Part shown: piece by piece, positions 1-64,000 of the stretch
Numbering within the stretch: the stretch's first letter is position 1
Layout of the letters: every line of letters starts with the position of its first letter
Source of the DNA: Actinosynnema sp. ALI-1.44
Lineage (GTDB): Bacteria > Actinomycetota > Actinomycetes > Mycobacteriales > Pseudonocardiaceae
Assembly: GCF_001984155.1 (NCBI RefSeq)
Contig: NZ_MTQO01000049.1
Coordinates: 124,001 to 188,000 of the forward strand
Length of the DNA stretch: 64,000 nucleotides
Direction: 5' to 3'
Program-made: the position numbers and the translations under genes
Notes under the pieces: generated by a model
What the model saw: the letters and a program-made list of their open reading frames with translations, nothing else
Database searches by the model: none
What the model was told of the DNA's origin: nothing

Positions 1-1
1 C

Positions 2-1288
2 GGCGGCTACGAGGACAACCCGGGTTACGAGCTCACTGTCCACCCGCCGCTGGCCAAGCAGTTGATCTCCATCGGTGAATGGCTGTTCGGCTACAACGGG
101 TGGGGCTGGCGGTTCACCGCCGCGATCCTCGGCACGTTGATGGTTCTCATGATCGTGCGGATCGCCCGGCGGCTCACCCGGTCGACCCTGCTCGGCGCGG
201 TCGCCGGGATCCTGCTCATCTGCGACGGCGTCCTGCACCTGATGAGCCGGTCGGGGATGTTGGACATCTTCATCGCGTTCTTCGTCCTCGCCGCGTTCGG
301 GTGTGTGCTGCTGGACCGCGACCAGATGCGGCAACGGCTCGCGGTCACCATTCGTGAGGGCTGGGTCAACGACTCGATCTACGGCCCCCGGCTCGGCTTC
401 CGCTGGTGGCGGTTCGCCGCCGGGGTCAGCCTCGGGCTCGCGTGCGCGTCCAAATGGGGTGGCCTTTACTGGGTCGCCGCGTTCGGCCTGATGACGGTCA
501 TCTGGGACGCGACCGCGCGCAGGTCGGCCGGGGTGGCGCACCCCTGGGTCGGCGCGATCCGCCGTGACCTGCTGCCCGGCCTGTGGGCGTTGCTGCTCGT
601 GCCCGTCCTGGTCTACCTGGGCACGTGGTGGGCCTGGTTCGGCAGCGAGACCGGCGTCGACCGGCACCTGGTGACCACGTGGTGGGGCCCGTTCGGTCCG
701 GCGTTGCGTTCGCTGTTCGACTACTCCGCCAACGTCCTGAACTTCCACGAGTCGCTGGTGACCAAGCCGAACGAGCCGCACCCGTGGGAGTCGAAGCCGT
801 GGACGTGGCCGATGGGCCTGCGGCCGATGCTCTTCTACTGGGACAGCGCGACGACCGGCTGCGGTGAGAGCCAGTGCGTCAGCGCCACCATGCTGATCGG
901 CACCCCGGCCATGTGGTGGCTGGCGTTCCCGATGCTCGCGTGGGGCCTGTGGCGCATGGTCGGCAGGCTCGACTGGCGCTACACCGCCGTGGTCGTCGCC
1001 TACCACGCGGGCCTGCTGCCGTGGTTTCTCAACCTCGACCGGCAGATGTACTTCTTCTACATGACGCCGGTCTCGGCGTTCCTGATCCTCGGCCTCGTCC
1101 TGCCGCTCGGCCAGATCCTCGGCACGGCCAAGGACGGCTACGAACGCCGGGGCACCGGCCTGCTCGTCGTGGCGATCTACGTCGGGCTGGTGGTCGCGAA
1201 CTTCGTCTGGCTCTGGCCGATCCTCAACGGCGACTCGATCACCAACGCGCGGTGGCAGGCCGAACTCTGGCTGCCGTCCTGGCGCTGA
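2..1288 (+). CDS. Protein O-mannosyltransferase (PMT family), 5' end outside window
   Basis: The frame is open from the left edge, so the start codon and N-terminus lie outside the window; the first in-window initiation-type codon (TTG at 62) is internal. The first visible residues include HPPLAKQL, close to the conserved HPPL(A/G)K segment of the dolichyl-phosphate-mannose protein mannosyltransferase family, followed by about nine hydrophobic segments and a lumenal-type loop rich in W and P (EPHPWESKPWTW). In actinobacteria this GT39 membrane enzyme transfers mannose from polyprenyl-phosphate-mannose to Ser/Thr of secreted proteins. The stop is TGA at 1286-1288. The convergent kinase gene ends eight bases downstream. 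Family assignment is firm; the protein substrates cannot be read from sequence. Confidence 0.9.
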   Translation, partial: GGYEDNPGYELTVHPPLAKQLISIGEWLFGYNGWGWRFTAAILGTLMVLMIVRIARRLTRSTLLGAVAGILLICDGVLHLMSRSGMLDIFIAFFVLAAFGCVLLDRDQMRQRLAVTIREGWVNDSIYGPRLGFRWWRFAAGVSLGLACASKWGGLYWVAAFGLMTVIWDATARRSAGVAHPWVGAIRRDLLPGLWALLLVPVLVYLGTWWAWFGSETGVDRHLVTTWWGPFGPALRSLFDYSANVLNFHESLVTKPNEPHPWESKPWTWPMGLRPMLFYWDSATTGCGESQCVSATMLIGTPAMWWLAFPMLAWGLWRMVGRLDWRYTAVVVAYHAGLLPWFLNLDRQMYFFYMTPVSAFLILGLVLPLGQILGTAKDGYERRGTGLLVVAIYVGLVVANFVWLWPILNGDSITNARWQAELWLPSWR

Positions 1289-1296
1289 ACGAGGGG

Positions 1297-3399
1297 CTAC
1301 GCGCCGAACCGACGCGTGGGGTTGTGCTTCTTCTGCGTCGGGCGGGTCCGTTCCAGGTCCGGCGGCGCCGGTTGCTGGGCCTGGTTGACCGGCGGCCGGG
1401 GCGGGTTCGTCGACCGGGTGCGTTCCGGATCCGTGAACGACGTGCGCTCGGGGTCGGTGACCTTCGTGCGCTCCGCACCTCCCGCAGGCGGTGCCGTCAC
1501 CTTCGTGCGGTCCAGCGCCGCGATGTCCTCACGCTTGACGACCTTGGTGACCGGTCCGTCCTCGGCGTGGCCGCCCTTGGACAGCCAGCCGCCGGTCTGC
1601 CTGATCACGGTGTCGAGCGTGGGCCTGCCCGCCGGGTCCGGGCCCAGAGCGGCCGTCAGCAGCCGCAGGTGGACGCTGTTGTTCGGCAGGTGCGTGACGC
1701 GTTCGGCCTTGGCAGCCGCCATCAGCGCCGCCATCGGGTTGTCACGGGTTCCGCGCGGCGGTTCGCCCGTCAACGCGTAGGACACCGTCGCGGCCAACTG
1801 CCACGCGTCCGACGCGGGCGTGGCCGGTGATCCGGCGGCGGTCTCCGGCGCGAGGAAGTCCGGGGTGCCGACCATCATGCCGGTCTTGGTCAGCGTCGAA
1901 TCACCCTTCGACCTGGCGATACCGAAGTCGATCAGGTGCGGCATGCCGGACGGGTCGATCATGATGTTCGACGGCTTGATGTCACGGTGCAGCACGCCCT
2001 TCGCGTGCGCGGCGGACAACGCGCCCGCCATGGTCACCCACAACCGGGCCGCGGCGAGGTCATCGAGCTTGCCGTTGTCGTGGACGGCGTCAGCGAGCGC
2101 GTTGCCCTCGATGTACTCCATCACGATGCCGAGGCCGTCCTCGTCCTCGACGATGTCGTAGACACGCACACAGTTCGGGTGTCGCACGGCCGCGAGCGCA
2201 CGAGCCTCACGCAGCATGCGCTCCTCGGTCTCGGCGTCCGGGGCGTGCGCCATCTTCACCGCGACCGTCCGGTCGAGCTGGGTGTCCATCGCCAGCCACA
2301 CCGTGCCGAACCCACCGTGGCCCAGTGCCTTGATCTTCTGGAACCGGCCGCCGCTGCGGGTCCACATGCTGTTGTTGCCGCCACCGGTCATCGCCCTTGT
2401 CGGTGGTTTCGGCGCGCCGCCGCCCATGGGGACGGCCCCGGCGAGCGGGAACGGCATCGGACCGGGCGTGTCGGCCAGCTTGCCCGGCTGCGGGCGGCCG
2501 CTCAGCAGTTCCTGGCCGGGCCCCTGGCCCGCCAGCAGACCTTCGGGACGGTACGGCGGCGGTACAGGCTCGGGAACGTACGGCGGGGGCTTCTGCTGCG
2601 ACTGCTGCTGGACAGGCGGTTGCTGCTGAGTGGGCTGACGCGGCGGCACCTGCTGCAGCGGGTGCTGTTGCTGCTGGGGCGGAGGCTGGTTGTCCTTCTC
2701 CTGCACCGAGCGGTTGATCGTGCTCCAACTGGGCGCGCCGATCACCAGGATCGGGATCAGGCCGAGCACGGCCGCCGGGACCATGCCGATCCACAGCAGG
2801 AACGCCACGTTGCCCTGCAGACCCACGCTGAACAGCATGAACGCCACGAACGACAGCCAGATCATCCGGCCGGGCCACGTCGGGCCGCGCCGGAACGCCG
2901 CACGGGCCTGCAGGATCACGAAGAACGCGGAAAGCGCGGGCAGGACAACGAGTTTGGCGATGTTCAGCGGGACGTCCACACCGCTGCTGCCGGTCAGCAG
3001 CTCGTAGACGTTGGGACCCCCGCTGAGGTACTTCGCCTGAGTCTCGATGACCACTTGGTCTTCTTCGAAGAACGTCTTGGCGAAACTCAGCCCGTACTTG
3101 CTGGAATTCGCCGCGGCGTTGTTGAAGATCGTGGAGATCCCGTTGGCCATCAGCCACGGCACGGCCAACGCGAACACGACGCCGATGGCCCCGAACACGC
3201 TCAGCGTGATCGGATTGTAAGCGTTCCCCGTGCCCTTGCGGATCAACGCGATGCCGAACGAGGCGAGCACCGGGAAGATCATGATCAGGAACCCGGCAGC
3301 CATGGTCGCCCACACCCAGTCGCCCGGCCAGAAACCCGGACCAAAGACGGTATGCGCGAACGACAACAAGTCAGCTGCCATTCGTACGAACCCGTCCAC
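1297..3399 (-). CDS. Membrane Ser/Thr protein kinase with N-terminal multi-TM sensor
   Basis: A 700-residue Hanks-type kinase with an inverted layout. Residues ~30-53, 63-83, 147-166, 179-196 and 198-222 look like membrane spans, with a ~60-residue loop (85-145) between spans two and three. A Q/P-rich linker (~235-290) leads to the kinase domain at ~353-600: glycine loop GHGGFGTVW, catalytic Lys382 in VAVK, HRDIKPSN at 471-478, DFG at 491-493 and GTPDFLAPE at 511-519. The tail (~610-690) repeats a D/E-R-T-x-x-T unit about five times. Most actinobacterial STPKs have the kinase first and the sensor after one TM; here the sensor is N-terminal, and five spans would put the N-terminus outside and the kinase inside. 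The repeated Thr units are plausible autophosphorylation or FHA-docking sites (inference). Confidence 0.9.
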   Translation of the reverse strand: MDGFVRMAADLLSFAHTVFGPGFWPGDWVWATMAAGFLIMIFPVLASFGIALIRKGTGNAYNPITLSVFGAIGVVFALAVPWLMANGISTIFNNAAANSSKYGLSFAKTFFEEDQVVIETQAKYLSGGPNVYELLTGSSGVDVPLNIAKLVVLPALSAFFVILQARAAFRRGPTWPGRMIWLSFVAFMLFSVGLQGNVAFLLWIGMVPAAVLGLIPILVIGAPSWSTINRSVQEKDNQPPPQQQQHPLQQVPPRQPTQQQPPVQQQSQQKPPPYVPEPVPPPYRPEGLLAGQGPGQELLSGRPQPGKLADTPGPMPFPLAGAVPMGGGAPKPPTRAMTGGGNNSMWTRSGGRFQKIKALGHGGFGTVWLAMDTQLDRTVAVKMAHAPDAETEERMLREARALAAVRHPNCVRVYDIVEDEDGLGIVMEYIEGNALADAVHDNGKLDDLAAARLWVTMAGALSAAHAKGVLHRDIKPSNIMIDPSGMPHLIDFGIARSKGDSTLTKTGMMVGTPDFLAPETAAGSPATPASDAWQLAATVSYALTGEPPRGTRDNPMAALMAAAKAERVTHLPNNSVHLRLLTAALGPDPAGRPTLDTVIRQTGGWLSKGGHAEDGPVTKVVKREDIAALDRTKVTAPPAGGAERTKVTDPERTSFTDPERTRSTNPPRPPVNQAQQPAPPDLERTRPTQKKHNPTRRFGA

Positions 3400-3514
3400 G
3401 GCTTCCCTCCTCGTGCTTACCCACCCGACGTGAGCACTTACCCACCATATGTCCAGCGGCGCTGGGTCTGTGCGGCAACCGTGGCCCTCGTTGCATCAGA
3501 CGTCGGCAATAGGC

Positions 3515-3545
3515 AGGAGGTTGCTCCCAATGGCAGAGTGACTCC
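3515..3545 (+). promoter_or_regulatory. Strong SD with three-codon leader ORF ahead of prpE
   Basis: AGGAGG at 3515-3520 is followed nine bases later by ATG GCA GAG TGA (3530-3541), a Met-Ala-Glu-stop mini-ORF. The prpE ATG at 3546 is only four bases after that stop and in another frame, and it has no good Shine-Dalgarno of its own at normal spacing. Ribosomes may initiate on the leader and reinitiate on prpE. A sequencing error or lost frame is the alternative, but the family N-terminus (MGDYRDAH...) supports the 3546 start. Confidence 0.45.
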
Positions 3546-5426
3546 ATGGGTGACTACCGGGACGCACATCACCGCAGTCTGGCCGACCCTGACGCGTTTT
3601 GGCTGGACGCGGCCGGTGCGATCGACTGGACCACGCCACCGACCCGCGCGCTGGACGCGTCCCGGGCGCCGTTCTACCGCTGGTTTCCCGATGCGCGGTT
3701 GAACACGTGTCACAACGCGCTCGACCGGCACGCCGACAGTGCCGACGGCGGGGATCGCGTCGCCCTGATCTACGACTCCCCGGTCACGGGCAGCAAAGGT
3801 TCGTACACGTACCGCGAACTTCGCGACGAGGTCGCGGTGTTCGCAGGAGCGCTGGCGAGCCTGGGCGTGACCAGGGGCGACCGTGTGATCATCTATATGC
3901 CCATGGTCCCACGGGCCGTGGTGGCGATGCTGGCCTGTGCCCGGCTCGGCGCGGTGCACTCCGTGGTATTCGGCGGGTTCGCGCCGAAGGAGCTGGCCGG
4001 GCGGATCGACGACGCCAAGCCGAAGGTGATCGTCGCGGCGTCGTGCGGCATCGAGCCGACCAGGGTCGTGGCGTACAAGCCGATCATCGACGACGCGCTG
4101 ACCGTCACCACGCACCAGCCGGATCACGTCGTGATCACGCAGCGCCCCGAGCAGACGGCCGACCTGGGCGCGCGGGATATCGATTGGGACACACTCGTCG
4201 AATCCGCGCAGCCGCACGACTGCGTGCCGGTCGACGCCACAGATCCGCTCTACATCCTGTACACCTCCGGCACGACCGGGCGTCCCAAGGGCGTTGTGCG
4301 CGACAACGGCGGGCACGCGGTGGCGCTGACCTGGTCGCTCAAGGCGATCTACGACATCGGCCCCGGTGACGTGTTCTGGACCGCGTCAGACGTCGGCTGG
4401 GTCGTCGGGCACTCGTACATCGTCTACGCCCCGCTGCTCGCCGGGGCCACGACCGTGCTTTTCGAGGGCAAGCCGGTCGGGCCGCCGGACGCGGGTGTGT
4501 TCTGGCGCGTGATCAGCGAATACGGCGTCAAAGCGCTGTTCACGGCACCGACGGCGTTCCGCGCGATCAAACGGGTCGACCCGGACGCCCGGTTGATGCG
4601 TGACCACGACCTGTCCCGGTTCCGCACGTTGTTCCTCGCCGGGGAACGGCTGGACCCGGAGACGTACCACTGGGCGACGGAGCAGCTCGGCGTTCCGGTG
4701 GTCGACCACTGGTGGCAGACCGAGACGGGCTGGCCGATCTGCGCGAACCTCCGCGGCCTCGAACCGATGCCGCTCAAACCGGGCTCCCCGACCGTGCCGG
4801 TCCCCGGGTACGACGTGCGCGTCCTCGACGAGTCCGGCACCCCGGTCCCGGCGGGCCACGAAGGCGCGATCGCGATCAAACTCCCGCTGCCGCCCGGAAC
4901 CCTGCCCACGCTGTGGGGCGACGACGAACGGTACCTGCGGTCCTATCTGTCCACATTCGACGGCTACTACCTCACCGGTGACGGCGGTTTCATCGACGAG
5001 GACGGCTACGTGTACGTCATGGGCCGCACCGACGACGTGATCAACGTCGCCGGGCACAGGTTGTCGACGGGCGCGATGGAAGCGGTCCTCGCCGCGCACC
5101 CGGCGGTCGCCGAATGCGCGGTGATCGGCGTGCACGACTCGCTGAAAGGTCAACTGCCGCGCGGTTTCGTGGTGCTCAAGGCCGGTGTCGAAGTGCACGA
5201 GGACGTGCTGCGCGACGAGCTCGTCGCCGCGATCCGCCGTGACATCGGCCCGGTGGCGGCGTTCCGGGACGTCTCGGTCGTCGCGGGCCTGCCGAAGACC
5301 CGCTCGGGCAAGATCCTGCGCAAGACCATGCGCGGCATCGCCGACGGCCGCGACGAGCCCGTGCCGTCCACGATCGAGGACCCCGGGGTGCTGGACGCGC
5401 TGCGCCCGGTGTTGCGGCGTTCCTAA
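3546..5426 (+). CDS. prpE: Propionyl-CoA synthetase / acetyl-CoA synthetase-like ligase
   Basis: A 626-residue ANL-superfamily acyl-CoA ligase that activates propionate (or another short acid) with ATP and CoA. It begins with the ACAS_N-type segment (DPDAFWLDAAGAIDW), has the adenylate-forming P-loop YTSGTTGRPKG at 239-249, the WWQTETGWP motif, the YYLTGDGG and GRTDDVINVAGHRLSTG hinge motifs, and the C-terminal PKTRSGK with catalytic Lys589, the residue that protein acetyltransferases modify in this family. Length and the RSYLSTFDGYYLTGD wording fit PrpE/ACSS3 better than Acs. The gene stands alone, and its stop shares bases with the convergent lipoprotein gene. Substrate preference for propionate over acetate is inferred. 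Confidence 0.87.
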   Translation: MGDYRDAHHRSLADPDAFWLDAAGAIDWTTPPTRALDASRAPFYRWFPDARLNTCHNALDRHADSADGGDRVALIYDSPVTGSKGSYTYRELRDEVAVFAGALASLGVTRGDRVIIYMPMVPRAVVAMLACARLGAVHSVVFGGFAPKELAGRIDDAKPKVIVAASCGIEPTRVVAYKPIIDDALTVTTHQPDHVVITQRPEQTADLGARDIDWDTLVESAQPHDCVPVDATDPLYILYTSGTTGRPKGVVRDNGGHAVALTWSLKAIYDIGPGDVFWTASDVGWVVGHSYIVYAPLLAGATTVLFEGKPVGPPDAGVFWRVISEYGVKALFTAPTAFRAIKRVDPDARLMRDHDLSRFRTLFLAGERLDPETYHWATEQLGVPVVDHWWQTETGWPICANLRGLEPMPLKPGSPTVPVPGYDVRVLDESGTPVPAGHEGAIAIKLPLPPGTLPTLWGDDERYLRSYLSTFDGYYLTGDGGFIDEDGYVYVMGRTDDVINVAGHRLSTGAMEAVLAAHPAVAECAVIGVHDSLKGQLPRGFVVLKAGVEVHEDVLRDELVAAIRRDIGPVAAFRDVSVVAGLPKTRSGKILRKTMRGIADGRDEPVPSTIEDPGVLDALRPVLRRS

Positions 5427-6421
5427 CTTGGCAGCAGCTGGATCTGCTTGGGCTCGGGTTTCTGCGCCCACTTCGCCGTGCTGGTGGCCGGGAACTGCGG
5501 TTCGACGGTCAGGACGCCGCCGGTGAAGCTGTCCGGCACGGTGAACAACAGGCCCGACGAGGACTGCCTCGTCGACGCCTGCCTGCCGTTGGCCAGCACC
5601 AGGCTGACGCTGCGGGACAGGTCGAGCTTGAGGTCCGCGTCGTCGGTGCTGATCCTGGCGTCGGGCAGGCGCAGCCACAGCTGCTTCGCCGGTGCGACGC
5701 CGATGCCGGGCAGCGTGTTCGCGAGCTCACTGCGGGTGCCGAGTTCCAGCGTCACGGCCAAGGGCCCTGAGGTGCGTTGCCCCTGGTAGTTGCCGTTGCC
5801 GCGGTAGTTCCCGTCCTGCCAGCGGACCTGGGTCGCGCCGGGTTTGGCCGGGGCGTTGTCCGAGGTCGGCGCGGGTGTGCCGCCTCCGCCGTTGCGCACG
5901 CTGAACTGGTACGGCTTGTCGTCGGTCACCTCAAGCGTGGCGTCCGCGCCCACCGGGACGCTCACGATGAGGCCGGTGCCCCGCTCCAGCGGCTTGGGCA
6001 AGCGTTTGCGGGTGGCCCCGACCACCACGTCCACGTTCAGCGGGGCCTGTGGCGGTGTGGCGTACGTGTCGTCGCCCTGCAGCCGGTAGAGCACGAGGAA
6101 CTCGTGCCCGGCGGCCGCACGGGAGGGCCCTGCCTCCAGGCCGCCGCTGGACTCGTCGAGGTCGGACCGCACCGCGAGCGCGCCGAACGCGTACGAGAAG
6201 TGCGGCCCTTTGAAGACTGTCGACAAGGACCGCGCACCTGCGGGAACACCTTGCGACCACGTGAAGACGTCGACGTAGTCCGCCGGCTTCTCCGGCAGGT
6301 CCACCGGCCCGCTCGGCGGCACCGGCTTGGCACCACATCCGGCAACGAGCACACCGACAACCACACTGGCGGCGAGAACGCAAGAACGCGACACGCGCAA
6401 CAGGGTCGCATCCCGCCCCAT
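5423..6421 (-). CDS. Secreted lipoprotein of unknown function
   Basis: Start set at ATG 6421, which places a clean lipoprotein signal at the N-terminus: RVSRSCVLAASVVVGVLVAGC with the lipobox LVAGC and acceptor Cys near residue 28. A further upstream in-frame ATG would prefix an implausible hydrophilic extension. The mature ~300-residue protein has two beta-rich segments (around LVLYRLQGDD and LELGTRSELA) that may be immunoglobulin-like; I recognise no named family. It ends inside the last codons of prpE (4-bp antisense overlap). Its start lies 87 bases from the divergent hexosaminidase gene, so the two may share a promoter region. Role unknown; anchored to the outer face of the cytoplasmic membrane. 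Confidence 0.75.
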   Translation of the reverse strand: MGRDATLLRVSRSCVLAASVVVGVLVAGCGAKPVPPSGPVDLPEKPADYVDVFTWSQGVPAGARSLSTVFKGPHFSYAFGALAVRSDLDESSGGLEAGPSRAAAGHEFLVLYRLQGDDTYATPPQAPLNVDVVVGATRKRLPKPLERGTGLIVSVPVGADATLEVTDDKPYQFSVRNGGGGTPAPTSDNAPAKPGATQVRWQDGNYRGNGNYQGQRTSGPLAVTLELGTRSELANTLPGIGVAPAKQLWLRLPDARISTDDADLKLDLSRSVSLVLANGRQASTRQSSSGLLFTVPDSFTGGVLTVEPQFPATSTAKWAQKPEPKQIQLLPS

Positions 6422-6507
6422 CCAAGACAATCGGCCGTTGTGGCTGCCGGGTGGGTGGTCTATACCTAATTGGATCGCCGCCGTGGGAATCACCTTCGGG
6501 AGGGCAT

Positions 6508-8091
6508 GTGCACGCACGTCGATTCCTCGCGGTCATGGCGGTGACAACCGCCCCAAACCCGTTGTTCCAAACGCCCGCGAACGCTGGTCAGGACGCATTC
6601 ACGGGCAAGAGCCTGACGAGTGTGATCCCGGCACCCGCATTCGCCCAGCCGGATGCGCGGCAGGCATTCCGGCTGAACAGGGCAACCGTGATCCTCACCC
6701 AGCGCGGCTCACGCGAGGCCGCGGCGGTCGGCAAGCAGCTCGCCGACGTGCTCCGGCCGTCGACCGGGTACCCGCTGCCGGTCCTGCCCGCGTTCGTGCA
6801 CGGCACGGGCATCTCCCTGCTGCTCGGCGGTGCCGATCCGCGCGTCGGCCAGGAGGGCTACCAGCTCAAGGTCGAGCGCCACCAGATCGTCGTGCGCGCC
6901 AACACCCCCGCCGGGCTGTTCGCGGGTACGCAGACGCTGCGCCAGCTACTGCCCGCCGGCGTGGAGAGCAAGACACGCCAAAGAGGACCGTGGGTCGTAC
7001 CCGGCGGCCGGATCGTCGACTTCCCCCGGTTCGCCCACCGCGGCGCCATGCTGGACGTGTCCCGGCACTTCTTCGGCGTCGGCGAGGTCAAGAGCTACAT
7101 CGACCAGCTCGCGCAGTACAAGATCAACCGGCTGCACCTGCACCTGTCCGACGACCAGGGCTGGCGGATCGAGATCCCCGGCTGGCCGCGGCTGACCAGC
7201 CACGGCGGCAGCACCGAGGTCGGTGGCGGCCCCGGCGGCCACTACACCAAGCGCCAATACCTGGAGCTGGTCGCGTACGCGAAGTCGAAGTTCATCACGG
7301 TCATCCCCGAGATCGACATGCCGGGGCACACCAACGCCGCGCTGGCCTCGTACGCCGAGCTGAACTGCGACGGTGTCGCGCCGCCGCTGTACACCGGCAC
7401 CGAGGTCGGGTTCAGCTCCTTCTGCATCGACAAGGACATCACGTACAAGTTCATCGACGACGTGATCCGTGAGCTGGCCGAGCTGACGCCGGGCGAGTAC
7501 ATCCACATCGGCGGCGACGAGGCGCACGCCACCAAACCGGCCGACTACCTGAAGTTCATGCAGCGCGTCCTGCCCATCGTGGCCAAGCACGGCAAGAAGG
7601 TGGCCGGGTGGCACGAGTTCGTCAAGGCGCAGCCGGTCACCTCGGCGGTCCCGCAATACTGGGGCACCGACGACGTGGACGAGGACGTGGCCGCGGCGGC
7701 CGCGCGGGGCAACAAGGTCGTGCTCTCCCCGGCCCACAAGACCTACCTGGACATGAAGTACGACAAGAACACCCCGCTGGGCCTGAACTGGGCCGGGTAC
7801 ATCGAGGTGGACGTGGCGTACGGCTGGAACCCGGGTTCGTTCGTCAAGGACGTGCCCGAGTCGAGCGTGCTCGGTGTCGAGGCGCCGCTGTGGTCGGAAA
7901 CCCTCGAGGACTCCGACGACATCGAGTTCATGGCGTTCCCCCGGCTGCCCGCGGTGGCCGAACTGGCCTGGTCGCCGTGGTCGACGCACGACTGGGGTTC
8001 GTTCCGCGCCCGGTTGGCGCAGCAGGGCGAGCGCTGGCGGGTGCAGGGTGTGAACTTCTACCGTTCACCCCAGATCCCCTGGCACAGCTAG
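6508..8091 (+). CDS. Beta-N-acetylhexosaminidase, GH20 family
   Basis: About 527 residues. After a GH20b-type N-terminal domain (GYQLKV...AGLFAGTQTLRQLL) comes the TIM barrel: FAHRGAMLDVSRHF, NRLHLHLSDDQGWRIEIP, VIPEIDMPGHTNAAL and the catalytic pair Asp337-Glu338 in HIGGDEAH, then LGVEAPLWSET. These residues carry out substrate-assisted hydrolysis of terminal GlcNAc/GalNAc from chitin or muropeptide fragments. GTG 6508 is chosen because GGGAGGG ends just before it; ATG 6535 is an alternative. The N-terminus (RRFLAVMAVTTAP...ANA) looks like a weak signal peptide, consistent with secretion. It is convergent with the dehydrogenase-like gene, with a hairpin terminator between them. Confidence 0.93.
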   Translation: MHARRFLAVMAVTTAPNPLFQTPANAGQDAFTGKSLTSVIPAPAFAQPDARQAFRLNRATVILTQRGSREAAAVGKQLADVLRPSTGYPLPVLPAFVHGTGISLLLGGADPRVGQEGYQLKVERHQIVVRANTPAGLFAGTQTLRQLLPAGVESKTRQRGPWVVPGGRIVDFPRFAHRGAMLDVSRHFFGVGEVKSYIDQLAQYKINRLHLHLSDDQGWRIEIPGWPRLTSHGGSTEVGGGPGGHYTKRQYLELVAYAKSKFITVIPEIDMPGHTNAALASYAELNCDGVAPPLYTGTEVGFSSFCIDKDITYKFIDDVIRELAELTPGEYIHIGGDEAHATKPADYLKFMQRVLPIVAKHGKKVAGWHEFVKAQPVTSAVPQYWGTDDVDEDVAAAAARGNKVVLSPAHKTYLDMKYDKNTPLGLNWAGYIEVDVAYGWNPGSFVKDVPESSVLGVEAPLWSETLEDSDDIEFMAFPRLPAVAELAWSPWSTHDWGSFRARLAQQGERWRVQGVNFYRSPQIPWHS

Positions 8092-8105
8092 GAAAAGCCC
8101 TCGTA

Positions 8106-8139
8106 AGTGGTCAGCCGGGTTCCCACCCGGCTGACCACT
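8106..8139. terminator. Bidirectional hairpin terminator
   Basis: AGTGGTCAGCCGGGT (8106-8120) and its exact reverse complement (8125-8139) flank a 4-base loop. The stem extends by four more pairs after one mismatch (8101-8104 with 8141-8144). It lies between convergent genes, as expected for a shared terminator without a U-tract in high-GC actinobacteria. Confidence 0.85.
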
Positions 8140-9440
8140 CACGAGTAGCTCACTGTGATGCGCTTGTCGCGCCAGTACTCGGTGAGCAGCGCGTTGCGGT
8201 CCTCTCGGCTGAACGCCGCCTCAGCCGGGTGTGAATGATCGCTGTTGACCCAGATCCGCGCGGCGTTGATCGCCCGGCCCGCGCGGTATCCCACGCCGGT
8301 GTCGCGCGTCCACACCGACACGCCCGCGGTGGTCTCGGCCTCGTTGACCAGCTTGATCGCGTCGTCGAAGTCGTTGAACCCGGCTACCGAGATCACCGGG
8401 GCGAGCACGTGGTTGTGGCCGTCGATCACGGTCGGCTCAAGGAAGAACCCGCCGTCCAAGTCGCCACCGAGCGACGCGCGAGCACCGCCCACCCGTACCC
8501 GCGCGCCTGAGCGGGCGGCCGTTTCGACGTCCGCGACGGCCATGGACAGCTCGTCGGCGCTGACGAGCGCGCCGACCGTGGTCGAGGTGTCGAGCGGGTG
8601 ACCGGCGACGTGCCGCTGGACGCGCTCCACCGCCGCCTCGACGAACTGCTCGTAGCCGCCGTGCTGGACGAGCGCCAGCGACGTGCCGGTGACGAAGCCG
8701 TCGAACGCCCTGTCCCGCAGGGGCCCGTCCAGGTCCGCGAAGAACACCGAGGGCCCGAGCCCGAGCGGCGGTGTGGCCGGGAAGCCGTTCACCACGTTGA
8801 TCACGCCGGGCGGTACCAGGTCGTTGACCACGCTCAGCAGGACGTGGATCGACGCGGGCGTCTGCACGGCCGGTTTGAGCACGACAGTGTTCCCGGCGGC
8901 CAGCGCCGGCGCGAGGCACCAGGCCGCGCCGAGCAACGGGTAGTCCCAGCCGAGCGACCGCTGCACGACGCCGATTGGCTCACGGAACCCGTGCACCACA
9001 GCGTCCCCGTCAATCCCGGAACGGACACCTTCCGCCGCTCTGATCGCCCCGGCGAAATACCGGAAATGATCTGCGGCCAACGGCACATCGGCACCGAGTG
9101 TCTGCCTGATCGGCTTTCCCGTGTCCCAACTCTCAGCGACCGCGAGAGCTTCCAGGTTGTCCTCGATCCGGTCGGCTATCTCGCTGAGGATGACCGCTCG
9201 CTCGGCGAGTGCCGTCTTCGACCAGCCCGCCGCCGCGCCGCGCCCGTCGGCGACGGCCCGCCGCAGGTCATCGGGGGTGGACTCGGCGGTCTCGGTGAAC
9301 ACCCGACCGGTCACGGGAGTCGGGTTCGCCGAGTACCGGCCGCTCGACGGCGGCACGTATTCGCCGCCGACGAAATGGTCGTACCGGTCGGCGTACCGCA
9401 CCACACAACCCGGTTCTCCTGGTGCGGCATATCTACTCAC
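8139..9440 (-). CDS. Aldehyde-dehydrogenase-like protein lacking catalytic residues
   Basis: The N-terminal half reads like the ExaC/AldB-type aldehyde dehydrogenases (YDHFVGGEYVPP, PVTGRVFTE, HFRYFAGAIR, LAPALAAGNTVVLKPA, QTPASIHVLLS). It is about 433 residues against ~506 for the family. After NVVNGF some 35-40 residues that normally carry the NAD-binding FTGETTTG segment are absent. The usual ELGGKSP (general-base Glu) reads PLGLGPS, and the GEVCTCPSR segment with the nucleophilic Cys is gone. FQEEIFGP and GGYKQSG are also shortened, while the C-terminal ITVSYS remains. All losses are in frame, so this is probably an expressed pseudo-enzyme or a gene decaying by in-frame deletions. GTG 9440 is chosen because GGGGAGG lies seven bases upstream. 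Comparison is with the family as I remember it, not an alignment. Confidence 0.8.
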   Translation of the reverse strand: MSRYAAPGEPGCVVRYADRYDHFVGGEYVPPSSGRYSANPTPVTGRVFTETAESTPDDLRRAVADGRGAAAGWSKTALAERAVILSEIADRIEDNLEALAVAESWDTGKPIRQTLGADVPLAADHFRYFAGAIRAAEGVRSGIDGDAVVHGFREPIGVVQRSLGWDYPLLGAAWCLAPALAAGNTVVLKPAVQTPASIHVLLSVVNDLVPPGVINVVNGFPATPPLGLGPSVFFADLDGPLRDRAFDGFVTGTSLALVQHGGYEQFVEAAVERVQRHVAGHPLDTSTTVGALVSADELSMAVADVETAARSGARVRVGGARASLGGDLDGGFFLEPTVIDGHNHVLAPVISVAGFNDFDDAIKLVNEAETTAGVSVWTRDTGVGYRAGRAINAARIWVNSDHSHPAEAAFSREDRNALLTEYWRDKRITVSYS

Positions 9441-9500
9441 GCTCACGCCTCCCCGGCATGCTTTCATGGGTACAAGTGGCGGACGGTAGAAGACACTGGG

Positions 9501-9534
9501 TTGCAGTGACGTTGCAGTGATATCGCACAGTGCG
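9501..9534. promoter_or_regulatory. Candidate operator: direct repeat plus palindrome
   Basis: In the divergent intergenic region, TTGCAGTGA occurs at 9501-9509 and again at 9512-9520, exactly 11 bp apart (one helical turn), followed by the palindrome CGCAC-A-GTGCG at 9524-9534. It lies upstream of both the dehydrogenase-like gene and the GAF regulator, and is a natural site for that regulator. No experimental consensus is known to me. Confidence 0.45.
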
Positions 9535-9563
9535 TTCCCAGGGGCGTTCCGAGGGCGTGGATC

Positions 9564-11009
9564 ATGAAGGACGCGAGCGCGTACACATTCCTGGTCGGCC
9601 AGTTGCGCGCGGGACTTCCCGCCAGCCGCGCGGGCAGGCAGCGTGACATCGTTTCCGAGTCGTGGAAACGGTCTCTCGACGCCGACATCGACCCGGACCA
9701 CGGCCTGCCGCCGGTGGTGTACGCCGAGACCGACGTCCCCGACCTGCGATCGGACCACCCGCTGGCCTCGGTGATGCCCTCGCTGCGGGCGATGCTGGTG
9801 AGCATCGCCGACGAGGCCGAGCACATCATGCTGATCACGGACGCCGCCGGGCACCTGCTGTGGCGTGAGGGCAACGCGGCCGTTCGCCACCAGGCCGACA
9901 AGGTGCTGCTCACCGAAGGCACCAGGTGGACCGAGGAAGCCATTGGCACCAACGCGATGGGCACGGCTCTGGTGCTCGACGGACCGGTGGTGATCCACGG
10001 CAGTGAACACCTCGTCCGGCTGTACCACCCGTGGACCTGCGCGGCGGCGCCGGTGCACGACCCGGAAACCCGTGAGGTGCTCGGCGTCATCGACATAACG
10101 GGTCCTTTGTGCACGATGCACCCGTCGACGCTCGCGCTCGTCTCCGCGGCGGCGCAACTGGCCGAAAGCCAGCTCCAGGCACGGGTGAACCTGCGCAACG
10201 AGCGGTTCCGGCTGCGCAACACACGGCACCTCAGCGGTCTGCGCGGCAGTCCCGGTGCGTTGGTCTCGCCGACCGGCCGGGTGGTCGCCACCGAGTCGTG
10301 CGACGACCTCCCGTCCAGAGTGGACGTCAGAGGCGGGCAGGAGACGCTGTGGCTGCCGGACGGCCGCGCGGCGGTCGTCGAGCCGCTGGCCGAGGGTTTC
10401 CTGCTGCGGATCGCGCCCGGCCCGGCGGGCAGGCGCCCGCCGCTGCTGTCGCTGCGGTTCCTCGGCGCGCAGGACACCAAGGCGCTGCTGGACGGCAGGG
10501 AGATCCCGCTGACCCTGCGGCACGCCGAGATCCTCACCTTGCTCGCCCTGCACCCCAAGGGAATGACCGCGGAGCAGCTGGCACTGGTGCTGTACGGCGA
10601 AGCAGGCAACCCGGTCACCGCACGCGCGGAGATCCACCGGCTGCGCACGCAACTCGGCGCGTCCGCGATCAGCACCAAGCCGTACCGGCTCGACGCCGAG
10701 GTGGACGCGGACTTCATCAACGTCCGCCAGCCGCTGCGGGAACGCCGTGTGCGTGACGCGGTGGCGTTGTGGCGCGGTCCGCTGCTGCCCCGGTCGAACG
10801 CCCCTGGTGTGCGCTCCGAACGGGAACAGACGCTAGCGCAGCTGCGCAGGCTCGTGCTGGAACGCCGTGATCTGGACGCCTTGTACTCGTTCGTCCGCGC
10901 CACGCCCGACCAGGAGGCGCTCGAGTCGCTGGTGGGTGGTCTGCCACCGGCCGACTCCCGGCAGGAGTGGGTGCGGTCGCAGCTCAGGGCGTGCACCACG
11001 GACGAATAA
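9564..11009 (+). CDS. GAF-domain transcriptional regulator, divergent from dehydrogenase gene
   Basis: 481 residues. The N-terminal part (RQRDIVSESWKRSLDADID) resembles AcoR-type acetoin/alcohol-responsive activators, with a GAF-like sensory domain at ~80-210 (LITDAAGHLLWREG, LLTEGTRWTEEAIGTNAMGTAL, HPWTCAAAPVHDPETREVLGVIDITG). There is no AAA+ sigma-54 domain. The C-terminal part (~300-390) looks like a winged-helix domain (LRHAEILTLLALHPKGMTAEQLALVLYGE) followed by a helical tail. In actinobacteria this regulator type is commonly next to an ExaC-like aldehyde dehydrogenase, which here is degenerate. It probably senses a small alcohol, aldehyde or ketone and controls the divergent gene; the effector is inferred. 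Confidence 0.82.
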   Translation: MKDASAYTFLVGQLRAGLPASRAGRQRDIVSESWKRSLDADIDPDHGLPPVVYAETDVPDLRSDHPLASVMPSLRAMLVSIADEAEHIMLITDAAGHLLWREGNAAVRHQADKVLLTEGTRWTEEAIGTNAMGTALVLDGPVVIHGSEHLVRLYHPWTCAAAPVHDPETREVLGVIDITGPLCTMHPSTLALVSAAAQLAESQLQARVNLRNERFRLRNTRHLSGLRGSPGALVSPTGRVVATESCDDLPSRVDVRGGQETLWLPDGRAAVVEPLAEGFLLRIAPGPAGRRPPLLSLRFLGAQDTKALLDGREIPLTLRHAEILTLLALHPKGMTAEQLALVLYGEAGNPVTARAEIHRLRTQLGASAISTKPYRLDAEVDADFINVRQPLRERRVRDAVALWRGPLLPRSNAPGVRSEREQTLAQLRRLVLERRDLDALYSFVRATPDQEALESLVGGLPPADSRQEWVRSQLRACTTDE

Positions 11010-11019
11010 GCTGCCCGGT

Positions 11020-14000
11020 GTGCGGATCGGGTTGCTCGGACCGCTGCTGGTCAGCGGCGAGGTCTCGGGTTCCCGGCTGCGCGCGTTGCTCATCGTGCTC
11101 GCACTGGAACCCGGCCGGGTGGTGCCGGTGAGCCGCCTGGTCGACGGCGTCTGGGGCGACGAGCCGCCGGCACGCGCGATCAACGCGCTCCAGGTGCTCG
11201 TGTCCCGGCTGCGCCGGTCGGCCGATGTGCCGATCGAGTCGCATCCGGCGGGGTATCGGCTGGTCATCGACCCGGACGAGGTCGACGTGGCGCGCTTCGA
11301 ACGTCTCGTTTCCGGGGCCCGCACGGCGCCGGACCCGGTCAGGGCGGCGCTGTTGCGGGAAGCTCTCGAGCTGTGGCGTGGCCCTGCCTTGCCGGAGGTC
11401 GCCGGGCAGCGGTTCTTCCAGCCGGACGTGACCAGGCTGACCGAACTGCGGCTGATCGCGATCGAGGACCGCGCCGAGGCCGACCTCCGGCTGGGCCTCG
11501 ATCCGTCGACGGAGCTGTCCGCCCTGGTCACGCAACACCCCACACGCGAACGCCTCGTCGGTGCGCTGATGCGGGGCCTGTGCGCCACTGGCCGGACGAA
11601 CGAGGCACTGGCCGTCTACGAGGCCACACGTCAGGCGCTGGCCGACGAACTGGGCACGGACCCGTCGGCCGAGCTGTCCGCCCTGCACACCTCGATCCTG
11701 CGCGGCACGACCGGCCAGCCGCGCACGAACCTGCGCGCCGGGCTGACCAGCTTCGTCGGCCGTGACGACGAGGTCGCCGAAGTCGTCAGGCTGGTCGGCG
11801 AGTACCGGCTGACCACGTTGACCGGCCTCGGTGGTGCCGGCAAGTCACGGTTGTCCCTCGAGGCCGCACGGCTACTGCTCGACCGGATGCCGCATGGCGT
11901 CTGGCTGGTCGAACTCGCGTCGATCGGCAAGGACGCCGACCTCGCGCATACCGTGCTGAGCACGCTCGGGCTGCGTGACCAGACGCTGTTCACCGGCCCC
12001 GCCGAACCCGTCGACCGGCTCGCCGCCGCGTTGGGCACCCGGGAAACCGTTCTGGTGCTCGACAACTGCGAGCACGTGATCGACGCGGCCGCGGCGCTGG
12101 CCGAACGGCTGCTCGGCGACTGCCCGCAGTTGAGGATTCTCGCCACGAGCCGTGAACCCCTGGGTATCACGGGTGAAGCGCTCTGGCCCGTCGAACCGCT
12201 CGGCCTGCCGGACGAGGACGGGACGCTCGCGGCGGCGTGGCGTTCACCGGCGGTGACCCTGCTGCTCGACCGGGCGAAGGCCGTCCGTCCCGGGTTCACC
12301 CTCGACGCGGACAACCTCGCGGACGTCGTCCGGATCTGCCGTGCGGTCGACGGAATCCCGTTGGCGATCGAGCTGTCCGCGGCCCGGCTGCGGTCGATGA
12401 CGACCGGTCAGGTGGCCGACCGGCTCGGCGACCGGTTCCGGCTGCTGACCGGCGGCAGCCGAGTGGCACTCCCCCGGCACCAGACCCTGCGCGCGGTGGT
12501 CGACTGGAGCTGGGATCTGTTGTCCGAGCGGGAAAGGGTGGTCCTGCGGCGCCTCGCCGTGTTCACCGGCGGTGTGCCGCTGGACGCGGCGGAACAGGTA
12601 TGCGGCGAGAACGACGTGCTCACAGCGTTGGCCGACAAGTCGTTGCTCGTCACAGGCGAGCGCTACCGGATGCTGGACACCATCAAGGCGTACGGCCTGG
12701 AACGCCTGGACGAAGCTGGTGAGACAGAACAGATCCAGCGGGCGCACGCCGAGTACTTCCTGGCGTTGACCACGACGGCCGACGCTCGGCTGCGTGGCCC
12801 GGACCAGTTGACGTGGCTCGTCCGGTTGGCGGCGGAGCAGGACAACATCGACGCCGCGTTGGGCTCAGCCGACGGCGAAACGGCATTGCGGCTGGTAGGC
12901 GCGACAGGCTGGTACTGGTGGCTGAGCGGCCGTCATGCCAAGGGCCTGGAGCTGACCAGGGCCGCGCTGAGCCGACCGGGCGACGCGGACGAGGAGACCA
13001 GGGCGGTCGCCTACGCCGTCGGCGCGCTTCTTTCGCTTGCCACGCAGGAGAACTGGGCCGAGATCACCGAGTACTTCCACGCCGCCCTGCGGTTCACCGG
13101 TCCGACGGACGCACCACTGCTCCGCCTGCTCAGGTCGCTCAACCAGGCGCTCGACGACGCCCCTGACGACATTCCGCACGCGGGTTGGGAGCGCGCGGCG
13201 GCGTACCTGGTGCGTGGTGCGGTCCTGTTGTCCCGGGGCGACCGTCAGGACGAGATCGAAGGTGACCTCGATCGTGCGGTGACCGGATTCCGCGAGGTCG
13301 GCGACCGGTGGGGCAGCATGGTCGCGTTGAGCAACCTGGCCGATCTTCGTGCCCGCAAGGGAGACGTGTCCGGTGCGCTGGGCTACTTCGACGAGGCGCT
13401 CGGGGCAGGCGCGGAACTGGGTGTGAGCGAAGACCTCGTGCAGAACCGGCTCAGGCAGGCCCAACTCCGGCTGGTCGACGGTGACCAACCCGGCTGCGCC
13501 GCCGCGATCGCCATGGCCGAGCAGGACGCGGCCCGACTCGGCCTGCCGTCGGCCATGGCGATGGTCGAGCACAGCGCCGCGGAGATCGCCCGGTGGACCG
13601 GGGACCTGACCACCGCGCGGGCCCGGCTGACCGCAGCGGAAACACTGGTCGACCACAACTGGAGCATCGCCTGCGCACTGGCGACCCAGTGGGGGTATCT
13701 CGACGCGCTGGCCGGTGATCTCGACTCGGCGCTCGACCGGCATTCCTACGCCCTCGCCATGACCATGGGGGCACCCAACTCGATCTGGGTCGCGCATGTC
13801 GTCGTCGGCGTCGCCGATTTGGCTTTGCACCAAGGGGATCCGGCTCAGGCGGCCCGGTTGCTCGCCGCGAGCGACGCCGTTCGCGGCTCCGCGGACCTGA
13901 CACACCCGGACGTCACGCGGATCCGTGCGGAGGCACGCGCCGCGCTCGGCGAAACCGAGTTCGCCGAGGCGACGCGGGCCGGTTCGACGGCGAGCGCTGA

Positions 14001-14097
14001 CACCTTGCCGGAGCTGACCAGCGCGACGTTAGCGATCCCGGTTGTACAGCTTCATCGCCCAGGCGTAGCCGATCAGCGTGAACACGACCGCCCATAG
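11020..14097 (+). CDS. SARP/AfsR-like regulator: BTAD, NB-ARC ATPase, TPR
   Basis: About 1025 residues from GTG 11020 (VRIGLLGPLLVSG), the usual SARP opening; upstream frame is shadow of the GAF gene. Domains in order: OmpR-like winged helix (1-85), BTAD (~90-230, ending LGTDPSAELSALHTSILRG), NB-ARC ATPase with P-loop GLGGAGKS at 269-276, Walker B LVLDNCEH at 345-352, ATSREPLGI and GIPLAIELSAARL, then TPR-like helices to the C-terminus. Such proteins activate secondary-metabolite or stress genes when the ATPase/TPR part is relieved. The last 69 bases overlap the convergent ABC permease gene, and the final ~23 residues look non-conserved, so the original stop may have been lost. Target genes are not evident; the convergent exporter is one candidate. 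Confidence 0.9.
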   Translation: MRIGLLGPLLVSGEVSGSRLRALLIVLALEPGRVVPVSRLVDGVWGDEPPARAINALQVLVSRLRRSADVPIESHPAGYRLVIDPDEVDVARFERLVSGARTAPDPVRAALLREALELWRGPALPEVAGQRFFQPDVTRLTELRLIAIEDRAEADLRLGLDPSTELSALVTQHPTRERLVGALMRGLCATGRTNEALAVYEATRQALADELGTDPSAELSALHTSILRGTTGQPRTNLRAGLTSFVGRDDEVAEVVRLVGEYRLTTLTGLGGAGKSRLSLEAARLLLDRMPHGVWLVELASIGKDADLAHTVLSTLGLRDQTLFTGPAEPVDRLAAALGTRETVLVLDNCEHVIDAAAALAERLLGDCPQLRILATSREPLGITGEALWPVEPLGLPDEDGTLAAAWRSPAVTLLLDRAKAVRPGFTLDADNLADVVRICRAVDGIPLAIELSAARLRSMTTGQVADRLGDRFRLLTGGSRVALPRHQTLRAVVDWSWDLLSERERVVLRRLAVFTGGVPLDAAEQVCGENDVLTALADKSLLVTGERYRMLDTIKAYGLERLDEAGETEQIQRAHAEYFLALTTTADARLRGPDQLTWLVRLAAEQDNIDAALGSADGETALRLVGATGWYWWLSGRHAKGLELTRAALSRPGDADEETRAVAYAVGALLSLATQENWAEITEYFHAALRFTGPTDAPLLRLLRSLNQALDDAPDDIPHAGWERAAAYLVRGAVLLSRGDRQDEIEGDLDRAVTGFREVGDRWGSMVALSNLADLRARKGDVSGALGYFDEALGAGAELGVSEDLVQNRLRQAQLRLVDGDQPGCAAAIAMAEQDAARLGLPSAMAMVEHSAAEIARWTGDLTTARARLTAAETLVDHNWSIACALATQWGYLDALAGDLDSALDRHSYALAMTMGAPNSIWVAHVVVGVADLALHQGDPAQAARLLAASDAVRGSADLTHPDVTRIRAEARAALGETEFAEATRAGSTASADTLPELTSATLAIPVVQLHRPGVADQREHDRP

Positions 14098-14796
14098 CAC
14101 CGAGACGATCAGGCTCGCCCCGATCGGTGTGCCCAGCAGCAGGCCCCGGATGGTGTCGATCATCGCGGTGAACGGCTGGTACTCGATGAACCACCGGACA
14201 CCGGCCGCGGTCGAGTCCACCGACACGAACGCACTGCTGATGAACGGCAGGAACAGCAACGGCAGCGTCTTGGCGTTGGCGCCCTCGACGTTCTTGGCGG
14301 ACAACCCGAACGCCACACCGAGCCAGCTGATCATCAACGCGTACAGGACGATCACCCCGAGGAACGCGAACCAGCCCGCGATCCCGGCCGACGGGCTGAA
14401 TCCCATCAGCAACGCGACACCGAGGATGACCACGATCGCGGCCAGTCCCCTGAGCACGTTGGCCACGGCGTGCGCGGTCAGCACGGCTCCGCGTGAGATC
14501 GGCATGGTGCGGAACCGGGCGATGATCCCTTCGGTCATGTCCATGGCGGCGCCGAGAGCGGCTTGCGACGCGCCGCCGCTGATGCACATGAACAACACGC
14601 CCGGCACGATGTAGTCGATGTAGTTCCCGGTGCCGCTGGGCAGGCCCATGCCCATCTGGCCGCCGAAGACATACCCGAACAGCAGCAGGAACGCCAACGG
14701 CATCAGCAGCGCGCTCACTGTCCCTGCCGGGTAGCGCAGATCGTGTTTGTACTGGCGCCGCAGCATTGTGCGGGCGTCCGTGATGGCGTGGCTCAT
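14029..14796 (-). CDS. ABC-2 type permease (DrrB-like)
   Basis: 255 residues with the standard ABC-2 exporter fold: six hydrophobic segments (ALLMPLAFLLLFGYVFGG, IVPGVLFMCISGG, GLAAIVVILGVALLMGF, FLGVIVLYALMISWLGVAFGL, LPLLFLPFISSAFVSV, LIVSVLWAVVFTLIGYAW) and the family wording ERFRT-like ARFRTMPISRGAV and EYQPFTAMIDTIRGL. It pairs with the ATPase encoded immediately upstream; ATG and the ATPase TGA share four bases (14793-14796), so translation is coupled. Related pairs export drugs such as daunorubicin or lipid-linked products; substrate unknown. The 3' end overlaps the convergent SARP gene by 69 bp, which would make the two mRNAs partly antisense. Confidence 0.92.
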   Translation of the reverse strand: MSHAITDARTMLRRQYKHDLRYPAGTVSALLMPLAFLLLFGYVFGGQMGMGLPSGTGNYIDYIVPGVLFMCISGGASQAALGAAMDMTEGIIARFRTMPISRGAVLTAHAVANVLRGLAAIVVILGVALLMGFSPSAGIAGWFAFLGVIVLYALMISWLGVAFGLSAKNVEGANAKTLPLLFLPFISSAFVSVDSTAAGVRWFIEYQPFTAMIDTIRGLLLGTPIGASLIVSVLWAVVFTLIGYAWAMKLYNRDR

Positions 14797-15710
14797 CGTG
14801 CGGTCCCTCCTGTGAGTGCGAAGAAGACGTCGTCGAGGTCCGGGGTGTGCACGGTCAGCCCGGCCACCTCGATGTGTTCGAGCCGGTCGAGCACGGCCCG
14901 TAGCGCCTTCACGTCACCATCGCCGGGTATCTGCAACGTGAGCGCTTCGTCGTCCCGTCCGGCCGCTCCGAGCACGCGGGCCGCCTCGTCCAACGCGAGG
15001 ATGTCGTGGAACCGCAACAGGATGTGCCCGCCGGGGATGCGCCGCTTGAGCTCGGCCGGTGTGCCGTCGGCCACGACCCGGCCGTGGTCGAGCACGGCGA
15101 CCCGGTCGGCGAGTTCGTCGGCCTCGTCGAGGTACTGCGTGGTCAGGAAGATCGTGACGCCGTCGGCGACGAGGTCGCGGACCAGCTGCCACATCATGTG
15201 CCTGCTGCGCGGGTCGAGCCCGGTGGTCGGCTCGTCCAGGAAGATGACCTGTGGACGACCCGTGAGGGTCATCGCCAGGTCGAGCCGCCTGCGCATGCCG
15301 CCCGAATACGTCATCACGAACTTGTCCGCGGCGTCGGCGAGACCGAACTGGTCCAGCAGCCGGGCGGCGTGCCCGCGTGAGTCGCCGACCCGGTACAGGT
15401 CACCCATCATGATCAGGTTCTCCGCACCGGTCAGCAGGTTGTCGACCGCGGAGAACTGGCCGGTCACGCCGATCGCGGCGCGGACCGCCCCTGGCTCGTC
15501 CGCCAGGTCGTGCCCGGCGACGCGGACCGTGCCCGCGTCGGCGGTGGTCAGGGTGGACATGATCTTCACGGCGGTGGTCTTGCCCGCGCCGTTCGGGCCG
15601 AGCAGGGAGAACACCGTGCCCTCGGTGACATCCAGATCGATGCCGTCGAGCACGACCTGCTCGCCGTACGCCTTGCGCAGGCCGGATACCGCGATCGCGG
15701 ACTTTCTCAT
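14793..15710 (-). CDS. ABC transporter ATP-binding protein (DrrA-like)
   Basis: 305 residues from ATG 15710 (MRKSAIAVSGLRKAYGE). Walker A GPNGAGKTTAVK, Q-loop region GVTGQFSAVDNLLTGAENL, signature YSGGMRRRLDLAMTL, Walker B VIFLDEPTTGLDPRSR and the switch His in ITIFLTTQYLDEADELADR-type wording are all present, with the DrrA-type C-terminal extension (~230-305). It energises the coupled permease. Longer frames upstream of 15710 are not supported by similarity. The pair sits between two regulators (SARP and the two-component operon), either of which could control it. Confidence 0.94.
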   Translation of the reverse strand: MRKSAIAVSGLRKAYGEQVVLDGIDLDVTEGTVFSLLGPNGAGKTTAVKIMSTLTTADAGTVRVAGHDLADEPGAVRAAIGVTGQFSAVDNLLTGAENLIMMGDLYRVGDSRGHAARLLDQFGLADAADKFVMTYSGGMRRRLDLAMTLTGRPQVIFLDEPTTGLDPRSRHMMWQLVRDLVADGVTIFLTTQYLDEADELADRVAVLDHGRVVADGTPAELKRRIPGGHILLRFHDILALDEAARVLGAAGRDDEALTLQIPGDGDVKALRAVLDRLEHIEVAGLTVHTPDLDDVFFALTGGTAR

Positions 15711-15825
15711 GCCCGAAGGCTCGCGGGCACCGCTTTCATCTCGTTGAGCGCTCGCTGACACACCCTTACACGACCCGAACATTCGCCAGACGTGGTGCTC
15801 ACCGCCGACGGTCAGAGTGGGTGCC

Positions 15826-16197
15826 ATGACATGGACACACCGCATCGCCGCCGCGACCGGCGCGACCGTGCTGGGCCTGACCCTGCTGACCTCGACCGCG
15901 AGCGCGCAGACGTCCCAGGCGCCCACACAGCCGAGCTTCGACGTCACCAAGGTCTGCCAGCAGCGCGTCCCGAAGCTGGAGAACCGCGCCAACAAGGCGC
16001 TGACCAGGATCAACGGCGCCGCCGACGTACGCGGCTCAGTCGCCAACCTGCGGGCACGGGCCGAGCGCGCGACCGACCCGGCACAGAAGGACTGGCTCAA
16101 CGGCAAGGCCGACCACCGCGCCCAACGCGTCGACGTGCTCAAGAAGGCACAGGAACGGCTGGCCGCGTACAAGCAGAAGCACTGCGGTGGGAAATGA
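15826..16197 (+). CDS. Small secreted protein, first gene of two-component operon
   Basis: 123 residues from ATG 15826. Signal peptide ~1-26 (IAAATGATVLGLTLLTSTASA, then QTSQ). The mature part is helical and charged (VCQQRVPKLENRANKALTRI ... RAERATDPAQKDWLNGKADH) with one Cys near each end, which could form a disulphide. Its stop overlaps the next start (ATGA, 16194-16197), so it is co-translated with the mini-lipoprotein, the response regulator and the kinase. I recognise no characterised homologue. The context suggests a periplasmic/extracytoplasmic accessory or target of the sensor kinase (inference). Confidence 0.8.
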   Translation: MTWTHRIAAATGATVLGLTLLTSTASAQTSQAPTQPSFDVTKVCQQRVPKLENRANKALTRINGAADVRGSVANLRARAERATDPAQKDWLNGKADHRAQRVDVLKKAQERLAAYKQKHCGGK

Positions 16198-16334
16198 GAC
16201 GCTCACTGGCCGCTTTGGCGGCCATCACGTTCCTCCTTGCCGGCTGCCAACGCCAGCAGGATCCGCCCTCCGGTGACCTAGACTCCGTCGAGTCCACACT
16301 CAACAGTGTCGAGTCGGAGCTAGATGAGCCCTAG
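16194..16334 (+). CDS. 46-residue mini-lipoprotein coupled to response regulator
   Basis: A tiny gene: a positively charged start (MRRS), hydrophobic stretch ALAAITFLL, lipobox LLAGC with acceptor Cys18, then a short acidic tail with a repeated SVES/L pattern (DSVESTLNSVESELDEP). The ATG overlaps the previous stop by four bases, and its TAG at 16332-16334 lies eleven bases inside the response regulator gene. It is too short for most annotation thresholds. The acidic tail on the membrane surface could contact the sensor domain of the kinase or the secreted partner; this is inference from context. Confidence 0.75.
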   Translation: MRRSLAALAAITFLLAGCQRQQDPPSGDLDSVESTLNSVESELDEP

Positions 16335-16995
16335 GGGACTCGTTCTCGTCGCCGAGGACGAGCGGTCGATCGCCGACCTGGTCGCCATGTACCTGCGCCG
16401 GGACGGGTTCGGCGTGCACGTGGAGACCGACGGGCCGGGCGCGCTCGCCGCGGTCCGCCGGCTGCGCCCGGTCGCCGTCGTGCTCGACATCGGCCTGCCC
16501 GGGATGGACGGCATCGAGGTCTGCCGGTCGCTGCGGGCCGCGGAGGACTGGACGCCGGTGCTGTTCGTGACGGCCCGTGACGACGAGGTGGACCGGATCC
16601 TCGGCCTGGAGATGGGCGCCGACGACTACGTCACGAAACCGTTCAGCCCCCGCGAACTGGTCGCCAGGGTGCGCGCGGTGCTGCGCCGCGGCGCGGCGCA
16701 GACGGAAGTGCTCAAGGCGGGCACGGTCGAGGTGAACGTCGACCAGCGCCGGGTGTGGGCGGGCGGCCGCGAGGTCGCGCTCACGTCCACCGAGTTCGAC
16801 CTGCTCGAACACCTGATGCGCACACCCGGCCGGGTCTACGCCCGTGACCAGCTGCTCAGTGCCGTGTGGGGTTACCAGGCGGCGGCCGGGACACGCACGG
16901 TCGACGTGCACATCGCCCAGCTGCGGGCCAAACTCGGTGCCGAGAGTCCGATCAGGACAGTCAGAGGCGTCGGGTACTCGGCGGAGCCGGCGTGA
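16324..16995 (+). CDS. OmpR-family response regulator
   Basis: 223 residues. Receiver domain with acidic pair E11-D12, phosphoacceptor Asp55 in VVLDIGLPG, Thr in FVTARDD and Lys105 in DDYVTKPF; then a winged-helix DNA-binding domain (VALTSTEFDLLEHLMRTPGRVYARDQLL ... TVDVHIAQLRAKLG ... RTVRGVGYSAEP). ATG 16324 starts within the mini-lipoprotein gene. The GTGA overlap at 16992-16995 couples it to the kinase. Expected to be phosphorylated by that kinase and to act on promoters, probably including its own operon. Confidence 0.96.
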   Translation: MSPRGLVLVAEDERSIADLVAMYLRRDGFGVHVETDGPGALAAVRRLRPVAVVLDIGLPGMDGIEVCRSLRAAEDWTPVLFVTARDDEVDRILGLEMGADDYVTKPFSPRELVARVRAVLRRGAAQTEVLKAGTVEVNVDQRRVWAGGREVALTSTEFDLLEHLMRTPGRVYARDQLLSAVWGYQAAAGTRTVDVHIAQLRAKLGAESPIRTVRGVGYSAEPA

Positions 16996-18326
16996 TCCGG
17001 TCACTGGCCGGGCGGATCATCGTCGTGTGCCTTGCCGTCGCCGGGATCTCCGCGCTGGTCGCCGGGTTCGTGTTGTTCCGGCTGGTGTCCAGGACGTCGC
17101 TGGACGTCACCCAGCGTGTCCTGGCCGACCAGGCCGACGTGCTCGCCGCGCAGCTGTTCGAGACCGACGGCGGCCTCGCCGGGCGCAGGCGGGTCGTGGA
17201 TATCCTGGAACGACAAGGGGTTTCGGTCGTCACCATCGGGCCACGCGGCAACGTGGTCGGCGACGCGAACGCTGTCGCCGCCACCAAGCAGGCGGAGGCC
17301 GTCGGCGGCGGCCGGATCTCGAAACCGGTCGAGGTCGGCGGGCGGACGTACCTCGTCGAAGCGCGGGACGCCCCGCGCGGCGGTTTCGCCCTCGTGCTGC
17401 GGCCGTCCGGGGACCAGTCGACCATCCGGCGGCTGATCGGCAACATCCTGCTGGCGCTGGGGATCGGGCTGCTGGTCGCCGCGGTCGCCGGGGTCGTGCT
17501 CGGCCGGCTGCTGGCCCGTCCGTTGCGGCGGACCGCCCAGGTCGCGCACACGATGCGGGAAGGGCGCAGGGACCTCCGGGTCCCGGTGGAAGGCCCCCGT
17601 GAGGTCGCCGACGTCGCCGGTTCGGTCAACTCGTTGGCGGATGCCTTGCAGCGCAGCGAAACCCGGCAGCGGGACTTCCTGTTGTCGGTGTCGCACGAAC
17701 TGCGGACGCCGTTGACGGCGGTCCGCGGGTTCGCCGAGTCGCTGGCCGACGGCGTGGTGAGCGGTCCGCAGGCCGCCGAGGTCGGCCGGACCATCGGCAA
17801 GGAGGCGCAACGCGTGGAGCGGCTGGTCGGTGACCTGCTCGACCTGGCGCGGCTGTCGGCCGACGACTTCCGGCTGGACATCACGTCCGTCGACCTGTCC
17901 GGTGTGCTGCGGGAAACCGCCGACGTGTGGTCTGTGCGGTGCGCGGCGGAGGGTGTGGAGTTCCGGCTGGAGAACGCCGACCACCCGGTGGGCGCGCACA
18001 CCGACCCGAGGCGGCTGCGGCAGGCACTCGACGGTCTGATGGAGAACGCGCTGCGCGTGACGCCCGCCGGGCGGTCGATCGTGCTCGCCCACCTGCCGGG
18101 CCGGGTGCTGCAGGTGCGCGACGGCGGCCCAGGGCTGTCCGAAGAGGACTATCGGATCGCGTTCGACCGGGGCGCGCTGCACCGCCGTTACCGAGGTGTC
18201 CGCCCGGTCGGCACCGGGCTCGGGCTGGCGATCGTGCACGGGCTCGTGACGCGGATGGGCGGTAGGATCGAGGCAGGGCCCGCACCGGAAGGCGGCGCCT
18301 GTTTCACGATCATGCTGCCAGGGTAG
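16992..18326 (+). CDS. Sensor histidine kinase of the coupled two-component system
   Basis: 444 residues from GTG 16992. TM1 ~8-30, an extracytoplasmic sensor region of ~115 residues (35-150), TM2 ~149-172, HAMP ~173-225, HisKA with His235 in FLLSVSHELRTPLTAVRGF, and HATPase with N box LMENALRVT, G1 VRDGGPGL and G2 GTGLGLAIVHGL. Complete and typical of EnvZ/BaeS-type kinases. The upstream cotranslated secreted protein and mini-lipoprotein face the same compartment as its sensor loop, which suggests a three-part sensory complex. Confidence 0.95.
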   Translation: MIRSLAGRIIVVCLAVAGISALVAGFVLFRLVSRTSLDVTQRVLADQADVLAAQLFETDGGLAGRRRVVDILERQGVSVVTIGPRGNVVGDANAVAATKQAEAVGGGRISKPVEVGGRTYLVEARDAPRGGFALVLRPSGDQSTIRRLIGNILLALGIGLLVAAVAGVVLGRLLARPLRRTAQVAHTMREGRRDLRVPVEGPREVADVAGSVNSLADALQRSETRQRDFLLSVSHELRTPLTAVRGFAESLADGVVSGPQAAEVGRTIGKEAQRVERLVGDLLDLARLSADDFRLDITSVDLSGVLRETADVWSVRCAAEGVEFRLENADHPVGAHTDPRRLRQALDGLMENALRVTPAGRSIVLAHLPGRVLQVRDGGPGLSEEDYRIAFDRGALHRRYRGVRPVGTGLGLAIVHGLVTRMGGRIEAGPAPEGGACFTIMLPG

Positions 18327-18335
18327 GTCAATTGC

Positions 18336-19700
18336 ATGCGGACCCATCGAGAAGTCGAACGCAAGTACGAAGCTGATCCCGATGCGCGACTGCCCACCTT
18401 CGACGGTGCTGTCGCAGGTCCGCAGCACGAGTCGCTCGACGCGACCTACTACGACACAACCGATCTGCGCCTGATCCGCGGCGGGCTGACGTTGCGCCGC
18501 CGGGCGGGCGGCGAGGACGAGGGCTGGCACCTGAAAGTCCCCGTCGACCAGGACACCCGCGACGAGATCCACCTTCCGCTGAACGGAAAGGACAAGCCGC
18601 CGAAGGAGTTCGCCGATCTGACGCTCGGCTACACGCGCGGCGCGGAACTGGTGCCGGTCGCCAGGATCGAGACCGCCCGGACCAAGTGGGAGATCACGGG
18701 CGCGGAACTCACCGACGACCAGGTCACCGCGACGAAGCCGGACGCGGAAACCATGGTGTGGCGGGAAATCGAGGTCGAAGGCGACCCCGACGTGCTCGAC
18801 AGGGCGGAGAAACCGCTGCGCAAGGCGGGATTCCGGCGATCGGAGCTGCCGTCCAAGCTCGCCAGGGTGCTGGGCACGAAGCCGACGCGGACGCAGCCGG
18901 GCGACGACGCCGGAACGACCGTGCTGGCGTATGTCGTCGGCCAGCTGGAGAAGATCAAGTACTACGACATCCTGGTCCGGCAGGACGCCGACGACTCCGT
19001 GCACCAGATGCGTGTCGCGATCCGGCGGCTGCGCAGCGCGTTGCGCGTCTACCGCAAGATCGTGCCGAGCGGTGAGCTGGACACCGAGCTGCAGTGGCTC
19101 GGCAGGCAGCTCAGCCCCGCCCGTGACCTCGAGGTGCAGGCCGAACGGCTCGCCGAGACCGTCGCCCAGCTGCCGACCGAGCTCGTCGTCGGCCCGGTCC
19201 AGGCCCGCCTGACCAGGCACTTCTCCCCCGAGCAGGCCAAAGCCCGCAAGGACGTGCTGCGGACGCTGCGCGGCAAGCGCTACCTGCGGCTGCTCGACCA
19301 GTTGGACGCGCTGGTCACGGCGGAGCTGTCGACGAAGAAGGCCGGACGCAAGGCCGAGAAGGAACTGCCCAGGCACATCGCCAAGGCTGAGGCCAAGGTC
19401 GGCGCCCGGCTCGACGCCGGTGACGTCCACCGCGCCCGCAAAGCGGCCAAACGCCTGCGCTACGGCCTGGAAGCAGCCGTCCCCGCCCTGGGTGAACCGG
19501 CCGACAAGGCCCGCAAACGCGCGAAGGCCTTCACCAAGCAGGCCGGTGACTACCAGGACAGCGTGGTCGCCCAGCCCTTGCTGCGCACGCTCGGTATGCA
19601 GGCCCACGCCGACGGCGAGAACGGGTTCACGTTCGGCCTGCTGCACGCCCGCGAGGAGGCGAACGCCGAGCGGATCCGCCGTGAGCTGAGGTGGGGCTAG
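18336..19700 (+). CDS. CYTH-CHAD domain protein
   Basis: 454 residues. N-terminal CYTH domain begins REVERKYE (the ExExK signature), with paired charged strands (TYYDTTDLRLIRGGLTLRRR, WHLKVPV, WREIEVE) forming the triphosphate tunnel. The C-terminal ~260 residues are a CHAD domain of helices rich in His and Arg (VHQMRVAIRRLRSALRVYR, LGRQLSPARDLEVQAERL, RKAAKRLRYGLEA). CHAD domains bind polyphosphate and CYTH domains bind or hydrolyse triphosphates, so a phosphate-storage role is likely. It follows the kinase gene by nine bases and could be cotranscribed with it. Confidence 0.92.
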   Translation: MRTHREVERKYEADPDARLPTFDGAVAGPQHESLDATYYDTTDLRLIRGGLTLRRRAGGEDEGWHLKVPVDQDTRDEIHLPLNGKDKPPKEFADLTLGYTRGAELVPVARIETARTKWEITGAELTDDQVTATKPDAETMVWREIEVEGDPDVLDRAEKPLRKAGFRRSELPSKLARVLGTKPTRTQPGDDAGTTVLAYVVGQLEKIKYYDILVRQDADDSVHQMRVAIRRLRSALRVYRKIVPSGELDTELQWLGRQLSPARDLEVQAERLAETVAQLPTELVVGPVQARLTRHFSPEQAKARKDVLRTLRGKRYLRLLDQLDALVTAELSTKKAGRKAEKELPRHIAKAEAKVGARLDAGDVHRARKAAKRLRYGLEAAVPALGEPADKARKRAKAFTKQAGDYQDSVVAQPLLRTLGMQAHADGENGFTFGLLHAREEANAERIRRELRWG

Positions 19701-19781
19701 GCCCACCTCGGGACTGGGCCTGCGAGCAATGCGACGCCCGTCCGTGGTCAGTCACACTGTGAGTGATCACGGGAGGGCAGG

Positions 19782-21503
19782 ATGCGGCAGAGCTGGGCGG
19801 TCTGGCGGAGCGTGCGGGCGCTCGGCGTCGCCGTGGCCTGCGTGCCGGTGTTCGCGCTGGTGACCGTCGGCCTGCTGTTCGTGATCACGGCGCCTGCGGT
19901 GATCAGGTGGTCCCGCTGGCTGCCGAACCTGGCCAGGCGGGCGGCGGGGATACCCAGCGCCGACGTGTACTGGCCGCCCATGCCGCCGTTGGAACCGGAC
20001 GCGGACGGCCTGTACACGGTGGGTGACCGGGCGGTCGACAAGCCGTCGTGGTTCAACGAGTTCGACCGGCTGCTCGACTGGTACACCGACGACCCGGGCA
20101 GCCGCCGGGACATGCTCTGGATGATGGTGAACCCGTTCGTCGGCGGCCCGCTCGCGGCGGTCTCGCCCGGCCTGCTCGGCGTGGGTGGCTGGCTGGCCTT
20201 CACCTCGTGGTGGCCCTTCGCGGCCGTCCCGGTCCTCGCGGGCGCCCTGGCCGCTCCCGGGCTGGTCGCCACGCACGACCGGTGGACGGCCACGATGCTG
20301 CGGGCCAAACACGACGGCGTGATGTTCCGATTCTGGGCGCGGATGCGCGAACGAATGCGGCTGTTGTGGTTCGTCACAGCGCATTTTCTCGCGGCGCTGG
20401 GCACCACAGTCCTGTCGGCGATGGTGCTGGTGGTCGGCGTGGTGCCGATCCACCTCTGGGGGCTGTGGGTGTTCCTGTGGGTTCCGCTGGTGATGGGGAT
20501 CCGCGAGGTGACGGCGTTCCGCCGCAGGTCGATCAGCGCGTGGTCGGGCCTGGAGATCCCGGCGCCGTACCTGCCGCCGCCGACGCTGCCCCAACCCCGC
20601 CCCGACGGCACGTACAGGCACGGGACCCAACTGCACAAGACGCCCCAGAGCTACATGCGCATCGCCCGGTACCGCTGGGTCATGACCGACGCGGCCACGT
20701 GGCGTGACTTCGCTTCCAGTGCGGTCGACGCCCTGGTCGGACTATTCGCCGTGCCCGTCGCCCTGGTCGCCCCCACCTGGGCACTGCGAACGCAGGCGAG
20801 GATCTCCCACGCCCTGCTCGGCCCGACGGTGAACGCCGCACTGGCACAACGGGTGCACCAGTTGACCGCGACCCGCGCGGACGCCACCGACGCCCAGGCC
20901 GCGGAACTCCGCCGGATAGAACGCGACCTGCACGACGGGGCCCAAGCCCGCCTGGTCGCGATGGGCCTGCACCTGAGCGCGGTGGAAAGCCTCATCGACC
21001 GGGACCCGGCGAAAGCGAAATCGTTGGTGGCCAAGACAAAGGACGCGTCGGCGAAAGCACTGACCGAACTGCGCGACCTGGTCAGGGGCATCCACCCGCC
21101 CGTACTGGCGGAACGCGGCCTCGGCGACGCACTGCGCGCACTGGCACTGGACAACCCGTTGAACGTCCAGGTGGAGGGCGCGGTGGACGGGCGCCTGCCG
21201 TCGCCGGTCGAGTCGGCCGTCTACTTCGCGGTGAACGAACTGCTGACGAACGTGGCGAAACACGCGGAAGCCGACCGCGTCGTCCTCCACATCAGACACA
21301 CGGAAGCGGCGTTGGAGATCGCCGTGATCGACGACGGCAAGGGCGACGCCGACCCCAGTACCGGCACCGGACTGCTTGGCCTGCAACGAAGGCTGGCGAC
21401 CTTCGACGGCACCTTCACCCTCACCAGCCCACCGGGCGGACCGACAGTGGCCACCCTGACCGTGCCGCTGACCATGCCGGTGTCCGGGCCCACCAGCCAC
21501 TGA
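19782..21503 (+). CDS. Orphan sensor histidine kinase (NarL-type)
   Basis: 573 residues. Several hydrophobic segments in the first ~330 residues (e.g. LGVAVACVPVFALVTVGLLFVITAPAV, AVSPGLLGVGGWLAFTSWW, VLSAMVLVVGVVPIHLWGLW) form a membrane sensor. HisKA_3 has His384 in RRIERDLHDGAQARLVAMG, and the HATPase part has AVNELLTNVAKHAEADRV, DDGKGDADPSTGTGLLGLQRRL. This class normally partners a NarL/LuxR response regulator, but none lies next to it: the flanks are the CYTH-CHAD gene and a convergent oxidoreductase. The cognate regulator must be elsewhere, or missing. Confidence 0.92.
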   Translation: MRQSWAVWRSVRALGVAVACVPVFALVTVGLLFVITAPAVIRWSRWLPNLARRAAGIPSADVYWPPMPPLEPDADGLYTVGDRAVDKPSWFNEFDRLLDWYTDDPGSRRDMLWMMVNPFVGGPLAAVSPGLLGVGGWLAFTSWWPFAAVPVLAGALAAPGLVATHDRWTATMLRAKHDGVMFRFWARMRERMRLLWFVTAHFLAALGTTVLSAMVLVVGVVPIHLWGLWVFLWVPLVMGIREVTAFRRRSISAWSGLEIPAPYLPPPTLPQPRPDGTYRHGTQLHKTPQSYMRIARYRWVMTDAATWRDFASSAVDALVGLFAVPVALVAPTWALRTQARISHALLGPTVNAALAQRVHQLTATRADATDAQAAELRRIERDLHDGAQARLVAMGLHLSAVESLIDRDPAKAKSLVAKTKDASAKALTELRDLVRGIHPPVLAERGLGDALRALALDNPLNVQVEGAVDGRLPSPVESAVYFAVNELLTNVAKHAEADRVVLHIRHTEAALEIAVIDDGKGDADPSTGTGLLGLQRRLATFDGTFTLTSPPGGPTVATLTVPLTMPVSGPTSH

Positions 21504-21667
21504 CCACGCCCGCACGATCGAGCAGCCAGGAACAGCCTTCCCCCCACCAGGAATTCCCCCAAGGGGATCCCTTGTTTCTCACGTTACCGCAAGGGTCTGA
21601 CAGTTCTGCCTGACATGCGCCTCCACCTGGGCCAGCGCGACCACGCCGGGCGACCATCGCGGCGCCC

Positions 21668-22513
21668 TCAGGCCGTGAAGTCGGCCTTGTGGTCCCGCGC
21701 CCACTCGGCGAAGGTCCGACCCGGACGGCCGAGCACCTCGTCGACGCCGGTCGCCAAGTCCGCGGGCTTGCCCATGGTGTCCTGGTAGAACGACAGCATC
21801 GTGTCGATGACCTGGTCGGTCGCGTACGCCCCGAACTGCGCCTTCAGCGCGGCGCGTGCCTCGTCCCCCTGCTGGTCGACGACCTCGATCTCCCTGCCGG
21901 TCGCCGCGCTGATCAGCTCGATCTGCCGTCGTTGGGTGAGCGACTCCGGCCCGGTCAGTTCGTAGGCTTTGCCCACGTGCCCGTCCTCAAGCAGGGCCTT
22001 GACGGCCACCGCCGCGATGTCCCCCTCGTGGATCGAGTTCGTGTTCGACTCCGCGTACGGGACGTGCACCCGGCCGGATTCCTTGATGGACTGCGCCCAC
22101 ATCAACGTGTTCGTCGCGAACCCGCCCGGCCGCAGGAACGTCCACTCGACACTGGACTTCTCCAGCACCTGCTCGACCAGCAGGTGCATGACGCGCATCG
22201 GCGAATCGCCGTAGTACTCGTGCGCGGCGGCCTGCGACGAGAGCAACACGATCCGTTTGACACCCTTGGCTTCCGCCAGGTCGACGAATCCCTGCGCGCC
22301 CGCCGGGCTGGGGAACAGGAACACCTGCTCCACACCGTCCAGCGCCTGCGAGAACGACTCGGGGTTCTCCAGGTCAGCGGCTCGCACGTCGACCGGGAGA
22401 CCGGCGGTCTCCGGGTTGCGGGAGGTGGCGCGGACGTCCGCTCCGGTTGCGAGCAGCTGTGTCACGACGGTGCGACCGACGTTTCCGGTCGCACCGGTTA
22501 CCAGAATGGTCAT
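21668..22513 (-). CDS. NmrA-like NAD(P)-binding oxidoreductase
   Basis: 281 residues from ATG 22513 (MTILVTGATGNVGRTVV). Rossmann motif GATGNVG, then DGVEQVFLFPSP, VKRIVLLSSQAAA, FLRPGGFATNT, and a C-terminal substrate region. This is the atypical SDR (NmrA/HSCARG) family, which either reduces quinones/ketones or senses NADP(H) ratio. The catalytic Tyr-x3-Lys is not obvious, typical of the family. It is divergent from a TetR gene with a palindrome between them, so it is almost certainly that regulator's target. Confidence 0.9.
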   Translation of the reverse strand: MTILVTGATGNVGRTVVTQLLATGADVRATSRNPETAGLPVDVRAADLENPESFSQALDGVEQVFLFPSPAGAQGFVDLAEAKGVKRIVLLSSQAAAHEYYGDSPMRVMHLLVEQVLEKSSVEWTFLRPGGFATNTLMWAQSIKESGRVHVPYAESNTNSIHEGDIAAVAVKALLEDGHVGKAYELTGPESLTQRRQIELISAATGREIEVVDQQGDEARAALKAQFGAYATDQVIDTMLSFYQDTMGKPADLATGVDEVLGRPGRTFAEWARDHKADFTA

Positions 22514-22543
22514 ACGGCCAGTTTCAACCACCTGTCAAACGGT

Positions 22544-22561
22544 GTCAACCAAATAGTTGAC
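22544..22561. promoter_or_regulatory. Palindromic TetR operator candidate
   Basis: GTCAACCAAATAGTTGAC: perfect 6-bp arms around a 6-bp AT-rich spacer, 16 bases before the TetR ATG and 30 bases from the oxidoreductase start. Placement in the divergent promoter fits autorepression together with repression of the oxidoreductase. Confidence 0.6.
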
Positions 22562-22576
22562 TGATACCATCCGGCC

Positions 22577-23194
22577 ATGCGCGAACCAGGCAAGCCACGG
22601 CGCTCACCTGCACCGGAGGAGCGTCAGGCGGACGCCGACCGGACCAGACGGGTGCTGCTCGCGGCGGCGTACGAGGAGTTCGCCGAGAAGGGTTACGCGG
22701 GCGCCCGCGTGCACGAGATCGCCGCGCGCGCCAACGTGAACAAGCAGTTGATCAACTACTACTTCGGCGGCAAGGAAGGCCTCTACCGCACGCTGCAGAG
22801 CCAGTGGCTCAAGCACGAGGCGACGTTCCACGACCCGGGGCGCTCCGCGGCCGACGTCGCCGAGTCGTACCTGCACGACGGGCTGGACGACCCGCGCGGC
22901 ACCCGGCTGATGGTCTGGCGCGGCCTGAGCTACGCCGAAGGTCAGGAAACCCCGGACGAGGAACCGGTGCAGGACCTCAGCGGCATCGTCGCGCGCCAGC
23001 AGACCGGCGAACTGGACTCCGGCCTGGACCCGGCCTGTCTGCTGATCGGCATGATGGCGATGACCACCGCACCACACGTGATGCCGGACATGGTCAAGAA
23101 GGCCTTCGGAGTCGAGGCGTCGGATCCCGAGTTCCGCGAGCGCTACACCGCCTTCGTCCGTGACATGGTCAGCCGGCTGGGACCACGCCCGTAA
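22577..23194 (+). CDS. TetR/AcrR-family transcriptional regulator
   Basis: 205 residues. N-terminal HTH: TRRVLLAAAYEEFAEKGYAGARVHEIAARANVNKQLINYYFGGKEGLYRTL. The ligand domain contains a MMAMTTAPHVMPDM segment often seen in TetR_C domains of this length. It probably represses the divergent NmrA-like gene through the palindrome at 22544-22561. Its TAA stop shares one base with the ATG of the LysR gene (TAATG), so the three downstream genes could be read from the same transcript. Confidence 0.93.
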   Translation: MREPGKPRRSPAPEERQADADRTRRVLLAAAYEEFAEKGYAGARVHEIAARANVNKQLINYYFGGKEGLYRTLQSQWLKHEATFHDPGRSAADVAESYLHDGLDDPRGTRLMVWRGLSYAEGQETPDEEPVQDLSGIVARQQTGELDSGLDPACLLIGMMAMTTAPHVMPDMVKKAFGVEASDPEFRERYTAFVRDMVSRLGPRP

Positions 23195-24006
23195 TGGACC
23201 TGTTGCGCCACCTGGGTTTCTTCGTCACGGTCGCGGAGGAAGGGCATTTCGGCAAGGCAGCCGAACGGCTCGGCATGACCCAGCCGCCGGTGTCCCAAGG
23301 CGTGCAACGGTTGGAGCGCCGGCTCGGCGTGCGACTGTTCAGCCGCGGCTCGCGGGGCGTCGGGCTGACACCGGCGGGAACCGAGCTCCTGCCGCAGGCG
23401 TACGCCCTGCTCGGCGCCGCCGAACGGTTCGTCGCCGAGGCAGGCAGGCTCCGCGACCGCGCCATCCGGGTGGGCGTGATCCCGCAGCTGAGCTCGTGGC
23501 ACGTCGCCGCCATCGCGGCCAGCGCGAGGGTCACCGTCACCACAGCGTCCTCTGTGGAGCTCGTGGACGCCGTGATGTCCGGCGAACTCGACTGCGCCGC
23601 CGTGCACCACCCCGCGTTGGTGACCTCGCTGGAGTGCGGGCCGGTCGTCAAGATCCCCAGTTGGGCCCTTGTCCCGCACGGGCACAAGGCTTCCGGGATC
23701 AAGGACCTGCACTGCCTGCCCTTCGCGACCGCGCCCCGCAGCCACGGCACGGCCGCCTTCGACCTGTTCGCCGACCGGCTGCGGGCCGCCGGGCTCGACC
23801 CCGCTTTCGTCCCGGCCGTGGACGACCGGGAGATCGTCGCCGCGGTCGCCGCCCGACGCGCGTTCGGCATGACCTGCGACCCGCACCTGCGTGCGCCCGG
23901 CGTGGACCGGGTCGCGGTCGACGAGGAGTTCTCGCTGCGTGTCCGGCTCGTCTGGCGGTCGCTCGGCGACGATGTCCGAGAGGCGCTGATGGGGGCGCTC
24001 ACGTGA
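23194..24006 (+). CDS. LysR-family regulator in beta-lactamase operon
   Basis: 270 residues. HTH: FFVTVAEEGHFGKAAERLGMTQPPVSQGVQRLERRLGVRLFSR; then a shortened effector-binding domain (IRVGVIPQLSSWHVAAIAA ... DCAAVHHPALVTSLECGPVV). Family length is usually ~300, so the domain is compact. The TGA overlaps the GTG of the next gene (24003-24006). In classical AmpR/AmpC systems the regulator is divergent; here regulator and serine-hydrolase gene are co-directional and coupled. Confidence 0.92.
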   Translation: MDLLRHLGFFVTVAEEGHFGKAAERLGMTQPPVSQGVQRLERRLGVRLFSRGSRGVGLTPAGTELLPQAYALLGAAERFVAEAGRLRDRAIRVGVIPQLSSWHVAAIAASARVTVTTASSVELVDAVMSGELDCAAVHHPALVTSLECGPVVKIPSWALVPHGHKASGIKDLHCLPFATAPRSHGTAAFDLFADRLRAAGLDPAFVPAVDDREIVAAVAARRAFGMTCDPHLRAPGVDRVAVDEEFSLRVRLVWRSLGDDVREALMGALT

Positions 24007-24896
24007 TCGAGCAACGAATCCGCGACGTGTTCGTCGACGCGGGCACGGCGGGCTGGCTGCACGCGATGCCGTTGCACAGGACCCCACCGGGCCGAGAAGT
24101 GGATGTCGACGCGGACGAACCCGTCGTGATGGCGTCGGTGTACAAGCTGGTGCTGCTTGTCGCGCTGTGCCGCCGGTTCGAGGACGGCCTGCTCGATCCA
24201 CAGTCGACAGTCCGGGTCAACCCGGCGTCGTGCACGCCCGGCCCGACCGGGATATCGACGTTCCTCGACCCGATCACCATGTCGTGGCGTGACCTGGCCG
24301 CGTCGATGATGACCGTGTCGGACAACGCGGCCGCCGACGTCATCCTCGGCGAGGTCGGGCTGGACGCGGTCCAGCGGCTGCTCGTCGAGGAGGACCTGAC
24401 CGGTACCAGGATCATCGGCGGCACCGCGGACGTCGCGGCGACGCTGATGCGCGAGACAGGGACGTCGACCACCGCGCAGGCGTTCGCGCTGATCAGCGAC
24501 AACGACGAGGTTCGCACAGTGAGCGCGTACAACCCGGTGTACACAAGCGCGACAACGCCACGAGACATGACACGACTGTTGTCGCTGATCTGGTCCGACG
24601 CGGTGGTGTCCGCCGAGCAGTGCGCGTTCATCCGGCGGTTGATGGGTATGCAGGTGTGGTCGCACCGGATCCGGGCCGGGTTCCCGTTCGGCGATGTCCG
24701 GGTGTCCGGCAAGACCGGCACCATCGGCGCGGTCCGCAACGAGATCGCGGTCGTCGAGTACGCGGGTGAACTGCCCATCGCCGTCGCCGTCTTCACGTTC
24801 GCCGCCCGTGCGGACCTCGCGCTGCCCGCGGTGGACGCGGCGATCGCCGAGGCGGCCCGGCTCGCCGTGACCGACCTCCGTTCAGGCCGTCTGTGA
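24003..24896 (+). CDS. Cytoplasmic serine beta-lactamase-fold hydrolase
   Basis: 297 residues from GTG 24003. SxxK motif Ser45-Val-Tyr-Lys48, SDN at 106-108 and KTG at 237-239 give the class A beta-lactamase/PBP active-site triad of motifs. It has no signal peptide, and the omega-loop region (SAYNPVYTSATTPRD) lacks the RxExxLN Glu that class A enzymes use for deacylation, so it may be a penicillin-binding sensor or an esterase/peptidase instead of a true beta-lactamase. Translationally coupled to LysR and directly upstream of a complete class A enzyme. Confidence 0.85.
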   Translation: MIEQRIRDVFVDAGTAGWLHAMPLHRTPPGREVDVDADEPVVMASVYKLVLLVALCRRFEDGLLDPQSTVRVNPASCTPGPTGISTFLDPITMSWRDLAASMMTVSDNAAADVILGEVGLDAVQRLLVEEDLTGTRIIGGTADVAATLMRETGTSTTAQAFALISDNDEVRTVSAYNPVYTSATTPRDMTRLLSLIWSDAVVSAEQCAFIRRLMGMQVWSHRIRAGFPFGDVRVSGKTGTIGAVRNEIAVVEYAGELPIAVAVFTFAARADLALPAVDAAIAEAARLAVTDLRSGRL

Positions 24897-24935
24897 TAGT
24901 GATTTACTATCGACTACACCACCAATTCGTATTGG
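24895..24935. promoter_or_regulatory. Two palindromes upstream of class A beta-lactamase
   Basis: GATAGT-GATTT-ACTATC at 24895-24911 (6-bp arms, overlapping the previous stop) and CCAAT-TCGT-ATTGG at 24922-24935 lie in the 72-bp gap before the beta-lactamase ATG at 24969. They are candidate sites for the LysR protein or another repressor. The AT-rich content stands out from the surrounding DNA. Confidence 0.5.
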
Positions 24936-24968
24936 CGCTATCGCCGTGACAGTGATTCGGTAGGGACC

Positions 24969-25868
24969 ATGCAGATCAACCGCCGGACCCTGCTCACCGC
25001 GCTCGCCACCGTCCCGCTGGCCGGATGCGGGAGCAACTCAGCCCAGACCCAGCCGGGGGCGACGCCGACATCCGGCGTTCCCGCCTACACGACCGACTTC
25101 GCGGCGCTGGAGAAGCGGTTCGACGCCAGGCTCGGCCTGTTCGCGGTGGACGTGACCACCCGCAGGACGGTGGGGCACCGCGAGGAGGAGCGCTTCGCGA
25201 TCTGCTCGGTCTTCAAGGGATACGCGGCCGGGGCGCTGCTCAAGGCCAACCCGCTGAGCTCGGGCTTCTTCAAGAAGACGATCAAGTTCGCGGCGTCGGA
25301 CCTGGTCGACGGTTCGCCGGTGACCAGCACCCGCGTGCAGTCGGGGATGACTGTGGCGGAGCTGTGCCACGCCGCGATCACCCGCAGCGACAACACCGCG
25401 GGCAACCAGATGCTCAAACTCCTTGGCGGGCCGACGAAGCTGACCGAGTTCGCCCGGTCGATCGGCGACCCGATGACCCGCCTGGACCGCTGGGAGACCG
25501 CGCTGAACGTGGTTCCACGCGGCACGGAGCAGGACACCACGACCCCGTCGGCGATCGCCAAGGCCTACCAGATGCTGGTGGTGGGCGACACGCTCGGCGC
25601 GCCAGAACGCCAGCAACTCAAGGACTGGCTCGTGGCCAACACCACCGGCGGCGAACGAATCCGCGCGGGACTGCCACCCACCTGGGTCACCGGCGACAAG
25701 ACCGGCACAGGCAGCTTCGCGGCGGCCAACGACGTCGCGGTCACCTGGCCGTCGCCGGACAAGCCGATCGTGATCGCGGTCCTCACCGACAAGGCAGCCG
25801 AGGACGCCAAATACGACAGCGCCCTGCTGGCCGAGGCGACCAAAGTCGCGATCAAGACACTCCAGTAG
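24969..25868 (+). CDS. Class A beta-lactamase, Tat/lipoprotein type
   Basis: 299 residues. The N-terminus [19 protein letters not shown] combines a twin-arginine pair with lipobox LAGC (Cys20), so export by Tat and membrane anchoring are likely. Catalytic motifs: Ser80-Val-Phe-Lys83, SDN 140-142, Glu176 in RWETALN (the Glu166 equivalent) and KTG 244-246 in [23 protein letters not shown] matches the family. A complete and probably active penicillinase acting on the outer face of the membrane. It is downstream of LysR and a second serine-hydrolase gene, with two palindromes in its leader. Confidence 0.95.
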
Positions 25869-25885
25869 CCGCCCAGCGCGCTTGC

Positions 25886-25907
25886 CACCTCAAGCCGACT
25901 TGAGGTG
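25886..25907. promoter_or_regulatory. Long palindrome, MerR/SoxR-type operator
   Basis: CACCTCAAG (25886-25894) and CTTGAGGTG (25899-25907) are perfect 9-bp arms around CCGA. The core CCTCAAG...CTTGAGG is the same as the established SoxR binding sequence. It ends 10 bases before the MerR ATG, so autoregulation is likely. It could also act as a stem at the end of the beta-lactamase mRNA. Confidence 0.65.
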
Positions 25908-25917
25908 AACTGATCCC

Positions 25918-26328
25918 ATGTGGTCGATCGGGGAAACAGCGAGGAAGTTGGGCGTGGCGGTGTCGGCGCTGCGTTACTGGGACGAACGCGGCGTCGTAGC
26001 CCCAGCGGCCCGAAAGTCCGGAAACCGCTATTACGGCGAGGAGGAACTACACCGCCTCGCCGTAGCGAAAATGCTGCAAGACACAGGCTTGCTCAGCCTG
26101 GAAGAGATCACGACAATCGTCCGCGGCCCAGCGGACCGCGACAGCTGGCGCGCAGCGATCAACGCCCGCCTGACAGCAATCCACGCCCAGCAGGAACGCC
26201 TGGCCACAGCGGAAGCATTTCTGAACCACTTCCTCCGCTGCCCCAACGATGACCCAGCCGCCGGCTGCCCCCACCTCCGCAGGGACACCGCAGCGATGTT
26301 CACCAACGCCACCGTGGACAACGGATGA
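25918..26328 (+). CDS. MerR-family transcriptional regulator
   Basis: 136 residues. N-terminal winged helix WSIGETARKLGVAVSALRYWDERGVVAPAARKSGNRYYGEEELHRLAVAKML, dimerisation helix (~75-110) and a C-terminal Cys-containing end (RCPNDDPAAGCPHLRR). The two cysteines are ten residues apart and do not match the four-Cys [2Fe-2S] motif of SoxR, although the palindrome just upstream looks like a SoxR site. It could be a redox or metal sensor using the Cys pair, or bind an organic ligand. Confidence 0.9.
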   Translation: MWSIGETARKLGVAVSALRYWDERGVVAPAARKSGNRYYGEEELHRLAVAKMLQDTGLLSLEEITTIVRGPADRDSWRAAINARLTAIHAQQERLATAEAFLNHFLRCPNDDPAAGCPHLRRDTAAMFTNATVDNG

Positions 26329-26350
26329 CAGAGGCCCTCAGCTGGTACGG

Positions 26351-26742
26351 CTAGGCATCGTCGGGGTTGTGCGGTTCCGTGGCACCGCGGCGGTCCGGCG
26401 CGGGAGTCCGTGTCGACAGCTCATCGAAGTCCGCCGTTCCAGCGATCACGGCGCGGGACAGGTCGGTCATGCGCTGCTGGTGGGCACGGGCGTGGGCGCG
26501 TAGCAGGCTGAACGCCTCATCCGGTGAGATCCCGCCGCGTTCGGCGAGAACGCCCTTGGCCTGTTCGATGACGACTCTGGTGTCCAGTGCACTTTGCCAC
26601 TGCCCGGAGACGCGTTCAGCAGGGTCAGCACACCAATGACCTGGTCACGCAGCCGCATCGGCACCGCGTGGACGGCACGGAAGCCACATTCGTGGGCCGC
26701 GGCGGCGAACCGCGGCCACTGTTGCCCCTGGGCCGGGATGTC
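26351..26742 (-). pseudogene. Decayed GAF-ANTAR antitermination regulator
   Basis: Two blocks in different frames. At ~26742-26610 the end of a GAF domain is readable (WPRFAAAAHECGFRAVHAVPMRLRDQVIGVLTLLNASPG). At ~26580-26351, in another frame, an ANTAR domain follows (ALDTRVVIEQAKGVLAERGG, SPDEAFSLLRAHARAHQQRM) with stop TAG at 26351. The family normally has ~40 residues between these blocks, and more than half a GAF domain before them. An internal deletion with frameshift, plus loss of the 5' end, made this relic. Its 5' remnant is fused to the hydrolase relic upstream. ANTAR proteins bind RNA hairpins to stop transcription termination. Confidence 0.75.
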
Positions 26743-27283
26743 GGGACAGCTGACTGCCGTGGATATGGGCATGCACGTAGGCACCGACCTCACGGGGCGC
26801 GATCACGTCGTGCGCGCACTCGACGACCAAGGTCGGCAGGTTCACCCCGGTCAGGTCGGCGCGGTTGTCGGGCAGGAACGTGGTGCGCGCGAACACCGCG
26901 GCGATCGCCGGATCGGCGCGGCAGAAGCTGTCGGTCAGTTCCCGGCCGGTCGGGACAACGATTGGCGGCCAGCACAGCACCCGATCATCGCGCTGACCGA
27001 GTGCCCCACGAACACCACCTCGTGCAGGTCCAGGCCCGTACAGAGGTCCAGCACATCCTCGGCGTGGCCGTGCAGGCTGGCGTAACGCCCGGGATCCCAG
27101 GCCGACGGGTCGGAACGGCCCGCGCCCACATGGTCGAACAGCACGACCCGGTGGTCACGGGCGAGCACCGGGGCCACCAGCCGCCAGAAGTTCTGGTCGT
27201 AGCCGAAGCCGTGCGCCAGCACGACCACAGGTCCGGCCGGGTCGCCGATGATCGACCACGTTGTCCTTGACTCGCACGTCCAC
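26740..27283 (-). pseudogene. Decayed RsbQ-like alpha/beta hydrolase
   Basis: Readable in pieces: VDVRVKDNV at the GTG near 27283, then after a frameshift GPVVVLAHGFGYDQNFWRLV, VVLFDHVGAGRSD, and the nucleophile region VVFVGHSVSAMIG. About 65 residues are then missing, and another frame gives RELTDSFCRADPAIAAVFARTTFLPDNRADL, LPTLVVECAHDVIAPREVGAYVHAHIHGS. The usual C-terminal GHCP catalytic His segment is absent and the frame joins the GAF relic. RsbQ-type hydrolases activate RsbP-like phosphatases in stress signalling. Confidence 0.75.
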
Positions 27284-27565
27284 GGGCCCATCCTCACACC
27301 CGCCCGCGATCACGACACTCAATCCGACCGCCGACCGCGACCGCCCACGCGAGCCGTCAGCGTGGTTCTTCGCAGGTTGGGCCGACATCATGCCGTGTGC
27401 CCCGTGGAGGTCACCCGAGCCCGCACCGCGATGTCCAAAAAGGACAGCATATCGTCTTGGCCCGCGTCATCCGGGCTTTCGAGAAGCGTGGCCGGCCCAC
27501 CGCCGGACGCATCAGCCGTAAGACGAAGTGAACGTGCGGTGTGACAGGTGAGACCGGCGTCGCCT

Positions 27566-27850
27566 CTATCGGGATCGATTCGCCCCGACCGTCTCGCGCG
27601 ACTCAGTTGAGCCTGAACCCGTTTCCTCGCCTTCGTTTCCCGCGAACGCCGGTTCCGGCGGCGGAGGGGTGCGACGAAGGCTGGACACGGCGGCTACCGC
27701 GCCGACCACGACGCCCACCACGAATATCGCGAGGGTCGTGAGCCGGTGGCGTCGCGGTCGACGCCCGAGCAAAGCATCGCCCGCCAGGTGCATCCGTCCA
27801 GCCGCCGTACGCGTCCGTTCGGACGTCCACCTACGCGCGCTTTGCATCAT
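27566..27850 (-). CDS. Small single-TM membrane protein
   Basis: 94 residues from ATG 27850, preceded by AGGGAG at good spacing. A basic N-terminal half (RRWTSERTRTAAGRMHLAGDALLGRRPRRHR), one membrane span at ~38-58 (LTTLAIFVVGVVVGAVAAVSSL) and a P/E/G-rich tail. Positive charges before the span predict a cytoplasmic N-terminus. No known domain; similar small proteins are common in actinobacteria. The preceding ~280 bases (27284-27565) contain no gene I can support. Confidence 0.55.
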   Translation of the reverse strand: MMQSARRWTSERTRTAAGRMHLAGDALLGRRPRRHRLTTLAIFVVGVVVGAVAAVSSLRRTPPPPEPAFAGNEGEETGSGSTESRETVGANRSR

Positions 27851-28650
27851 TTCTTGCTCCCTATTTCGCCATAAGTCCTAATAGGTCAGCGCTGGGACGG
27901 CCTGGCCGGGTGTCGCCCTGGTTGAGCCCGCCCGCTCCGGGGGTCACCGGCTACACACAGGCTCAACCAACAGACAGGGGCGCGGCCGCGCCGAATGGCT
28001 CGAAACGCCCCGCATGAGCGCCTCGACACTCCACAGCCAAGGCTGCTCGATCGATACGACAGCAATTCGGGGCGGTGTAACCACACTTCGAGCCAACGCG
28101 AGCAGCGACTCCTGTCAGGGCCGGGGATCCGGCTGCTCGACTGTCGAGAGCACCGGATCCAACACCGGCGCCGAGATGTCTCGACCGTGCTGACTGTACT
28201 CCATATTCCCGGACCTCGCGTCGACACTCAACGAGGTCGGCGGCAGCCTCATCCGCCAACTCGACGAAACCAAGACGCGCACCGAACCGCGGAGCAACCG
28301 CGGATCGAGAGTCCATAAAGGATTGAAGGAGCACCGCGCCGGGCTCGACCCGCTGAAGCGGATGCGAGGCCAGCACCGAACTGCTTCCCGTCGACGGCTC
28401 CTCGATCTCGATCTCCCTCGGACCGCGGTTGCGGGGCACCCAGTCCGCCAGCGACGCCCTCCAGCCGGACGCCGTCGTGGCTCCGTTCGACGAAGTGGTT
28501 GACGAAAAGACCTGGCCACCGCGCCGCCCGCGACCTCGTCCGCGTATCATGGTGATACCGAGAGCATTTCGTGCGCAGGCAGTCGGGCTGGCGCCGTCCT
28601 CGGTGTATCCCCCATCTGGCCGCAAGACGGCCGGGACGGAGCACTGGCTC
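27851..28650. other. 800-bp stretch without a supportable gene
   Basis: Several open frames cross this stretch on both strands, but none has convincing conservation, codon bias or start context. It contains dispersed repeat copy A (listed separately). A short plus-strand run at ~28185-28280 (DLASTLNEVGGSLIRQLDETK) looks protein-like but has no start. Probably intergenic DNA and gene debris. Confidence 0.5.
27916..28204. repeat. Dispersed ~285-bp element, copy A
   Basis: Clearly related to 36751-37032. It opens with an inverted pair: TGGTTGAGCC (27919-27928) and GGCTCAACCA (27960-27969), perfect 10-bp arms, followed by ACAGACAGG, and ends with a well-conserved block around GGGCCGGGGATCCGGC (~28118-28133) and ACACCGGCGCCGA (~28162-28174). 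The middle is more divergent. Neither strand encodes the same protein in both copies, so a non-coding or mobile element is more likely than a gene. Confidence 0.7.
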
Positions 28651-28824
28651 ATGTCAGGCTCGACGAAACTCGAATTCACAGACCAGAGTGATCCACTCTG
28701 CGCCACGTGCCCACATCCCTGGCAGGCCCACGACCGGATCGCTGTCCGTTACTGCATTGCCACCACCCACGCATCCGAAACGCGCAGTCGCGGTTGCGTC
28801 TGTACCAACAAGGGGAGCCGATGA
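28651..28824 (+). CDS. RGCVC-family small cysteine protein
   Basis: 57 residues. Cys pattern: CATC near 17-20, YC near 35 and the terminal RGCVCT motif (RSRGCVCTNKGSR). Five cysteines suggest metal binding. Small proteins ending in RGCVC are known to me as a family of unknown function in Pseudonocardiaceae. The stop overlaps the next ATG (ATGA 28821-28824), so it is coupled to the DUF6307-type gene. Confidence 0.75.
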   Translation: MSGSTKLEFTDQSDPLCATCPHPWQAHDRIAVRYCIATTHASETRSRGCVCTNKGSR

Positions 28825-28979
28825 GCACTACCGCGAAGTACGTGTCCCGCTATGACGAACGCGTCAACCTGATCAAGGACACACTGCGCAAGCACTCGAA
28901 GCTCGACGAGAAGTCCTCGTTCGACCTCGCCGAGCGCATCCTGGACGTCCTCAACCACATCCCCGAACAAGTCCGCTGA
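28821..28979 (+). CDS. DUF6307-type small protein
   Basis: 52 residues: YVSRYDERVNLIKDTLRKHS ... LDEKSSFDLAERILDVLNHIPEQVR. Two amphipathic helices, acidic/basic pattern, ending in IPEQVR. It matches my memory of DUF6307, function unknown. GGGGAG lies seven bases before its ATG. Coupled to the RGCVC gene upstream and followed after 117 bases by the ATP-grasp gene. Confidence 0.75.
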   Translation: MSTTAKYVSRYDERVNLIKDTLRKHSKLDEKSSFDLAERILDVLNHIPEQVR

Positions 28980-29096
28980 GCGACCACACTCGCGGTGTCC
29001 TCGACAGACCGTGGTGCGACCCGGACACCTGTGTCCGGTCCGCCCACTTCCCCGTGCCCACCGTGGCCGGTCCCCCAACGCCGCAGGAGGTCTTCC

Positions 29097-30302
29097 ATCA
29101 CCGTTTCCGCCGTATCGCCGCCTGCTGTCGGTGCACCTCGTTCGCTCACCGACGTGTACGGGCCAGGAGTCGCCGTGTGCGCGCGACCCGAACTGGCCGC
29201 CACTGAACCGGTGCACAGGCATCGGCATACCCGCGACGTGGTGTCCGCGCGGCCGATCGCTGTCGCGGCCGATACGCCGGTGATCTGCAGCGCCGGTGGC
29301 ACGGAACCGGATCTGCTGGCGCGTTTCCGGGACAGCGGTCTGCCGGTCGGCACCGACCTGCGTGACTTCCGCAACGAGGCGGATTTCGCCTACCGCGTGA
29401 AGGAAGCGGTCGCCGACGGCCTGGTGGTGTCGATGGAGTACCCACAGCCGACCACGCTGTGCCCGGACAAGAGTTCGCTCAAGAGCGCGCACCTCGTTGG
29501 TTACCTGAACAACAAGGCCAGCATCACCACGCTGGTAGACCCACGTTTCCAAGCCGAGCGCAGCATCGTCACGCGTGCGCAACTCCCGACAGCGGCACCG
29601 GAGGACCGATCCTGGGTGCTCAAGGCTGTCAGCGACGACGCGCATGGCGGCAGCCTCGACGTGTACCTGCACAAGGCGGACGAACACATCACCCTGCCCG
29701 CGTTCACCGACGTGCTCGACGAGTTCGTGGTCGAGGAGTACCTGCGGATCCTGACGAACTGGGGCCTGCAGTTCGGGGTGGGAACGGACGGGCGAGCCCG
29801 GCTGCTGGCCGTGACGGAACAACGCGTCGACACGACCGGGATCTACACCGGCGGCAGATTCGGTGCTGTCACCGAACCGCCTGCCGAACTGCTCGCCGAA
29901 TGCCTGGCGACCGCTCAACGCGCTGCCGATCTCGGCTACCGCGGTCTGTGCGGTCTCGACTGCGCTTCGACCCAGGACGGCAGGCAGGTCGTGTTCGATC
30001 TGAACTTCCGGATCACCAGTGGCACGATTCCGTTGCTGGCACTGCGTTCCGCGCGGCCCGACATCCTCGACCAGCCCGCCGAGTCGGTGAAACTGACCGC
30101 TGCCGGGCCGCTGTCCGACCTGCTCGGCGAGGTCGGCCCGGCCGTCACCGCCGGTGGTCTGCTCGTCGTGGCCGGTCATGACACCGCGCGCACGGACAAT
30201 CCAGTTCGACAGAGCGTCCTGCAACTGGTGGTGTTCGGAGACGATCCCGACGAGGTGACCGCTCGGCGGCGCGCACTGGAGAAGAAGACCAGCTGCCGCT
30301 GA
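29097..30302 (+). CDS. ATP-grasp family ligase with apparent ATC start
   Basis: About 401 residues if initiation is at ATC 29097, which sits six bases after a perfect GCAGGAGG (29083-29090); GTG 28995, further upstream in frame, has no Shine-Dalgarno and would add a non-conserved segment. The body has ATP-grasp features: SSLKSAHLVGYLNNKASIT, WVLKAVSDDAHGGSLDVYLH (ATP-binding Lys and glycine loop), DEFVVEEYLR, YRGLCGLDCA, and the metal-binding end VFDLNFRITSG. Such enzymes join a carboxylate to an amine or thiol using ATP. No partner genes reveal the substrate. The 400-codon frame is intact, which argues that the unusual start works. Confidence 0.75.
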   Translation: MTVSAVSPPAVGAPRSLTDVYGPGVAVCARPELAATEPVHRHRHTRDVVSARPIAVAADTPVICSAGGTEPDLLARFRDSGLPVGTDLRDFRNEADFAYRVKEAVADGLVVSMEYPQPTTLCPDKSSLKSAHLVGYLNNKASITTLVDPRFQAERSIVTRAQLPTAAPEDRSWVLKAVSDDAHGGSLDVYLHKADEHITLPAFTDVLDEFVVEEYLRILTNWGLQFGVGTDGRARLLAVTEQRVDTTGIYTGGRFGAVTEPPAELLAECLATAQRAADLGYRGLCGLDCASTQDGRQVVFDLNFRITSGTIPLLALRSARPDILDQPAESVKLTAAGPLSDLLGEVGPAVTAGGLLVVAGHDTARTDNPVRQSVLQLVVFGDDPDEVTARRRALEKKTSCR

Positions 30303-30379
30303 CTCGTGCCACAGCAGGGATCACCCGGAAAGCGCGACGCCGGTCGGACCGGATCCACCGGCCGACCGGCGCGCAGGGG

Positions 30380-30568
30380 TCAGACCACTCGAACGTTGAC
30401 GGCCTGCGGCCCCTTGGGCCCCTGGTTGATGTCGAACTCCACCAGCTGGTCCTCCTGCAGGCCGCCGGTGACCTCGGACTGGTGCACGAAGACGTCCGGG
30501 CCGTCGCCGTTGGAGATGAAGCCGAAGCCCTTCTCCGAGTTGAACCACTTCACATTTCCCTGTGCCAT
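30380..30568 (-). CDS. Cold-shock domain protein
   Basis: 62 residues: [18 protein letters not shown], then [12 protein letters not shown] and [20 protein letters not shown]1 (KGFGFI) and RNP2 (VFVHQS) are intact. Start ATG 30568 is preceded by CCAGGAGCGAAG. A single-stranded nucleic-acid-binding protein acting as an RNA chaperone; slightly shorter than the usual 66-67 residues. Confidence 0.96.
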
Positions 30569-30657
30569 CTTCGCTCCTGGAGGCTGGTACCACTGACTTG
30601 TTCTCGGTGAACGGTCATCTCTCCGGTTGGCCCGGACCGCACTTGTCGTGTCCCGGC

Positions 30658-31785
30658 TCACCTTCCGGCTTCACTGGACTTGCTGCGAGGTACGGGAACG
30701 GTCCCATCCGGAGCGGAGCCGTCGGTACTGCCCGCGAGCAGGATTTGTTCCGCTCCCCCGCGGAAACCGGGGCTTGCCGCGCTCGTCAGCGCCGCCTGTG
30801 CGGTGTTCTCACTGGCTTCGGGCGGGACAACCAGCAAGGTCTTGCGCTGCCAGCCGCGGCCCGACACGAACACCGTGCGCGGGTCGAGTGCACGGATGCC
30901 TTCGAGGCGAACCATTTCACCGTCGATGACCATGTCCCTGGGAGCGTCACCCCAGGTCTCCGTGTTGTACGCCACCCTGCTCACCGGCCCCACCCGATCA
31001 GTCACACCGGCGATCATCGCCGGGAACTCCGCCAACGGATCCATCGACCGAGGCCACCAACCGCCGTCGACCTCCCCTGTGGGGGACGACGATGGCTTCA
31101 GCGTCAGCCGCAACGGCACGCGTCGAACAGATAAAGACGCGAGCGGACGCCACTCCCATTGCGGATTCACATCGAGCTCCTGCGGGAATGGCGGGTGTTC
31201 GGCTTCGGGCGCGGCCCTGTCGAGGTCCGCGAGGCGCCGCCGGAACACCTGAAGAACCAGCCCGAAGTACTTGTCCGTCTCACCGACCCATTGCATGCCG
31301 TTGCGGCGTACCGACGTCGCGACGTGGGTGTTACCTGGGCGCACCACGGCGAAGATCTCGTCGATGTCCCGGCTCAACGCCCATTCGGCCAGACAGAAAG
31401 TGGCTTCGCTGGCATAGCCGTTGCCCCACATGTCCGGCCGCAAGTGCCAGCCGATCTCCATGTCCTCGTTGCCCGGCGGCAGCGGCAGCAGCAGGGCGCC
31501 GCCGATCACCCGCCGCTCGGCGGTGAGTTCGATCGCCCACCGGCCCGCGGGCGAGGGCATCCTGGCGTCCTCCGCCATCCATTGCTGCAGCAGAAGAAGC
31601 ATGGCCGCGGCATCCGGAACCTGGTTCATCACCGGGCTGAGCCACCGAGCAACCGAGGGATTCCCGTAGATCTCCAGTGCGGCAGGCGCATCGTCCCCGC
31701 ACCACGGCCGCAGTGTCAGGCGGGCGGAGGACAGAACGGTTGACGTGTCTAACAAATGGACTCCGATTCCCGGCCACGAAATCAC
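30658..31785 (-). CDS. GNAT acetyltransferase fused to DUF5994 domain
   Basis: 375 residues. Residues ~15-200 are a RimJ/RimL-type GNAT domain ([77 protein letters not shown]). After a linker, ~228-345 is a DUF5994 domain ([76 protein letters not shown]). The two domains are normally separate proteins, so this is a fusion or a lost stop between adjacent genes. GTG 31785 is the first possible start; TTG 31758 is an alternative. Confidence 0.8.
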
Positions 31786-32498
31786 TCACGGTTTCCCAGG
31801 ACGAACCCGTGAACCGAACCTGTGGCACATTTTCCGGCTGAGTCCCGACTCGGTCGCACCGGGCTGTGCTCACCGGTCGAAGGTCGGGGATTGCTCCGCG
31901 TTCCGCGCGATCGCGGCGGCTCGGGTGAATCCGGTTCGCTCGCAGGTCCGTCGGATCCGCGCTCTGCTCCGCCGTTGTCGATCACGCGGCGGGTCAACTC
32001 GACCGACACATCACGCGATCAGGACCTACGCGCCATCGGCGTACCCGAGCGGGCACCTTCGTCGCCCACCTTCGCAGGTCGGCGAACCGAGACAGCTCAA
32101 TGGCCACATTGGCCCTTGGGTTTGGCGATACGCGTGCGGTCCTGGCCTCGTGCCGGGCTCCCGTCCCCGACCGGGAACCGGTCGGTGTGAGCTTCGCCGA
32201 AAACGATGCGAGCTTGACCACTCACACACGAAGAGCTTCCGACACACCCCATAGTACACCCCACCGGCCAGGATCGGCGGCTCGCGGCCCTGCCACCACA
32301 GCACGCACTGATGAACGTTTGTCCACTGCGGAATCGGGTCCCGGCGAGGGTGCTGGCCCGCCGGACCGCTCGGAAGCCACCATTCGGGCCACTGGGGGCG
32401 CGTGTCCGGCCCGCTGCCCCTACTGTTGGCCCGACGAAGTTTGCTGATGCTGCTCCAGTCCCCGGTGGCGTCCCGGCAAGACGATCAGGGAGCAACAC
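31786..32498. other. ~710-bp stretch without a supportable gene
   Basis: Open frames exist on both strands, but none shows recognisable motifs, a good ribosome site or consistent codon bias. I see no RNA gene or repeat here. Confidence 0.5.
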
Positions 32499-32750
32499 AT
32501 GTCGACCACCGACGAGCCGACCGCCATCACTCTGGCCGACCTGCCAGTCCTCGCCTCGTTTCCCAGTTGGCGCGGATTCGCGTTGCACAGCCTTTTGATC
32601 GTCGCTGTGTACCGATGTGTCGTGTGCGGCAGGCCGCGTGACTCGACCATGGTCGCCACCCGTGGAAGCGGCGGGGAGTTGATCTGTCCCAAGTGCTTCT
32701 CGCACCTCGTGCGCACCGACAGCCGAGGCGTTCCGGCCCACCGCGGTTAG
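32499..32750 (+). CDS. Small zinc-ribbon protein
   Basis: 83 residues from ATG 32499, preceded by GGGAGCAACAC. Two CxxC knuckles: CVVC (~40-43) and CPKC (~64-67), spaced as in a zinc ribbon. Hydrophobic helix before the first knuckle (RGFALHSLLIVAVY). No known function. It is followed after its TAG by a frame (same phase) that has no normal start codon. Confidence 0.7.
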   Translation: MSTTDEPTAITLADLPVLASFPSWRGFALHSLLIVAVYRCVVCGRPRDSTMVATRGSGGELICPKCFSHLVRTDSRGVPAHRG

Positions 32751-32786
32751 CCACTCCGGCCACCGCTACGGGAGGGCGAAGGCTTT

Positions 32787-32988
32787 CTCACCACGGCCGA
32801 CCCGACTGCCCTGCCCGGCTGGGAGAGTTTCTTCGACCGGATCGAACTCCAGGCGATGACCGGGATCGTGCACACCGAAGTGGCCCGCACCGGAGGGCGC
32901 GCGGCACGCGCACGTCTCGATTCCGGCACTGACCGCGGTGTCACGATCTCCGCCGAGACAGTGAAACTGCGGAGATGCCCGCGCGGGG
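32787..32988 (+). pseudogene. Unrecognised gene fragment with CTC at expected start
   Basis: The frame reads LTTADPTALPGWESFFDRIE ... QAMTGIVHTEVARTGGRAAR. CTC 32787 lies where a start would be expected after AAGG/GGGAGG, with second codon ACC. Otherwise the first start is ATG 32856. The frame continues to 33257, but from ~32989 another frame (DUF998-like) is the coding one. Could be the 5' part of a gene truncated by deletion. Confidence 0.35.
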
Positions 32989-33295
32989 ATGCTCGCCCTG
33001 GCGTTGACACTGCTCGGCTGTGCGCTGCTGGTGACCGGCTACCTGACCGCCGTGCTGGGTGGGCAGGTGAACCCGGTGACCGACCCGGTGAGCGATTACG
33101 CGTTCCACAGCGCGGGTGGCCCGATGTTCGTCGCGGCTGTGTTGCTCATGGTCCTCGCCGGGCTCGTCCTGCGAGCCGGGATGAAAGGTGCTCGTGCCGT
33201 GGCTGCCCAAGGGCCTACTCGAGCGTGTCGCACTGGGCGCGGAGTTGGCGCTGCTGATCGTGCTCGCCCTCGCTGTGCGCAAAGCGGCGCGATGA
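32989..33295 (+). pseudogene. DUF998 membrane protein with internal deletion
   Basis: The 5' part from ATG 32989 gives two membrane spans with DUF998 wording (LLVTGYLTAVLGGQVNPVTD, PVSDYAFHSAGGPMFVAAVL). The C-terminal span (PWLPKGLLERVALGAELALL, then IVLALAVRKAAR and stop at 33293-33295) is in another frame. Roughly 100 residues are missing between. The end lies one base from the convergent glycosyltransferase relic. Confidence 0.65.
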
Positions 33296-33296
33296 C

Positions 33297-34218
33297 TCAG
33301 TCGCACAGGGGCGCGTGGTGCCGGGTTGCCAGGCGTTGGTACACCCCGAGCAGGTGGTCAACCGAAACGTCGACGGGGTGGCGCCGGGAGACCTCCGCGT
33401 GGACGGCGCGGGCGGCGGTCAGTTCGTCGGGGTGTTCGATCCAGTAGTCGATCCGGGCTACCAGCTCCCCCGGCGCCCCGGCGGTGAACCGGAACCGCTC
33501 CGATCGAGCCAACCGCGCGGTCCCGTCCGTCGCCGAGGACCACGAGTTGGATGCCCGGTTCGTGCCGCGACCGCCGTACTGCTTCGATCAGCACGTCGTG
33601 TCGCTTCTCCGGGGCCAGCCGACCGACCGACAGGATCACGAACCGGTCGTTCACGGGCCGCGCCCGCGGCTGGTACTCGGCGGGAATCCCGTTCGATACC
33701 ACGGTGGACGGCGTACGCAGGCCATGCCTGCGCAACTCGGTCTCACCGAACCCACTCGGGCAGATCACGTGGTCACAGCGGTTGTAGACAACGCGAAGGA
33801 GCAACCGGCTGAGCAGATCCGCTGTCGTCTGACCTCGAACGCCGATGTTGCGCAGCACGTGCTCGGCTCGAACGTGGAACGTGGCCACTGTCGGCACACC
33901 GGCCAGCCTCGCCATGGTGATCCCACGCATCGCCAGCAGAAACGGCGTGTGCACGTGCACAACGTCGGCATCGGCGAGTGCTCTGGCCAGCAATGGGCGG
34001 TCAGGCCGCGCCAACGGGGTGCGCATCTTGGTGATGATCGACTGGGCGAGGGGCACCCGCAGCTCGGGCAGGACGACCTTGCCCGGCTCCGGCGACCCGG
34101 TGGAGACGACGGTCACCGTGTGCCCACGCTCGCGTAGCCGCTCGGTGAAGCGTCTGGTGGAAATCACCGCTCCGGTCGGTGCGTCGTCCCACGCGTCCAG
34201 CAGCATCGCGATGTGCAT
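33297..34218 (-). pseudogene. GT4 glycosyltransferase with deletion and frameshift
   Basis: From ATG 34218: MHIAMLLDAWDDAPTGAVIS, then ADVVHVHTPFLLAMRG, VPTVATFHVRAEHVL, NRCDHVICPSGFGETELRRHG, VSNGIPAEYQPR, ILSVGRLAPEKRHDVLIEAV and VVLGDG. Soon after GDG the frame changes and continues as FRFTAGAPGELVARIDYW to a stop at 33297. About 80 residues holding the EGxxxxxLEA nucleotide-sugar motif are gone, so the product would be inactive. The family transfers sugars to lipids or glycans (PimB/GtfA-like). Confidence 0.8.
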
Positions 34219-34400
34219 GGTCGCAGTGTCGCAGGAGGCGCTCCACCCCGCGCACCAAACGCGGTGAGCTGCGATCTGGCGTGTCTTGGTCGCACGAGGC
34301 ATTTCGTGCGTTCGCAGCCGGGCTTGCGCCGCGCACCACCCGCTCCTGCCCCCGGCGGGCTGCCTGAACCAAGCGTTCGGCTGGAGACGGGAACACCGCG

Positions 34401-34712
34401 ATGAGCTACGACCTCAACAGCGCACCCCGGACGACACTGCGTCCGTCCCGCGAACTACGGCTGCAGGTCAAATCGCGCGCCGCTGCTCGTGGCCACGTCG
34501 ACGGAGCCTGGTGGCCGAGGTCCACCGACTCGGCTGCGGAATTCCCCGCGCTGATCATGGCATTGAGTTCATGGGGCGGACCGGCTCGCCACATGGCCTA
34601 CCACCTCGAAGACTGGGGTCCGGCGGAGAACACGCTGATCGTGGAGAACTGGGCGGTGCACCTGGTCGGCTCCCACGCCACGGTCGAGGACATTCTCGCC
34701 AGCGGAGCATGA
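34401..34712 (+). CDS. Short DUF5994-family protein
   Basis: 103 residues from ATG 34401. Core GHVDGAWWPRSTDSAAEFPA and HMAYHLEDWGPAENTLIVEN matches DUF5994, but the C-terminal part (VRLEGFR...LLVVPP) is reduced to AVHLVGSHATVEDILASGA. Either a natural short form or shortened by deletion. One of three DUF5994 loci within 6 kb. Confidence 0.65.
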   Translation: MSYDLNSAPRTTLRPSRELRLQVKSRAAARGHVDGAWWPRSTDSAAEFPALIMALSSWGGPARHMAYHLEDWGPAENTLIVENWAVHLVGSHATVEDILASGA

Positions 34713-34870
34713 CCTTTCCCAAGTTTGAGCGCGGGCGATCACGTGTATCTCCAAGATGTCACCCGAGTCCCCGGTGTCGATCGTCGCCTGTCAACCACAG
34801 CGGAGCACCACGGCCCCGTTGGTTCGTGCGCACCGACCGCCCACGAACCACGATTCAGGAGATACAGGGC

Positions 34871-35218
34871 ATGAGCACCCTCACCCAGGTGGACAAGACC
34901 CACACCCACCGGGTTGTCGGTTCGGTCGGTGTGCAGGGAGTTCGACGCCACGATCACCGAACAGCATCCCGGCGAACGAATCGCCTGGCGATCCGACGGC
35001 GGACCGCAGCATGCCGGAGTCATCACGTTCCTCAGGATCAGCGACACGACAACGAGGGTGCCGCTCGAATGGACATCGACCCCGACGGTCTCGTCGAGAA
35101 GATCGCCGACAAGCTCGGCATCCTCGACAGACGGGTCAACGGCGAGATGGGCCGGTTCAAGGCGTTCATCGAGTCCCGTGACTGCACTGAGACCGGCGCT
35201 TGGCGCGGCGACGTCGAC
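34871..35218 (+). pseudogene. SRPBCC/cyclase-family protein with deletion and two frameshifts
   Basis: Pieces in three frames: MSTLTQVDKTHTHRVVGSVG (ATG 34871), then EFDATITEQHPGERIAWRSD and GVITFLRISDTTTRVPLEW, then MDIDPDGLVEKIADKLGILD and RFKAFIESR ... TGAWRGDV. In intact homologues the first block is separated by ~30 more residues that hold the START-fold strands. Frameshifts lie near 34940 and 35070. The relic overlaps no other gene until the ATC-start gene at 35286. Confidence 0.8.
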
Positions 35219-35285
35219 GCACTGACACGACCGGCTGAACCGGGGCACGCCGCGCCAAGGGCACACCAGTCTTGGAAGGACACCC

Positions 35286-35504
35286 ATCACCACCTCGATC
35301 GCGTTTGACCCCGCTCGCACGCAGGGTCTGTTCAGCCATCCCTACACCTGCGAGTCGCACGAGCAGTGCGATCCGGTCGCCGAGGACCACCGCACCTCGC
35401 GTGCGAACCTGTTCCGCGACCCCTTCGACCGGGCCACCGACCATCGTGGCGCGCGCACGGCCGCGCACCACGAAACGGATGTCCCCCAACAGGAATCCCA
35501 CTAG
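35286..35504 (+). CDS. Small conserved protein, ATC start, paralogue 1
   Basis: 72 codons with no ATG, GTG or TTG in frame anywhere between the upstream in-frame stop (35223-35225) and its TAG at 35502-35504. ATC 35286 follows CTTGGAAGGACACCC at normal spacing. Product: ITTSIAFDPARTQGLFSHPY, ESHEQCDPVAEDHR, RANLFRDPFDR. The second copy at 36489 shares the core QGLFSHPYT, DHR, RANLF, DPFDR and the same leader. No known family. Conservation of frame and leader in two copies argues for a real, translated gene. Confidence 0.6.
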   Translation: MTTSIAFDPARTQGLFSHPYTCESHEQCDPVAEDHRTSRANLFRDPFDRATDHRGARTAAHHETDVPQQESH

Positions 35505-35518
35505 CCAGGAGCGCAATC

Positions 35519-35617
35519 CTGACCACCTTGGACAAGTCGCTGGGGGACGCCGCCGATCCGCCCCGCGGCAGTGACTTCGCCATGCTCTCCCGGCAGATCA
35601 ACCAAGCTGGCCCATGA
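35519..35617 (+). pseudogene. N-terminal relic of a fatty-acid desaturase, CTG at start
   Basis: 32 codons: TTLDKSLGDAADPPRGSDFA, MLSRQINQAG, then a stop. It resembles the N-terminus of actinobacterial membrane desaturases (…DFAxLSRxIxxAGLLDRRPGYY). CTG 35519 follows AGGAG by seven bases. The histidine-box body of the enzyme is absent. Downstream to 35775 I see no further gene. Confidence 0.45.
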
Positions 35618-35775
35618 TCGCCCGAAGACGACTGGGCGGGCGCGTGACGTGGACCAGACAGGGAGTCAGCCACGACTGCGCATCACGTTCTCGGAGAAAG
35701 TGTTGACACATCCACGCCCACGACACGACCGTCCACTTTCGGACTGTTAGCGATTCACAACGAGCGAAGCCGCCC

Positions 35776-36195
35776 TCAGCTGTAGGAGAACACGCCACAG
35801 GCGACGAGGATCTGACGAGACAGTCCGTTCTGCGTGCACGCCGCAGCCAAAGCACTGTGTCCCATGTGCTCGGCGGCATCCGGTGGAACGATCAGCAGGC
35901 ACAGCATCGTGCCTGTGACGCCGGTCAATCTGAGGCAGTAGGAGTCCAGACCGGTGAATCCCTCGAGCCGGGCGGTGTAGCCGTCGACAGTCATGTGCCT
36001 GCCCAGCAGACCCCAGACATCGGGGTTGTAGCCGATCCTCCTGACCAACCCCAACTGCGGGGTGAGCGCACGGACCAGGTTCGGCAACTCGGCCGCCAAC
36101 TGCGGTGAACGGGGCCACCAACCACCGTCGAACCGGCTCGGCAGGGCGCCGTCGGCCTTGGTGACCAGTCTCAGCGACCTCGGTTGACTGGGCAT
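35776..36195 (-). CDS. DUF5994-family protein
   Basis: 139 residues from ATG 36195 (MPSQPRSLRLVTKADG) with CCGGAG seven bases upstream. Full-length domain: [77 protein letters not shown]. Function unknown; probably a small beta-rich cytoplasmic protein. The best-preserved of the three copies here. Confidence 0.75.
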   Translation of the reverse strand: MPSQPRSLRLVTKADGALPSRFDGGWWPRSPQLAAELPNLVRALTPQLGLVRRIGYNPDVWGLLGRHMTVDGYTARLEGFTGLDSYCLRLTGVTGTMLCLLIVPPDAAEHMGHSALAAACTQNGLSRQILVACGVFSYS

Positions 36196-36488
36196 GTCCG
36201 GCTCCGGTCCGCAGCTCGCGAGGACACGGCCGCTGGTGAAGTGCTCCGAGGCGACATCTGCCTGCTGCGGACGTCCGAAAAATCCTCGGTGACAAGATTC
36301 TACGCCCCAGTCGGTCTGTTGCCGCCGTACAGCTCCGGGCACGCGGGAACAAACCTGGGGCAGTATTGTTGGTTCACGCGATCCGGCCTCCCCAGCCTGC
36401 AACCCGACACCACTGTCTGCCGGAAAGTCCCGACAGTGGTCATCGAGGACACTGGGCCAGGGGCCTCATCAGTCTTGGAAGGACAGCC

Positions 36489-36749
36489 ATCACACTCTCG
36501 TCCGCGTCCGATCCCGTGCACGCGCAGGGTCTGTTCAGCCATCCGTACACCTACGAGTCGTACGAGCAGGGTGTTCCGGTCGGCTCAGACCACCGTGCCG
36601 CCCGCGCGAATCTGTTCCATGATCCATTCGACCGGGACACAGTTCACCACGGCGTAGCGACCGTTGCCGCCACACGCGGCCGTGCAAGCCGGAGCTCTCG
36701 TATCCGGGGGTCCGGCGGCCACGAGACCGATTCCTTCGAGGCCGGTTGA
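36489..36749 (+). CDS. Small conserved protein, ATC start, paralogue 2
   Basis: 86 codons from ATC 36489: ITLSSASDPVHAQGLFSHPY, ESYEQGVPVGSDHR, RANLFHDPFDRDT, then a longer, diverged tail. The leader CAGTCTTGGAAGGACA is identical to that of the first copy, and ATC again sits at Shine-Dalgarno distance. The nearest upstream in-frame ATG (36366) would add a segment not shared with copy 1. Directly followed by dispersed repeat copy B. Confidence 0.55.
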   Translation: MTLSSASDPVHAQGLFSHPYTYESYEQGVPVGSDHRAARANLFHDPFDRDTVHHGVATVAATRGRASRSSRIRGSGGHETDSFEAG

Positions 36750-36750
36750 G

Positions 36751-37032
36751 CCCTGGTTGAGCCCGCACCACCGCGATGCGATCGGAGCGAGCTCAACCAA
36801 CAGACAGGTACCGCGGCTGCGCTGATCCGCTCGACGTGCCCACCGGAGCGCATCGGCTTCACACCGATGCAGCTCGGGCCATGGCAGCCGGGTGGGTTGC
36901 TTGATTCACGCACGAGCCCGCGACATGCGGCGGTTCCTGTCCAGGGCCGGGGATCCGGCCATCGAAATACCGAGAGATCGCCGGATCCGACACCGGCGCC
37001 GAAATGTCCCGGCCGAGCCCACTCTACTCCAC
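36751..37032. repeat. Dispersed ~285-bp element, copy B
   Basis: Related to 27916-28204. Inverted arms TGGTTGAGC (36754-36762) and GCTCAACCA (36791-36799) with 28 bases between, then ACAGACAGG. The conserved end block has GGGCCGGGGATCCGGC (~36944-36959) and ACACCGGCGCCGA (~36990-37002). Same orientation as copy A. Bases 37033-37286 after it hold no gene I can support. Confidence 0.7.
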
Positions 37033-37286
37033 ATCAGCACGGGAAAACCGGCCGCTTCGGTCCGCCGCTCCGAGCGGACTCCCACGTGTCCGCCCATGCT
37101 CGCCGTGAGGCCTGGCTCGGTCAGCGCGCCGCAGCGCATGACTCGTCGCGGCTGGATCTCTGTGCGGGACGAGCAGAGCACTTCCCCCGGCGAGTATGGC
37201 TGCACCGCGTGTGGAACTGTGTCGCGCCGCGATAGATTCGACCAGCGTAGGGCAATAAAGTGCCGCCGTGACACCGCGCTGAAGAG

Positions 37287-37706
37287 TCAGGTGATGTAGC
37301 ACGCCAGTCCGCGAGCCAGGACCGTGCGGTTCGACGGGGCGGACGTCGGCAACGACGGTGCTCCAGCGCGAGAGTGGTCGATGGCGTCGACGACGAACCG
37401 CGCCACCGTTCCAGGTTTGGACAGTGGGTCGCCGTGCAGCCGTGCGATCGTGATCGGCGCCTCGCCCGGATCGGTCTCCACCGACACGGCCCAGCCGGTC
37501 CGTTCACTCCACACGAGCATCAGGTCACGCCCTGGCCTGGCGGGCCAGCGTCGGGCGAGGGCCAGGTAGGCGGTGGCGGTGTCACTGATCTCGAAGGTGG
37601 TGCCCTCATCCGGAACCCCCACCGCGTCGGCCACCGCGCGCAGGTACCCGGCCAGTCCCAAAGACATCTCCCAGTTGCGGTCCTCGGCTGGCCAGAGGTG
37701 CGTCAT
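37287..37706 (-). CDS. DUF6292-family protein
   Basis: 139 residues from ATG 37706 (GGCGGAAGACACC upstream). LAGYLRAVADAVGVPDEGTT, SDTATAYLALARRWPARPG, DLMLVWSERTGWAVSVETDP, ITIARLHGDPLSKPGTVARF. It matches DUF6292, common in Pseudonocardiaceae, function unknown. Compact alpha/beta protein without signal or TM. Confidence 0.78.
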   Translation of the reverse strand: MTHLWPAEDRNWEMSLGLAGYLRAVADAVGVPDEGTTFEISDTATAYLALARRWPARPGRDLMLVWSERTGWAVSVETDPGEAPITIARLHGDPLSKPGTVARFVVDAIDHSRAGAPSLPTSAPSNRTVLARGLACYIT

Positions 37707-37861
37707 GGTGTCTTCCGCCTATCACCGCGGACCGAATCGTCCACGTCATCTTGTGGCGTGGACAACCGTCAACAGGTGTCTTGGCACTCATGGACGTATT
37801 CGTAGCAGTATCTGCTTCCCGCCATCAGGTAGCTGCACGACGGTCAGCCGGTCAGCAAGGC

Positions 37862-38785
37862 TCAGAACTTGTCGATCGCGACGGCGTCATAGGTGGTCGT
37901 TGGCGTGGGCGGCGTGCTGAATCGACCATTGACCAGGTAGAAACGGTTGCCCCAGGCAGCGACCGTGGCGGGCACGTCGAAGCGCGGGTCGGACAGTTGC
38001 CTCACCACACGCGCGGCGGACGCGTCCCGGGTCAGCCTGAGCTTGGTGAACAGGTTGACCCGGTTCTGCACCACATACAGGTCGCGGCCCTCGCGCAGCA
38101 GGCCGTCGTTCTGGGTCATCACCGCACCGCCGAGGTCGATCTCCTTGGTGGCGCCGTGGCGGTCGACGCGAAACAGCTTGCCGGTGGCGGTCTGGCCCAC
38201 GATGAACCCACGCCCGTCCGGCGTGGTGACGATGCCGTTGGCGTTGGCCAGGTCCGGGATGTCCTCCATCTCACCGGTCAGCGGCACGCGGGTGACCTGC
38301 TCGGGCCGGGGCAGTTCACCGCCGCGCCCGAGCGGCAGCCGGTACAGGGTCGGTTCGTCGGAATCGGTGATCCAGACAGCGCCGCTGGTGATCACCAGGT
38401 CGTTGACGAACGATTCACCCTCGAACAGCTTGTAGCTGGCGATGGTGCGGCCGTTGCGGGCGTCGAGGACCCTCAGGTCCCCGCCCGTGCCACCAGCGAC
38501 GAACAACCGGCGCCGCACCGAGTCGACCTTGATGCCCAGCGACGGCGTGCCCGGCCCGGTAGCCAGCGTGCGGCCCTGCCCCGTGGCCAGGTCGACCTGG
38601 TGGATCGAACCGTCGGCGCGGGACCCGAAGTAGGCCGTCGGCCAAGCCCCGATCGCGATTCCCTCCGGCATGAACCCGTCCGGCAGCGGGAACCGCGCCG
38701 GGAACGCGGTCGCCTCCGCCGTCCCCTGTGCGACTGCCGACACCCCGAGCGCCGCGGCCGCCGCCAGCACAACACGTCTACGCAT
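37862..38785 (-). CDS. Secreted SMP-30/beta-propeller-like protein
   Basis: 307 residues. Signal peptide ~1-27 (RRRVVLAAAAALGVSAVAQG, TAEA) then repeated beta-propeller blades with 'DG' turns (LPDGFMPEGIAIG, ADGSIHQVDLATGQG, GGDLRVLDARNGRTIASYKL, PDLANANGIVTTPDGRGF, KLFRVDRHG). Similar Streptomyces proteins are often mislabelled superoxide dismutase; the fold is SMP-30/gluconolactonase-like. Extracytoplasmic, ligand unknown. It is divergent from a LysR gene, which probably regulates it. Confidence 0.82.
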   Translation of the reverse strand: MRRRVVLAAAAALGVSAVAQGTAEATAFPARFPLPDGFMPEGIAIGAWPTAYFGSRADGSIHQVDLATGQGRTLATGPGTPSLGIKVDSVRRRLFVAGGTGGDLRVLDARNGRTIASYKLFEGESFVNDLVITSGAVWITDSDEPTLYRLPLGRGGELPRPEQVTRVPLTGEMEDIPDLANANGIVTTPDGRGFIVGQTATGKLFRVDRHGATKEIDLGGAVMTQNDGLLREGRDLYVVQNRVNLFTKLRLTRDASAARVVRQLSDPRFDVPATVAAWGNRFYLVNGRFSTPPTPTTTYDAVAIDKF

Positions 38786-38805
38786 GACCTCTCCCCAGTT
38801 CGACT

Positions 38806-38842
38806 GTGATCGGAAGTCTCCCCGGAGTGGTCACACGATCAC
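38806..38842. promoter_or_regulatory. Inverted repeat in LysR divergent promoter
   Basis: GTGATCG (38806-38812) and CGATCAC (38836-38842) are perfect 7-bp arms 23 bp apart in the 93-bp gap between the propeller gene and LysR. The spacing suits binding of a LysR tetramer. Confidence 0.5.
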
Positions 38843-38878
38843 CAATACCGCCTCGCTCTGACGACATATCCTGCTGGC

Positions 38879-39769
38879 ATGTCGATGGATCTGCGGCTCA
38901 TGCGCTACGTCGTGGCGGTCGCCGACGAGGGCGGCTTCCAGCGCGCCGCGGACTACCTGCACGTCGCGCAACCCGCGTTGAGCCGGCAGATCGGCGCCCT
39001 GGAACGCACTCTCGGCGTCTCGCTGTTCACCCGCCGTCCCACCGCGCTGACCGCCGCGGGCCGGGTGTTCGTCGAGTCGGCCCGGCGCATCCTGCTCGAG
39101 GCCGACCAGCTGGCCGACCTCACGCGATCAGCCGCCCGAGGCGAGTGCGGCACGGTCCGGCTAGGGCATGTGGTCAGCGCGTCCTTCGAGGCAGTGCCCC
39201 GGCTCGTGGACGCCGCGCGACGGCAGCACCCGTCGCTGCGAGTCGAGACAACCGAGGCGTGGTCGGCCGATCTGGTCGAAGGCATCGGCACACAACGGTT
39301 CGACGCCATCCTGTCGCGCAGCGTTCCGCACCGGCCGGAGTTCGATCGCGTGACGATGTGGCGGGACGAACTGGTCGTGGTGGTCAGCGACCGCCACCCG
39401 CTGTCCACTGTGGAACAGCTGATGCCCGCCGACCTGACAGGCAGCCGCCTGCTGCTCTCGCCACGCCACTTGCCGGAGTGGCGCGCCACCGTCCTGGCAG
39501 TCCTCGCGCCCGGCACCGTCGTGCAGAACACACGCACGCCAGGCTGGCGCCGCTTCGATGAGCTGACCGCCGAGACGTTCGCCGTCGTGACACGGACCGT
39601 CGGCGACAACCGCCCACCGGGCACCACCGCGGTGCGGTTCGCGAAACCACCATCCGTCAGCCTGGACCTGGTGTGGCACCGTGAATCCACGTCACCGGCC
39701 CGGCACCTGCTCGTCGACCTCGCCCGGGCGGAGCGGCACCGTCCACACCGGTCACACGACCACACCTAG
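38879..39769 (+). CDS. LysR-family transcriptional regulator
   Basis: 296 residues. HTH: MRYVVAVADEGGFQRAADYL, HVAQPALSRQIGALERTLGV, SLFTRRPTALTAAGRVFVES; full effector domain (TVRLGHVVSASFEAVPRLVD, QRFDAILSRSVPHRPEFDRV, LVVVVSDRHPLSTVEQL). Start ATG 38879, or ATG 38885 two codons on. Likely regulates the divergent secreted propeller protein through the repeat at 38806-38842. Confidence 0.93.
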   Translation: MSMDLRLMRYVVAVADEGGFQRAADYLHVAQPALSRQIGALERTLGVSLFTRRPTALTAAGRVFVESARRILLEADQLADLTRSAARGECGTVRLGHVVSASFEAVPRLVDAARRQHPSLRVETTEAWSADLVEGIGTQRFDAILSRSVPHRPEFDRVTMWRDELVVVVSDRHPLSTVEQLMPADLTGSRLLLSPRHLPEWRATVLAVLAPGTVVQNTRTPGWRRFDELTAETFAVVTRTVGDNRPPGTTAVRFAKPPSVSLDLVWHRESTSPARHLLVDLARAERHRPHRSHDHT

Positions 39770-39774
39770 TCCAA

Positions 39775-40104
39775 TCAGCCCCGAGCCAGCTCGACGAGGC
39801 GCTGCCGCAGAACGTCAGCCTCCGTGGAACGCCGCTGGGCTTGGCACAGTCCAAGCGCCTGCCGCCACGCGGTCGCAGCGTCGTCGACGAGACCCAGTGC
39901 CGCACAGGCCCTGCCCAGCTGGATGAGCGTGGTCGCGACGTTGTAGGCGTCGCCCACCCCGCTGAACACGTCGACAGACCGCCGGTAACTGGCGACAGCG
40001 TCGGCCAGCCTGCCACTTCGTTCGTGGACGTACCCGAGGCTGTCGAGGATCTCCCCACTGGCCGCTGCGAGGCGGGATGCCTGAGTGTGGTGCCGGATTA
40101 CTGA
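39775..40104 (-). pseudogene. C-terminal relic of a TPR protein (AfsR-type)
   Basis: Open frame SGEILDSLGYVHERSGRLAD, SYRRSVDVFSGVGDAYNVAT, LIQLGRACAALGLVDDAATA, RQALGLCQAQRRSTEADVLR to TGA at 39775. These are two to three tetratricopeptide repeats like the ends of SARP/NB-ARC/TPR regulators. The upstream part is missing; unrelated sequence and an IS256 relic take its place. Confidence 0.7.
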
Positions 40105-40237
40105 CTTGTGCCGCCGGGGGCCGATCCGCTGGTGGCGACTTCCACGCGGCGGGCGATCGTGAACAGTTCTGCGGTGACAGCATGCGGCGGCAGGCGTTCG
40201 ATGACTCGGTGGTGCAGATGCTGGCGGTGTCGGGGGC

Positions 40238-40599
40238 AGTAGTTATGCTCGACGCGCCGAGCGGGAACTACCGAAGGTCGCCGATCACCTCGACACCGCG
40301 CGAGCCGACCTGCTGAGGTTCACCGCGTTCCCGAAACAGATCTGGCGCCAGCTCTGGTCGAACAACCCTCAGGAACGACTCAACAAGGAAATCCGTCGCC
40401 GCACCGACGTGGTCGGCATCTTCCCCGACCACGCAGCGATCATCCGCCTCGTCGGCGCCGTGCTGGCCGAACAACACGACGAATGGATCGAGGCCGCCGC
40501 TACCTCGGCCTGGACGTGCTCGCCCCCCGCACCACCAGCGCAACCGACAACGACACCACCGAACAGGAGAAAACCACACCCGCAGCACTCACCGCCTGA
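40238..40599 (+). pseudogene. IS256-family transposase, C-terminal relic
   Basis: [79 protein letters not shown] is the C-terminal third of an IS256-type transposase. A one-base loss near 40500 shifts the frame, after which [17 protein letters not shown] continues to TGA 40597-40599. The sequence just after (TACACCACGCC...GGACTTGACC, ~40630-40652) resembles an IS256 terminal repeat. No left end or catalytic DDE part is present. Confidence 0.8.
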
Positions 40600-40884
40600 C
40601 CAACATCCCGGATCACCGGTGACCGCCAGTTACACCACGCCCCAGGACTTGACCCCACTATAGCGCCGTCAACGGGGAACTGGCGGCCTCCGCATGGCCG
40701 GAAGAACAAGCAGGCTCACGATTGCGTAACCATGAGAACTGATGGCGATAAAGAGGCGAGCCTACGTTCGCCCTTGCTAGGCGAACTCGAGCGGTCCGTG
40801 TGCTGGCGAAGCTCGCATCGCTCCTTCGCACCCAAGCCGCACTGCGGACGTTCGTGTTGCGCAGCTACGGACACGCACTCAACT

Positions 40885-41415
40885 TCACACCGAACGCACC
40901 GCGACGCTCCCTCGCAACACCGGAGCAGTGGGAGATTCGCAGTGTTGTTCGAAATCCGCCACAAAGCTCGCCGGAGCACCATTCGTCCCATAACCGATGT
41001 GACGGACAGTGAACTTTCCGAAGACGTCACTGCATCCGCGGCCGTGGGCGACGACGTCGATTCCCGGCGTGTTGCCTTCGCGGAACGCGGCGCGTCGGGC
41101 TCCCTCATATGTGCCGGTGGTGATCACCTGGCCGCGGGGAGCCGCGAGTGTGATGTTGACGAACGTGAGCTGCCCGTCTCTTTGGTACAACGCCATCACT
41201 TCCACGCTACCGGCGCTCGACCTCACCGTGAAATCGCCGTTCTCCGACGTCACGTGCTGAGTGTCGCCGCCACCGACGTAGTCGCCGACCGCGCTCACGT
41301 AGGTGAACTCAGCGTTGGTCGGCCCCGCGGCGCCCGACACTCCGTAGGACTGAAGTGACGTCCATGCCACGACACCGGCCAGAACGGCCGCGACCCGAAA
41401 CTTCGAGGTTCTCAT
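40885..41415 (-). CDS. Secreted protein with GDYIGGG/EQHCE family signature
   Basis: 176 residues from ATG 41415. Signal peptide ~1-28 (FRVAAVLAGVVAWTSLQSYG). The mature part has AVGDYVGGGDTQHVTSENGD, LTFVNITLAAPRGQVITTGT, YEGARRAAFREGNTPGIDVV, HGRGCSDVFGKFTVRHIGYG and SFVADFEQHCE. This pattern is widespread in secreted actinobacterial proteins of unknown function; two cysteines probably form a disulphide. The 285 bases on its 3' side (40600-40884) hold only IS debris. Confidence 0.78.
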   Translation of the reverse strand: MRTSKFRVAAVLAGVVAWTSLQSYGVSGAAGPTNAEFTYVSAVGDYVGGGDTQHVTSENGDFTVRSSAGSVEVMALYQRDGQLTFVNITLAAPRGQVITTGTYEGARRAAFREGNTPGIDVVAHGRGCSDVFGKFTVRHIGYGTNGAPASFVADFEQHCESPTAPVLRGSVAVRSV

Positions 41416-41899
41416 TCGATCTCCAATAGCGACGACTCGGAATGGCTTGTTGATCATGCCCGTCGAACCGCTGTTTACCCTGGGTCCTGACGGGGCAAAC
41501 GCCCGTCTTCGAGCGTCCCGGGAAGTTCGGGAAGAGAAACTGTCATCGCCTCGGAGGCCTCAGGCACGTCGAAATGCCGAAGGGATCCGGCGTACCAACT
41601 CCAACGAGCCCCTGACCGCTTCCAGTCTCAGGCCTTGATCCGGTCGGTGAGCAGGTCGGCGACAGTGCGTGGTTCTGGCGGCGAGGAGTTCGGGCAGCAG
41701 CGGCTCGGCTGGCGACGGGCCGGAAGTGCAGCACGAAATAAGGCCCGACCAACAGCACCAGGGCGACGACCAGGTGTGCGACGAATGCTGCCAGACTGCT
41801 GCCAGGCGCCAAGCATCCAGTCGAGGCTGTGCGCATAGCATCATCGCCAGCCTGCTGCGAGACCAGGAAGTCACAATGCCGCTGCGCACGATCGTCTGC
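41416..41899. other. ~480-bp stretch, possible membrane-protein debris
   Basis: On the minus strand ~41836-41740 reads AAFVAHLVVALVLLVGPYFV, a single membrane span, and another frame ends PEPRTVADLLTDRIKA. No frame connects them with a start or known domain. Probably a gene remnant; no intact gene is supported. Confidence 0.4.
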
Positions 41900-42745
41900 T
41901 CACGAGGGTGGGGTGGGCGTGCTGTCGGCGAGAGCGAGGACAGTCCGCGCCTGCTCGACCATCGCGACGTCGAGGAAGGTGCCGTCCGCGAGGGCGATCG
42001 CCCCGACGCCTGACGTGATCGCGCTGTCCAGCCGCGCCATGACTTCCCGGGCGCGCTCGATCTCGGGGGCGGTCGGCAGGAACGCGGCGCGGATCGTGGC
42101 CAGCTGGGCGGGGTGGATCGCGGCGCGGCCGTGGAAGCCCAGCGCGCGGCCTGCCCGGCAGGACGCCGCCAGACCTTCGTGGTCCCGCACGTTCGGGTAC
42201 GCGGACATGGCGGGCGGCGGCAGGCGCGCGGCGCGTGCCGCGACGATGATCCGGCTCCGCGCCCAGGTCAGCCCGGCGTCGTCGGCCACCCGCAGGTCCG
42301 AACGCAGGTCGGCCTCACCGAGGCCCAGCGACCCGATCTGAGGCGATGCCGTCGCGATCTCCAGCGCCCGCTCGACCCCCAGCGCCGACTCGATCAGAGG
42401 GTGCAACGCGCGACCCGGCAGCGCGGTCGCGAGCGCGCGGATCTCTTCGGGCGACTCGACTTTGGGGATTCGGGCGCCCACCGTGGTGGGCAGTGTCGCC
42501 AGCGCGGCGATGTCGTCCCCGTGCCAGGGAGTACTCGAATGGTTGACGCGCACCTGCACCTGGCGTGCGTCCGATACGTCCGCCAGCAGTCGTACGGCGT
42601 TGGATCGAGCCTCGTCTTTGTGGGTCGGTGCGACAGCGTCTTCGAGGTCGACGAGCACTACATCGGCCGCCGTGCCGAACGCCTTGGTGACCCGGTCAGG
42701 CCGGTCGGCTGGCACGTACAGCAGAGTCAACGGAGGCACCGTCAT
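41900..42745 (-). CDS. CitE-type lyase (HpcH/HpaI/citrate lyase beta family)
   Basis: 281 residues from ATG 42745, whose ATGA overlaps the CoA-transferase stop. TIM-barrel signatures: LTLLYVPADRPDRVTKAF, DVVLVDLEDAVAPTHKDEAR (acid/Mg region), ARIPKVESPEEIRAL, LHPLIESALGVERALEIA, GSLGLGEADLRSDL, GFHGRAAIHPAQL. Family members cleave citramalyl-, malyl- or related 3-hydroxyacyl-CoA. Last gene of the LacI operon and directly after a CaiB-type CoA-transferase, so it likely cleaves the CoA thioester made by that enzyme. Confidence 0.9.
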   Translation of the reverse strand: MTVPPLTLLYVPADRPDRVTKAFGTAADVVLVDLEDAVAPTHKDEARSNAVRLLADVSDARQVQVRVNHSSTPWHGDDIAALATLPTTVGARIPKVESPEEIRALATALPGRALHPLIESALGVERALEIATASPQIGSLGLGEADLRSDLRVADDAGLTWARSRIIVAARAARLPPPAMSAYPNVRDHEGLAASCRAGRALGFHGRAAIHPAQLATIRAAFLPTAPEIERAREVMARLDSAITSGVGAIALADGTFLDVAMVEQARTVLALADSTPTPPS

Positions 42746-43950
42746 ATCGCCCCCTGTGCGCGGAGTTCCGCGACGCGCTCCGGCGGGAACCCGAGCTCGC
42801 CGAGGACCGCTTCGGTGTCGGCGCCGTGCGGCCGACCGGTGAACCGGATGACGCCGTCGTTGTCGGACAGCCGGAAGAACGGGCTCTGCATGCGCGTCGG
42901 CCCGAGTTCGGGGTCCTCGATCTCGTGGATCGTGCCGAGCGCCTGGAACTGCGGGTCCGCGACGATGTCCGAGGCGTCGTAGATCGGCGCCACCGCCGCC
43001 TGCGCTTCCTCGAACGCCGTGACGACCTCCGCACTGGTGCGTTGCGCGATCCACGAGCCGACAGCCTCGTCGAGTTCGTCGGCGTGCTGTGCCCGGTCAG
43101 CGGCGCTCGCGAACCACGGCTCGTCGACGAGGTCCGGTCGGCCGACCAGCCTGACCACACGTTCGGCGATCGACTGGGCCGAAGTGGACACCGCGACCCA
43201 CTGCCCGTCTTGCGTGCGATAGGTGTTGCGTGGCGCGTTGTTCGTCGATCGGTTGCCCGTGCGGGGCTGCACGGTGTGCAGCTGGTCCCAGCGGGTGATC
43301 TGCGGGCCGAGCATCGCCAGGATGGGTTCGACGATCGCGGTGTCGACGACCTGACCACGCCCGGTCCGCTCGCGTGCGGTCAGGGCCACCATGATCGCGT
43401 AGGCGGTGGCCAGCGACGCGATGCTGTCGGCGAGCACGAACGGCGGGAGGGTCGGCGGGCCGTCCGGCTCCCCCGTCATCGCCGCGAACCCGCTCATCGC
43501 CTCGGCGAGGGTGCCGAACCCCGGCCTCGACCGGTACGGCCCGATCTGCCCGAACCCCGTCACCCGGGCGAGCACGAGCCGCGGGTTGCCCGCCGACAGT
43601 TCGTCATAGCCCAGCCCCCACCGCTCCAGAGTGCCGGGCCGGAAGTTCTCGATGACGACGTCCGCCTCCGCGGCGAGCGCGAGGAACACCTCTCGTCCAC
43701 CGGGATGGCCGAGGTTGGCGGTGATGGTCCGCTTGTTCCTGCCGAGCGTCTTCCACCACAGGTTCACGCCGTCTTTCGCGACGCCGTGGGTGCGTGATGG
43801 GTCGGGCTTGCTGGGGTGCTCGACTTTGACCACATCGGCGCCCATGTCGCCGAGGTGCATCGCGGCCAGCGGACCGGCGAAGAGCGTTGACGCGTCGACG
43901 ACACGGAGGCCAGCGAGCGCACCGGCGGCGGGATCGCGCGACACGGTCAC
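42742..43950 (-). CDS. Class III CoA-transferase (CaiB/BaiF family)
   Basis: 402 residues from GTG 43950 with GGGAGG seven bases upstream. GLRVVDASTLFAGPLAAMHL, GDMGADVVKVEHP, WWKTLGRNKRTITANL, EADVVIENFRPGTLERWGLG, GFGQIGPYRSRPGFGTLAEA, GQVVDTAIVEPILAMLG (catalytic-Asp region) and VAPIYDASDIVADPQF. It moves CoA between carboxylic acids. Overlaps the upstream gene (GTGA 43947-43950) and the downstream lyase (ATGA), so all three are translationally coupled. Confidence 0.93.
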   Translation of the reverse strand: MTVSRDPAAGALAGLRVVDASTLFAGPLAAMHLGDMGADVVKVEHPSKPDPSRTHGVAKDGVNLWWKTLGRNKRTITANLGHPGGREVFLALAAEADVVIENFRPGTLERWGLGYDELSAGNPRLVLARVTGFGQIGPYRSRPGFGTLAEAMSGFAAMTGEPDGPPTLPPFVLADSIASLATAYAIMVALTARERTGRGQVVDTAIVEPILAMLGPQITRWDQLHTVQPRTGNRSTNNAPRNTYRTQDGQWVAVSTSAQSIAERVVRLVGRPDLVDEPWFASAADRAQHADELDEAVGSWIAQRTSAEVVTAFEEAQAAVAPIYDASDIVADPQFQALGTIHEIEDPELGPTRMQSPFFRLSDNDGVIRFTGRPHGADTEAVLGELGFPPERVAELRAQGAI

Positions 43951-45887
43951 GTCGCCACCTCCCACGCGCACCGGAACCCGACGGTCGCGCTGCGCGCCAA
44001 ACCGAGGCCCGGCAGGAGCAGTTTGACCGCGTAGTCAGGGTCGTGCCGCCCGCCCTCGATGTACCAGTCCGAGCCCTCGGCACAGTAGTCGCTGCCGCCC
44101 TTCAGGATCACGAACCGCGTCCTGGAGTCGGAGTGCTCACTTTCCGTCCAGTTCCACACGGCTGGTTCGCCGCGCCGCAGCCGTCCGGTCTCCCCGGCGA
44201 GTTGCCACTCGTCCTCGGTGGGCAACCGTCCGCCCCGCCATGCACAGTAGGCCCGAGCGTCATCGAGGTCCACAAAGGTCACCGGTTCGTGCGCCACCCG
44301 GCCCGTCCAGTGCGCGAGGAAGCGACCCGGCTGCGTGGGTCGATAGCCTGTGGCGTCAAGGAAAGCGGCGAAATCCGCGTTCGTGACCTCGCTGATCCCG
44401 ACAGCCACGGCAGCGGTGAGTTCGCCGTCGCGTTGCAGGGTCCTCGCATCATGCAACCTGGGTGGCAGGGGCTTCCACTCGTCCACATAGGGCGCGCCAT
44501 GGTACATCCCGGTTTCCCTTGCCCGGTACCGAACCGTGAGCACGTACGGACCGGAGGGGACGATGACCGCGTCCGGTTCAGGCTCACCCGTTGTCGCCCG
44601 CTTCGGTCGGCGGATCGCGAGCCGGTGCGGGAAGCGGGCATCCGGGTCGTGCGGCATGTCCCGAAGCGTGTCGAGAAGGCCAGGCAGCCATTCGGGTTCG
44701 GAGGTCGCGAAGTGCAGGAACGCGGCGATTCCGCGCGCGGGCACGCCCGAGAGCAGGTCGACGAGGGTTCCCGAATCGTGCGGCGGTGTCACCGGGCCGT
44801 GGTAGTCCTCGTCTCCGCGATTCACTACTGTCCACAGTGTCATGCCGTCGAGTTCCCAGCGGGACGCGTAAATCCCGGCCGCCTCCGCCTCGGCGGTGAG
44901 CTCGGCCAGCGGCGTCCACACGCCGTCACGCAGCAGGTCGCCGACGGCACGCTGGACGGTGACCATGCGTCGCACGGTCGCGCTGTCGCGGGGCGACCAG
45001 CCGACCCACACCCCGAACACGACTTCCCAGACCATGACGCCGACGCCGTTGAGCCAGGCCGAGTGCAGTTCCTCAGTGTGATCGCGGTGCCAGCGACGGA
45101 CGTGGTGCTGCATGTGCCGCCGCTCGTACCAGTGGGCGCGCAACACGCCGGGCACCGGTGAATCGGCGAAGAACTGAGCCCACGAACACGAGTGGTCCTC
45201 GATGCGTTCGACCGGCAGTTTGGACTCGCCTTCCAGCACGATTCCCGGCCGGGCGGCGTCCAGCCGCTCGACGAACTCCGGTTCGGCTTTCTTGAGCGTG
45301 TCGAGGAAGACCCCGTCCGCGCCGAGATCGGCGACGAGCGACGCGAGCTCTGTCAGGTCGTCGTCGCCGCGTCGGGTGCCGACATCCCACGGGTTGTAGT
45401 CGACGAACACGCGCAGCCCCGCGTCGTGCAGTGCTTCGACAAGGCCGGTCAGGCCCGGGACGTCGCGGTAGAAGTCCCACTGGTTGCGGTCGTCGAGGCC
45501 GATCACGGGGTACGCGTGCCACAGCACGACGGCGTCCAGCCCGCCGAAGCGCTCGTGTGCGTCGGCGAGGAAGCGTTCAGGCGTGAACTTGTCCTGCTCG
45601 AACGAGTAGAGCAGTTCGTCCCACAGCCACACTTGTGCGACCGTGTGGCAGCGCGACGCCCAAGCCGCACCTGGCCGGTCGTACGCGGCTCCCGTGTACT
45701 CGTGGCGGGACCGGGCGTCTTCGCGCCACTCATGCAGACGCTCACGCCATGCGGGCCGGTCGGCCGGGTCCCGCGGCCCGGCGAAGATCTTCGCCTCGTC
45801 TAGCGCGACAAGGTCATCGGTAGTCAGCGGCACCTCGGTGGGCCGGTCGATCGGACGTGGAACAAGCGGGTCGAACGTATAGGTCAT
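43947..45887 (-). CDS. TIM-barrel glycoside-hydrolase-like / FGE-fold fusion protein
   Basis: 646 residues from ATG 45887. Residues ~1-430 look like a (beta/alpha)8 hydrolase (RFGGLDAVVLWHAYPVIGLD, LHDAGLRVFVDYNPWDVGTR, LGADGVFLDTLKKAEPEFVE, RPGIVLEGESKLP): the D and E at strand ends suit a glycosidase but I cannot name the GH family. Residues ~470-646 are a formylglycine-generating-enzyme/sulfatase-modifying fold (EVTNADFAAFLDATGYRPTQ, CAWRGGRLPTEDEWQLAGET, RFVILKGGSDYCAEGSDWYI, ATVGFRCAWE). The FGE copper site needs two cysteines; here the second position is Asp (YCAEGSDWY), so FGE activity is unlikely. No signal peptide: cytoplasmic. Coupled to ribokinase (ATGA) and the CoA-transferase. 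Confidence 0.75.
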   Translation of the reverse strand: MTYTFDPLVPRPIDRPTEVPLTTDDLVALDEAKIFAGPRDPADRPAWRERLHEWREDARSRHEYTGAAYDRPGAAWASRCHTVAQVWLWDELLYSFEQDKFTPERFLADAHERFGGLDAVVLWHAYPVIGLDDRNQWDFYRDVPGLTGLVEALHDAGLRVFVDYNPWDVGTRRGDDDLTELASLVADLGADGVFLDTLKKAEPEFVERLDAARPGIVLEGESKLPVERIEDHSCSWAQFFADSPVPGVLRAHWYERRHMQHHVRRWHRDHTEELHSAWLNGVGVMVWEVVFGVWVGWSPRDSATVRRMVTVQRAVGDLLRDGVWTPLAELTAEAEAAGIYASRWELDGMTLWTVVNRGDEDYHGPVTPPHDSGTLVDLLSGVPARGIAAFLHFATSEPEWLPGLLDTLRDMPHDPDARFPHRLAIRRPKRATTGEPEPDAVIVPSGPYVLTVRYRARETGMYHGAPYVDEWKPLPPRLHDARTLQRDGELTAAVAVGISEVTNADFAAFLDATGYRPTQPGRFLAHWTGRVAHEPVTFVDLDDARAYCAWRGGRLPTEDEWQLAGETGRLRRGEPAVWNWTESEHSDSRTRFVILKGGSDYCAEGSDWYIEGGRHDPDYAVKLLLPGLGLARSATVGFRCAWEVAT

Positions 45888-46777
45888 GGTGCCTTTCCTC
45901 CGGCGAATGACGCGACCTCCGCCGCCGTCGGGACGGCGCCCTGAGCACCCGGTCGCGTGACCGCCAGGGCTCCGGCCGCACAGGCCAGCCGCGCCGCGTC
46001 GGGAAGGCTGAGCCCCCGGGCGAGACCCGCGGCGAGCACACCGCAGAACGTGTCGCCCGCACCGGTGGTGTCCACAACGTCCGCACGAATTCCGGGGATG
46101 TGCAGGGGTTCGCTGCCGCGTTCGGCGACAACGCAACCGTCTCCACCGAGGGTGACGACGACGGCGGGAACACGCTCCAGCAGCTTCGACGCGGCCGGGC
46201 CCGAGGTGCGCACGAGGTCGGAGGCTTCGTGCTCGTTGACAATGAGCAGATCGATCGCGCCCCACATCTCGTCGGGGAGATCACGCGCCGGTGCCGCGTT
46301 GAGCGCCATGACCGCGCCGGGTCGCCGTGCCCGCGCAGCCGCGAGCACCACATCAAGGGGGATCTCCAACTGGGCCAGCACGACGTCGGCGGCGGCGATC
46401 CGTTTGACGTGCGGGGTGCCGAGCTTCAGCCGGGCGTTGGCTCCGGGTGCGACGACGATGGTGTTCTCACCGTCCGAGGACACTGTGATGAGCGCGGTGC
46501 CCGTCGCGCCGTCGATCCGGTCGACGAGGTCGGTACGAACGCCCGCACCCTGAAGCGAAGCCAGGAGCAGGTCAGCGGGCTCGTCGGTGCCGAGCGCGCC
46601 GACGAAGGTCGTGTCCACTCCCCCGGCGACGGCGGCTGCCACGGCCTGGTTCGCGCCCTTGCCACCGGGGTTTCGCCGCAGATCCCCGCCGAGGACCGTC
46701 TCCCCGGCCCGTGGTGGCCGCTCGACATCGACCACGAGATCGACGTTCGCTGAGCCGACCACCACGACCGCGCTCAT
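45884..46777 (-). CDS. rbsK: Ribokinase (PfkB family)
   Basis: 297 residues. VVVGSANVDLVVDVERPPRAG, ETVLGGDLRRNPGGKGANQA (substrate-binding GGKGANQA), ALGTDEPADLLLASLQGAGV and the catalytic VDTTGAGDTFCGVLAAGLA with Asp as base, matching RbsK rather than fructo- or adenosine kinases. It phosphorylates ribose to ribose-5-phosphate. Lying directly after two ADP-ribosylglycohydrolase-type genes, it would capture the ribose they release. Confidence 0.92.
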   Translation of the reverse strand: MSAVVVVGSANVDLVVDVERPPRAGETVLGGDLRRNPGGKGANQAVAAAVAGGVDTTFVGALGTDEPADLLLASLQGAGVRTDLVDRIDGATGTALITVSSDGENTIVVAPGANARLKLGTPHVKRIAAADVVLAQLEIPLDVVLAAARARRPGAVMALNAAPARDLPDEMWGAIDLLIVNEHEASDLVRTSGPAASKLLERVPAVVVTLGGDGCVVAERGSEPLHIPGIRADVVDTTGAGDTFCGVLAAGLARGLSLPDAARLACAAGALAVTRPGAQGAVPTAAEVASFAGGKAP

Positions 46778-48171
46778 ACCCCGCCCCCCAGCGCGGCAGT
46801 ACGCGCCGCGAGATCGGCTATTCGCTGCTCACCGCCAGGCAGGGACGTCGCTATCCGCCCATCGAGCGGGACAGTCCACTGTGTGCCAATTCCGTCGACA
46901 CCGCGCAGCGCACCCACGACGGAGCCGACCGTCGCGGCTGCGGAGTCCGTATCCCATCCTGCGGTCACCGCGATGGACACGCTCGGCCCGAACTCCCCAT
47001 CGCCCTTCGCGAGGGCGTACGCGATCACAGCGGCGTTGTTGAGAACGTGCACCCAATGCAGGTCCCCGTACTCGGCGTGCAGGCGATCGAGGCCAGCGCG
47101 CACGCCGCCCACCGCGGCTTCGCGTCCAAACCGGACGGCCTTGGCCAGCCTGCTGCGCGGAGGAATTACCGTCTCCGCCGCGTCCAGGATCTCGTCGACG
47201 GTGTCACACACCATCGCGGCGGAGGTGAGCGCGGCCGCCCACATCGCGCCGTACACACCGTTACGAGTGTGACTGAGCCGGGCGTCGGTCCACGCGAGAC
47301 GAGCCGCAGCGCGCACGTCACCCGGTGAGACCCAGCCGAACACGTCGGCCCGGATCAACGCCCCTATCCATTCGCGAAACGGGTTGTGGTGCGTCGCGGT
47401 CTCCGAAACGGGCCGGGCGTCGAGAATGTTGCGGTACGCGGCCCGTTCGGCGGTGAAGGTCCGCCCGGCGGGCAGATTGTCCAGCCAGAGCTGGGCGACG
47501 TCCTCGGTGGTGAAATCCCGGCCGTGCCGTTCGAGCAGCGTGAGCGCGAGGATCGGGTAGTTGAGGTCGTCGTCCTCCGGCATCCCGTCGATGTTCTCCT
47601 CCAGCGAGGTCGCGGCGGACCGCCGGTTCCACGGCCAGCGCGCCGCGACCTCGTCCGGCAGCCCGGCCGCGGTGAACCAGCGGTCCAGCGGCCAGCGTCC
47701 CGTCGCACGAAGGATCTCTTCGATGCCCGCACGCGGGATCTTCTCCACCGGTTTGCCGAGCAGGCACCCCGCCGCGCGGCCGGTCCACGCCCCGTGAACA
47801 CGACCGAAGACCTGCTTGCAGGGTCGAGCATCAGCACCGAAGACCTGCTTGCAGGGTCGAGCATCAGCACCACGGCCGGTGGTCGGCAGGCTGGGCGCGG
47901 GCGGCAGCAACGCAAGGATGGCTGACCACTCGTCCGGTTCGTCCGGCGCCGCCGGGGTGGGCGACGCGGCGAGTTCGTCCAGCAACTCCCGGGCGAGCGC
48001 GCGCAGGGCAGGCGGTGCGGGGTTCGGTCCAGCCCCACTCACGGCGGGCACGGGATCGCCGCCCGCCGCCACCCAACGTGCCCGGATCTCACCGATGCCC
48101 TTTCCGTCCACGGAGGACTGGACGAACTCGTGCGCGAGCAGGTCCTCGGGTTGCGCCCAGGTGAGCCTCAC
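46774..48171 (-). CDS. ADP-ribosylglycohydrolase-family enzyme 2
   Basis: 465 residues from GTG 48171 (GTGA overlap with the upstream paralogue). An N-terminal ~100-residue extension (EDLLAHEFVQSSVDGKGIGE) precedes a 22-residue insert that is a tandem 11-residue repeat (GADARPCKQVF twice, from a 33-bp DNA repeat). The ARH domain follows: HGAWTGRAAGCLLGKPVEKI, ENIDGMPEDDDLNYPILALT (metal-site acids), VTAGWDTDSAAATVGSVVGA (the second metal motif). The family hydrolyses N- or O-ribosyl bonds. With the transporter and ribokinase in one operon, the likely substrate is a small riboside, not ADP-ribosylated protein (inference). Confidence 0.88.
   Translation of the reverse strand: MRLTWAQPEDLLAHEFVQSSVDGKGIGEIRARWVAAGGDPVPAVSGAGPNPAPPALRALARELLDELAASPTPAAPDEPDEWSAILALLPPAPSLPTTGRGADARPCKQVFGADARPCKQVFGRVHGAWTGRAAGCLLGKPVEKIPRAGIEEILRATGRWPLDRWFTAAGLPDEVAARWPWNRRSAATSLEENIDGMPEDDDLNYPILALTLLERHGRDFTTEDVAQLWLDNLPAGRTFTAERAAYRNILDARPVSETATHHNPFREWIGALIRADVFGWVSPGDVRAAARLAWTDARLSHTRNGVYGAMWAAALTSAAMVCDTVDEILDAAETVIPPRSRLAKAVRFGREAAVGGVRAGLDRLHAEYGDLHWVHVLNNAAVIAYALAKGDGEFGPSVSIAVTAGWDTDSAAATVGSVVGALRGVDGIGTQWTVPLDGRIATSLPGGEQRIADLAARTAALGGGV
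47803..47871. repeat. 33-bp tandem direct repeat inside a coding sequence
   Basis: Two exact 33-bp units, 47803-47835 and 47836-47868, plus three bases of a third. Each begins ACCGAAGACCTGCTTGCAGG. Because the unit is a multiple of three, it adds 11 codons per copy to the glycohydrolase gene without a frameshift. Five of six frames through the repeat are open. It lies at the junction of the N-terminal extension and the catalytic domain. Confidence 0.95.
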
Positions 48172-49334
48172 GCCGGGACCTCGGCCAGCGCGTCGAGAGC
48201 ACTCAGCCGGGAGAGCGCCTTGTCCCGGTCGGCCTGGAGGATGTCGGCCGCCGCCGACGCCATGAGGCGCCCGGTCGCTCGGATGTCCATGCGGCTGGCC
48301 TCGCTGATGGCGTCGAGCCACTCGGCGGGTACGACGGCGGACCCGCCCAGGCCCGCGCAGATCGCGCCCGCCATGACGGCGATCGAGTCGGCATCCCGAC
48401 CGTAGTTGACCGCCGCCAGGACCGCCCCCCGAAAGTCGCCCCGGTGACCGAGCAGCAGTCCGAGCGCGGCGGGCAGCTCCTCGATGGACTTTGTCCGCGA
48501 CGGCCGCCGGGCATCGAGCGACATCTCCCGGTAGTGCGGCCCCACCGAGTCGAACGGCGCGACCGTCTCCCGGACGAGGCGCGCGAGCGCCCGCTCGTCG
48601 TCGTCGGTACGCGGCGCCGTGGACCATCCCTCAAGAGCGTCGACGACCGCCCGGATCGCCGCGGCGGTTCCGTCATGTGCGACGTCGAGGGCCGCCGCGA
48701 CCACGTCGTCGAGACCGGCACCGGGGGCGACCGCCGCGGCGACCATCGCGGCGAAGACCCCCGCCGCCTCACGCCCGTAGCTCGACTGGTGAGCTCCGGT
48801 GAGATCGATCGCCTCGGCGTAGGCACCGCGCGGGTCCCCGGCGTTGGCGATCCCCACCGGAGCGACGTACATCGCCGCCCCGCAGTTGACGACGTTGCCG
48901 ACACCGGCCTCGCGCGGGTCGACGTGTCCATAGTGGAGGCGCGCGACGATCCACTTCTCCGCGAGGAAGACCCGCTGCAACAGCAACGCGGTCGACTCCA
49001 GTTCGGGGACCCACCGCGGCTCACCGATCATGAGCGGCACCACGTCCTCGGCCATCGCGTACGCGTCGAGGTGCGCGCGGCGTTTCGCGTACACCTCGAC
49101 CAGCGCACACGTCATGAGGGTGTCGTCGGTGACATGCCCGTCACCCTTGTGGTACGGCGCGATGGGGCGTGCGTCCCGCCAGTTCGGGTACCACGGCCCG
49201 ACGATGCCGGTCACCCGGCCGCCGTGCCGCTCCTCGATCTGCTCGGGCGTCCAGCCCTCGGTCGCGCCGCCGAGCGCGTCCCCAACGGCCGCTCCTGTGA
49301 TCACAGCCACCGCTCGGTCTTCCAGCCAGGTCAC
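48168..49334 (-). CDS. ADP-ribosylglycohydrolase-family enzyme 1
   Basis: 388 residues from GTG 49334 (GGGGAGCGGAG just upstream; GTG 49364 is an alternative). AVITGAAVGDALGGATEGWT, GDGHVTDDTLMTCALVEVYA (first metal motif), NVVNCGAAMYVAPVGIANAG and AAVNYGRDADSIAVMAGAIC (second metal motif, normally GGDTDT). It is a divergent paralogue of the next gene. The pair may act on two linkages or form a heteromer. Confidence 0.9.
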   Translation of the reverse strand: MTWLEDRAVAVITGAAVGDALGGATEGWTPEQIEERHGGRVTGIVGPWYPNWRDARPIAPYHKGDGHVTDDTLMTCALVEVYAKRRAHLDAYAMAEDVVPLMIGEPRWVPELESTALLLQRVFLAEKWIVARLHYGHVDPREAGVGNVVNCGAAMYVAPVGIANAGDPRGAYAEAIDLTGAHQSSYGREAAGVFAAMVAAAVAPGAGLDDVVAAALDVAHDGTAAAIRAVVDALEGWSTAPRTDDDERALARLVRETVAPFDSVGPHYREMSLDARRPSRTKSIEELPAALGLLLGHRGDFRGAVLAAVNYGRDADSIAVMAGAICAGLGGSAVVPAEWLDAISEASRMDIRATGRLMASAAADILQADRDKALSRLSALDALAEVPA

Positions 49335-49375
49335 CGGCTCCGCTCCCCTTGTCAGATGCTTGGTCACAACGGCAA

Positions 49376-50650
49376 CTACTTCGAGATGTTCCGCCAGCCG
49401 TCCTGCAGTGCGCGGGCGAGACCGTCGGCGTCGAGCTCCTTCGCGAGGAACTTCTGGTACGCCGGGGTCGCCACGGTGTCCTTCCACTGCGCGTACTTGC
49501 CAGCGAACAGGTACGGCGCGGAGGTGAGGAACTTGCCGGAGGCGAGGATGACGTTCCAGCCGTTCTTCGTGCCCAGCTTGGCCGTCAGGGCGTCCCGCGC
49601 GGACGTGGTCGGCGGGATCAGGGCGTCGGCCTCGTTGAGCGCGGCGAGGTTCTGCGTGTTGGTGACGAAGTCGATGAACTCGGCCGCCTGCTTGACGTGC
49701 TCGGAGTCCTTGTTCACCGACAGGGTCTGCGGGTTCGCGGCCTGGGCGGGCCCTGCCGACCCGGCAAGCGGGGGCAGCACGACCCAGTCGAAGCCCGCGG
49801 GGGCGTCCTTGGCGATGTTGACCGCCTGGAAGGAACCCTGGACGGTCATCGCCACCTGACCGGCGTAGAACGGCGCGAGCGCCTTGGTGCCCGCCTGGGT
49901 CAGGGTGACCGGGAGGATCGACTTGTCCTGAGTGGACATCGTGTCGACGAGCTTGGGCAGCGCCATCTCACCTGGTCCGACGGCGATCTTCGCGTCCTTG
50001 CCCGCACCCTGGAAGTACGTCCCGCCGAAGCCGGGAGCCAGCGCCACGAACGCCGCCGTCGGGCTCTTGAGTCCCCATCCGAGGCCGTGGACACCGTCCT
50101 TGGTGGTCGCCTTGGCGATCTCCCGCAACTGGTCCCAGGTCATCGTCTCCCCGGTGGGAATCGTGACACCGGCCTTCTGCAGCAGCGAACGGTTCGCGAA
50201 GACCACATAGGACTGGATCTCGGTCGGGAGGCCGACCACCTTGCCGTCGACGGTCACCGAGTCGAGGATCCCCTTGGGGATGTCGGCACGCTTCTGCTCC
50301 GACACGTAGGGGGTCAGGTCGGCCAGGTAGCCGTCCGTCGCGAACGGCACGACCCCGGCCGCCTCGTAGTGGATGATGTCGGGCGCCGTGTTGGCGTTGA
50401 ACTGGGTGATGAGCTTGTCGTATACCCCGTCCCAGCCCGCCTGCACGACCTTGACCCGCACGTCGGGGTGGGTCTTGTTCCACTCGTCGACGATCTTCTT
50501 CGTCGCCTCGATGGCGGCGGGCTGGTCGGACAGGGACTGGAAGGTCAGGCTTACCGGGCCGCCCGAATCACCGCTGCCACTGCCACAGGCGGTCGCCAGC
50601 AGGCTGGTGATCGAAAGGAGCGCGGCGGCCACCACGCGTCGAGACTTCAT
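49376..50650 (-). CDS. Sugar ABC transporter substrate-binding lipoprotein
   Basis: 424 residues. Lipoprotein signal RRVVAAALLSITSLLATACG (lipobox ATAC, Cys22). Type I extracellular binding-protein features: IVDEWNKTHPDVRVKVVQAG, DKLITQFNANTAPDIIHYEA, SFQAVNIAKDAPAGFDWVVL, NPQTLSVNKDSEHVKQAAEF. Tethered to the outer face of the membrane, it would deliver ligand to the two permeases encoded upstream. The ligand is probably a glycoside or nucleoside-like compound given the enzymes that follow. Confidence 0.94.
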   Translation of the reverse strand: MKSRRVVAAALLSITSLLATACGSGSGDSGGPVSLTFQSLSDQPAAIEATKKIVDEWNKTHPDVRVKVVQAGWDGVYDKLITQFNANTAPDIIHYEAAGVVPFATDGYLADLTPYVSEQKRADIPKGILDSVTVDGKVVGLPTEIQSYVVFANRSLLQKAGVTIPTGETMTWDQLREIAKATTKDGVHGLGWGLKSPTAAFVALAPGFGGTYFQGAGKDAKIAVGPGEMALPKLVDTMSTQDKSILPVTLTQAGTKALAPFYAGQVAMTVQGSFQAVNIAKDAPAGFDWVVLPPLAGSAGPAQAANPQTLSVNKDSEHVKQAAEFIDFVTNTQNLAALNEADALIPPTTSARDALTAKLGTKNGWNVILASGKFLTSAPYLFAGKYAQWKDTVATPAYQKFLAKELDADGLARALQDGWRNISK

Positions 50651-50676
50651 TGGTCGACCTCTCGTGTCGGACGGGT

Positions 50677-51504
50677 TCATCCCTTCACCGCGCCGGCCAT
50701 GAGCCCACCGGTGAGCCTGCGCCGAAGGAGGGTGAAGAAGGCGATGCTGGGAATGGCGGCGAGCACGGCACCCGCGGCGAGCGGACCGAGCGCCACCTTG
50801 CCCTCCCCGCCGATGAACATTTTCAGGGTGATGGGCAACGTGTAGTTGTCCGGCGACTGCAACAGCACGAGCGCGAAGAAGAACTCGTTCCACGACGACA
50901 CGAAGCTGAACATCGCCGTCGCGACGATGCCGGGCGTCAGCAACGGGAACACGATCGTGCGCAGCACGGTGAACCTGCTCGCGCCGTCGATGGCCCCGGC
51001 CTCTTCGAGCTCGACGGGGATAGCGGAGACATATCCCTGCAGCATCCACAGCGCGAACGGCAGCATGTACGTGACGTGCACCAGCGTGAGCCCGACCAGG
51101 CTGTCGGCCAGCCCGATCGTCCGCAGAATAAGGAACAGCGGCAAAATGACGAGCACCACCGGGAAAACCTGGCTCACCAGGATCCAGCCGACCCCGGCCG
51201 CCCGCACCCTGCCCCGCAGCCGGGCGAGCACATAGGACGCGGGCAGTGCGATCACGATCACCAAAGCGGTGGACACGAGTGCCACGACAAGGCTGTTCCA
51301 CGCGGAATGGAGAATCCCCTGCCGCGAAAGGGCCTCGGTGTAGTTCTCCCAGTGCCACTCGTTCGGCACCAGGCTCACGTCGAGGGAGTTCAGTTCCCTT
51401 GAGGACTTCACCGACGCCGAGATCAGCCACAGCAACGGGAAGCCGAGGAACACCAGGTACAGCGCCAGCGCCAGGTACTGTGCGGGACGCGCGAGGAAAC
51501 GCAT
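50677..51504 (-). CDS. Sugar ABC transporter permease (MalG type)
   Basis: 275 residues with six membrane spans and the EAA loop PVELEEAGAIDGASRFTVLR, typical of the MalG partner of carbohydrate importers. Spaced three bases after the MalF-type gene. No ATPase gene is in the operon; a shared MsiK-type ATPase elsewhere would power it, as usual in actinobacteria. Confidence 0.95.
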   Translation of the reverse strand: MRFLARPAQYLALALYLVFLGFPLLWLISASVKSSRELNSLDVSLVPNEWHWENYTEALSRQGILHSAWNSLVVALVSTALVIVIALPASYVLARLRGRVRAAGVGWILVSQVFPVVLVILPLFLILRTIGLADSLVGLTLVHVTYMLPFALWMLQGYVSAIPVELEEAGAIDGASRFTVLRTIVFPLLTPGIVATAMFSFVSSWNEFFFALVLLQSPDNYTLPITLKMFIGGEGKVALGPLAAGAVLAAIPSIAFFTLLRRRLTGGLMAGAVKG

Positions 51505-51507
51505 GGC

Positions 51508-52461
51508 TCAGCCCTTCCTCTCGACGCGGTCGTGGCGGAACTGCGACCGCAGGTACAGGGCGAGGAGGAACACGACGATGACCACCAGCACGACTCCCAT
51601 CGCCGCCGCGTAGCCGATGTTGCGGTTCTTGAACGCCTCGAGGTAGATGAACAGCACCGGGACCATGGTCCGGCCGCCCGGCCCGCCCTCGGTGAGGACA
51701 TAGACCAGCGAGAACGAGTTGAAGTTCCAGATGAAGTTCAGCGACGTGATCGACGTGACGATCGGCCGGAGGCTGGGCCAGGTCACGGCGGTGAACCGGC
51801 GCCACGGCCCCGCGCCGTCCATCGACGCCGCCTCGTGCAGTTCGGCCGGGATCTGCTGCAGGCCGGCCAGCAGTGTGACGGTCGTCTGCGGCATCCCGAC
51901 CCACACCCCGACGACGATCACCGCGGGCAGCGCGGCGGAGAAGTCGCCGAGCCAGTTGGTGTCGCCGGGCAGGCCGAGGCTGCCGAGCACGGCGTTGAGC
52001 GGGCCGCCGTTGGCGGAGTAGATCATCTGCCACATGATCGCCACGACCACGGGTGGCATCGCCCACGGGATGAGGGCGAGCACCCGTGTCAGGCCCTGCA
52101 GGCGCAGACCGGAGTTGAGCAGGAGCGCGAGGCCCATCGACGCGGCGAGCTGCAGCACCGTGACGCCGACCGTCCAGATCAGACCGATCCGCAGCGAGTC
52201 CCAGAACAGGGCGTTGTCGATCAGGTTCCCGAAGTTGTCCAGCCCGACGAAGTCGTAGTCCGGATTGCGCACCAGCCGGGCGTCGGTGAACGCGAGCGCC
52301 AGGGCGATGACCAGCGGTGCGACGCTGAGCACGAGGATGGGGATCAGCGACGGCATCACCAGGGCGATCGCCTCGCGTCGCCGGGCGCGTACCGCCGTTC
52401 CCCGGCGACGACGCGGGGCAGGCCGGGACGCCTGGGGCTTCTCGACCAGTGTCGGCGTCAT
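51508..52461 (-). CDS. Sugar ABC transporter permease (MalF type)
   Basis: 317 residues. A basic cytoplasmic N-terminus (PRRRRGTAVRARRREAIALV), six spans and the EAA loop PAELHEAASMDGAGPWRRFT. Its ATG overlaps the LacI stop (ATGA 52458-52461), so regulator and transporter are coupled. Confidence 0.95.
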   Translation of the reverse strand: MTPTLVEKPQASRPAPRRRRGTAVRARRREAIALVMPSLIPILVLSVAPLVIALALAFTDARLVRNPDYDFVGLDNFGNLIDNALFWDSLRIGLIWTVGVTVLQLAASMGLALLLNSGLRLQGLTRVLALIPWAMPPVVVAIMWQMIYSANGGPLNAVLGSLGLPGDTNWLGDFSAALPAVIVVGVWVGMPQTTVTLLAGLQQIPAELHEAASMDGAGPWRRFTAVTWPSLRPIVTSITSLNFIWNFNSFSLVYVLTEGGPGGRTMVPVLFIYLEAFKNRNIGYAAAMGVVLVVIVVFLLALYLRSQFRHDRVERKG

Positions 52462-53483
52462 CGCTCACTCCGGTCCGATGCGGTGAACTCACTGGATTCA
52501 CGCACGATCAGGGCGGGGCCGACGGCTACCTGCTGTGCCTGCTGCTCCGGATCCTCGGCCAGCCGGAGCATGAGCTGGGCGGCGGCGCGTCCACGCTCGG
52601 TCGACCCGAGGGACACGCTCGTCAGGCTCGGGCAGAACACCCGCCCGATCTCGGTGTCGTCCATCCCGGTCACGGCGAGGTCGTCCGGCACGGCCAGCCC
52701 GAGTTCCCGCGCGGCATGGATCGCTCCGATGGCGAGCAGGTCGTTGGCGGCCACAACCGCGTCGAGCCCCTCACGCGCGAGCAGCCTGCGCGCCGCCACC
52801 AGGCCGGCCGCCACCGTGAAGTCCTCGGCGACCACCGCTTCGGAACCCTCGGGACACGCCCCGGCCAGTACCGCCGCGTCGAACCCACGCTGGCGGGCCT
52901 CGCCGGGGGTGGTGTCGAGCGGACCGTTGAGGAAGCCGATGCGGCGTCGACCGGTCTCGTGCAGATGGCGAACCGCCGCGCCGATACCGCCCGCGGAGTC
53001 GGTGGAGACCGAGCTGATGCCGTGATCGTCCAGGGCACGGCCGATCACGACGACCGGCACGGGTGCCTGCTGGATCTCGCGGATCAGCCTGTCGTCGGTT
53101 CGCAGCGGGCTGATGACCATGCCGTCGACAAAGCCGCTGTTCAGGCTGCGCACCAGGTCGGCGGTCGAGGCGGTGGTGTCGCCGGTCGTCATGACGACGA
53201 CCCGGTAGCCGTGCGGGGCGAGCACCCCGTGGATCGCCCGCATCATCTCGACGTAGACCGGGTTGCCGATGTCGGCCACCGCGAACGCGACCTGGAAGGT
53301 CTTCTTCATCCGTAACGACCGCCCGACCGCGTCGGGCCGGTAACCGAGTTCGGCTGCGGCGGCGCGGACCCGCTCGACCATCGCCTTGCTCGCCCCGGCC
53401 CCGTGCAGTGCCCGGGAGGTCGACGCCAGTGACACCCCGGCGCGCTCGGCCACCTGCGAAAGCGTCGCCCGTGTCGACGTCAT
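52458..53483 (-). CDS. LacI-family repressor, first gene of the catabolic operon
   Basis: 341 residues from ATG 53483 (MTSTRATLSQVAERAGVSLA). HTH and hinge helix: VSLASTSRALHGAGASKAMV, LGYRPDAVGRSLRMKKTFQV; periplasmic-binding-protein-like core (VAFAVADIGNPVYVEMMRAI, VDGMVISPLRTDDRLIREIQ, VTGMDDTEIGRVFCPSLTSV). It should bind the inverted operators at 53525-53576 and repress its own ten-gene operon until a sugar-like inducer arrives. Confidence 0.95.
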   Translation of the reverse strand: MTSTRATLSQVAERAGVSLASTSRALHGAGASKAMVERVRAAAAELGYRPDAVGRSLRMKKTFQVAFAVADIGNPVYVEMMRAIHGVLAPHGYRVVVMTTGDTTASTADLVRSLNSGFVDGMVISPLRTDDRLIREIQQAPVPVVVIGRALDDHGISSVSTDSAGGIGAAVRHLHETGRRRIGFLNGPLDTTPGEARQRGFDAAVLAGACPEGSEAVVAEDFTVAAGLVAARRLLAREGLDAVVAANDLLAIGAIHAARELGLAVPDDLAVTGMDDTEIGRVFCPSLTSVSLGSTERGRAAAQLMLRLAEDPEQQAQQVAVGPALIVRESSEFTASDRSER

Positions 53484-53524
53484 CGTCACACTCCGCATCG
53501 TCCTGACCCGACCCTGGTACCACC

Positions 53525-53576
53525 GTTGGAATCGTTTCCAGTTCTCCGCCGTGCAGCGACTGGAAACGATTCCAAC
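53525..53576. promoter_or_regulatory. Two inverted LacI-type operators
   Basis: GTTGGAATCGTTTCCAGT (53525-53542) and its exact reverse complement ACTGGAAACGATTCCAAC (53559-53576), 34 bp centre to centre (about three helical turns). Each is itself a near-palindrome of the TGGAA-ncgn-TTCCA LacI type. They lie 42-93 bases upstream of lacI, covering the expected promoter. Confidence 0.85.
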
Positions 53577-53721
53577 TGATGGTGGCGTGGATCGTGTCAC
53601 CTGACGATCAGAGTGTCAACACCCCAGGTGCGACGACTCCTCTCGCGCAAGTGCTCCGCCCTTCTTCCCCGCCGAAGCAGAGCCAGCAACAGAACGCGCT
53701 GCAGAACATCGGCCGTCAGGG

Positions 53722-54218
53722 ATGCCGACCCCTTGCCCGCTCCCCTGTTGCGTGGTCAGAGACCAGCCCACCGATCTGCAGGTGCGGATCGGCAGCCTGT
53801 CGTCAACCGAGGGCGGCGCCCTGAGCACGGTCGAACAGATCATCGTTCACCCGGGATACCCGACAGCACCGAACAAGCACGACATCGCGGTGCTCCGGCT
53901 CACCACACCCGTCGACGGGCAGCCGGTGAAACTGGCCACCGAACGCCCCGGCGTCAACTCCGGCCCGGCTCATCGGCTGGGGCTGCACCAGCCCGGCGGC
54001 ATGGTGCAGCGCTCCCCCAGTGCTGCAGAAATCGACACCACCGTGCAAAGGCGGAGGACTGCGACACCGGCGGCGGCCGGGTGGATCCGGCCCTCGAGGT
54101 CTGCACTGGGAACCCGCAGAACAAGTCCGGCGTACACAAAGGTGACTCTGGTGGCCCCGCACACCGATCTCGCCTTGCACCGCGACGGGGTCCGGGACGT
54201 CACCGGCTGCCGGTCTGA
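53722..54218 (+). pseudogene. Trypsin-like serine protease relic
   Basis: DLQVRIGSLSSTEGGALSTV, EQIIVHPGYPTAPNKHDIAV and LRLTTPVDG carry the catalytic-Asp region in one frame. After frameshifts another frame gives CDTGGGRVDPALEVCTGNPQ, NKSGVHKGDSGGPA with the active-site Ser motif GDSGGP, then a stop at 54218. The signal peptide, the AAHC His region and the segment after GDSGGP are gone. Confidence 0.75.
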
Positions 54219-54282
54219 TCCGCAAATCCGGGGTGGGCAGGCCACGCGGCCTGTCCACCCCGTCGCGGGCTCGTACGAGGCG

Positions 54283-57114
54283 TCACGAGTCGGCCAGCTT
54301 CTGCCGGATACGTGCGACGTCGGCGATCCGATACTGGGCCTGGTACAAGCTGAGCGCCCGCTGCCAGGAAGCGCGCGCTTCGGCTTGCTGGTCAAGGGCG
54401 ACGTGAACATCACCGAGTTTGTCCCTGGTGTCGGCTTCCTGGTAGGCGTTGCCGACCTGCGTGAACAGCTCAAGTGCGCGATGGTAGTAGTCCAGAGCAT
54501 CGGCGTGCAGGTCGGTGCGACTGGCGATGAAACCCAGACTGTCCAGTGTGGATGCTTCGCCGTCGCTGTCGGGATTACCGCGATAAAGGGCCAGGGACTT
54601 CTCACAATTGGTACGCGCGTCCGCGTAGTAGCCCAGCCGGGCTTGGAACCAGCCCAGCACGTTGAGCGCTTCGGCGTACCACACTGGGAAGTCAAGTCCC
54701 TCGAAGAGTTCGACGGCTTGGGTGGCGTGGGTCAGTGCCTGCTGATCGTCACCCCGCCGTTCCCAAGTGCAGGCGAGAGCACGGTGTGTGCCGGCCAGGA
54801 TGTAGATGTCCTTGGTTTGCTCGGCAAGGGTGAGAGCCTGTCGTAGATGGTCGAAGGCGTCGGCATGGCGTCGTGCTCGGGTGAAGGCATAGCCGAGTTG
54901 CCAACAGGCCAGTGCGCGGGTGTTGGGATCGCCCAACTGCCCGGCCGCCGCGAGTCCAGTCTGCCAAGTGCCGATGTGGTCGTTGAAGTGTCCGCGCCGT
55001 CTCTGGAAGTTGGTTATCGTCCAGGCCAGCTGCCACACCGACGGAAGCCAGCCCTGCTGGACAGCGAGCTGTTGGGTGGCCTGGATGCATATGTGTTCGG
55101 TGTCGAACCAGTCCAGCGCCTCGGCGGCGTTCCGGAGCGGGCGGGGAACGGCACCGGGGGCAGGGTGGTCGAGTGCGATCGGCCGACCGTGCGGGTTCAA
55201 CAGGCTTTCGCCTGCGTGGGCGGTGTGCAGGTAGAAGTCGATGAATCGACGCAACGCCTCTTGACGAGCATCCGTTGTCAGATCATGCGTGGCACGCTCG
55301 GCTGCGTACAGGCGGACGAGGTCATGCATGCGGTAGCGATCCGGCATGTGCTGTTGCACCAAGTGCGCGGCTTCCAGTTCCCGCAGCACGATCCGTGCTC
55401 GAGCGGCCGGTAGCGCGGTGAGCGAAGCGACGGCATGCAGGCCGACATCCGGACCCTGAACCAGGCCAAGCAGAGCGAACACCCGGGCCGTGTCGATGTC
55501 CAGGACACGATAGGACCACGAGATCACAGCGCGCAGGTCCGCGGTCAACTCACCGGCGTCCAATCCGTCCAACCGGGTCGCGGCGTCCTGGAGTTCCTCG
55601 GCCAGGGCCGCGAGGGCGAAGTCGGGTCGCGCCGCTATCCGGGCAGCGACGATGCTGATGGCAAGCGGCAGACCGGCGCACCGGTCCAACAGCGTGTTCA
55701 CGGACGAGGGTTCGGCGGCAAGACGGTCCGGGCCGAGATGCCGGACGAGGAGTTCTCTTGCCTCGGTGTCGCTGAGCACGTCCAGGTCAAGGATCTGGGC
55801 CCCGTGCGTGGCGACCAGGCCCGCGAGGTGACGGCGGCTCGTGATCAGGACCGTGCAGGTGCGGCTGCCCGGCAGCAGTGGCGTGACCTGGGCTACGTCG
55901 CGGGCGTTGTCCAGCACGACCAGCAACTGCTTCCCGGCCGCCAAGCTGCGGTACAACGCGGTCTGGGCGTCCAGGTCGATCGGAATGGCGGCTGGCGAAA
56001 CACCAAGGGCGGTAAGGAAGCCGCGAACCGCCACCGCCGGTGGCATCGGCTCCCCCGATGAGTCGAAGCCGCGCAGGTTCACGTACAACTGCCCACCGGG
56101 GAACAGGTCGACGTTCTGGTGCGCCCAATGCAGTGCCAGCCAAGTCTTGCCGATCCCACCGGTTCCACCGATCGCCGTGATCACGACCGCGATGCCAGAG
56201 TCGGCTGGTTCGTCCACCGCATCGGTGAGGGCAGTGAGCTCATCGCGGCGGCCGGTGAACAACCGTGGTGCCGCCGGGAGTTGGCGTGGCGGTCCGGCGA
56301 CGCCCGCGTCCTGGGTGGTCGCGCGTGTCCCGGAGGGTCGGGAGAGTGCCGGATCGCCGACCAGGATTTGCTGGTACAGACGGTGGAGTGCCGGGCAGGG
56401 GTCGACGCCGAGGGTGTCGGTCAACGTCTCGCGGAGATCGTGGAACGTCTGCAAGGCGTCGGCCTGGCGGCCGGACCGGTACAGCGCGAGCATCAGCAAC
56501 TCGCGCAGCCGTTCCCGGACGGGAAACTGGAGGACCAGTCCAGCCAAGTCGGCCACGGTCTCGGTCTCGTAGCCGCGATCGAGATTGATCATCGCACGCA
56601 GTTCCACGGCATCAAGGTGACGTTCTTGCAGTCGCCGCCGCTCGGCCTCGATCAGCGGGCCCTCCAGTCCACCGAACGGTTCTCCACGCCACATGGCCAA
56701 CGCCGTGTCGACGTCCTCCGCCGCGGAAACCAGCTCACCGTCCCGATAGTGACCGCGACCAGCGGCCAGATGCTGCTCGAACGCCGACGTGTCCAGTTGG
56801 GCTGGATCGCCGCGCAGCAGATAACCGGCATCAGTCGATGCCAGCACGACGCCTGAGGACTCGGCCGCCTGCTCGGGTAACAATGCGCGACGAAGCCGGC
56901 TGATGTTGGTGTGCACCGTGTTGCGGGCATGCTGTGGATGCCGCTCGCCCCACACCCTGTCGACGATCTTGTCGGCCGGCACCGGACGGTTGAGTTCCAG
57001 CAACAACACTGCCAGTACGGCCTGTTGCTTCGGCCAGCCAAGATCGATCTCTTGCCCGTCGCGCCACGCCTTCAGCGGACCGAGCACCGAATACCGTATC
57101 TCTCCCTGCGCCAC
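54283..57114 (-). CDS. SARP/AfsR-like regulator with NB-ARC and TPR domains
   Basis: 943 residues from GTG 57114 (VAQGEIRYSVLGPLKAWRDG), the usual opening; ATG 57174 would add 20 unconserved residues. Winged helix 1-100, BTAD ~105-255 (ending DTLGVDPCPALHRLYQQILV), NB-ARC with P-loop GGTGGIGKT at 315-323, QLLVVLDNARDVAQ (Walker B) and LPLAISIVAARIA, winged-helix-like segment, then TPRs (LNVLGWFQARLGYYADART, TLDSLGFIASRTDLHADALD). It is the nearest regulator to the cyclodipeptide synthase genes 360 bases away on the same strand and is a good candidate activator for them. Confidence 0.93.
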   Translation of the reverse strand: MAQGEIRYSVLGPLKAWRDGQEIDLGWPKQQAVLAVLLLELNRPVPADKIVDRVWGERHPQHARNTVHTNISRLRRALLPEQAAESSGVVLASTDAGYLLRGDPAQLDTSAFEQHLAAGRGHYRDGELVSAAEDVDTALAMWRGEPFGGLEGPLIEAERRRLQERHLDAVELRAMINLDRGYETETVADLAGLVLQFPVRERLRELLMLALYRSGRQADALQTFHDLRETLTDTLGVDPCPALHRLYQQILVGDPALSRPSGTRATTQDAGVAGPPRQLPAAPRLFTGRRDELTALTDAVDEPADSGIAVVITAIGGTGGIGKTWLALHWAHQNVDLFPGGQLYVNLRGFDSSGEPMPPAVAVRGFLTALGVSPAAIPIDLDAQTALYRSLAAGKQLLVVLDNARDVAQVTPLLPGSRTCTVLITSRRHLAGLVATHGAQILDLDVLSDTEARELLVRHLGPDRLAAEPSSVNTLLDRCAGLPLAISIVAARIAARPDFALAALAEELQDAATRLDGLDAGELTADLRAVISWSYRVLDIDTARVFALLGLVQGPDVGLHAVASLTALPAARARIVLRELEAAHLVQQHMPDRYRMHDLVRLYAAERATHDLTTDARQEALRRFIDFYLHTAHAGESLLNPHGRPIALDHPAPGAVPRPLRNAAEALDWFDTEHICIQATQQLAVQQGWLPSVWQLAWTITNFQRRRGHFNDHIGTWQTGLAAAGQLGDPNTRALACWQLGYAFTRARRHADAFDHLRQALTLAEQTKDIYILAGTHRALACTWERRGDDQQALTHATQAVELFEGLDFPVWYAEALNVLGWFQARLGYYADARTNCEKSLALYRGNPDSDGEASTLDSLGFIASRTDLHADALDYYHRALELFTQVGNAYQEADTRDKLGDVHVALDQQAEARASWQRALSLYQAQYRIADVARIRQKLADS

Positions 57115-57241
57115 GGATACCCCCGGGTTCGCGCCTCCCACACCCAACATAGAACGTAGGACAAGCGCGGGCATCAGTTTTCGGAGCAGGAAGAGGTATT
57201 TGTGCCGACTTGATCGGGGCGGCGTCTTGGGATGGCGTCAC

Positions 57242-57284
57242 GTGCGCTTCGGGGGGACACCTCTGGAGTCCCCCCGAAGCGCAC
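57242..57284. terminator. Strong 17-bp stem-loop terminator
   Basis: GTGCGCTTCGGGGGGAC (57242-57258) and its exact reverse complement (57268-57284) around a 9-base loop. It lies between the end of the cyclodipeptide synthase gene (57532) and the start of the SARP gene, so it should end the minus-strand CDPS transcript and insulate the regulator. The rest of 57115-57531 holds no gene I can support. Confidence 0.88.
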
Positions 57285-57531
57285 AACTATTCGGCCTCAC
57301 GGAGCCGCCCCTCCCCGTGACGCCGAACGCCCCCTCGGTGCCAGGAAAGGTGGATCATTGCGCTTCTGCGGGGAGTGCTTGTCGGGTCGGCTGATCGGTG
57401 GCGGCTGCCGTTGGCTTCGGTGTGGGTACCAGAATGCACCGACGGCGTGTCACGCCCCTTTCACGAACCCTTCAGAAGCCTGGTGCCGACCGGCCCACCG
57501 CATCGACGTGGTGGGATGGGGCACCCAGGAG

Positions 57532-58293
57532 TCAGCTGTCCGGGGACGTGGCCTCGGGGTCAGCCACGGACGACTTGGCCGGATAAGGCAGGGTCAGCAC
57601 GAGGTATCCCTGGTTGTCGGCGGGGGCGACAGGAAGCTGCCCAGTCCATAGCTTGTCAATGAACTCGTTCGTCCGGTGATAGCAGAACACTGACGAACGC
57701 AGACCGAGTATGTGCGGCGTGTCCAGCAAAAGCGGTAGCTCGGCCAAGAAATAGTGCACGGCGAAAGAAACACGCTCAGCAAACGGGCGCCGCCCCTGGA
57801 GATTGCGGGTCCGCACGTAATCGGCGGCGATGCCGGAAGCCGCGACTCGAAAATCCTCCATGGCATTGTACGACTCATACACATTTCCGAGAATTTCCAC
57901 GTACTCACGATTGTCACACAGGTCCGCCCATTGCAGGATATAATTGCCGTTGTCGGTCGCACCGGCCTCGGCGAGCGCGCGGTTGGCCCTGTTGATCAGC
58001 CTGCGCTGCTGCTGATACCCCAACTTCGCCGCCTCTGTCGGGGTATGGCCGATGGCCTGCAGGTTCCAGGTGAACGGCTCGGCCAGGATCATGAAGTGGA
58101 ATCTTTCGAACTCCGTCGCGGCTATCTGGGCCAGCTGGCCAATCCTGCCCGTCGAGAAGTACCCACTTCCTGGACTCAGTCCGATCAACGCATGCTCCCG
58201 CCGCTCGTACACAGCGCGACAGTTGGCGCTCAGCGGAGTGGCGGTAAACGCGGCCGTGCCCAGCTCGTTGTTGCCGGTCACTGTAGGTCTCAC
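57532..58293 (-). CDS. tRNA-dependent cyclodipeptide synthase
   Basis: 253 residues from GTG 58293 (GTG 58281 possible). Matches the AlbC family throughout: REHALIGLSPGSGYFSTGRI, EFERFHFMILAEPFTWNLQA, HYFLAELPLLLDTPHILGLR, SSVFCYHRTNEFIDKLWTGQ and GYLVL near the end. With a constant offset of three from AlbC numbering, Ser40 is the nucleophile (AlbC Ser37), Tyr181 and Glu185 match Tyr178/Glu182, and Tyr205-His206 match Tyr202-His203. Position AlbC Asn40 is Ser43 here, so the NYH signature reads SYH. The enzyme uses two aminoacyl-tRNAs to make a cyclic dipeptide. Amino-acid choice cannot be read reliably. Confidence 0.94.
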   Translation of the reverse strand: MRPTVTGNNELGTAAFTATPLSANCRAVYERREHALIGLSPGSGYFSTGRIGQLAQIAATEFERFHFMILAEPFTWNLQAIGHTPTEAAKLGYQQQRRLINRANRALAEAGATDNGNYILQWADLCDNREYVEILGNVYESYNAMEDFRVAASGIAADYVRTRNLQGRRPFAERVSFAVHYFLAELPLLLDTPHILGLRSSVFCYHRTNEFIDKLWTGQLPVAPADNQGYLVLTLPYPAKSSVADPEATSPDS

Positions 58294-58304
58294 CGTCCCA
58301 AAGA

Positions 58305-58320
58305 TGATCGCACGTGATCA
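58305..58320. promoter_or_regulatory. Palindrome upstream of the cyclodipeptide synthase gene
   Basis: TGATC (58305-58309) and GATCA (58316-58320), 12 bases before the GTG start. Imperfect in the centre. A weak operator candidate. Confidence 0.3.
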
Positions 58321-58444
58321 TTTACTGAAATCATGCGGGCAACAGTTACCTTTGCGCACTATATCGACGGCTGTGTAGTTCGTCCGTATCTTCACCCATA
58401 CGTTGGATGTTCGGGCATTGCTGGCGGAGTTTGGTGACCGCGGG

Positions 58445-59557
58445 TCACAGCCTTGACCGCAGCAACGCGCCAAGCCGTTCGCCCGCCAGCGAAAGTCGCT
58501 CCTCGTTGTAGAAGCTGAAGGACACCCGTAGATGGCTGGTGAACTCGTCCCGGCGGGAGAAGAGCGGGCCGGGGCGAAAGCCGACGCCATAGGCAGCCGC
58601 TTGGGTCGACAATGTCATGATGTCGATGCGCGATGGCAGTTCCAGCCAGATGTAGTAACCACCTTGCGGCGTCGTGAAACGGACTTCGGCCGGTAGGACA
58701 CCCCGCAGCACGTCGACAAGGTGCAATCGTCGCGCTCGGTAGATCTCCCAGAGGTCGCCAAGGAACCGGTCTTGAAACCCCAGATCGATCAGGCTTTCGA
58801 GGATCGCCGCCATCAAGGGGGACGCACCGCCGCCGCTGTGGAGTACACCGGCGTCGCGCAGCCTGGCAACATGGTGCGGCGCTGCCTCGATCCACCCAAG
58901 GCGGATGCCTGGGCCGAGGATCTTCGAGAACGAACCGAGCGACAGCACACGCTCACCGTTCACAGTTCGCAGAGGCGGCGGCGTCGCGTCCCGTTCTCCG
59001 GTCAGTTGATAAACCTCGTCAGCGACGACAAGGAAATCATGCTCGACCGCGAGTTCCATGAGTCGACGGCGCCGCTGCACGGACAGTGTCACGCCCGTCG
59101 GGTTGTGAAACACCGGAATGGTGTACACCAGCCTGGGAGCCTCGACGGCAAGCATTCGTTCGAGGTCGTCCACGTCGAGTCCGTGCTCGTCCACTCGCAC
59201 ACTGACCAGCCGCACCGGTCGGTCGCGGAAGATGTCCAGTGCGAACATGTAGGTCGGGTCTTCGACGAAGACCGCGTCACCTGGCCGGCACAGTCGAGAC
59301 AGGACGAGGTCAAGAGCGTGCGAGGCGCCCGCGGTGATCATCAGGTGGTCGGCGTGAACCGGCACCCGGCAGCACCGCGTCAGGAACTCCGCGAGCATGG
59401 CCCGGAACGAGGCGCTGCCCTCTTCCGGGCCGTACCGCAAAGGTGCCGTGTCGGCGTTGGACAACCGATGTGCTGCCGCCTGCCTCAACTGGCCCAACGG
59501 GAGCGCGGCCGGATCAGGCTCGCCAATGCCCAGATCGATGACGTCATGGTCCAGCAC
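58445..59557 (-). CDS. PLP-dependent aminotransferase (class I/II)
   Basis: 370 residues from GTG 59557, chosen because GGAGGAG lies six bases upstream; TTG 59614 would add 19 residues. DLGIGEPDPAALPLGQLRQ, RYGPEEGSASFRAMLAEFLT, ITAGASHALDLVLSRLCRPG, VYTIPVFHNPTGVTLSVQRR, FLVVADEVYQLTG, and the Schiff-base Lys212 in SLGSFSKILGPGIRLGW. It resembles MocR-linked and 2-aminoadipate/valine-type aminotransferases. It sits 151 bases upstream of the cyclodipeptide synthase on the same strand, so it may supply or modify the amino acid, or act on the product. Confidence 0.9.
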   Translation of the reverse strand: MLDHDVIDLGIGEPDPAALPLGQLRQAAAHRLSNADTAPLRYGPEEGSASFRAMLAEFLTRCCRVPVHADHLMITAGASHALDLVLSRLCRPGDAVFVEDPTYMFALDIFRDRPVRLVSVRVDEHGLDVDDLERMLAVEAPRLVYTIPVFHNPTGVTLSVQRRRRLMELAVEHDFLVVADEVYQLTGERDATPPPLRTVNGERVLSLGSFSKILGPGIRLGWIEAAPHHVARLRDAGVLHSGGGASPLMAAILESLIDLGFQDRFLGDLWEIYRARRLHLVDVLRGVLPAEVRFTTPQGGYYIWLELPSRIDIMTLSTQAAAYGVGFRPGPLFSRRDEFTSHLRVSFSFYNEERLSLAGERLGALLRSRL

Positions 59558-59782
59558 CGTGTTCTCCTCCGCCAGCTCGATCGATCGTCCTTCGGCAGCC
59601 GTGCCACCGATCAAGCCAGCAAGCAGACAGATTCGGGTCCATCAAACCCTGCCCTGGACATCAAGTCGAGATCAGATATCGATTCAGTCCGGCGCCACCC
59701 GTCCGGTGAGGTGACACAGACCTGCCCATGCGCGCATACTCGGTCCTGCTCGACGCCCTGACGACACCGAGGAATGGGGCCA

Positions 59783-60430
59783 ATGAGTGATCTCTCGGCC
59801 TTTCAACATCCACGTTTCGCCCGGATGTACGAACGGATCAGTGCCGAATCCGAGCGGCGCGGCACCGCGAAGCACAGGGATCGGGCGCTTGCCGGGTTGT
59901 CCGGCCGGGTGGTCGAGATCGGCGCGGGCAACGGCATGAACTTCAGCCACTATCCGGACACCGTACGCGAAGTCGTGGCCGTAGAGCCGGAGGACCGGTT
60001 GCGTGCCCTCGCCGAGCAAGCGGCCGAACGTGCGCCGGTGTCTGTCAGGGTGGTTGCAGGACACGCGGACGCGGTACCTGCCGAAGACGCGAGCTTCGAC
60101 GCCGCTGTGGTTTCGCTCGTACTCTGCTCGGTGCCCGATGTCGCACGGGCGCTCGCGGAGGTTCGTCGCGTACTCCGATCAGAGGGCGATCTCCGCTTTT
60201 TCGAGCACGTCCGCTCCGGCAAACCATGGCTCAGTCTCATGCAACGGGCCCTTTCCCCGCTCTGGTCACGAATCGGCGGTGGCTGCCGCCTCGACCGAGA
60301 CATCGCCACGGCCATCCAGACGGCGGGCTTCCAGATCGAACTGCTTGATCGGTTCTCCTATTCGCCGCTGCGGTTCTTCCCCAGACAGCAACACATCCTC
60401 GGACGAGCCCGAACACCCTCCAGGGACTGA
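59783..60430 (+). CDS. Class I SAM-dependent methyltransferase
   Basis: 215 residues from the second ATG (59783), better spaced from GAGGAATGGGG than ATG 59774. SAM-binding GRVVEIGAGNGMNFSHYPDT, the acidic VVAVEPEDRLRALAEQAAER, and DAAVVSLVLCSVPDVARALA with EVRRVLRSEGDLRFFEHVRS. Methyltransferase 11/UbiE type. It is divergent from the aminotransferase gene and shares its promoter region, so it may tailor the cyclodipeptide. Confidence 0.9.
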   Translation: MSDLSAFQHPRFARMYERISAESERRGTAKHRDRALAGLSGRVVEIGAGNGMNFSHYPDTVREVVAVEPEDRLRALAEQAAERAPVSVRVVAGHADAVPAEDASFDAAVVSLVLCSVPDVARALAEVRRVLRSEGDLRFFEHVRSGKPWLSLMQRALSPLWSRIGGGCRLDRDIATAIQTAGFQIELLDRFSYSPLRFFPRQQHILGRARTPSRD

Positions 60431-60537
60431 TGCACATCGGACAGCCCACGGGCCTGTGGCTGTACGCAGAGCCACGGTTGTTCGCCAGCACGACCGGCAA
60501 ACCTGCGAGAGCGGCCACTGCGTCGAGCAGCGTTGAG

Positions 60538-61074
60538 CTAGGCGGTCTTCCTCAGGGGTGTCGCTGGGCGCGTCTGCGGCCGGTCGTGGGGCCCACTGAG
60601 TGAAGCTCGCTGGCTGCTCGGCGCTGGTCCGGGCTTGGGCTGCTGCGTCGGCTGTCGAGGTTTTCGGCGGGTAGAGGTATTCGACCTCTGGATGTTCCCT
60701 CGGGCTATCCAGGTAGCACCCCTGGATACGGCGTAGGCGACCGCCGACGCGCGCCGGTCCCCTGCCGGGAACGGTGTCATGTCCCGTACCGCACCGGGAA
60801 TAGCGTCTTCGGCGTCCGGCCGCTGGGTGGCCAGCAGCAGTTTTCCTTTGCTGGCGCGTATCTGACGGGAGATCTGTTGCAGGATCGGGTCGAGTTCGTT
60901 CTTGCCCAGCGTGGCGCGGATCCCCTGCACCTCGTCCAACACGACCAGGTAGCGCGGGAAGTCAGGTTTCCCGGTGTTGCCGCGCTCGTACTCGGCGTCC
61001 TCGTCGTACCGCTGACGCATCATCGCCGAGACACGGGGCAACCACTCGGACCATTCCTCCGGATGGCGCGCCAC
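60538..61074 (-). pseudogene. TraB/FtsK-like translocase relic
   Basis: The readable part is RYLVVLDEVQGIRATLGKNE, DPILQQISRQIRASKGKLLL, ATQRPDAEDAIPGAVRDM, the Walker B/Arg-finger region of an FtsK/SpoIIIE-type DNA pump as in actinomycete integrative elements. The P-loop part upstream and the GxGRA... core downstream are missing. The tail (RKPRQPTQQPKPGPAPSS) is low-complexity. Remnant of a mobile element. Confidence 0.78.
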
Positions 61075-61150
61075 GCGTCCCCGCCATGTCGGCCACGGGA
61101 CGGCATGGGATACGTTCTGCGCCTATCCCTGTTGATCTCAAGGAGTTCCG

Positions 61151-61759
61151 ATGCGACACAAGAGCATTGTTTCGGCGGCGATCCCGCGGCGGCTCGAATC
61201 GGCCTGCCTGGCTGTCGTGGTGCCTGCGATGGCGTTCGGATTGGTCGCGTGCAGCTCGAGCGTGGCGGGAACGGGCACGGCCGCACCCAGCGGTGGCGCC
61301 AGTCAAACCGCGACTACGCCAAGTGTCACAAGTAACTCCAGCAGCGCCAACGCTTCGGCGGACAGCCCGGCTGCCGCGGTCGAGTCCTGGGTCACTCAGA
61401 TTCTGCAGAAGCGTTACACGGAGGCATGTCTGGCGAGTGCTCCCGTGATGGCTGCGGGTCAGGATGCCGAGACTGTGTGCAACGGCCCCCAAGCGAAGAA
61501 GACCCTGGAGTCGCTCCACGAAGCGTGGGCGAAGCCCGGCGTGAAGCTGCCGCCGCAGGCGCAGGTCAAGGTGTCCGACGTGGTACCCCATGGTGATACC
61601 GCCACGGTGGCGGACACTGCTGTCAGCGTTGACGGCCGGACGTTGCACGAGCTCGCGCTCATCGGCGCGACCGGCAACGTCGGATCGTTCAGTGTCACCT
61701 TGGAAGTGAAGAAGAACAACGGTGCCTGGCACATCGGCGACCTGCAGATCAAGTTCTGA
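61151..61759 (+). CDS. Secreted lipoprotein, unknown function
   Basis: 202 residues from ATG 61151 (AAGGAG five bases upstream). Signal LESACLAVVVPAMAFGLVAC with lipobox LVAC (Cys34), a Ser/Thr/Ala linker (~36-70), then a small domain AAAVESWVTQILQKRYTEAC, SLHEAWAKPGVKLPPQAQVK, GSFSVTLEVKKNNGAWHIGD. The pattern resembles NTF2-like or DUF4878-type domains in secreted actinobacterial lipoproteins. Outer face of the membrane. Confidence 0.82.
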   Translation: MRHKSIVSAAIPRRLESACLAVVVPAMAFGLVACSSSVAGTGTAAPSGGASQTATTPSVTSNSSSANASADSPAAAVESWVTQILQKRYTEACLASAPVMAAGQDAETVCNGPQAKKTLESLHEAWAKPGVKLPPQAQVKVSDVVPHGDTATVADTAVSVDGRTLHELALIGATGNVGSFSVTLEVKKNNGAWHIGDLQIKF

Positions 61760-61789
61760 CCTGCGTCGAGTTCTGTACCGCTCGAGCGG

Positions 61790-62104
61790 TCATCGCTGTA
61801 GGCCAAGCAGCCTATCGGTGGGTAGCGAGTAGGAGCCGGTCCTGGCACAGCGGCTGCAGTTCGCTGGGTGGGGAACCTTGCCGACGATCTTGGGCTCGAA
61901 GCTGCTGGTGCGGTCACGTGGCACGGTGGTCTCGACCGGCCCGACATCGGTCAACACGGTCTTGGACCGGGTGCCGTTACGGGAGTTGCCGGTGTTGCGA
62001 CCGGCCGGGTCGTGCTTGTCATAGCCGAGGTGGTCGGTCATCTCCCGTCCAACGCGGACTCCAGCAGCCGCTTGGTCAGCTGTTGCAACACACGTCAGTC
62101 CCAA
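61790..62104 (-). pseudogene. IS256-family transposase, N-terminal relic
   Basis: REMTDHLGYDKHDPAGRNTG, NSRNGTRSKTVLTDVGPVET, VPRDRTSSFEPKIVGK matches the early part of IS256 transposases; then the frame is lost (HPANCSRC...). Only ~75 recognisable residues remain. It touches the 3' end of the AraC gene. Confidence 0.82.
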
Positions 62105-62976
62105 CCGGGAACCGCGCCGTTGTGCCGGTAACTGCTCGGCGGCAGGCCGAACTCGCGGCGGAACGCGCGGCTGAAGTGAAACTGGTCGACGTAGCCGACG
62201 GTGCCGGCGACCGCGGCGACGGACATTCCCGTGCCGGTCAGCAGCCGAGCCGCGCGGTGCAGGCGGCGGGAGCGCACCTCCTGCATGGGGCTGCGGCCGG
62301 TGGCCCGCGCGTAGAGGTGACTGAAGCGCGACGGTGACAGCCCGGCGATGGCGGCAAGCGAGTTCAAGGTGTGCGGGGCCTCCGGTGTCTCGGCGATGAA
62401 CTGCTGCACGCGGGCGATGCGCGGGTCAGGGCCCGGCGGTGCGGCGGGAGCACCGGTGAGGGCGGCCAGGCGCACGATTTCCTCGAGCGCGCACATGGCG
62501 AGGGCCTGCTGCTCGGGACGGGCGGCGAAGGCCGGGAGGTGGACCGGCGACGACGGGATGTGATCACCGGTGAGCCGGGCGTAACGGCGGAGCCGGTCGA
62601 AGGCGGCGTCGATGGCCTCCGCAGCGCCACTCGCCGCCGGTGTCAGATGGCGACTCGTTCCAAGCCAGTTTCCCTGTGGTGCTCGGAAATGTGCCCACAG
62701 CAGCGACCATTCCCCGGCGTCGGGGGCGACTCCGTAGGTGTGCCGCACGCCGGGTTCGATCAGCACGAGCTGCCCCGCGCTGGTTGTCAGGGCCGTGTTC
62801 CCGTGGTGCACGGCGCCGCGTCCCCGCGTTGTCCACATGAGCAGCCAGCTCGGCGAGCCGGTCGGCCGAATCGCCTCGACGCGCTTGGTGAAGGTGCTTT
62901 CGCCGACGACGAGCAACCCGGCCGGAGGCGAGGGCGTCGCAGCAGGATCTGTCATCTCCCCGGCAGGTTCAGCCAT
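62095..62976 (-). CDS. AraC-family transcriptional regulator
   Basis: 293 residues from ATG 62976 (ATG 62955 possible). N-terminal cupin-type sensor (SWLLMWTTRGRGAVHHGNTA, GQLVLIEPGVRHTYGVAPDA, WSLLWAHFRAPQGN), then two HTH motifs (HTLNSLAAIAGLSPSRFSHL, SVAAVAGTVGYVDQFHFSRA, FRREFGLPPSSYR). The wording is close to AraC-like regulators of sugar or oxygenase genes. Divergent from the dioxygenase-family gene, which is the probable target. Confidence 0.93.
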   Translation of the reverse strand: MAEPAGEMTDPAATPSPPAGLLVVGESTFTKRVEAIRPTGSPSWLLMWTTRGRGAVHHGNTALTTSAGQLVLIEPGVRHTYGVAPDAGEWSLLWAHFRAPQGNWLGTSRHLTPAASGAAEAIDAAFDRLRRYARLTGDHIPSSPVHLPAFAARPEQQALAMCALEEIVRLAALTGAPAAPPGPDPRIARVQQFIAETPEAPHTLNSLAAIAGLSPSRFSHLYARATGRSPMQEVRSRRLHRAARLLTGTGMSVAAVAGTVGYVDQFHFSRAFRREFGLPPSSYRHNGAVPGWD

Positions 62977-63040
62977 GTCCGCGATGCCTCCGCCCTTTCT
63001 ACAGTTGGACCCGTCGAGACCCCCACGGTGGAGGCAGAAC

Positions 63041-63952
63041 ATGAAGCAGTTGATCGATTCCAGTGACATCGCCGACGACGTCGCGGCGCTGCGGGAGCGC
63101 ATGTCCGAGGACGGCTACCTCTACTTCCCCCGCCTGCTGCCCAGCGACTACGTCACCGGTGTTCGCGCCGACATCGCGGCCGTGCTCCACGACAGCAGGT
63201 GGCTGGCCCCCGGCACCGAGCCGCACGAGCTGCGGGCGTCCGACCGGGCGGTCGAGGAGGGCAAGTCCACCTTCTTCGGCATGTACTCCGCCGTGCAGGC
63301 GACGCAGTCCTTCCACGAGCTCAGCGAACGCCAGGAGCTGCGCGGCCTGGCTCAGCGGCTGCTCGGCGAGGAGGTCTTCTGCCACCCGATGCACATCGCC
63401 CGCGTCACGGCGCCGACGCCGCGGGCCACACCCACGCCCGCTCACCAGGACTACCGCCTCATCCAGGGCGCGGTCGACACCCTGACCATGTGGATCCCCC
63501 TCGCCGACTGTCCCTCCGACGCCGGCGGGCTCGAGGTCCTCGCCGGGTCGCACAAGCTCGGCGTGCTCGGTGTGTCCCGGGCGGAGGGCCCCGGTGGGGT
63601 CACCGCGCAGGTGGCGGGCAGCGGCGTGGACGACTGGCGCAGCACCCACTTCGGCCAGGGGGACGTGCTCATGTTCACCAGCCTTACCGTGCACGGGGCC
63701 CGCCCCAACCTCAGCGACCGGCTGCGGTTGTCGGCGGACATCCGGTGGCAAGCGAGGTCGGAACCGGCCGCCTTCATCGACGGCTACGAGCCGTTCCGGC
63801 CGCACTTCCACCCGGACGTGCCCGACTGGCCCACCCTGACCCGGGGCTGGACTTCGACGACCAGCATCGAGATCCCGGAGGGACTGACCTATGTCCGCAA
63901 GTTCGACTCGATGAGCGAACACGTGCCAACCCCTCCGTCCCGGTTCAGGTGA
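63041..63952 (+). CDS. Phytanoyl-CoA dioxygenase (PhyH) family oxygenase
   Basis: 303 residues from ATG 63041 with TGGAGG at ideal spacing. Non-haem iron signature: HQD in PTPAHQDYRLIQG, and the distal His in LTVHGARPNLSDRLRLSADI with the 2-oxoglutarate-binding Arg. Also CPSDAGGLEVLAGSHKLG and FGQGDVLMFTSL. Family members hydroxylate small molecules using Fe(II) and 2-oxoglutarate. Substrate unknown; regulated with the divergent AraC gene. It might serve a pathway continuing beyond the right edge. Confidence 0.9.
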   Translation: MKQLIDSSDIADDVAALRERMSEDGYLYFPRLLPSDYVTGVRADIAAVLHDSRWLAPGTEPHELRASDRAVEEGKSTFFGMYSAVQATQSFHELSERQELRGLAQRLLGEEVFCHPMHIARVTAPTPRATPTPAHQDYRLIQGAVDTLTMWIPLADCPSDAGGLEVLAGSHKLGVLGVSRAEGPGGVTAQVAGSGVDDWRSTHFGQGDVLMFTSLTVHGARPNLSDRLRLSADIRWQARSEPAAFIDGYEPFRPHFHPDVPDWPTLTRGWTSTTSIEIPEGLTYVRKFDSMSEHVPTPPSRFR

Positions 63953-64000
63953 GCGAGCGCGGTCAGTTTCCAGGCGCGGGCCGGACCCGGTCGAGCTTCG

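Follow-up and report, generated by a model that had tools for sequence, protein, structure and literature searches.

The 64,000-nucleotide stretch of Actinosynnema sp. ALI-1.44 DNA analysed here (the window) contains, between positions 54283 and 60430, four genes coding for a large SARP/AfsR-type regulator, a cyclodipeptide synthase (CDPS), a stand-alone PLP-dependent aminotransferase of class I/II and a class I SAM methyltransferase. These four genes had been named in a first-pass annotation of the sequence, and each was found in the place assigned to it and matched its family models. The CDPS gene (57532..58293, minus strand) has a GTG start codon and codes for a protein of 253 amino acids, which matched the Pfam CDPS model with 172.2 bits (cut-off 27) and TIGR04539 with 194.6 bits (cut-off 45). 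An AlphaFold2 model with a pLDDT of 88.3 predicts a CDPS Rossmann fold, and the top PDB match of this predicted model is 7azu (TM-score of 0.81 by query length). The earlier identification of a cyclodipeptide synthase is borne out.

The aminotransferase gene (58445..59614) is located on the same strand as the CDPS gene and codes for 389 amino acids from a TTG start codon, with an alternative GTG codon about 20 codons downstream. Its open frame spans 398 amino acids and therefore leaves no room for a HTH domain. The protein matched Aminotran_1_2 with 127.1 bits (cut-off 19.7) and contains the motif SFSK, which we take to be the region of the PLP-binding lysine. Its nearest curated NCBIfam model is MppQ of enduracididine biosynthesis; however, the score of 252.2 bits is far under the equivalog cut-off of 540, MocR-type models score nearly as high (218.7 and 194.8 bits), and the MppQ structure 8tn2 ranks fourth among the solved relatives, below 1wst, 1x0m and 3aov. 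A model of the aminotransferase folded alone had a pLDDT of 40.1 and was discarded. The two genes are separated by 151 bp (58294..58444, minus strand), which is not tight operon spacing; 149 of these 151 nt fold no better than shuffled sequences (z 0.29), and the palindrome TGATCGCACGTGATCA at positions 58305-58320 within this gap is possibly an operator.

The regulator gene (54283..57174, minus strand) codes for 963 amino acids with a BTAD domain (139.1 bits) and matches to Trans_reg_C, NB-ARC and TPR, and its product scores below the AfsR equivalog cut-off (610.7 versus 1430). No convincing SARP-type direct repeats were found in front of the genes of the locus. A hairpin with 20-nt arms, which are 95% complementary, and a 3-nt loop is located between the CDPS stop codon and the SARP start codon (57242..57284), and the surrounding 76 nt fold at -45.1 kcal/mol (z -6.06). 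The SARP gene had been described as lying downstream behind a strong terminator. The strong hairpin is indeed present at this position, but it has no T-run and is missing from the output of the terminator scan. The methyltransferase gene (59774..60430, plus strand) is divergent from the CDPS and aminotransferase genes and codes for a protein of 218 amino acids, which matched Methyltransf_11 with 70.5 bits.

A divergent cyclodipeptide synthase

Equivalents of Ser37, Tyr178, Glu182, Tyr202 and His203 (AlbC numbering), the first four of which have described roles in catalysis (PMC5935735, PMC7566563, available portions), are all present in the window CDPS, and the reading frame is intact. Tyr202-His203 is a feature of the NYH subfamily, whereas the Asn residue found at position 40 in this subfamily is replaced by Ser. 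Within a set of 102 sequences used for tree building, the window CDPS alone has Ser at this position and the other 101 have Asn. Across all 174 CDPS-domain reading frames, we counted 168 Asn, three Ser and one Thr, with two frames not covering the site; the three Ser frames are the query itself, present three times, and the Thr is found in a broken CDPS split over two reading frames (L048). According to the available portions of PMC5935735, the N40A substitution strongly impairs AlbC, and N40 and H203 are described as a working pair. Because of this, Ser40 may, by analogy with AlbC, mean weak activity of the window CDPS or none.

The window CDPS shares fold, length and the five residues listed above with the NYH enzymes AlbC, Rv2275, YvmC and BtCDPS, to whose solved structures it is 22-28% identical in structural alignments, but it differs from them in Ser40, in its P1 pocket motif LGMLWLLF and in having Leu at position 67. 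We checked our pocket read-out against the published motifs in Table 2 of PMC5816076, and it reproduced the rows for Streptomyces varsoviensis (L085, LGFPWFMF/LKAGQFE) and Nocardia concava (L062, CGHPWLLY/TDVHRIP). The pocket motif of the window CDPS (P1 LGMLWLLF, P2 IDYTRNE) has no exact counterpart among the available rows of this table. When motifs alone are compared, similar P1 and P2 motifs are found in the row LGLPWFLF/IRVTRSP, which, judged from its 'F/I' label, appears to be CDPS 84 of Allokutzneria albata, an enzyme reported in the same source to make cFI, cLI and cMI; it has Pro rather than Leu at position 67. One Kibdelosporangium aridum enzyme (CDPS 79) is given without a product in the parts of PMC5816076 available.

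No relative with more than about 40% identity over the length of the window CDPS was found in 390 genomes of the family or by two pattern scans of an 84,980-species collection. Single-protein scans of genome contigs and viral contigs, of which the former depend on matches to short peptide patterns that bound their yield, revealed no close relative, and a search of phage DNA gave no match. The CDPSs of congeners are at most 38% identical to it in protein comparisons. In the tree, for which the 174 frames were reduced to 102 including the query by removing 50 identical or short frames and 22 at 93% identity or above, and which was built without an XYP reference, the window CDPS forms a lone branch with weak support (42/0). 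This is the longest end branch (1.26), which could reflect relaxed constraint. Judged from these sequence comparisons, the enzyme appears to be an orphan lineage.

Neighbouring genes and genomic setting

A profile search of 131 other CDPS loci, which include near-duplicates and loci cut by contig ends, identified an aminotransferase within 6 kb of the CDPS at one locus only, where it scores 62.7 bits and lies on the opposite strand, 2.6 kb away; the profile was made from eight genes of one genome, had a threshold of E 1e-8 and would not pick up aminotransferases of other classes. Beyond 6 kb, weak matches (24-28 bits) were seen at three Photorhabdus loci. An aminotransferase is therefore an unusual CDPS partner, as had been noted before. 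With 28 such aminotransferase places per 11.7 Mb, we estimate that roughly three to four of the 131 loci would have one by chance, and therefore there is no enrichment. Orthologues of the window's CDPS-aminotransferase pair were found nowhere among the genomes and collections searched, no CDPS-aminotransferase pair is described in the available portions of PMC7570522, PMC4210621 and PMC11610984, and the word aminotransferase is missing from the main text of the family surveys PMC5816076 and PMC5767969. Similarly, no orthologue of the aminotransferase was found in the family genomes, where four to six of up to about 60 candidates per genome were scored under strict E limits, or by pattern scans of the species collection.

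The methyltransferases of congeners are at most 42% identical to that of the window in protein comparisons. Its relatives on plasmids have metal-resistance genes nearby in six of the seven records inspected, and for this reason the methyltransferase is probably a passenger unrelated to the CDPS. What counts against this is that close relatives (more than 200 bits) are located within 6 kb of a CDPS at four of the 131 loci, namely on three similar Streptomyces plasmid islands and at one further locus (L173) lacking the metal genes searched for.

The strain probably belongs to Kibdelosporangium. In a comparison with seven congeners, positions 53501..60555 have no syntenic match, and left-hand homology ends at 53487-53500. 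Each flank is conserved, but not in the same congeners. Among the matches listed (to about E 1e-14), none was to the DNA of the CDPS, aminotransferase or methyltransferase genes, and the SARP gene had paralogue matches only. The segment 53749-54268 recurs elsewhere in the genome itself, 60556-62088 consists of pieces that occur in congeners, and right-hand synteny resumes at 62089. GC3 values of the four genes are 0.73-0.77 (0.76 each for the CDPS and aminotransferase genes), compared with 0.83-0.94 for the LacI, two ABC permease, AraC and PhyH genes; low GC3 is not unique to this block, as predicted genes at 26-41 kb have values of 0.69-0.89. Scans for island markers, for tRNAs in the window and for RNA families at 46-64 kb, returned nothing. 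Taken together, the islet at about 53.5-60.5 kb is strain-specific and probably acquired.

A working model and its alternatives

We propose, with a probability of roughly 0.55, that this strain-specific and probably acquired islet, which mosaic pieces extend to 62.1 kb, contains genes for a divergent CDPS of full length that is likely active, for an aminotransferase that is possibly co-transcribed with it and for a methyltransferase that is probably a passenger. The CDPS would most likely use two aminoacyl-tRNAs: the first aminoacyl group would be transferred onto the conserved Ser, the second would be added to it, and cyclisation via the conserved Tyr would yield a diketopiperazine. In this enzyme, His203 would be paired with Ser40 and not, as usual, with Asn40. 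Judged from the P1 pocket, the product would most likely be a small, mostly hydrophobic diketopiperazine of the Leu/Ile/Met/Phe type. The co-directional aminotransferase may share the CDPS transcript; if so, we guess that its simplest role would be to tune the supply of an amino acid of hydrophobic or aromatic type. The SARP may act as a local activator. A single pathway comprising all four genes is unsupported: the searches gave no CDPS or aminotransferase orthologue by which conservation of the neighbours could be judged, and the plasmid relatives of the methyltransferase are mostly metal-associated. The transaminated product hinted at in the first-pass annotation seems unlikely on chemical grounds, as diketopiperazines of the common residues, Lys excepted, lack both free amines and keto groups.

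There is a substantial, if less than even, chance that the genes are mere neighbours, that is, that the CDPS acts alone or with genes elsewhere and the aminotransferase, methyltransferase and SARP are unrelated and were assembled in the island. The lack of enrichment of aminotransferases near CDPSs, the metal-associated relatives of the methyltransferase and the mosaic pieces flanking the block are in line with this, whereas the common strand, the identical GC3 and the orphan status of the CDPS and aminotransferase would fit a joint origin. A single adjacency is weak evidence of coupling. We regard it as rather unlikely that the CDPS is degenerate or has been recruited to another role, such as moving aminoacyl groups from tRNA with no cyclisation step, its Asn40/His203 pair being broken. 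The rarity of Ser40, the role of N40 in AlbC, the length of the branch and the finding that the only other sequence without Asn40 is split over two frames all point in this direction, but the intact reading frame, the remaining catalytic residues and the confidently predicted fold argue against it.

A two-enzyme pathway, in which a host aminoacyl-tRNA synthetase would load tRNA with an unusual amino acid from the aminotransferase for use by the CDPS, is improbable. Adjacency on a common strand, the rarity of the pairing, the unusual pockets and MppQ as top-scoring model would suit it, but that score is low and closely followed by those of the MocR-type models, no recurrence of the pair was found in the genomes and collections searched, and the neighbours that were identified include no synthetase gene. 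Least probable of all is a new CDPS subtype that uses Ser40/His203 and receives, from an aminotransferase dedicated to it, a building block not employed by other CDPSs.

Returning to the divergent CDPS, its activity would mean that the Asn40/His203 pair of the subfamily is replaceable and would probably provide a new pocket code for this family, in which predictions of specificity draw on the pocket residues; if inactive, the protein would be one more remnant.

As a separate observation, other CDPSs with cysteine-type pockets adjoin P-type ATPases and MerR regulators in 16 of 17 rows, one example of a MerR-CDPS-ATPase locus being L052 of Streptomyces iakyrus, and our literature search found no paper naming both a CDPS and a P-type ATPase. 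Around the window CDPS, none of eight metal-gene query proteins matched within the window and 40 kb on either side, and the tree places this enzyme outside the metal-linked clade. The association of cysteine-type pockets with P-type ATPases suggests a genetically encoded dithiol diketopiperazine for metal handling; this group of CDPSs may be a better lead than the window locus and would matter more than the window CDPS.

The synthase, its position 40 and its substrate pockets

The cyclodipeptide synthase (CDPS) of the window (57532-58293, minus strand, 253 aa) is genuine: it matches the family models, and both its predicted fold and its catalytic residues fit. It is also an orphan variant. CDPSs were found at E <= 0.001 in 89 of the 390 genomes of the taxonomic family, where the best non-self matches to the window's protein reach 36-40% identity over most of its length and a single 52-residue fragment reaches 42%. 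Among 394 genomes of the class, a threshold of E 1e-38 was passed by two, its own genome included. A protein-based pattern scan of a collection of 84,980 species returned no relative of this CDPS, and an alignment-based scan of the same species returned 69 CDPS loci, the best with 39% identity to it. When placed in a tree with 101 other CDPSs, the protein forms the longest end branch (1.26), has no supported sister and falls outside the supported 71-row group (98/90) that contains the metal-linked CDPSs.

At position 40 (AlbC numbering), the protein carries Ser, whereas Asn is present in each of the 101 sequences placed with it in the tree. Over 174 CDPS-domain reading frames, 168 have Asn, three are the window's CDPS refetched, two do not extend over the site and one, a plasmid CDPS broken across two frames (L048), has Thr. 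In AlbC, the N40A substitution is reported to strongly impair the enzyme, and N40 and H203 are argued to act as a pair (PMC5935735); His203 is retained in the window's protein. In contrast to members of the NYH subfamily, named after Asn40, Tyr202 and His203, the protein thus lacks the first name-giving residue; it is a CDPS by family that departs from the NYH definition at position 40, and its enzymatic activity is putative.

The positions of the substrate pockets P1 and P2 were taken from PMC5816076, and our mapping recovers the published motifs for two loci of species in that paper, Streptomyces varsoviensis and Nocardia concava. The pockets of the window's CDPS read LGMLWLLF (P1) and IDYTRNE (P2). 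Since the published P1 motifs closest to its own belong to Phe, Ile, Leu or Pro enzymes (PMC5816076), we predict, with low confidence, that its product would be a hydrophobic cyclodipeptide. The same genome contains two further CDPS genes (L012 and L015; contig C36, 7045-7686, and contig C46, 544913-545569). One has the P1 motif LGLAWIGC, identical to a published row labelled F/G (PMC5816076), which from this label we take to be the cyclo(Phe-Gly) enzyme of Kibdelosporangium aridum. The pocket of the other, CGFPGMFF/AWVRQVA, resembles one called Cys-specific in PMC8658869.

Gene layout and the aminotransferase neighbour

The four genes described in the first-pass annotation were all found in place. 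In minus-strand reading order, the aminotransferase (59614-58445) is followed after a 151-bp gap by the CDPS (58293-57532) and after another 357 bp by a SARP gene (57174-54283, 963 aa); the methyltransferase (59774-60430, plus strand) is divergent from these three. The strong terminator proposed between CDPS and SARP corresponds to a very stable hairpin within the 357-bp gap (57242-57284); it has no T-run and is absent from a consensus terminator scan. Just upstream of the CDPS start, the palindrome TGATCGCACGTGATCA (58305-58320; sole match in the window, 0.07 expected) is a possible candidate operator. Elsewhere in the window, a Beta-lactamase-family gene (Pfam Beta-lactamase2, 119.4 bits) is located at 24969-25868 on the plus strand.

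The aminotransferase is a complete class I/II enzyme with an open frame of 398 aa and without a DNA-binding domain. Its best paralogue is 35% identical; its own genome was the sole one to pass E 1e-70 among 297 or E 1e-62 among 394, and the best curated model, MppQ, scores far under its cut-off. Such a neighbour had been called unusual for a CDPS, and our comparison agrees: an aminotransferase of the same kind lies within 6 kb of the CDPS at one of the 131 other loci, on the opposite strand and 2.6 kb off. Aminotransferases of this kind occur at 28 places in 11.7 Mb, so that, as a rough estimate, about 3-4 would be expected by chance in 131 loci; with one observed, no link to such aminotransferases is evident across the CDPS family. 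The single adjacency is of little weight, and a partnership between the CDPS and its unusual neighbour is unproven.

An islet unmatched in seven congeners

The genome of the window comprises 11.7 Mb in 54 contigs. When positions 46,000-64,000 were searched as DNA against eight genomes of the genus (its own and seven congeners), the left flank with LacI and sugar ABC genes was matched up to 53,487-53,500 in two congeners (85-86%) and the right flank with AraC and PhyH genes from 62,089 on in a third (95%). Among the DNA matches listed, to about E 1e-14, none in the seven congeners covered the CDPS, aminotransferase or methyltransferase. The SARP gene has many matches of 64-81%; identity in the longest of these is 65-68%, a level that paralogues would be expected to give. 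At the edges, 60,556-61,074 is present in one congener, 61,081-61,819 in whole or for the most part in four (86-88%), and 53,749-54,268 is repeated within its own genome (85-90%); the unmatched part proper is therefore about 54.3-60.5 kb.

The GC3 of the four genes is 0.73-0.77 vs 0.83-0.94 in the flanking LacI, ABC, AraC and PhyH genes, and GC drops to 60% across the CDPS. As low-GC3 genes are also found elsewhere in the window, this is support for a foreign origin, not proof. A trypsin-like fragment (26.9 bits) and, by reading of the sequence, an FtsK/TraB-ATPase-like piece without a Pfam match lie at the block edges. Taken as a whole, the block is probably an islet of acquired DNA. A short repeat at 61,877-62,093, with many copies across the genus, runs to the right-hand synteny break (62089) and reads like a transposase fragment.

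Metal-linked synthases and the methyltransferase

The 69 loci yielded 58 non-identical full-length CDPS rows. Frequencies in this sample are biased, as most rows come from Streptomyces and the scan alignment included CDPSs of the Cys-pocket type described here. A P-type ATPase lies within 3 kb in 16 of 17 rows that combine a Cys-like P1 (CG[FY]P..FF) with Pro206 (15 also with a MerR regulator), in one of nine with a Cys-like P1 without Pro206, and in one of the 32 remaining rows. Thirteen of the 16 ATPases have the CPC motif of metal pumps, two have SPC and in one no motif was found. The Cys-pocket CDPSs lie at the loci L050, L052-L056, L058-L060, L064-L067, L072, L074 and L077, and also L076, and at the plasmid loci L047, L119 and L120; the same gene order is annotated on three Streptomyces plasmids. 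Among the papers searched, none names both cyclodipeptide synthase and P-type ATPase, and the one that pairs CDPS with copper resistance is, judging from its title, about something else. From the pocket alone, these enzymes would be predicted to make cyclo(Cys-Cys); if true, a dithiol would be produced alongside metal-efflux genes, and the CDPS-ATPase-MerR neighbourhood suggests that a dithiol of this type may function in metal resistance.

The window's CDPS is not of this type, since eight metal-locus proteins gave no match in the window or in the 40 kb flanking it to each side, and its pocket and branch are different. At further loci (L024/L121, L042/L143/L144, L048 and L049), CDPSs of the broad group adjoin matches to the CopY/BlaI regulator and M56 peptidase of copper-type islands. 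In Kibdelosporangium philippinense (L014/L115), a truncated CDPS frame (131 aa open) adjoins a MerR-like gene and may be what is left of a metal-linked CDPS.

Relatives of the window's methyltransferase occur in ten plasmid records (E 1e-30; up to 73-74% identity). Copper or other metal-resistance genes are nearby in six of the seven records inspected, three of these six being similar Streptomyces islands, and are absent in one. A close relative (over 200 bits) lies within 6 kb of a CDPS at four of the 131 loci, namely the same three Streptomyces islands and L173 (genome G357). At L173, a distant CDPS (6031-7032) is located 2.6 kb from the methyltransferase relative (9670-10470, 226 bits), and searches with the metal proteins gave no match there. 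We think that the methyltransferase of the window is a passenger, a view held less firmly given these four loci. At E 1e-20, relatives of the methyltransferase are found in five of the seven congeners, with 34-42% identity.
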